Positions 1 to 21,634 of a DNA stretch of 21,634 nt are shown one piece after another. Location: positions 1-21,634 of IMG/VR virus record IMGVR_UViG_3300044825_003266; one strand, given 5' to 3'. This DNA comes from a virus. The notes under the pieces were generated by a model, which was not told the DNA's origin, did not search any database, and saw nothing but the letters and a program-made list of their open reading frames with translations. Position numbers and translations under genes: made by a program. How positions within the stretch are numbered: position 1 is the stretch's first letter; the number at the start of each line of letters is the position of its first letter.

Positions 1-14
1 GGATTTGGCTCATT

Positions 15-356
15 ATGGCCATCCTAGTCGCCGAAGTTGGTGGCGGGTACTTCAGTCGGTATCGTGCGTATGGGCAATCTCGCCCAGACACCGCATCAAC
101 TTGTCGTAAAGCGTGCGCCCTGTTGTCGGGGGAGGTAGGTGACGTTGTTCGCTATGTTGACTTAGCTAATCCGAACGATGTCCTGACAGTCCAAATTACC
201 TACGGCAAAGACGACTTCGCAAACGGAATCGTCAACGAAAGTCGCCCTCTAGCTCAAGCTCTACTTGGGGCCGTTGTCGGGGATGAAGTTGCACTACACC
301 TAGCTGGTAGCGTATCCAAGACATTCCAAGTCGTAGAAATCAAAAGAACAGAATAA
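15..356 (+). CDS. GreA/GreB C-terminal-domain-like protein, possibly the end of a longer gene
   Basis: The frame encodes 113 residues. Residues about 45-112 resemble the FKBP-like C-terminal domain of GreA/GreB transcription elongation factors: a beta-rich start, then RPLAQALLG (77-85), VGDEV (88-92) and a closing strand ending in VVEIKR. The N-terminal coiled coil that GreA uses to reach the RNA polymerase active site is absent, so cleavage-factor activity is unlikely. The frame is open to the left edge of the window and the ATG at 15 has only a weak GGA about 11 bases upstream. It may therefore be the C-terminal domain of a larger protein that starts outside. It ends in TAATG shared with hsdM, which suggests cotranscription and a role linked to the restriction-modification locus. 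The domain call is moderately secure; the biological role is not known. Confidence 0.5.
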   Translation: MAILVAEVGGGYFSRYRAYGQSRPDTASTCRKACALLSGEVGDVVRYVDLANPNDVLTVQITYGKDDFANGIVNESRPLAQALLGAVVGDEVALHLAGSVSKTFQVVEIKRTE

Positions 357-2743
357 TGAATACAAAGCGCCAAACTCAAGATCAAAGCCAGATCAAATGG
401 ATTTCAGACTTCATCTGGAATATTGCTGACAACCGTCTCCGCGACGTATACGTACGCGGCAAATACCGCGACGTGATCCTGCCATTCACCGTACTGCGGC
501 GACTTGACGCCGTACTTGAAGAAACCAAGGAAGCGGTGCTAGAACGCAAGAATTTCCTAGACACCCACAAAGTTGCCGAGCAGGATGGGGCTCTTCGCAT
601 GGCAGCAGGACAGGCGTTCTACAACGTCTCGGAATTCACCCTGGCCAAGCTGAAGTCCAGCGCGGCAGGGCAGCGCCTGCGCGATGACTTCATTGCGTAT
701 CTAGATGGCTTCTCGCCGAACGTACAGGAAATTCTCACCAAGTTCAATTTCCACAACCAGATCCAGAAGTTAGTGGACTCCCATGTGCTTGGCTATTTGG
801 TCGACGATTTTCTCGACCCTGAAGTTAATCTTGCGCCGATGCCGGTAAAGGACGCTGATGGCCGCATCAAGCTCCCCGCGCTGGACAACCACGGCATGGG
901 CACAGTGTTCGAGGAGCTGATTCGCCGCTTCAACGAAGAAAACAACGAAGAGGCTGGCGAGCACTTCACCCCGCGCGACGTGGTGCAGCTCATGGCCAAG
1001 CTGCTGTTCCTGCCAGTGGCCGAACGAATCGAGTCCAGTACTTATTCGCTGTACGACGGTTCTTGCGGCACCGGCGGCATGCTCACAGTAGCCGAGGACT
1101 CACTGCACGAACTTGCGGAACAACACGGCAAAGAAGTGTCGATCCACCTGTTCGGGCAGGAAATCAGCGACGAAACATACGCCATTTGCAAAGCTGACCT
1201 TCTACTGAAAGGCGAAGGGGCTGAGGCAGAGAACATCCTCGGCGGAGCGGACAAATCTACCCTGTCCGCCGACCAGTTCCGAAGTCGTGAATTCGATTTC
1301 ATGATCTCCAACCCGCCATACGGCAAGAGTTGGAAGACAGATCTGGAGCGCATGGGCGGAAAAAAGGAATTCAACGACCCTCGCTTCATCGTCAGCCATT
1401 CGGGCAACGCCGAGTTCAAACTCATCACCCGTTCAAGCGACGGACAGCTCATGTTCCTAGTGAACAAGCTGCAAAAGATGAAGCACAGCACTCCCCTGGG
1501 CAGCCGCATTGCACTAGTGCATAACGGCTCGGCACTTTTCACCGGCGACGCAGGCCAGGGCGAGAGCAACATCCGGCGCTGGGTGCTTGAAAACGACTGG
1601 CTCGAAGCCATCATCGCCCTGCCACTCAACATCTTCTACAACACTGGTATCGCCACCTACATCTGGGTACTGGCCAACAAGAAGGCCGCACACCGCAAAG
1701 GCAAAGTGCAGTTGATCGACGCATCGCAGTGGTACGAACCGCTGCGCCGCAATCTCGGAAAGAAGAACTGCGAACTTTCAGAAGAAGACATCCAGCGAAT
1801 CATGGGCCTCTATCTTGGCGAGGCACAGGAAACCGCCCAGTCCAAATGGTTCGACACACAAGACTTCGGCTACTGGAAAATCACCGTCGAGCGCCCGCTG
1901 CGCCTTAAAAGCCAGCTCTCCGACGAACGCATCGAGCCACTGCGTTTTTCCACTGGTGAAGAGGCACTGCGCGCCGAAATATACGCCACTCACGGCGAAT
2001 CACTTTATACCGAGTTCGCCAAGCGCAAACCGGCTATCGAAGCATGGCTGAAAGGCGAGGAAGAAAACGAAGATGATGACAGCGAAGACAGCGACAGCGG
2101 GGATGACAGCGAGGCACCCGCCGCGCGCAAGGCCGTGCCCGCCAAGCGCCGCAAGAAGTTGCTCGACGCATCGACATGGCTTCGAGACAAGGGTCTAATG
2201 GAGACAGCGAGACGGGTGCAACAGGCACTTGGCAGCGCCGTTTTCGACGATCACAATGAGTTCCGCGCCCGCTTCGATGCCGCCCTGAAGGCCCAGGGCG
2301 ACAAGCTCGGAACTCCTGAGAAGAAGGCCATTTACAAGGCGGTCAGCTGGCGACATGAAGCTGCTCCCCCCGTAATAGCTAAGCGCAGTAAGCTTAAGGT
2401 GGGCGAAAACTTTGAGTCCAGCTTCGATGGCGCTCACCTGGAAACTTTGGGCAAGGATCGTTTCATCGTTGAGTACGAGCCCGACAGTGAGCTGCGCGAT
2501 ACCGAGCAGGTGCCGTTGAAAGAATCGGGTGGAATCGACGCCTTCTTTGCCCGCGAAGTATTGCCGCACGCCTCGGACGCTTGGATCGCCAAGGACAAGA
2601 CCCAAATCGGCTATGAGATTTCGTTCGCACGCTACTTCTACAAGCCCGCACCGCTACGAACACTGTCTGAGATCCGCGCGGACATCCTCGCGCTGGAGCA
2701 GCAAAGCGAAGGGTTGCTTCACAAAATTGTGGGAGGCGCGTAA
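356..2743 (+). CDS. hsdM: Type I restriction-modification system DNA methyltransferase subunit (HsdM)
   Basis: This 795-residue protein is the N6-adenine methyltransferase subunit of a type I system. It would pair with HsdS to methylate the recognition site using S-adenosylmethionine. An HsdM N-terminal helical domain spans about residues 12-150. It is followed by GEHFTPR (201-207), the AdoMet-binding motif DGSCGTGGM (234-242) and the catalytic motif NPPY (319-322). It is longer than the classic EcoKI subunit of about 530 residues and carries a very acidic, probably disordered linker at about residues 567-590. A C-terminal extension of about 200 residues follows the linker. The start overlaps the previous stop by one base and the stop overlaps the hsdS start by one base, so translation is coupled. 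The catalytic motifs are intact, but the specificity partner is truncated, so the protein probably has no functional site specificity here. No hsdR is seen in the window. Confidence 0.95.
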   Translation: MNTKRQTQDQSQIKWISDFIWNIADNRLRDVYVRGKYRDVILPFTVLRRLDAVLEETKEAVLERKNFLDTHKVAEQDGALRMAAGQAFYNVSEFTLAKLKSSAAGQRLRDDFIAYLDGFSPNVQEILTKFNFHNQIQKLVDSHVLGYLVDDFLDPEVNLAPMPVKDADGRIKLPALDNHGMGTVFEELIRRFNEENNEEAGEHFTPRDVVQLMAKLLFLPVAERIESSTYSLYDGSCGTGGMLTVAEDSLHELAEQHGKEVSIHLFGQEISDETYAICKADLLLKGEGAEAENILGGADKSTLSADQFRSREFDFMISNPPYGKSWKTDLERMGGKKEFNDPRFIVSHSGNAEFKLITRSSDGQLMFLVNKLQKMKHSTPLGSRIALVHNGSALFTGDAGQGESNIRRWVLENDWLEAIIALPLNIFYNTGIATYIWVLANKKAAHRKGKVQLIDASQWYEPLRRNLGKKNCELSEEDIQRIMGLYLGEAQETAQSKWFDTQDFGYWKITVERPLRLKSQLSDERIEPLRFSTGEEALRAEIYATHGESLYTEFAKRKPAIEAWLKGEEENEDDDSEDSDSGDDSEAPAARKAVPAKRRKKLLDASTWLRDKGLMETARRVQQALGSAVFDDHNEFRARFDAALKAQGDKLGTPEKKAIYKAVSWRHEAAPPVIAKRSKLKVGENFESSFDGAHLETLGKDRFIVEYEPDSELRDTEQVPLKESGGIDAFFAREVLPHASDAWIAKDKTQIGYEISFARYFYKPAPLRTLSEIRADILALEQQSEGLLHKIVGGA

Positions 2744-3090
2744 TGACGGTGGCAAGTGCTTACCCGAACTACCGGCAGCCGAAGATGCGCTGGTTGCCAG
2801 CAGTGCCGGAACACTGGAACGAGCAACGCGCTAAGACCTTTTTTCGTGAGGTGGATGAGCGTTCGAAGACCGGACAGGAAGAACTGCTGTCAGTGTCTCA
2901 CCTGACCGGCGTTACTCCTCGCAGCCAGAAGAATGTCACGATGTTCAAGGCAGCGAGCTATGTTGGCTCCAAGCTGTGCCGCCCCGGCGACATCGTCATC
3001 AACACGCTGTGGGCGTGGATGGCGGCCCTTGGTGCCAGCAGGCACGTGGGCATCGTCAGCCCCGCCTACGGCGTGTATCCGACCTTCTGA
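2743..3090 (+). pseudogene. hsdS: Truncated type I specificity subunit (hsdS 5' remnant)
   Basis: This 115-codon frame has the normal start of an HsdS subunit. It contains the WLPAVPEHW-type N-terminal segment (residues 17-25) and the first part of target recognition domain 1, including LCRPGDIVINTLWAWMAALG (78-97) and SPAYGVY (105-111). An intact HsdS is about 400-450 residues, with two recognition domains separated by conserved helices. Here the match stops at SPAYGVY, at about base 3075-3080, and a stop codon follows three codons later. Both the central and C-terminal conserved helices and recognition domain 2 are missing, so the fragment cannot form a normal HsdM2S complex. Downstream sequence is not the rest of hsdS in another frame, which points to deletion or recombination instead of a simple frameshift. 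Remaining parts could lie elsewhere, for example at the other end of the prophage. Confidence 0.85.
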
Positions 3091-3530
3091 ACAAGGGCCA
3101 GGTCGAGGGTCTAGTCTCAGCACTTGAAGAAGCCAACGAAACTCATAAAGCACTTCTGGCACGTATCTCTGAACTCGAAGCGAAAGAGGCTGTTCAAGAT
3201 CAAGAAATGTCCAAGATCAACTATGAAAACCAGGTCATTGATGTAACCGACAGGGCGATTCTTGAACACGCGGAAATTGTCACGATTCAACGCCAAAAGG
3301 GTCCGACGCAGTACACGGAAATCAGACTCAGCAACGGACTCAAGCTACTCAAGAAGTGGGACATTCCCAGAACACTCGCCAAAGCGACTGCCCTGAAAGG
3401 AAAGTACGTCCGGACAACTGTGTGGAACAAGATCGGAAGCAAGCCGACCGACAGGGACTACTGGAAGCCCACGGAATGGTTTGAGGACATCTACGAAATC
3501 AAAGACGCCGCAACAGAGGAGTCGAAATGA
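3081..3530 (+). CDS. Coiled-coil protein of unknown function, 5' end apparently lost at the hsdS junction
   Basis: This frame becomes protein-like right at the point where hsdS stops making sense. The first segment (LLNKGQVEGLVSALEEAN...) has heptad-like spacing and charged residues typical of a coiled coil, through about base 3205. It is followed by a mixed domain of about 100 residues rich in Lys, Trp and Tyr. Upstream of base 3081 the same frame reads through hsdS DNA and is not credible. The first ATG inside the credible part is at 3207 and would give 107 residues, but it has no clear ribosome binding site. The coiled-coil part also looks genuinely coding, so I favour a gene that lost its start, or a chimera. 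It ends ATGA-overlapped with the next gene. I recognise no family. Confidence 0.45.
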   Translation, partial: DLLNKGQVEGLVSALEEANETHKALLARISELEAKEAVQDQEMSKINYENQVIDVTDRAILEHAEIVTIQRQKGPTQYTEIRLSNGLKLLKKWDIPRTLAKATALKGKYVRTTVWNKIGSKPTDRDYWKPTEWFEDIYEIKDAATEESK

Positions 3531-3919
3531 TCAATCACACGATGGTGCTCACGATCAACGGCACTCGGCGCTCTGAGAAAGCTGGCGGACTGGATGACGG
3601 TGAAGTTTCAACATTTGAAAACAAGCCCGGCGAGTACCGTGATGATCTAAACACAGTAGAAGATTTGATCGAGAACATCAACCACTCGGCATATATGCGT
3701 GGCGAGTGGATTTCATCGATGAAGCTGGATGGACGCGACATTGTTGAAGAGCATGCTGTGAAAATCTTGCAAGAGAACATGCTCAACATTGGTGAGTCTG
3801 CAATCGAGCTCTCGCAAGCCGGAATGTTTGCCGCCGCAGACTTGGAGGATCTGATTAGTTTCTTGCAATCCATCAAGGCTAAACATTTTGACGGCAACCT
3901 GGAGGACGACCATGATTAA
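3527..3919 (+). CDS. Small acidic hypothetical protein
   Basis: The 130-residue product is strongly acidic, especially at its C terminus (NLEDDHD). It has no signal peptide or membrane segment and is predicted cytoplasmic. The N-terminal 45 residues look extended or disordered. The rest appears helical, with repeated amphipathic stretches (about residues 42-60 and 78-120). The start ATG at 3527 overlaps the preceding stop as ATGA; a second ATG lies five codons further on (3542). The end overlaps the start of the next gene. Its position between a coiled-coil gene and two small genes suggests a moron-type cluster at the prophage edge. I do not recognise a family and propose no function. Confidence 0.6.
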   Translation: MINHTMVLTINGTRRSEKAGGLDDGEVSTFENKPGEYRDDLNTVEDLIENINHSAYMRGEWISSMKLDGRDIVEEHAVKILQENMLNIGESAIELSQAGMFAAADLEDLISFLQSIKAKHFDGNLEDDHD

Positions 3920-4262
3920 GCACCTGATTTCCACGCTCCTGCTACTTGGAGTAGCTGGGAGTGCATTGGCATGCAACACTGAGTACAACATCACTCTTCA
4001 GACGTTTGGCGAAGGCGTTCTAGTGGAGCTTCGATCTGGTAGCCCAGGCAACTCCCGAGTTGTTCAATCTAGAAGGAGCAACGGAGGTGCGGTCAATTTC
4101 GGCAACCTCTGTCCTGGCAACTACTTTCTTGCAATCGGCAATGGTGATTCTGTCAGCGTAACTCAAACTCGATATTTTGAATCTGACGCCGTTTACACAG
4201 GTAGCATCGTCATGCAACGCGGAAGTGGCAACGTCTCTAACAAATCTAGAAAGAACCTCTAA
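3912..4262 (+). CDS. Small secreted protein with Sec signal peptide
   Basis: From ATG 3912 the product is 116 residues. This start is chosen over one eight codons upstream because GGAGG (3901-3905) sits seven bases before it and because it exposes a clean signal peptide. That peptide has MIKH, then a hydrophobic core (LISTLLLLGVAGS), then ALA just before Cys21. The residues before Cys21 (ALA) are not a good lipobox, so signal peptidase I cleavage after Ala20 is more likely than lipidation. The mature protein of about 96 residues has two Cys (mature residue 1 and the NLCPGNY segment), which could form a periplasmic disulfide. It is rich in Gly, Ser and Asn with a beta-strand pattern. It overlaps the previous gene by eight bases. 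No family is recognised; a prophage-borne envelope protein is an inference from location only. Confidence 0.65.
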   Translation: MIKHLISTLLLLGVAGSALACNTEYNITLQTFGEGVLVELRSGSPGNSRVVQSRRSNGGAVNFGNLCPGNYFLAIGNGDSVSVTQTRYFESDAVYTGSIVMQRGSGNVSNKSRKNL

Positions 4263-4263
4263 T

Positions 4264-4656
4264 ATGTCTGCGTCAGATTCAAGCGCAGCAACACATAAAT
4301 TCCTGAATTGCGAAATGGAATTCGAATGTCCCAAAGATTGGTTTGAACTCTCCGAGACAAATACTGCAGGAATCAAGCATTGCTCCGCCTGCGACAAGAA
4401 CGTCTACCTCTGCGTCACACAAGAGGAATTAGATGGATTTGCGCTTAGAGGTGAGTGCATTGCTTTTTTCTCGAATCCAGACCTACCGACACGCCTCCAA
4501 CTATCCAGAGAGAGGGCAGAGGTAAATCGCAGGGACCCCAACTTCCGATTGGAACGTGTCACATTGGGACTTCCCCGCAGCGATAGACGAGGCAAGCTCA
4601 AGAGCTTCCTCGACACTCTCGACGAAAAGGACAATGGAAATTCTGAGGGCAAATAA
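4264..4656 (+). CDS. Small Cys-rich, zinc-ribbon-like hypothetical protein
   Basis: Starting at ATG 4264, one base after the preceding stop, the product is 130 residues. An in-frame ATG at 4177 lies inside the previous gene and has no support. The core shows ECPKDWFEL (21-29), HCSAC (39-43), VYLC (47-50) and GEC (63-65). This Cys22, Cys40-x2-Cys43, Cys50, Cys65 pattern suits zinc binding. I have a general memory of small bacterial proteins of the form CPKxW...C-x2-C...VYxC, annotated only as hypothetical. The C-terminal third is basic and polar without obvious motifs. There is no signal peptide, so it is probably cytoplasmic. It ends about 16 bases before the bidirectional terminator that closes this + strand cluster. 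Function unknown. Confidence 0.65.
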   Translation: MSASDSSAATHKFLNCEMEFECPKDWFELSETNTAGIKHCSACDKNVYLCVTQEELDGFALRGECIAFFSNPDLPTRLQLSRERAEVNRRDPNFRLERVTLGLPRSDRRGKLKSFLDTLDEKDNGNSEGK

Positions 4657-4671
4657 ACGCCAGAACAAACG

Positions 4672-4712
4672 AAAAAAGGCCCGACCTGTCAAATGACAAG
4701 CCGGGCTTTTTT
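4672..4712. terminator. Bidirectional rho-independent terminator between converging operons
   Basis: An A6 run (4672-4677) is followed by GCCCG (4679-4683), paired with CGGGC (4702-4706), and then T6 (4707-4712). An inner pair TGTC/GACA (4687-4690 with 4695-4698) extends the hairpin around an AAAT loop. The T run serves + strand transcripts from the small-gene cluster. The complementary A run becomes a U run for - strand transcripts leaving the lysis genes. The T run overlaps the Rz stop codon, so the end of Rz sits inside the hairpin tail. Confidence 0.9.
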
Positions 4713-5208
4713 ACGGGTGAAGAGCTGATTGTTTCTGATACCACCGCTGCACTTCAAGCAGCATGAGAGTGGTCTGTGCCGCATCTATTTCAAGCTGCTC
4801 GCAACTCATTCCTTTCGCATCTCCATCGGAAGCAAATAGAGCGTCGGTGGCGGTAACTGCAGCTCCTTGGGCAGCATCGGGAACGGCGGGCACACTGCTA
4901 CCACTGGTTGTGGTGCAGTCGCACATCCCGATAGGACGAGAAGCAGACTGACGACCAGCCAGCACCTTGGAGTTCTTCGCATAGTCATTAGAAATCTCCT
5001 GATTTATTTGAGTTTGTGATTGACGAATGTCTGCGGCACGCTGCTCTTGCTTGGCAACGACCAGCGCCACTCGCAGCTTCTCGGCGTTCCATTCCCGATT
5101 AATCCGGGACTCACCGATCTGGACTCCGCAGATGAAAACCATCAGAAGTACAAGTCCGCCCATCAGGTAATTCCAATTGGCGAAGATGAATTTGGTGAGC
5201 CAGTTCAT
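4711..5208 (-). CDS. Rz-like inner membrane spanin subunit
   Basis: This 165-residue protein fits the i-spanin (Rz) that, together with the lipoprotein Rz1, fuses inner and outer membranes in the last step of lysis. It has one N-terminal transmembrane segment (about residues 14-30) with a short cytoplasmic head. A charged helical stretch suited to a periplasmic coiled coil follows (about 32-85). The C-terminal half is Ala/Ser/Thr-rich with Cys at about 95 and 97. The strongest support is the Rz1 lipoprotein gene nested inside it in another frame. A strong GGAGGT site precedes the start, and the ATG overlaps the endolysin stop as ATGA. It is the last gene of the lysis cassette and ends at the bidirectional terminator. 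Confidence 0.85.
   Translation of the reverse strand: MNWLTKFIFANWNYLMGGLVLLMVFICGVQIGESRINREWNAEKLRVALVVAKQEQRAADIRQSQTQINQEISNDYAKNSKVLAGRQSASRPIGMCDCTTTSGSSVPAVPDAAQGAAVTATDALFASDGDAKGMSCEQLEIDAAQTTLMLLEVQRWYQKQSALHP
4806..4988 (-). CDS. Rz1-like outer membrane spanin lipoprotein, nested inside Rz
   Basis: This 60-residue frame lies wholly within the Rz gene in a different frame. It starts with basic residues and a hydrophobic stretch ending in LSGC, a good lipobox, so lipidation at Cys22 would leave a mature peptide of about 39 residues. The mature part is Pro-rich, as is typical of Rz1 (CPPFPMLP, LPPPTLYLLP). An AGGAG site sits seven bases before the ATG at 4988. In the known Rz/Rz1 systems the lipoprotein sits in the outer membrane and bridges the periplasm to Rz. 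Nested genes of this kind are easily missed because the frame is short. Confidence 0.88.
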   Translation of the reverse strand: MTMRRTPRCWLVVSLLLVLSGCATAPQPVVAVCPPFPMLPKELQLPPPTLYLLPMEMRKE

Positions 5209-5669
5209 GAAGCACCTCCATCCAGCGCTTGCAGCTTGTGCTGATTCATGAGGCCAATCACCTTACTGGCGTAGCCCGGATCAGTGGCATACCCAGCCTT
5301 GGCCAGCGCTTGTGCAAATGCCTCAGCCGTCAGACATTGGAAGCATGGTTGATAGCGCGGGTTTTGCTTTAGGAAGGCTGCGTGGTCATCAATGCTCTCT
5401 TGCCAGCTGGCGTACTTACGCCACTTGGCAGGCACCACAACCCACTGGCCACGGATGAATTCCTTGGTCTGAAGGATCAAGGTCTCCCCCCTCCAGCGGC
5501 TGTCGGCCTTGATGCCAAAGAGGTTCTTCCCCACCTTGGCCAGACCAGACTCACCCCAACCGGACTCCAACGCTGCCTGCGCAATCGTGATGCTGGCGAA
5601 TACGCCCGAGCGCTTGGCCGTTGCCTGCGCAGAGGAGCCGATCAATGCGATGAATTCAATCGGCTTCAT
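5205..5669 (-). CDS. Phage endolysin, glucosaminidase (FlgJ-like) family
   Basis: The 154-residue product resembles the glucosaminidase domain of FlgJ-like enzymes, which cleave the glycan strands of peptidoglycan. It has IAQAALESGWGES (residues 29-41) with the probable catalytic Glu35, NLFGIK (49-54), WRKY followed by ESIDDHAAFL (91-100), NPRY (103-106) and AGYATDPGYASK (125-136). The domain fills nearly the whole protein. There is no signal peptide or separate wall-binding domain, so it should depend on the holin for release. It overlaps the holin stop as ATGA and the Rz start as ATGA, forming a compact holin-endolysin-spanin cassette. Confidence 0.88.
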   Translation of the reverse strand: MKPIEFIALIGSSAQATAKRSGVFASITIAQAALESGWGESGLAKVGKNLFGIKADSRWRGETLILQTKEFIRGQWVVVPAKWRKYASWQESIDDHAAFLKQNPRYQPCFQCLTAEAFAQALAKAGYATDPGYASKVIGLMNQHKLQALDGGAS

Positions 5670-6049
5670 AGCAGCTCCCTCACGTCTTTGGCCACCTCAT
5701 CGATCGAATCGTCTCGTCGCTTGTCGATGAAAGCAAAGGTCCAACGAACCATCGCCCATCCCGGCAAACCGCACGCAAAGATCAACCCACCCAGAGCACA
5801 TAGCCCCATAAATGAGAACGCCCAGTGATGCAGGCCGAAATGCTCAACGGTGAACGCGCCACCACCAATGCTCGATACCACCGTACTGATCAAGCCGACG
5901 GCCCATTCACGTTTGTTTCGCGGCGGAGTCATCAACATCACTACAACGGCGGCCAGGGTGGCTCCGCTGGCAACTGCTGCCGCCGTGCCGCCAAACGCCT
6001 TGTATGCCACTGCAGCTCCTGCGACTCCACTACTTGTCGGTTCTGGCAT
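5666..6049 (-). CDS. Putative holin
   Basis: This 127-residue membrane protein has three hydrophobic segments at about residues 20-40, 50-66 and 74-100. A short charged C-terminal tail follows (DKRRDDSIDEVAKDVRELL minus the membrane part). Its size, its topology and its position directly before the endolysin fit a holin that permeabilises the inner membrane at the time of lysis. A GGAG lies about seven bases before the ATG at 6049. The gene follows a terminator hairpin, so part of its expression may depend on readthrough from the tail operon. The holin assignment rests on context and topology; I do not recognise a specific holin family. Confidence 0.7.
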   Translation of the reverse strand: MPEPTSSGVAGAAVAYKAFGGTAAAVASGATLAAVVVMLMTPPRNKREWAVGLISTVVSSIGGGAFTVEHFGLHHWAFSFMGLCALGGLIFACGLPGWAMVRWTFAFIDKRRDDSIDEVAKDVRELL

Positions 6050-6059
6050 TCATTTCTCC

Positions 6060-6094
6060 AAAAAGAAACCCGCCGGGATTGCTCCTCGGCGGGT
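6060..6094 (-). terminator. Rho-independent terminator between tail-tip gene and lysis cassette
   Basis: On the - strand an ACCCGCCG/CGGCGGGT stem (bases 6087-6094 with 6068-6075, 11-base loop) is followed by a U-rich tail, TTTCTTTTT (6067 down to about 6060). It lies just after the gpJ-like stop and directly upstream of the holin ribosome binding site. No T run follows on the + strand, so it acts on the tail operon transcript. It probably attenuates rather than fully blocks lysis gene expression, because no other promoter for the lysis genes is obvious here. Confidence 0.82.
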
Positions 6095-6116
6095 GGTTAC
6101 AAAAATCAGGTTCAGA

Positions 6117-8411
6117 TCAGGATTGATCGGCGGTATGCACCAACGCGTTCTCGGCAACGCATGTCAGTTCGACCTGCTCAGCCCTGGGCTTGACGCTCAT
6201 GACGCGCGCCAGCTGGGACCAAGACTGCCCAACACCAAAAGCAAAATGCGTTCGCTCACGGTCAGCGCTGACCTGCGGCTCAAAACCGGGCAGCGTTTTC
6301 AGGATGACATGGGAAGCAGTTGAACCCTGCGTGACCTCAATGGCATCGGAGACCGAGCCATCCGGCTTTCGCAGAACGAGGTAGTGAACAGCACCTAACT
6401 GCCAACTCAGCGGCTCAGAACACCGCACAGATCTCGTCTGACTGTCCCAGCTCAAGACCTCTCCACTCAAGCCCCAACGAGGAATGTCGTGACTGATCGC
6501 GATCAAATCACCATAGGTTGGAATCAAACCTTCCAGCTCCGTGCGGAAGGTCACGATTCGTCGGCGATATCGATTAGCCGCCGCGATGTATTTACCCTCT
6601 CGAACGCCCTGAGCTCTATCGGTACAGCCAAACAATCTCACGCGAGCAGGCTTGACAGCTTGGGATCCAGGCAACGCCACTGTGAACTCGTCAGGCTTCC
6701 AGCTCTTGGGGTTGACGTATTCGATCGTGACCGCATCCGCTGTCGCATCGCCTGCCATCAGGTACTGAATCTTCAAGCTGTTGCGCACGATATTTCGTGC
6801 AGAAAAGAGCGCCACCGGGATGGACTTGGGTTCATCGCGAACGATGCGAACAATCCCGCCTTGCAAAAACGGCACGGCACGCCCAGTCCGGGCAATCTGC
6901 CCCAAGGCGTCCCACACCGTCTGATTCTGATCAAACACTGCATTGAAGGTATCCCCTCGAGCCGACCACACCGCATCCAACCGCGCCAAGGCTGACAGGT
7001 CCAATTGCCGGTCAGGCAGACCTGCGCCGTAGCTGGATTTGACGGCATCAGCGAAGGCCCACGCAATCGAGCGGGTGGGTTGCGGTGCAGACCACCCAGA
7101 GCTTGAACTCCAACTTGAGAGCTTGCGCGTCACCAGGCAGTTGACCAACCGTGAGGAACGCTGGGACAAGTTGTCGGTGGCGCGCATCCTAAGCGCTAGG
7201 TAGGTCAGATCAGTGGGCAAATTTGATCCCGCCAAATAGCCCTTGGCTTGCCCCCAGCGCAACTCATGACCAACCCGATTGCTGGTGTCTCGTGCATCAA
7301 GGCGCTGCAAGCGGATCTCATAACGCCCAGGTGTCACCGAATACTTGAACGATAGGCGCTGCGCGGTATTGGTTGCAGCCGAGTAGGTCTCATCTGCTAA
7401 ATGGAGCCATCCAGAAATTGCATCCCCGTCATCGTTGATGCTTCGCACCTCAACCCGCCATTGCACTGATCGGCTTTCCAATGCACCACTGTCATTGGCG
7501 TAGTAGAGGCCTCGCAACATCACCACATCGACACCGACCTGATTGATCTGTGTGCCAACCGGATTTAGGGCAAAGGGGCCAACGATGGCTCCGCTGTCGC
7601 TCACAGCAATCAATTCCTGTCCAGAGACTTCAGGGGCCGAAAGCACGTCAGGATTGAACAATGTGTTCTGGCCGCCTGGCTCGATCACTTGCGCCTGTAC
7701 CTCGGCAAACGAGCTGATCGGGCTATCGTCAATGGACAGCTCCTCAAACTGGAATTGCCCAACACCTATGACGTGCAGTTGATGGAGATACTCCTCGTTG
7801 TTCTCGTACTCTGTATAGGGCATGGTGGCCAGATCTGGGTACACCAGATGGCGGCCATAGATCACAGGCACGGGTTGCGCCAGGCGTCCATAGTTACCCC
7901 GCGCTTGTAAGGAGTACGTCGGGCTGGGGGATGTGGTGTTCGCTGATGCCGAGGGCAAGGCCTGATTTGGCAATGGCACCAGCGCATTGACGAGCACAGA
8001 GCCCGTGACTGCAATCGCAGTTGACGCCACCGCCGTGGCCAGCGTGCCTGAATACCCCATTGAGGCAGCCAGAGCGCCGCCATACGCATTTGCGACGACC
8101 AACACGGCAATCATGAGCACGGTTCTGAGCGGGTTCTTACCGCCACCTCCACCGCCTTGCGGCAGAGTGACCAAGGCCACAACGTCTCCTGCATCGATCG
8201 GCGTCACCGCCCTATGCGCCATCAGTACCGGCTGGCCGTTTTTCAGAATCAACGTGGGTTGATCGAATTCAATGCCATCACGACTCATCCACTGTGCGAT
8301 CGTGGGCGATCCAAACACATGGCTCACCTGCCGATCACTGGGCTCGAACGGATTTCGCATCCAAATGACCAGGCCAGGGCTGGGTAGGCCTGACATGCAA
8401 GCGCTTGTCAT
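6117..8411 (-). CDS. Tail tip / host specificity protein (TipJ, gpJ-like)
   Basis: From ATG 8411 the product is 764 residues. An upstream in-frame ATG at 8540 lies inside the NlpC/P60 gene. The 8411 start has a strong GGAAGGAG site and an ATGA overlap with that gene, so it is preferred. The N-terminal part ends in a Gly-rich stretch (GGGGGGK). A long hydrophobic Ala/Val-rich segment follows (about residues 93-150), as in TipJ-family tail proteins. Then come a QARGNYGRLAQPVPVIYGRH-type conserved region and beta-rich domains to the end. Proteins of this class form the tail tip baseplate and contribute to receptor recognition and DNA passage. It is shorter than lambda gpJ (about 1130 residues) and seems to lack the extended fibronectin-type C terminus. 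The gene is the last of the tail operon and is followed by a terminator. Confidence 0.88.
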   Translation of the reverse strand: MTSACMSGLPSPGLVIWMRNPFEPSDRQVSHVFGSPTIAQWMSRDGIEFDQPTLILKNGQPVLMAHRAVTPIDAGDVVALVTLPQGGGGGGKNPLRTVLMIAVLVVANAYGGALAASMGYSGTLATAVASTAIAVTGSVLVNALVPLPNQALPSASANTTSPSPTYSLQARGNYGRLAQPVPVIYGRHLVYPDLATMPYTEYENNEEYLHQLHVIGVGQFQFEELSIDDSPISSFAEVQAQVIEPGGQNTLFNPDVLSAPEVSGQELIAVSDSGAIVGPFALNPVGTQINQVGVDVVMLRGLYYANDSGALESRSVQWRVEVRSINDDGDAISGWLHLADETYSAATNTAQRLSFKYSVTPGRYEIRLQRLDARDTSNRVGHELRWGQAKGYLAGSNLPTDLTYLALRMRATDNLSQRSSRLVNCLVTRKLSSWSSSSGWSAPQPTRSIAWAFADAVKSSYGAGLPDRQLDLSALARLDAVWSARGDTFNAVFDQNQTVWDALGQIARTGRAVPFLQGGIVRIVRDEPKSIPVALFSARNIVRNSLKIQYLMAGDATADAVTIEYVNPKSWKPDEFTVALPGSQAVKPARVRLFGCTDRAQGVREGKYIAAANRYRRRIVTFRTELEGLIPTYGDLIAISHDIPRWGLSGEVLSWDSQTRSVRCSEPLSWQLGAVHYLVLRKPDGSVSDAIEVTQGSTASHVILKTLPGFEPQVSADRERTHFAFGVGQSWSQLARVMSVKPRAEQVELTCVAENALVHTADQS

Positions 8412-8830
8412 GGCGACTCCTTCCATCGGTAATACCCCTCCACCTGCCAGCCGTGGCTGGCAAGAGAAATCAGTTGCTGAAACACCACCCCAGCTTGCTG
8501 GGCACAGTGCAATACACCGCCACCGTCGGCATCGACCCACACGCCCACATGCACGGGGTGTCGCGACTGACGCATCAAAACCGCATCACCCTGCTGAGGC
8601 ACATCGACCGCCTCCCAACGTTGCCTCTCCGGGTGATTTTTGAACGTATGAAGGACCGTCCGCAGATTCAGTGCATCCACCGGGATCACCGGCAAGTCAC
8701 GACTGAAGTGCGCTTTCTGGACCCATAGAAAAAGGCCCCAGCAGTCAAATGACTCGGGGCCTCTCTCACCTGCAATCCACGGACGACCGATGTACTGGAT
8801 CACCCAACTGGGCGAGTCTTCTTCTGTCAT
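8408..8830 (-). CDS. NlpC/P60 family tail-associated peptidase (gpK-like)
   Basis: The 140-residue product carries the Cys-His-His signature of NlpC/P60 peptidoglycan peptidases. Cys30 lies in ESFDCWG, His94 in HPVHVGVW and His108 in VLHC. In lambdoid phages the gpK homologue sits at the tail tip and is thought to cut stem peptides during DNA entry. The domain fills the protein, with no signal peptide. It starts on an ATGA overlap with the DUF1833-like gene and ends on an ATGA overlap with the tail-tip gene. The order DUF1833-like, NlpC/P60, TipJ is the standard distal-tail arrangement, which supports the assignment. Confidence 0.92.
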   Translation of the reverse strand: MTEEDSPSWVIQYIGRPWIAGERGPESFDCWGLFLWVQKAHFSRDLPVIPVDALNLRTVLHTFKNHPERQRWEAVDVPQQGDAVLMRQSRHPVHVGVWVDADGGGVLHCAQQAGVVFQQLISLASHGWQVEGYYRWKESP

Positions 8831-9369
8831 CGTGCTAATCCAGGAAACTCGGTTGCGGTGTACAAGCGTGACGGAAAAGTCTTGTTGCCGATGTCAGCCA
8901 TGCGTGCCTTGGCCGTGACCCGCTGCACGTCGGCCTCCACCTCGGTGATCACCAACGTGATGGGCGGATCCATCTGTGGGCCACTCAAATCGTTGGAAAG
9001 GTACGGACGGTAAGTCACTTCAATGGGTGATTCCGAAACCGATGCCTCGTCCAAGTGCTTCACGATCTCCCGGGTGACGTTGTCTAGAGTGATCGCAATT
9101 TCTGGAATAGGAGCGATATCTACCGGCGGCAGATCCAACTCAAATCCCATGGCCACAAACTGAACCTGCTGGCCCGCGTTGATTGGCGCTGACGCCTCAA
9201 GCCTTGCAAGCAAGTCTTGCTGATCACGCACCACCCGGATCGCCGTCGAGTTGCCTGCATCATCTTTAAAGTCCGGATGTCGGATCTCTAGGGTATGCAG
9301 GATCACCACATCACAGGGGGCGCTCGCATAGGCTTCCCGTAGCGCCTCAGAAAGTGCGGCATCAGGCAT
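8827..9369 (-). CDS. DUF1833-like minor tail protein
   Basis: The 180-residue product begins ALSEALREAYASAP, a start that I associate with the DUF1833 phage tail family. Strands such as VVILHTLEIRHP and VQFVAMGFELDLP follow, and the C terminus has a beta-rich stretch ending in FPGLAR. Members sit just before the NlpC/P60 gene and are thought to form part of the tail tip, comparable in place to lambda gpL. Its start overlaps the end of the radical SAM gene by eight bases (ATGCCTGA on the - strand). The enzyme cassette is therefore translationally joined to the canonical tail genes. The family name is from memory; the tail role is well supported by context. Confidence 0.8.
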   Translation of the reverse strand: MPDAALSEALREAYASAPCDVVILHTLEIRHPDFKDDAGNSTAIRVVRDQQDLLARLEASAPINAGQQVQFVAMGFELDLPPVDIAPIPEIAITLDNVTREIVKHLDEASVSESPIEVTYRPYLSNDLSGPQMDPPITLVITEVEADVQRVTAKARMADIGNKTFPSRLYTATEFPGLAR

Positions 9370-10783
9370 GTGTCACCCGTACAGGAAATGGTTTGATGGC
9401 TCGCTCCAGCGGCGAAATCGTACTCATGTCACCATTGCTCTCCACAAAGCCGAGATGAATGACATCCACGTCTTTGACAGCATCACGTCGAATGGCGTCA
9501 CCCTCAATACGGGTAAGAATCAAGCCTTGTGTCTGGTAGTAAAGCGCTGCAGCAAGCACCGCCAGGTTGTGACTAAAAGAGTTATCGCACGCGGCCTCCC
9601 AGCAACCATCCTCGAGAAAAAGACATGCGCCTTTACAAAGCTGAGCCACCGGGCAACGGGGGCATTCGCTTCGGGTGCTGAAGTGGTATGCCGTATTGAG
9701 GCTGATGCTTTCAAACTGATCGACATGACCAATTTTGTGATTCGTGGATGCACTCATGTTCTGGCAAGTCATCACATTGCCTTTCATGTCCACCGCAATC
9801 GAATCGTCCCGATCCATACCGCACTTTTGACCTAAAGACGCTAGTGGGCGTGACTGCGCCTGTGAGCGCAAGAACTCATCCACTTTATCGCGCATGGTTC
9901 CAACTGCCATCCCTGAACCAGTGACCAGCTCCCAGAACATTTGGTGCAAATAGCGGTTGTGATCATTTCCATGGAGAGCCAAAGACAGACCGCTCTGGTC
10001 GTAGGGAAGCATCACCTCCTCAGTGGCAAGCACCACGGCCTGGACGGGTAAATCCAACTTTTCAGCAAAGTACAGACGTACCGCCTTGAGCGATTGGTTG
10101 TGGCGATGCAAGACCGTATTGAAGCTCATGCGATCGATTGACATGCGCCGAGTTACCCAGCGTTTGATCTGGGCCAGACTGTCGGGATCGTTCAGTGGGT
10201 CAGGGCCACGGTAAGACTGTGCAGGACCGTCATGCGACAAACCGATACCAACATCGAGCGCCTCGACCCAAGCGAGCTTTTCGTCATCGAAGAGGGAGCC
10301 ATTAGTGACGATGGACAACTGCGCATTCGGGTAGCAAACCTTGACAGCCTCACCCAGAGGTTTGAGAAGCTTCCAATAGACAAAGGGTTCACCACCCCAA
10401 AATTCAATCTTGACGCCAGCGCCCCGACCATCGTCGCCACCTGCAAACCAGCCTTCGAGCTGTTGCATGAATGGGGCGACGTCGTCTGGGTGTCCATCGA
10501 TGTCATGGGGCTGATGCGCTTGAGAGCAATACTGACAGGCATAGTTGCATTTGAGTCCCAATTGCAACTTAAGGTGTTTGATGGCCTTGGACTTCCCAGC
10601 TGGATTGCTAGGGTGATGCAGATGCCAGAACGGTGGCCACCCCATATCCGCCTGCCTTGGGAATACCTGAGGTAGTGGCAAAGGCTCATCGTTGTCAGCC
10701 CAGACAAGACTTGAGTCCGCCGGGTCATAGAGCGCTTGTCGCACAAAGCCGTTCTGGCCGTTGAGAGTGAAGGTGAACTTCAT
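9362..10783 (-). CDS. Radical SAM/SPASM peptide-maturase-like enzyme
   Basis: From ATG 10783 the product is 473 residues. An in-frame ATG 14 codons earlier lies inside the preceding gene. The 10783 start has GAGGAA upstream and an ATGA overlap. The radical SAM motif CNYACQYC (Cys79, 83, 86; CX3CX2C) would hold the [4Fe-4S] cluster that cleaves S-adenosylmethionine. GGEP follows at 130-133. The C-terminal half shows a textbook SPASM pattern: Cys321-X13-Gly-X4-Cys340, then Cys374-X2-Cys377-X5-Cys383-X3-Cys387, then Cys394 or Cys399. This suits two auxiliary iron-sulfur clusters. Enzymes of this class install thioether or other crosslinks, or oxidise residues, in ribosomal peptides or proteins (sactipeptide, ranthipeptide and sulfatase-maturase relatives). 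The N-terminal 70 residues are not a recognisable RiPP recognition element. By operon, the likely substrate is the Cys/Asn-rich fibre encoded upstream; that is inference. Confidence 0.92.
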   Translation of the reverse strand: MKFTFTLNGQNGFVRQALYDPADSSLVWADNDEPLPLPQVFPRQADMGWPPFWHLHHPSNPAGKSKAIKHLKLQLGLKCNYACQYCSQAHQPHDIDGHPDDVAPFMQQLEGWFAGGDDGRGAGVKIEFWGGEPFVYWKLLKPLGEAVKVCYPNAQLSIVTNGSLFDDEKLAWVEALDVGIGLSHDGPAQSYRGPDPLNDPDSLAQIKRWVTRRMSIDRMSFNTVLHRHNQSLKAVRLYFAEKLDLPVQAVVLATEEVMLPYDQSGLSLALHGNDHNRYLHQMFWELVTGSGMAVGTMRDKVDEFLRSQAQSRPLASLGQKCGMDRDDSIAVDMKGNVMTCQNMSASTNHKIGHVDQFESISLNTAYHFSTRSECPRCPVAQLCKGACLFLEDGCWEAACDNSFSHNLAVLAAALYYQTQGLILTRIEGDAIRRDAVKDVDVIHLGFVESNGDMSTISPLERAIKPFPVRVTHA

Positions 10784-10989
10784 GGGTTGAGTTCCTCGAA
10801 CGCGATGGGATAGGCCTCGCGACACACCTTGGCCAAATCGGCACTGGGCAGCGTCTTGAGATTGAAGATGTGACGGCCAGAAACTTTGCCGTCCGGATTG
10901 ACGACCAAAACGGTCATCACCAGATTCGATTCATCGACCTGGACCACTTCGACGGCGTAGCCTTGACGGACTGAAAGATCGAGGCTCAT
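10780..10989 (-). CDS. Small 69-residue protein of the fibre-modification cassette
   Basis: This short gene is held between the second oxygenase and the radical SAM gene by ATGA overlaps on both sides, so it is very likely real. A GGAG site lies eight bases before its ATG. The sequence starts with alternating hydrophobic residues (YAVEVVQVDESNLVMTVLVV), then a turn (NPDGKVSG) and a strand. It closes with a helix-like stretch (SADLAKVCREAYPIAFEEL). That beta-rich then helical order is unlike the winged-helix of PqqD-type peptide chaperones. It could still serve as an adaptor presenting substrate to the enzyme. There is one Cys. I recognise no family; any adaptor role is inference from size and place. 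Confidence 0.75.
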   Translation of the reverse strand: MSLDLSVRQGYAVEVVQVDESNLVMTVLVVNPDGKVSGRHIFNLKTLPSADLAKVCREAYPIAFEELNP

Positions 10990-11714
10990 TGAATGGACTC
11001 CATTGGGTTGTTTGGGGATTGGGCTTTGGCGTGAGCACGGATTTGCTCGGCAGACCAGGTCAGATCACCACCTCGATCATCTCGGTGCGTGAAGCGCACA
11101 TTGGTGACGATGGCGACCTTGTCGCTCTCGGGATCGAACAATGGAAACGTGGAGTGCTCCAGATAGCCCGGGAAAATGAATAACGCCCCTTGGCGGGGCG
11201 TTTGTGCGAAGAGCTTGTTTTCATGTCGGAGCATCCAGTTTGCTTGCACCGGCCTGGGATCGTGGAAACACAATGCACCGGGCAGGCCAACGGCATCTCG
11301 CCCTTCACCTGATCCAAGATGTACTCGGGGGTAATAGGTGACCACCAACTGATTTCCAACATGCCTGTGGGGAATGGCCCATTTGCCAAGTCCCCGCTGA
11401 CGATTCACGAAGGTGTTGTAGGTGATGGCCAACTCAGAAGGATCGAGTGATGGATACGCTTGACGAACATAGGTGGCGACTCGCTGTTCGACTGCTTCAA
11501 GCAAGCGCAACAGTGCTTGACTGGGTTGGTCGCGCATCATTGAGACGGTGTCGGCTCGATGGGCCATCTTGGCTGAGGTTCGTGTGTGACGCTCGTAGAA
11601 AAATTCAGCCTCCTGTGCCAAGGTCTCCCGTACATCCTCCAACTCTGAGAGTTGGTCAACCAGCACATGACTGGGCCAGAGGCTAAGAAGCTGATATGAA
11701 TTACTTGCCATCAT
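10986..11714 (-). CDS. Fe(II)/2-oxoglutarate-dependent oxygenase-like protein
   Basis: The 242-residue product has a C-terminal half resembling the double-stranded beta-helix oxygenases related to prolyl hydroxylases and the putative 2OG-Fe(II) oxygenase families. PHRHVGNQLVVTYYP (115-129) supplies His116/His118. GALFIFPGYLEHSTFP (176-191) is a typical strand-turn segment carrying His187. VAIVTNVRF (200-208) supplies Arg208, in the place of the 2-oxoglutarate anchor. The N-terminal 100 residues are mostly helical. Such enzymes hydroxylate amino acid side chains or small molecules using O2 and 2-oxoglutarate. It starts on an ATGATG that overlaps the preceding stop; either Met could be used. 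Neighbours point to a protein or peptide substrate in the fibre cassette. The fold call is fairly strong; the metal-ligand assignment is by eye. Confidence 0.75.
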   Translation of the reverse strand: MMASNSYQLLSLWPSHVLVDQLSELEDVRETLAQEAEFFYERHTRTSAKMAHRADTVSMMRDQPSQALLRLLEAVEQRVATYVRQAYPSLDPSELAITYNTFVNRQRGLGKWAIPHRHVGNQLVVTYYPRVHLGSGEGRDAVGLPGALCFHDPRPVQANWMLRHENKLFAQTPRQGALFIFPGYLEHSTFPLFDPESDKVAIVTNVRFTHRDDRGGDLTWSAEQIRAHAKAQSPNNPMESIQ

Positions 11715-12505
11715 TGAGTCAAATCTCCATCAAGAATCATCTGGATTGGGTGTTTGCAACCGTAGAAGCGGTTCGGTCGATACGTCCTGGTTAGATGGTC
11801 AAACTCGATCCATGGCCAGACGCTGAAATGCACACTGCAACGACCGCCCAAACAGGAATTCCGATTGACCAAGGTATGTTCGTAACCAGAGCAGTTCATC
11901 CAAAGGCACTCACCCGGGTTAAAACACAGGTCATCCTGCCCATCAATCGACAGGACCACGCCCGGCGACACAGCAAGGCAAATGTCCATTCTGAGTTCTT
12001 CAAAGATCGAGGTGTCTCGGTGCGGATACACCAGAGGCTTGTCGCGACGATTGGGTGGCACAAGCACTGTCAGCCGACCCGACCCAACGGTCAGCTTGAA
12101 CTGATCGAGCATCGTCCCAATGAACTGGGATCGCCCGACCTCCGAGCGATGCACAAACGCCAAATGGTCGGCACCGCTGTACCGACATGGATCCTTGTCC
12201 AGGTAGGGATCCATAGCCTTAACTGGATGCCCCGTATGAGCCAACGACAAGTTGCGAAAACGTCCCGGACTGGCTGCACTGATTTGGGATTCCCAGATCA
12301 ACGATTCGAAGCGATCAAATGCCTCTGCAAATGCGTGCTCTAGATTGGATGGCACCTGCACACCAGGCACGTCCCTGATCGCCACGAGACGCTCAAGCTC
12401 CGGATTCGAAACAGCCTCGATGGCTTTCTCAAAATCTGTCGCTTTCCGCAGGTACGCCGCAACCGTCATGTGGTTCGGGATGCTGTCCGCATGCACCGCC
12501 CACAT
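11711..12505 (-). CDS. Aspartyl/asparaginyl beta-hydroxylase-like protein
   Basis: From ATG 12505 the product is 264 residues. A GTG one codon upstream is less likely, because GGAGG is best spaced (six bases) for the ATG. The C-terminal part fits the AspH-type Fe(II)/2-oxoglutarate fold: YPHRD (160-164, His162 and Asp164), a strand RMDICLAV (172-179), then FNPGECLWMNCSGYEHTLVN (196-215) with His210, and Arg222 in GGRCSVHFSVWPW. The spacing of about 48 residues between the two His, with an Arg 12 residues later, is close to that of AspH enzymes. Members hydroxylate the beta carbon of Asp or Asn in proteins. The neighbouring fibre ends in a tract where Asn alternates with Cys, a natural candidate substrate. 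The N-terminal 110 residues are unassigned. It overlaps both neighbouring genes. Confidence 0.75.
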   Translation of the reverse strand: MWAVHADSIPNHMTVAAYLRKATDFEKAIEAVSNPELERLVAIRDVPGVQVPSNLEHAFAEAFDRFESLIWESQISAASPGRFRNLSLAHTGHPVKAMDPYLDKDPCRYSGADHLAFVHRSEVGRSQFIGTMLDQFKLTVGSGRLTVLVPPNRRDKPLVYPHRDTSIFEELRMDICLAVSPGVVLSIDGQDDLCFNPGECLWMNCSGYEHTLVNRNSCLGGRCSVHFSVWPWIEFDHLTRTYRPNRFYGCKHPIQMILDGDLTQ

Positions 12506-13308
12506 CACACCACCTCCACAGTAGCACCGACCTTATGGCTGAAATATTTGAACCCAACCTTAATAAGGCCCTGATCCTGCGGCTCCAGTCCCAAAGCAAT
12601 CCATTTGAAGTTTGCGATACCGCCAACAATCGGCACCTTGGTCTTAGGCAGAAAACCTGCCTCACACTCCAGATACAGAACACCACTGCGCGTTTCAATC
12701 GCAGGCATGTCATTGGTTTCATAGACGGGTTGAATCAACCGCACTGTGCATGTAACGGCTTCGCCTGCAGTACAAGCATTCGGCACATCCAACTCCAGAG
12801 AAGGCAGTACAGCGTTGTAGAGCGACACCCTGGATCGCACTTCGAGAAACTCCTCAAATCCCTCCGGTGGCATTGATTGCGGTGCGTACACAAGGACCGC
12901 CACTTCTTCGATTGGGCTGTCTTCAAAGGGAACGAAAAATAGCACCGTACGCGGATGCAACGGACGCCCCAGTAGGAATGGGTTTTTGTGCAGATTCGTC
13001 TGCGGGAACACCGAATGCATATGCCCCAGGTCTTCCCAGCCAAAGCGGGCCTCCAATGCCCAATTGGTATGGATTCCCCAATGCTTGCCCAGATCGATAT
13101 GCTGCTTGATGGCTGCTGGATCGAACACGAAGGGGCGTGAGCCATATTCCTTTTCATTTGTCTCTGGGTTGATTCGCCAAGGAGTCACCGTAATCGTCTG
13201 AGCTTGCTCATCCCGCTCAACGCGGTAGCTCACTGGAAACGCCCCAAACGATTCGGCGGGGGAAGGAATATTGAACAGGCGACCGCCCACAGTAGTTGAA
13301 TTCGTCAT
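12505..13308 (-). CDS. Unknown 267-residue fibre-associated protein, Ig-like C terminus
   Basis: The gene begins 11 bases after the Cys/Asn-rich fibre, using a GAGGAG site that overlaps the fibre stop. It ends overlapping the hydroxylase-like gene. The N-terminal part (about residues 1-160) is Pro/aromatic-rich, with His-containing stretches (DLGHMHSVFP, NLHKNPFLLGRPLHP), and resembles no enzyme I know. The C-terminal 100 residues look like an immunoglobulin-type beta sandwich: LPSLELDVPNACTAGEAVTC, a central SGVLYLECEAGFLPKTKVP and the final FKYFSHKVGATVEVV. It may be a structural partner or cap of the fibre, or a scaffold for modification. It lacks a signal peptide, as expected for a virion protein. 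Function unknown. Confidence 0.7.
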   Translation of the reverse strand: MTNSTTVGGRLFNIPSPAESFGAFPVSYRVERDEQAQTITVTPWRINPETNEKEYGSRPFVFDPAAIKQHIDLGKHWGIHTNWALEARFGWEDLGHMHSVFPQTNLHKNPFLLGRPLHPRTVLFFVPFEDSPIEEVAVLVYAPQSMPPEGFEEFLEVRSRVSLYNAVLPSLELDVPNACTAGEAVTCTVRLIQPVYETNDMPAIETRSGVLYLECEAGFLPKTKVPIVGGIANFKWIALGLEPQDQGLIKVGFKYFSHKVGATVEVV

Positions 13309-13319
13309 CTCTCAACTCC

Positions 13320-13916
13320 TCAGCAGTCGGTGCTGCAGTTGCAATTGCAGTTGCAATTGCAATTGGTGCGGCAGTTGAAAGCGGTGGAGCCACAGTTGCA
13401 GTTCGAATAGCTGCCGCAGTTGCAGTTGCAATTGCAGGCTCGATACCAGCGGTGGTACTCAGCGCCACCGATTTCATCTTGCGCCAGGTAGTAACCGTCG
13501 TAGTTCAATCCCACGGAAGGAACAGCGTAATTGGCATAGCTTGTTCCACCGACGCCGTCGTACTGCCCGCTGTTAGCGCAGTAGTTGAAGCCAAGGCCCC
13601 ATGTCCACCAGTTCACATTTGGAGGAACCCAGTTGGCGTTGCTTGCGCAATTGCCATTGGGAAGATAGCCATTGCAGTTGCTGGCCCGATCGTCGTAGTA
13701 CTGACTTGAACGCCCCATCTCACCGATGTCTTGGCCATCTCCCATCTTGTAGCCCGTGTTGCGAGCATCGTCACTCGTCACACTGCTTTTGAAGAGCGCT
13801 CCGTTGGACATGGTGAGGTTTCCCGTCATGGTCCCACCAGCCTTGTCCAACTTGCCATTGATCTCAGTCTGCAAGGCATCATCCAACCCCGCTTTGGGGA
13901 TGCGTGTAATCGCCAT
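13320..13916 (-). CDS. Short tail fibre with Cys/Asn-repeat C terminus (candidate modified substrate)
   Basis: The 198-residue protein has three parts. Residues 1-50 are typical of phage tail fibres (ITRIPKAGLDDALQTEINGK, then KAGGTMTGNLTM, a motif common in fibre and collar proteins). Residues 51-160 are Asn/Gly/Tyr/Trp-rich with NC pairs at 80-81 and 89-90. Residues 161-198 are a Cys/Asn tract: CNCNCNC, SNCNC, FNC, and NCNCNCNCNC, ending STDC. In those 38 residues there are 13 Cys and 11 Asn, and every Asn is followed by Cys. An AGGAG site precedes the ATG. The gene follows the large fibre by 12 bases and precedes the 267-residue protein and modifying enzymes. The fibre head looks structural and the tail looks like a RiPP core peptide. 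A metallothionein-like metal site or disulfide stack is the main alternative. Confidence 0.85.
   Translation of the reverse strand: MAITRIPKAGLDDALQTEINGKLDKAGGTMTGNLTMSNGALFKSSVTSDDARNTGYKMGDGQDIGEMGRSSQYYDDRASNCNGYLPNGNCASNANWVPPNVNWWTWGLGFNYCANSGQYDGVGGTSYANYAVPSVGLNYDGYYLAQDEIGGAEYHRWYRACNCNCNCGSYSNCNCGSTAFNCRTNCNCNCNCNCSTDC
13323..13436 (-). repeat. AAY-TGC hexanucleotide repeats encoding Asn-Cys dipeptides
   Basis: Three arrays lie in the 3' end of the short fibre gene: bases 13436-13416 (CNCNCNC), 13403-13392 (NCNC) and 13364-13335 (five NC units). The unit is AAT or AAC followed by TGC. Of the 13 Cys codons in the tract 12 are TGC and one is TGT, while AAT and AAC alternate. The mix of Asn codons shows the array is not a perfect recent duplication. 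Even so, the six-base unit could gain or lose copies by slippage without disturbing the frame. Confidence 0.9.
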
Positions 13917-13928
13917 GATTTCTCCTAG

Positions 13929-16637
13929 TTAGATGTAACGCACCACAATCCGCGCGCTGGCGGCTGGTGCCGATGTGAATCGCAAAGTAGCCCCGGAATT
14001 GACGAGGACGTAGGCATCCAGTGAGTCCTGAACCACGTAATTGACCGTCACGATCAATTTGTGGACGCTGGATGCGGCTGTGCTCAGACTGAAATCCGTA
14101 GACGAACCGTTGCCTGTAAAGACCTGCGGAGCGACGTTGGATCCGCCTGCCGCAGCGGCATATCCCTGCGCTTGGCTCATGTAGCTCTGGGCCTGAGTAG
14201 CCGAGGCCGCTGAAGCCGTCGCAGAGTTCGCTGAGGCGGTAGCACTACCAGCCGAAGCCGTTGCCGAGTTGGCTGCACTAGTTGCTTGCTGACTGGCCGT
14301 CGCCGCATTGGCGGCAATGGACTGCGCGTAGTACTTGGCCGAATACTCTGTCGCTCCAGACACAGGCCCCGACGTTTTGTTCGCCCACTCTTCGGCGGCG
14401 GCTGCGCCAGACTGCGCCTCCTTGTCCAGGTAACGCACGCTGATCACCACCCCGTTGGCTGGGGCTGAGGTGAAACGCAATGTCGTGGTAGCGGGTGTGA
14501 TGTACGCGTCTAGGGGGGCTTGTGGCACCCCAGCCACCGTCACCATGAGTGCACCCGGATATCCGACAGGTCGACTGATTGTGAAATCAGTTTTGACGCC
14601 ATCGCCCGTGAACACATCGGCTGGAATGACCGTATTGGCAGTCACCGCTGCTGCAGATCCTGCGGCCTGTCCTGCCCAGTACTTGGCCGAGTAACCACTT
14701 CCGTCAACCGTTCCAGTGGTCTTTTGCGCCCAATCCGCAGCCAAGGTTGCCTGGGTTTGAGACGCAGTCAGAGAATTAGCTGCGCTGGACGCACTGCCAG
14801 AGGCAGCAGTGGCCGAATTGGCCGCCGCCGAAGCGCTGGTCGAAGCCTCTGTGGCTTTGGCACTGGCGGTCGTTGCCGATGCAGATGCAGCACTGGCTGA
14901 GCTCGATGCGCTGGCAGCACTGATGCTGGCATTGCTGGCCGAGGTGGCTGCAGCGCTGGCACTGTTGCCTGCATCCGAAGCCTTGGTACTGGCCGTTGTT
15001 GCAGAACCTGCCGCTGCCATGGCAGACGATGCCGCGTTTGAAGCCGAACTTGCTGCCGCTGCGGCTTGTGTGGCTGCTGTACTTGCGGACGATGCTGCGT
15101 TGGTAGCTGACGAAGCTGCATCTGACGACTTGCTCGCAGCCGTAGTGGCTGAAGCCCCTGCCGCCGTTGCACTCGTTGCAGCGTCCGTCGCCTTCTGAGA
15201 GGCCGCAGCTGCCGAAGCAGAAATCGACTGCGCGTAGTATTTCGCCGAGTATTCGCTGCCACTGACTGGAGCCGACGTCTTGGTTGCCCAATCCTGAGCC
15301 ACAGAGGCACTGCTGGCTGCGCTTGTTGCAGAGCCTGCTGCCGCTGATGCGCTGTTGCCTGCATCCGTGGCTTTACCGGATGCCGTAGTGGCAGATGTTG
15401 AAGCCCCGCTTGCACTGGTTGCCGCACTGGTGGCCGATGCACTGGCATCGGTGGCTTTGGTACTGGCAGTCGTTGCAGAAGATGCAGCGTTGGTTGCCGA
15501 GGTCGCAGCGTCAGTCGCTTTGGTCGTAGCTATGGTCGCTGAACCAGCTGCCGCAGTGGCGCTCCCCGATGCAGCTGATGCAGAACCTGCAGCAGACGTG
15601 GCACTCGCTGCAGAAGCCTGCGCATGGTATTTCGCCGAATACTCTGTCGATCCCGAGACCACACCACTTGTCTTGGTGGCCCATTCTTGAGCTGCAGCCG
15701 CACCAGACTGTGACTCTTTGTCCAGATAGCGGACGCTAATCGCCACGCCGTTGGTAGGAGCCGCGACAAAGCGCAGGGTAGTTGTGCCCTGAACTGAATA
15801 CGCATCGATCGGGCCCTGAGGGACACCGGCCACAGTCACCATCAACGCACCGGGGTACGCCACCGGATGAGAGAGTGTGAAATCTGTCTTGACGCCATCA
15901 CCAGTGAACACATCTGCCGGGATCACCGTATTGGTGGTGACCACGGCTGCAGAGTTCGCCGCCTGACCTGCCCAATACTTCGCTGAATATCCAGCACCAT
16001 CAACCGTAGTCGCTGTCTTTTGCGCCCAATCGGATGCCAAGCTGGCTTGCGCCTGCGCAGAGGTCAGCGCGGTTTGCGCGTCCGCTGCTTTATTGGTGGC
16101 CGTGGTTGCAGAGGTAGAAGCGGAGCTGGCACTTGCGGCTGCATCGCTTGCCTTTTGTGAGGCGGTGCTCGCTGAGGTTGCTGCAGAAGTCGCTGAACCA
16201 GCCGCATTGGTGGCGCTCGTCGCAGCGTTGGTGGCAGACGCTGCTGCTGCCGTCTTACTGCTACTGGCATCACTGGCCTTGGTGCTGGCTGTCGTCGCCG
16301 ACGTGGCTGCCGCAGTTGCGGAGTTGGCCGCGCCGGTCGCGGAGTCGCTGGCTGCCGTTGCTTTGGTGCTGGCCGTCGCCGCAGCGCTTGCTGCATTGCT
16401 GGCCGATTGCGCCGCACTGGTGGCCTGCTGAGTTGCAGTGGCGACCTGATTGGTCAGATCTTGCCGGGAAGCGTCAAGCTGGGTCTGCACTCCATGAATG
16501 ACGTTGGCCACACTTTTGACCTGACCGCCTTGCGTGGTGACGGTTGTCTGATCATCCCCGTGGACGATCTGATGGAGCAAGCCTGCATCCCCCTCGATCG
16601 TTCCCACAGCTTGATCGAGCCGGGTCTTGAGGGTCAT
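13929..16637 (-). CDS. Large modular Ala/Ser/Thr-rich tail fibre protein
   Basis: The 902-residue protein is a long tail fibre of the lambda Stf/side-fibre type. After a short N-terminal region (residues 1-60) it consists of Ala/Ser/Thr-rich heptad-like repeats (such as SAxxASTKATDAxxSA), expected to form a trimeric coiled rod. Three copies of a beta-rich module occur at about residues 236-306, 667-738 and 833-902. The first two share VFTGDGVKTDFT...YPGALMVTVAGVPQ, and the last is diverged and ends the protein. Five spacers of the form DWAxKTxxxVxGxxYSAKYxA separate the rods. An AAGGAAA site precedes the ATG. Codon-level Ala bias makes spurious long frames on the other strand. The fibre presumably carries or positions the short Cys/Asn-rich fibre encoded next; that link is inference. 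Confidence 0.9.
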   Translation of the reverse strand: MTLKTRLDQAVGTIEGDAGLLHQIVHGDDQTTVTTQGGQVKSVANVIHGVQTQLDASRQDLTNQVATATQQATSAAQSASNAASAAATASTKATAASDSATGAANSATAAATSATTASTKASDASSSKTAAAASATNAATSATNAAGSATSAATSASTASQKASDAAASASSASTSATTATNKAADAQTALTSAQAQASLASDWAQKTATTVDGAGYSAKYWAGQAANSAAVVTTNTVIPADVFTGDGVKTDFTLSHPVAYPGALMVTVAGVPQGPIDAYSVQGTTTLRFVAAPTNGVAISVRYLDKESQSGAAAAQEWATKTSGVVSGSTEYSAKYHAQASAASATSAAGSASAASGSATAAAGSATIATTKATDAATSATNAASSATTASTKATDASASATSAATSASGASTSATTASGKATDAGNSASAAAGSATSAASSASVAQDWATKTSAPVSGSEYSAKYYAQSISASAAAASQKATDAATSATAAGASATTAASKSSDAASSATNAASSASTAATQAAAAASSASNAASSAMAAAGSATTASTKASDAGNSASAAATSASNASISAASASSSASAASASATTASAKATEASTSASAAANSATAASGSASSAANSLTASQTQATLAADWAQKTTGTVDGSGYSAKYWAGQAAGSAAAVTANTVIPADVFTGDGVKTDFTISRPVGYPGALMVTVAGVPQAPLDAYITPATTTLRFTSAPANGVVISVRYLDKEAQSGAAAAEEWANKTSGPVSGATEYSAKYYAQSIAANAATASQQATSAANSATASAGSATASANSATASAASATQAQSYMSQAQGYAAAAGGSNVAPQVFTGNGSSTDFSLSTAASSVHKLIVTVNYVVQDSLDAYVLVNSGATLRFTSAPAASARIVVRYI
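13932..14140 (-). repeat. Fibre beta module, copy 3 (diverged, C-terminal)
   Basis: This is the last of three related modules in the large fibre (residues about 833-902). It keeps VFTGNG, a DFSLS strand, a TV-type strand, DAYV and TLRFTSAP, and ends in VVRYI at the C terminus. It has diverged more than the other two copies. It may form the fibre tip or the joint to the next fibre protein. Confidence 0.75.
14425..14637 (-). repeat. Fibre beta module, copy 2
   Basis: This module covers residues about 667-738 of the large fibre. It reads VIPADVFTGDGVKTDFT, YPGALMVTVAGVPQ, DAY, TTTLRF and ISVRYLDKE. It is highly similar to copy 1, which suggests internal duplication of a module plus its adjoining Ala/Ser rod. 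Confidence 0.85.
15718..15930 (-). repeat. Fibre beta module, copy 1
   Basis: This module covers residues about 236-306 of the large fibre and has the same motif order as copy 2 (VFTGDGVKTDFT, YPGALMVTVAGVPQ, RYLDKE). Both copies are preceded by a DWAQKT spacer with YSAKYWAGQAA and followed by an EWAxKT spacer. The duplicated unit therefore includes the flanking spacers. Confidence 0.85.
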
Positions 16638-16661
16638 GATTGATTTCCTTAGTGTCTATGT

Positions 16662-17162
16662 CTACCAGTAGTCCGATGCCACGATGGTTTGATTGAGCCA
16701 AGCATGTAGCCGATCACCCAACGCGATGGCATCTGGCCCCAGTACTGCGGCCACCTGAACCTCGTCAGGACTCAGCCGAGGAAAGTCCTGAACCTCTAAT
16801 TGCGCTTTCACCTGCCACCGGTTTCCGGCCAGAAGCTCGGTGTCCCATGGCGCAATGAATCGCGCCTGAACCGCCTGAACACCCAATCCAGCCGTCAGTG
16901 GCATCGCAAACCACAGCACCCCTTGATTGAGCACATGCATCCACCACGCATCAAAGACAGCGAACGCCTCTTGCGAGAAGCGCCACTCCGAGCGAACCCG
17001 ATACAGCGTGCTGGTAGATCGCAAACGCATCCGAGCGGCACCCGAATCAATGTCGGTACGAATAGCGTTTGACTGAGGGGCCAGCCCATATCCCTCAATA
17101 CGAGGCAACGGCAAGGTGTCCGGCCATACGGGAATCCCCGCCGGTAAGGTCACATCACTCAT
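16662..17162 (-). CDS. Minor tail protein
   Basis: The 166-residue protein begins with VWPDTLPLPRIEGYGLAP, a start I have seen in phage tail proteins just after the tape measure. The rest is rich in Trp and beta segments (YRVRSEWRFSQEAFAVFDAW, then VLWFAMPLTAG). Its place matches a gpM-like or distal-tail component that joins the tape measure end to the tail tip. It overlaps the tape measure stop as ATGA and is followed by a 24-base gap before the large fibre gene. The exact family is uncertain, but a structural tail role is likely. Confidence 0.65.
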   Translation of the reverse strand: MSDVTLPAGIPVWPDTLPLPRIEGYGLAPQSNAIRTDIDSGAARMRLRSTSTLYRVRSEWRFSQEAFAVFDAWWMHVLNQGVLWFAMPLTAGLGVQAVQARFIAPWDTELLAGNRWQVKAQLEVQDFPRLSPDEVQVAAVLGPDAIALGDRLHAWLNQTIVASDYW

Positions 17163-19789
17163 CGCAAGGCTCCTACTGCGGGATTGAGGCCATAACGTCG
17201 TTCCAGAGTGGGCGCTATACCCACACCTTGATTGATAGATCGACTCATGCGTGCTTCGATCTGCTCAACCATCACATCCAGGCGGGTGGTGCCGTCTGGC
17301 TGCTGGCTGGTCTGAACTCGGGCATCCACCCCTGGTGCGTGGTTGTTGACATTGACCAGCACCTTGACTGGTGACGGATTGTTTTTAGCCAGTGCGCCTC
17401 CCAGCGATCGAAGCTGACCAGGCGTGAATACCGCCTCGCCAGGCTGAGCAATGATGGGTACTTCGCCCGCCACCACTCCACCGGTATGAAACCGCTGCGC
17501 TCCATCAAAGTGATGCAGTCCGACTGATCGAGTTGCCAGTACATCACTGCCAATCAATCCACCGGTGTGAGCCACCATCGTTCCGCCTGACATCAGGTCA
17601 GTGGCACCAGCAGGGAATGCCCCACCAATTCCGTTACCGCCACTGGAACCACCAAACAAATTCAGTCCACTCATCCAACCGGCCAGAGGCAAGGTGATCA
17701 TTTTTTGGATCTGGATGCGTACCAGGTCCGCGATGATCGAGTTGGCCAAGCTGTTGAAGTCCACCTTGCCGGTCGTTACAAACTGGACCATCGCGTCCTC
17801 CATGCCTTTGAAGGCGGAGGTCACGGCACGTTCAGCCTGCTTGGCCGCATTGGTCGCGTCCTCAATGTAGGTGCGCAGAGAGCTCCGAAGGCCATAGTCA
17901 AAGCTGCGCTGGTATTCGACGTTGGCCCGAGCGAGCTGCTCGACGATCGGCAACTGCCGCGCCAAGGCATCGTTGATCGCAGCGATGGCCTCGGCTTTGA
18001 GCCCGGGATCGTTGATTTGCTCGGCCTGGCGTAATGCCATGACTGCGGCCTTTTCCATCTCGAAGCGAGTCTGCAAGGCAGCCCGCTCGATCTCGCCAAC
18101 GTCCAGAAGCTGACGCTTGAGCTGCAACTCTTCCTGCTTGAGGCGGTTGTTGCCAATGTAGTTCTCGGTGATTTGATGGGCCTTTTGTAGCTCCTTCTCG
18201 TACTCCTCGAACTTCTTGTCGGCCTCCTTTTGCTTCTCCATACGCTCGATCATGTCGATGTACTTTTCGGCCTCCTTGACCACCCCCGCATATCCCTTGC
18301 GTTCCAGCTCCAAAGCTCGCGCTCTGAGTTCAGCGCCTTCACCTTGAGTTACTCGCGTCGCACGCTGCTCAAGTTGTTTCAAGAACTGCAAGCCCTCGTT
18401 GTTCTTCTCAAACCCTGTTAGGTCTAAACCACTTGGCCGCTTACGAGGCATCTTGGGAAGGAATTCGTCATAGATTTTCTGGACCTGCGCGGCTTGCTCG
18501 GCAGTATCCAGAACAAACCTCTGACCCATGACTCGAACAGTGCGTCGCTGTTCATCAAAGAACTTTTCGATACGGTTGACGTACCCAGGGTTGTCATTGA
18601 GATTCATCAATCGATCGTTGGCGGCCTCCACAAATCGATCGCGAGCTGCTTGCAGTTTGGCTATTTCAGCGTTGATTTGTCCCTCGTCATAACCCATCGA
18701 CTTCATGGATCGAAGAAGATCTGTCTTGATCCAAGTCTCGACGTCCTTGGCGACGACAGACAAACTGTCAAACGGTTGGCTGATCACGCGCTTGGCAAGC
18801 ACAGCCGACTCGGCGATGAACCCAAGACCAGTCGCGACCTCCTCAAGGAAGGTCAGGACTTGCTGACGGTTGTGCGTGATCGCTTGCAACTCACTCGTGA
18901 ATCCTCCGGCCTCGGTTTTGGCCAGAAACATCTGCTCCGTCAGGTCAGCCAGGATCGGCAGCAACGCGGATCCGATTTGGCGCTGAACGCCTTCGTTGAC
19001 CGCGTGCAAGCGCTTCATGTTGTCGTTGAACTCCTCTGCAGCGCGTGCTGCATCAGCAGACATGACCAGACCGAGGCGCTTGGCCTCTTCCATCATTTCA
19101 GTCAGCCCATCGCGCCCTTGGTTGAGCATGGGAATCATGTCCAGTCCGTTCTTGCCGAACAGCTTGACAGCCAGGGCTGCCTTTTCTGCACTGTCAGGCA
19201 TGGCCGCGAATTTCTCAGCCAGGTCCAACAGCACCTGCTCCGTCGGACGAATCTGCCCTTGTGCATCCAGCGCCGAGACTCCGAATGCCTTGAGCGCCGC
19301 GCTGCCTTCTCCACCCTTGACTTTGGCGTCGAACATGGCAGTCGAGAGGAATTTGAGCGCCTTGGTCAGGCTCTCAGCGCTCACATCCGACAACTCTGAG
19401 GCATACAGCAACGCCGACAAGGCCTCGACTGAGACTGAGGTTTTCTGGGAAAGCTTGTTGAGCTCTTCGCCAACTTCAGCGACCGGAACAACCAGTTGAT
19501 GCATGCCGTAACCGACCGCAGCAACAGATGCACCCACGATTAATCCTGCGGGACCAAGGCGACCGAGTACGCTGCCCAGCATCCCGAGACGGGAAGTGGC
19601 GTCCTCCATGCGCACGAAAGCGTCGTTGGCCGCTTTGGACAACAGGTTCAGACCAGCCGATGCTGGTTGCGATGCAGACTCGATTTTCTTGAGAGAACGC
19701 TCTCCGGCCTCACCCACGTCTGCCAGTTCGGCTTTGACTTTTCCGCCATCAATGACAGCGAGTCGAATCGATAGGTTGCGTTCAGCCAT
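17159..19789 (-). CDS. Tail tape measure protein, lambda type
   Basis: The 876-residue protein measures tail length and helps DNA entry. The N-terminal region has hydrophobic stretches (GLIVGASVAAVGYGMHQLVV, residues about 79-98) followed by helices with AALAVKLFGKNGLDMIPML-like motifs known from tape measure cores. The middle (about 350-640) is a long charged helical rod. The C-terminal part has FVTTGKVDFNSLANSIIADL (about 665-685), typical of the lambda-family tape measure C terminus. A Gly/Ser-rich segment and a terminal region follow. The length suggests a tail of moderate size for a siphovirus. It overlaps the frameshifted chaperone frame by eight bases and the minor tail gene by four. 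Confidence 0.95.
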   Translation of the reverse strand: MAERNLSIRLAVIDGGKVKAELADVGEAGERSLKKIESASQPASAGLNLLSKAANDAFVRMEDATSRLGMLGSVLGRLGPAGLIVGASVAAVGYGMHQLVVPVAEVGEELNKLSQKTSVSVEALSALLYASELSDVSAESLTKALKFLSTAMFDAKVKGGEGSAALKAFGVSALDAQGQIRPTEQVLLDLAEKFAAMPDSAEKAALAVKLFGKNGLDMIPMLNQGRDGLTEMMEEAKRLGLVMSADAARAAEEFNDNMKRLHAVNEGVQRQIGSALLPILADLTEQMFLAKTEAGGFTSELQAITHNRQQVLTFLEEVATGLGFIAESAVLAKRVISQPFDSLSVVAKDVETWIKTDLLRSMKSMGYDEGQINAEIAKLQAARDRFVEAANDRLMNLNDNPGYVNRIEKFFDEQRRTVRVMGQRFVLDTAEQAAQVQKIYDEFLPKMPRKRPSGLDLTGFEKNNEGLQFLKQLEQRATRVTQGEGAELRARALELERKGYAGVVKEAEKYIDMIERMEKQKEADKKFEEYEKELQKAHQITENYIGNNRLKQEELQLKRQLLDVGEIERAALQTRFEMEKAAVMALRQAEQINDPGLKAEAIAAINDALARQLPIVEQLARANVEYQRSFDYGLRSSLRTYIEDATNAAKQAERAVTSAFKGMEDAMVQFVTTGKVDFNSLANSIIADLVRIQIQKMITLPLAGWMSGLNLFGGSSGGNGIGGAFPAGATDLMSGGTMVAHTGGLIGSDVLATRSVGLHHFDGAQRFHTGGVVAGEVPIIAQPGEAVFTPGQLRSLGGALAKNNPSPVKVLVNVNNHAPGVDARVQTSQQPDGTTRLDVMVEQIEARMSRSINQGVGIAPTLERRYGLNPAVGALR

Positions 19790-20449
19790 GTGGAATATCC
19801 GGAGATGGTTTGTTCAATGCTTGCGTCAGGCCCGCCTCTACGGCAGGAAAAAAATGGGTCATGGCAGCGGGGTCTGCATCCAGTGCCTGGCTGGCAGACA
19901 GCCACGCATTGAAGTCCATGCCCAGTACTGCGCCTTGAACTGCTCGCACTTGGGATGAACAAACATCCAGTACCGCGAGGGCCTGCCAGCCCTCTTCGGT
20001 CTGAGGTGAATTCACCTGGTACGGACACTCAGGACAAGTCGTCTCGCATGCCTCGCAGTACGTAGCCCCGCCACCGAGGTGCCACTCAGTGCGGGCCTTC
20101 AGCCTTTTTTTTCGGCATCCAAGAGATAAAGCGCGGCCAGATATTCACGCTCAAAGGCATCAGCCACTGGCCAAAGCTCCATGAGCGCAGCGATGCCGTC
20201 CGGCGTCACGGCTGCGGCTTTGCCTTTGTCGTCGCCCACGCCCTCCCAAGCCAAGATGGCAGCCTTGGCCAGCTCGGTAATCAGGGTGGCGGTTCGCTCT
20301 CCGGCTGCCGCATGGTCTTTGCCATCGATGAGGGCTGCAGCATGGCGCGCCGCCATGACCAGTGCGGTGGTCGCAGGCTTGACCTTGATGCGCACGCCTT
20401 GGACCAGGTCGAGCCAATACGGCTCACGTTTCAGATTGAGTTTGAGCAT
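19782..20449 (-). CDS. Tail assembly chaperone fusion made by -1 frameshift (gpGT-like)
   Basis: Ribosomes slipping back one base on the A8 run at the end of the first chaperone would continue in a second frame to 19782. The product would be about 222 residues (115 plus 107). The second frame has no ATG of its own at the right place, but is open from the slip site through to an overlap with the tape measure start. This is the arrangement of gpG/gpGT in lambda. The extension begins RLKARTEWHLGG, then has a four-Cys motif, YCEACETTCPECPY, which could bind zinc. Its remainder (QTEEGWQALAVLDVCSSQ...) is helical. Lambda gpG and gpGT coat the tape measure before tube polymerisation, and the same role is expected here. 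The slip itself is inferred from sequence and gene order. Confidence 0.82.
20099..20449 (-). CDS. Tail assembly chaperone (gpG-like), unshifted product
   Basis: The 116-residue protein lies between the tail tube and tape measure genes, where gpG-type chaperones always occur. It opens with a beta segment (MLKLNLKREPYWLDLVQGVR, IKVKPAT) and continues as helices rich in Ala (ALVMAARHAAALIDGKDH and so on). It ends in EREYLAALYLLDAEKKG. The last codons, GAA AAA AAA GGC, form the slippery run that allows some ribosomes to make the longer fusion. An AAGAGG site precedes the ATG, 15 bases after the tail tube stop. Its function as a non-virion chaperone is from the family position. Confidence 0.85.
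   Translation of the reverse strand: MLKLNLKREPYWLDLVQGVRIKVKPATTALVMAARHAAALIDGKDHAAAGERTATLITELAKAAILAWEGVGDDKGKAAAVTPDGIAALMELWPVADAFEREYLAALYLLDAEKKG
20105..20113 (-). promoter_or_regulatory. Slippery sequence for -1 programmed frameshift
   Basis: On the - strand the sequence GAA AAA AAA GGC includes an A8 run. The 0-frame heptamer A-AAA-AAA allows both tRNAs to re-pair after a -1 slip. The 0 frame stops four bases later (TGA at 20101-20099), whereas the -1 frame stays open for 107 codons. The ratio of the two products cannot be judged from sequence alone. Confidence 0.8.
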
Positions 20450-20464
20450 GTTTGCCTCTTAAAT

Positions 20465-21403
20465 TCAGTACGCAACCACGTCATTGACGAGTTGCACGGT
20501 CAGCATGTGCCCGGCTGCGGTGTTCTTGGCCGCCTGCCAGTCAAAGGTGGCCTGGATGCCGCCGGGGCCAGAGATTGAGAGCTTGGGCTTGGGTAGGTAG
20601 ACCTCATGCGCGATGAAGGTCAGGCTCTTGGTGGCGTCAATGACATAGCTGAATGTCAGCTCCAGCGGCGTGTTGTTGGTCGCGGCATCGATCAATTCCG
20701 TGTCCGCGAAACGCACCTCCAAGTTGCCCGTCAAACTGGCCACCGTGGGGTCAGCCCCTTCGATCTTTCCGTCGGAGCGAATGGTTTCAATGCGTGCCAG
20801 ATTGTTTGAATAGGTCAACTGCGCTGCGACCACGTTACCCAAGGCTTGGCCATTCTTTTTGATCGAACCCTGGAACTGGTTGAAGCGAGTGATCGGCAAG
20901 GTCGTGGGTGTGGCGTCTGCGCTGGCAGTACGCTTGACTTCGCCTTGAGCAATCAAACCCAAAGTGGCGTCCGCTGCACCAGAGCGGGCAAATTTCACTT
21001 GCAGCGAGTTGGCCATCACACCAGAGGCCAGGAAGTACGCCGGAATGTCCGGCAGTCCCGTCTCCAGTGAGAGGCTCGGCAGCCCTGAGTTGCCAGATAC
21101 AAAAGTGTGAGTGTGCGCGGTATCTCCAAGGCTCACAGGACTTCCCAGCAGGGCTTTGAGCCACATGCCGATATTGCGAAGATCGATGGGAATAACGATG
21201 TCACCCTCGACCTTGATCACGTCACGGATGGGCGCACTCGGGTCTCGCCCCAGGCCAATCAGATCGTTGGCAATCAAGCCCTGTTCTGAGCCCAAGGTGG
21301 TGGAGACAAAAGGAATTTTTCCAAAGTCTCCAGTCGGTGTAGTTCCATAGGTGGGTTCAAACGCAGCCAATAGGCTGGCGTTCGCGCCATAAGCACGAGC
21401 CAT
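20465..21403 (-). CDS. Major tail tube protein
   Basis: The 312-residue protein matches phage tail tube proteins of the Phage_tube_2 type. The N terminus has MARAYGANASLLAAFEPTYG and the middle has VEGDIVIPIDLRNIGMWLKALLG (residues about 65-87). THTFVSG and SLETGLPDIPAYF follow. The C-terminal half has repeated beta strands (LTYSNNLARIETIRSDGKIE, LEVRFADTELI and so on), and the chain ends in QLVNDVVAY. Hexamers of this protein would stack into the tail tube that conducts DNA. A TTGGAG site precedes the ATG. It comes immediately before the chaperone genes, the usual order. Length fits the tube fold plus a small extra domain. Confidence 0.9.
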   Translation of the reverse strand: MARAYGANASLLAAFEPTYGTTPTGDFGKIPFVSTTLGSEQGLIANDLIGLGRDPSAPIRDVIKVEGDIVIPIDLRNIGMWLKALLGSPVSLGDTAHTHTFVSGNSGLPSLSLETGLPDIPAYFLASGVMANSLQVKFARSGAADATLGLIAQGEVKRTASADATPTTLPITRFNQFQGSIKKNGQALGNVVAAQLTYSNNLARIETIRSDGKIEGADPTVASLTGNLEVRFADTELIDAATNNTPLELTFSYVIDATKSLTFIAHEVYLPKPKLSISGPGGIQATFDWQAAKNTAAGHMLTVQLVNDVVAY

Positions 21404-21438
21404 GGTGAATCTCCAAGTGGTTAAGGTTTGTGTTGCGA

Positions 21439-21634
21439 TCAGGCCAAGGGATGGCTGCTCGCGTAATGCATCACCACATCCAGCGTGCAGGCCTTGATGC
21501 CCACAGCCCCATCTGGGGTGACGTCTTCAAATTTGGGCGGCATCACTTCGGCATGGTCGATCTGTCCAGCCAAAGTCGGATCCGCCAAGATCAAGGTGCC
21601 AAGCGCCTGAAGCAGCTCGTCCATGCGTGCGTCT
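21439..21634 (-). CDS. Partial tail completion or head-tail joining protein at the window edge
   Basis: The frame ends at 21439 and is open to the right edge of the window. The last 61 residues are visible (from MDELLQALGTLI to YASSHPLA). The Met at 21624 has no ribosome binding site in the 10 bases before it, so the true start may lie outside. Its place just before the tail tube gene is typical of tail terminator or tail completion proteins. No diagnostic motif is visible, so the specific role is only inferred from position. Confidence 0.5.
   Translation of the reverse strand, partial: DARMDELLQALGTLILADPTLAGQIDHAEVMPPKFEDVTPDGAVGIKACTLDVVMHYASSHPLA

Follow-up and report, generated by a model that had tools for sequence, protein, structure and literature searches.

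The locus considered here raises the question of whether a phage modifies the tip of one of its own tail fibres in the manner of a RiPP system. The window (the whole 21,634-nt stretch of viral DNA that was analysed) carries a six-gene cassette at 13916-9362 on the minus strand, inside a siphophage tail module; gene calls place here all six genes of the sequence-only reading, which had taken the C terminus of a virion protein to be the target of a radical SAM/SPASM enzyme (rSAM) and two oxygenases. The cassette and its flanking genes, all on the minus strand, are as follows.

13929..16637, minus strand: Ala/Ser-rich fibre shaft, 902 aa, immediately upstream, structural context (PF03906, tail-fibre phrogs)
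13320..13916, minus strand: short tail fibre of 198 aa, candidate substrate (relatives adjoin rSAM in other phages; weak phrog tail-fibre match)
13323..13439, minus strand: Cys/Asn tip, fibre residues 160-198, ACNCNCNCGSYSNCNCGSTAFNCRTNCNCNCNCNCSTDC (conserved C-terminal module, 170 distinct fibres)
12505..13308, minus strand: Ig-like protein, 267 aa, family F0, probably a partner or escort of the fibre (recurrence, conserved C-terminal domain, predicted fold)
11711..12508, minus strand: AspH-like 2OG/Fe(II) oxygenase, 265 aa, family F4, accessory (HxD...H...R; AlphaFold2 model)
10986..11714, minus strand: second 2OG/Fe(II) oxygenase, 242 aa, family F1, PF13759-like, phrog_81, accessory (profiles; invariant residues)
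10780..10989, minus strand: 69-aa protein, family F3 (mainly close rSAM clade)
9362..10783, minus strand: radical SAM/SPASM enzyme of 473 aa, candidate maturase of the tip (TIGR04085, phrog_1802, Cys motifs)
8827..9369, minus strand: DUF1833 minor tail protein, immediately downstream, structural context (PF08875 E 1.6e-43, phrog_396)

The genes from the Ig-like gene through the rSAM gene share a 4-bp stop/start overlap at each junction; between the rSAM gene and the tail gene downstream of it, the overlap is 8 bp. An 11-bp gap containing a GGAG site sets the fibre gene apart from the Ig-like gene; the earlier description of the whole run as translationally coupled is therefore exact except for the fibre. 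The gene context suggests that the fibre is a virion component. Neither Rfam nor a tRNA scan gave a match in the window, and no exporter gene was seen among its gene calls.

The CX3CX2C motif (C80/C84/C87) identifies the 473-aa protein as a radical SAM enzyme, with PF04055 slightly under its cut-off (E 5.8e-6, 27.0 bits vs. 29.5), and its SPASM domain is matched above cut-off (TIGR04085, 33.1 bits vs. 27). These motif cysteines and those of the SPASM domain (C322, C341, C375, C378, C384, C388, and C400) are invariant in nine sequences down to 36% identity, and phrog_1802 is matched at E 3.8e-54. By score, the top named families are Cys-peptide and thioether maturases (nif11, PapB, and QhpD-type), all far under their cut-offs; the best PDB matches are 8vpo and CteB. 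Membership of the nif11 rSAM maturases (TIGR04064, 63 bits vs. 518.7) and of the PapB ranthipeptide maturases (NF047865, 58.4 bits vs. 340) was rejected, and membership of the sulfatase maturases was ruled out on curated cut-offs. Because the enzyme falls far under every named maturase cut-off, its chemistry is not readable from its family. The viral scan yielded at least 577 confirmed rSAM relatives, and named bacterial isolates also carry the system in their prophages.

The association between tip and enzyme was examined in both directions. Among viral contigs chosen solely by a DNA pattern encoding NCNCNCNC, an rSAM relative was present in all 51 that had a C-terminal array and at least 4 kb of downstream sequence, on the same strand and usually at a distance of 9 bp to 5.4 kb past the array, vs. 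none of the 17 contigs in which the pattern was out of frame. Conversely, 61 new loci were chosen solely by their rSAM and the tip was sought upstream. A Cys/Asn fibre tip was found in 53/53 loci with sufficient upstream sequence (51 strict, two short); of the 10 loci without a strict tip, eight end too soon upstream and two (L185 and L199) are short-tipped, with ACNCAGGACDCG and FINCRNCNC, respectively. SPASM homologues occurring regularly without a Cys/Asn fibre, named at the outset as the finding that would speak against a modified tip, were not seen in these phage loci. The cultured Achromobacter phages JWF and 2-1 encode an rSAM 36-38% identical to the window enzyme, and their fibres carry NCNCDCNCNCSC and NCNCDCNCSC; overall, the recurrence of tip plus rSAM spans 36-48% rSAM identity. 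In six of the 44 rSAM clusters no recognised other family lies between fibre and rSAM, and in 11 loci the rSAM gene follows the fibre with no gene between; in these cases the fibre alone is conserved next to the rSAM on that flank. The tip has a near-obligate partner in the rSAM.

Apparent exceptions to this rule were followed up individually. In L322, a decayed prophage, the Ig-like gene has its end fused to the major tail ORF. The fibre of L275 is related, with a reading frame that lacks the tip, and L293, L304, L316, L319-L321, L329, and L330 look like partial matches or other contexts. L323 (YcaO neighbour) and L271 (HlyD neighbour and apparent ABC exporter) each look like an ordinary bacterial RiPP locus.

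A tblastn search of annotated phages with the window fibre gave no match; its relatives, reached via the rSAM search instead, are 98-45% identical and adjoin rSAM genes in other phages. A total of 170 distinct fibres, falling into eight unrelated body clusters, share the conserved array, and in 137 of these fibres it ends no more than four residues from the C terminus; at least eight unrelated fibre bodies are thus capped by it. Within the array the XCXC alternation is strict, Cys is the most constant residue, and the residue before Cys is Asn in 77% of cases. The array codons are mixed (TGC 616/TGT 291; AAC 445/AAT 256), and the arrays of close relatives differ mostly at synonymous positions (285 vs. 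48 codon differences, as pairwise counts that are not independent). Because the same enzyme accompanies the tip in distant phages, and because its codons are mixed and turn over synonymously, the tip is not a product of chance. At the DNA level the array registers as a weak tandem repeat (6/12/24 bp); local repeat slippage may have contributed to making arrays, but does not account for their retention. Eleven proteins continue from the array into a self-processing Hint domain, the first Cys of which closes the array or comes directly after it; self-cleavage would therefore leave the array as the end of the protein. The JWF fibre P0001 is an example, with a PF05203 Hint match (47.5 bits vs. cut-off 32.1) that has Cys first and starts at residue 308, at the array end.

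The C-terminal Cys/Asn tip is thus very probably the substrate of the rSAM; this part of the sequence-only reading is strongly supported by the two-way association and by the unrelated fibre bodies, while its placing of the oxygenases at the core of the cassette does not stand. Recognised 2OG-type genes lie between fibre and rSAM in 17/44 rSAM clusters and are lacking there in the other 27, and many phages that have neither the tip nor the rSAM carry AspH-like homologues. The oxygenases are interchangeable accessories. Next to the JWF fibre there is no AspH-like gene. For the AspH-like protein, no Pfam family was matched at E<=1 and tblastn against annotated phages gave no match. H163, D165, H211, and R223 (HxD...H...R) are invariant, and the AlphaFold2 model (pLDDT 79.5), which resembles 2OG hydroxylases (7v4m, E 5.3e-7; human AspH 5jqy, E 4.6e-6), supports a predicted AspH-type 2OG/Fe(II) oxygenase fold. 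It differs from AspH in having no TPR domain, and the known substrate of AspH is the EGF-like domain. The second oxygenase has invariant PHxH, DP, and H residues and matches phrog_81 (E 7.5e-15) and, under cut-off, PF13759 (2OG-FeII_Oxy_5; E 1.2e-4, 22.8 bits vs. 27); family F2 from other loci clears that cut-off (27.7 bits). Elsewhere, the F7 oxygenase matches FlmC (E 1.6e-11, 44.6 bits vs. cut-off 240) and one rSAM matches FlmE/OhkG (E 2e-9, 36.7 bits vs. cut-off 500), a likeness to the NCBIfam FlmC and FlmE-OhkG families, which pair a 2OG oxygenase with an rSAM/SPASM peptide maturase. The Ig-like family F0 occurs in 81/132 loci and has a conserved C-terminal domain; its model is a beta-sandwich that matches intimin and other Ig domains locally and with weak E-values. 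The 69-aa family F3 (15/132 loci, mainly the close rSAM clade) found no match in family profile searches.

We consider it probable that, overall, the locus is a RiPP-like maturation cassette for a phage tail-fibre tip. The rSAM would alter the Asn-Cys array at the C terminus of the fibre, and the chemistry that tentatively seems most likely would link Cys sulphur to carbons of neighbouring Asn (or Asp/Ala), turning a flexible tail into a tip stable to protease and redox. PapB joins Cys to Asp across spacings of 0-6 residues (PMC9413430), and AspH works on Asp/Asn between the Cys of ring-closed peptides and tolerates a thioether ring (PMC6817910). The AspH-like protein and the second oxygenase would then hydroxylate tip Asn, a step that we regard as evenly poised, and a probable role of the Ig-like protein is to bind the end of the fibre as partner or escort. 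The mature tip would sit at the distal end of an adsorption fibre, where a role in receptor contact or fibre stability is likely.

As in RiPP systems, an encoded target lies beside a modifying enzyme, at 51/51 and 53/53 testable loci. Enzyme architecture, adjoining substrate gene, and Cys-rich repetitive target are shared with PapB (ranthipeptides), SCIFF/CteB, and the nif11-type maturases, but here the enzyme would act on the C-terminal end of virion fibres of 65 to more than 1000 aa. In contrast to typical RiPP systems, no short precursor peptide, leader peptidase, or exporter was found, with only tail and oxidative-enzyme genes between fibre and rSAM, and no leader peptide or recognition element for the rSAM was identified. 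QhpD-type SPASM enzymes modify Cys with acidic residues in quinohemoprotein amine dehydrogenase, a functional protein. They are thus a further likeness, with a non-antibiotic protein target and TIGR03906 among the best matches of the rSAM (49.9 vs. cut-off 453), although the substrate there is an enzyme subunit and here a phage adhesin.

The array might instead be mainly a metal-binding needle, a trimeric tip in which inward-facing Cys bind metal ions or clusters and the rSAM assists or tunes, which we regard as unlikely. The strict XCXC alternation, with Asn mostly before Cys, would suit a single strand face. Iron is bound by HxH motifs in the fibre tip of T4 gp37, which is likewise distal and has alternating potential ligand residues; here, Cys replaces His and dedicated enzymes adjoin, and to our knowledge HxH fibres need no SPASM-type enzyme. 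An HxH iron-site fibre is also discussed for an Alteromonas phage (PMC11705849). Metal binding alone would leave the obligate SPASM enzyme unexplained. A metal-binding needle would be compatible with modification.

Somewhat less likely again is that the rSAM inverts or alters single residues (e.g., to D-Asn or D-Cys) without cross-links, giving a proteusin-like helix of alternating D and L residues. Two residues do alternate strictly in the array, rSAM enzymes include peptide epimerases, and the YydG structure is among the weaker PDB matches, but Cys is the most constant residue, and by score the enzyme comes nearest, among named families, to maturases that are Cys-directed or form thioethers. 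It is improbable that the enzymes have a different substrate (a host molecule, the Ig-like protein, or some other tail protein), with the tip a mere neighbour: the Ig-like gene is the second most constant neighbour (33/44 clusters), but the tip is retained without it where fibre and rSAM are directly adjacent, and despite complete change of the fibre body. That a weakly repetitive DNA tract merely coincides with rSAM and 2OG genes common in marine phages (PMC7029224, PMC5332604) is refuted by the counts (51/51 vs. 0/17), by recurrence across distant rSAMs, and by synonymous codon turnover.

In the open-access literature searched, phage rSAM genes are treated only as metabolic genes or as cassettes without explanation, and no published description of a tip-maturation system was found, in line with the initial remark that no phage system of this kind was known; the proposed modification of a phage fibre tip by a dedicated radical enzyme is apparently new to the literature. 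The putative tip-maturation system is widespread among phages, and we lean slightly toward its representing a large undescribed class of virion maturation, in which a mobile Asn-Cys tip module on unrelated fibres would be built by rSAMs, tailored by oxygenases, second rSAMs, or desaturase-like di-iron proteins, and in some cases unmasked by Hint domains. If correct, this would provide enzymology with leader-less, repeat-rich substrates, pose a testable question on the role of a modified tip in adsorption, and give a function to at least some viral rSAM, 2OG-oxygenase, AspH-like, and desaturase-like genes now filed as auxiliary metabolic, possibly including the 12 rSAM genes of one viral contig and the rSAM cassettes reported to adjoin tail fibres (PMC7029224, PMC5332604). 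Phages would then be using the classes of enzyme that make peptide antibiotics for the chemical tailoring of their own adhesins.

In this viral record (the window, 21,634 bases), one half of a siphophage-type prophage, carrying its tail and lysis genes, adjoins type I restriction-modification genes. On the minus strand, genes for a minor tail protein (phrog_290), a tail assembly chaperone, a tape measure protein, a virion structural protein (phrog_384), and a 902-residue Ala/Ser-rich fibre precede the cassette, which is followed by genes for a DUF1833 minor tail protein, an NlpC/P60 protein, and a J-like central fibre. The six cassette genes have the positions and sizes given in the sequence-only reading, which also described the run as translationally coupled: successive genes overlap by 4 bp from the Ig-like gene onward, but the fibre and Ig-like genes lie 11 bp apart. 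The radical SAM/SPASM (rSAM) gene overlaps the downstream tail gene by 8 bp.

356-3530, plus: type I hsdM, then an hsdS that appears interrupted, split over two partial frames, adjacent to the lysis end of the prophage
3888-4262, plus: small protein with a signal-peptide-like start and no family match, possibly a moron gene, flanked by the restriction genes on one side and the lysis module on the other
4711-5669, minus: lysis module, comprising an endolysin (5669-5205), an Rz-like protein (5208-4711), and a frame for an Rz1-like lipoprotein (4988-4806) that appears to be nested
9362-13916, minus: cassette of fibre, Ig-like protein, AspH-like protein, second 2OG oxygenase, 69-residue protein, and rSAM

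The 473-residue rSAM, a member of phrog_1802, scores above the SPASM cut-off and carries a CX3CX2C motif and a complete seven-Cys SPASM pattern, invariant in relatives down to 36% identity; it falls far under the cut-off for every named maturase in NCBIfam. The 265-residue AspH-like protein has no Pfam match; H163, D165, H211, and R223 are kept in the alignment, and its AlphaFold2 model (pLDDT 79.5) matches 2OG hydroxylases, human AspH among them. The 242-residue protein is a PF13759/phrog_81-type 2OG oxygenase, and the C-terminal domain of the 267-residue protein is conserved and of Ig type.

Loci were picked from IMG/VR solely by DNA able to encode NCNCNCNC, a selection blind to rSAM genes. 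The Asn-Cys (NC) array was in frame at the C terminus in 89 of the 116 new loci, in frame but internal in 10, and out of frame in 17; rSAM relatives (detected with our own HMM) were present in 71, 3, and 0 of these, respectively. A same-strand rSAM was present in all 51 of the tip loci for which the downstream sequence extended 4 kb or more. In the reverse direction, the matches listed for the rSAM alignment included 61 new loci. A strict Cys/Asn array lay upstream of the rSAM, and on its strand, in 51 of them; of the other ten, eight have less than 2 kb of upstream sequence, and the tips of the remaining two are short (ACNCAGGACDCG and FINCRNCNC). The pairing of a SPASM enzyme with an NC-repeat fibre, for which the sequence-only reading had proposed a neighbourhood search, recurs in other genomes (51/51, and 51/61 among the matches listed), with the proviso that locus counts include close relatives and rows are thus not independent. 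Clustering at 70% identity reduced the rSAMs of 132 linked loci to 44 clusters.

In bacterial genomes, 47 of the 59 rSAM loci with room had the array; of those lacking it, one, L322, is a decayed prophage and some resemble RiPP loci outside phages. In L322 (7919-8839), a major tail protein ORF is joined to the terminal part of the Ig-like gene, and the interval from tape measure to fibre is apparently deleted. Two rSAM relatives outside phages, one adjoining an HlyD-family protein and an apparent ABC exporter (L271) and the other a YcaO enzyme (L323), possibly belong to bacterial RiPP clusters. Thalassobacter stenotrophicus CECT 5294 has three separate rSAM-tip loci (L286, L302, L312), and several other Rhodobacteraceae have similar loci with conserved gene layout.

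The fibre set comprised 170 distinct proteins from 199 loci. Their bodies form eight clusters, between which no similarity is detectable after removal of the tip and masking of Cys; the tip itself is a module. Arrays have 3 to 11 units, with Asn at 77% of the positions before Cys and Ala and Asp next in frequency; 137 of them end four or fewer residues from the C terminus. In-frame conservation combined with synonymous codon changes shows that selection acts at the protein level. A Hint domain directly follows the array in 11 fibres, among them those of the cultured Achromobacter phages JWF and 2-1. Since such domains cut themselves at their first Cys, cleavage would leave the array as the new C terminus, or bearing whatever is transferred to it. 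Proteins of 67-79 residues whose C termini consist of CNCNCNCNC and a few more residues, dissimilar to the usual fibres, occur at L030, L036, L068, and L076; the first three loci have two to four rSAM genes each, and the stretch of L076 examined has none. L191, L194, L195, and L198 encode three tandem mini-fibres (92-115 residues), each of which terminates in an NC array of its own, and one common rSAM.

On the simplest reading, the rSAM would modify the array. Thioether formation is the favoured chemistry, since Cys is the fixed residue of the array and since the named families closest to the enzyme (nif11, PapB, QhpD-type, SCIFF) make thioethers or have Cys-rich peptides as substrates; epimerisation is the main alternative reaction. 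For the role of the tip, the main rival is a metal-binding needle, suggested by analogy with the HxH iron sites of T4 gp37-type tips, and itself compatible with tip modification. PapB accepts Cys-Xn-Asp with n = 0 to 6 (PMC9413430). The Asp/Asn residues hydroxylated by AspH lie in Cys peptides closed into a ring, and the ring may be a thioether (PMC6817910); this would be consistent with the rSAM acting first and the oxygenase second.

Between fibre and rSAM, the Ig-like family is the commonest gene (33 of the 44 rSAM clusters), followed by 2OG-type oxygenases (17; four or more kinds), a second rSAM (7), AspH-like proteins (5), and desaturase-like proteins (3; in pairs at each locus, carrying HxxxxH and HxxHH motifs, DesA family E 2.4e-11); all of these families are missing from six clusters. 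These counts point to the rSAM as the core and the other families as putative tailors. The AspH-like partner named in the sequence-only reading is found in some cassettes, but many phages have this family without tip or rSAM, so that an AspH-like gene alone says little.

In the published open-licence papers searched in full text, phage rSAM genes were described solely as auxiliary metabolic genes or, next to tail fibres, as cassettes without an explanation; no mention of the array in phages was found in these papers, an absence that is not proof. The logic of the phage system resembles RiPP maturation, but it lacks the usual marks of RiPP systems, namely a short precursor, a leader, and an exporter. 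We therefore classify the system as a putative SPASM-dependent maturation whose proposed substrate is a virion adhesin tip. Paired desaturase-like di-iron proteins lie within the fibre-tip cassette at L107, L121, L129, and L175; phage ‘desaturase’ genes labelled elsewhere as lipid genes may instead be peptide-modifying.
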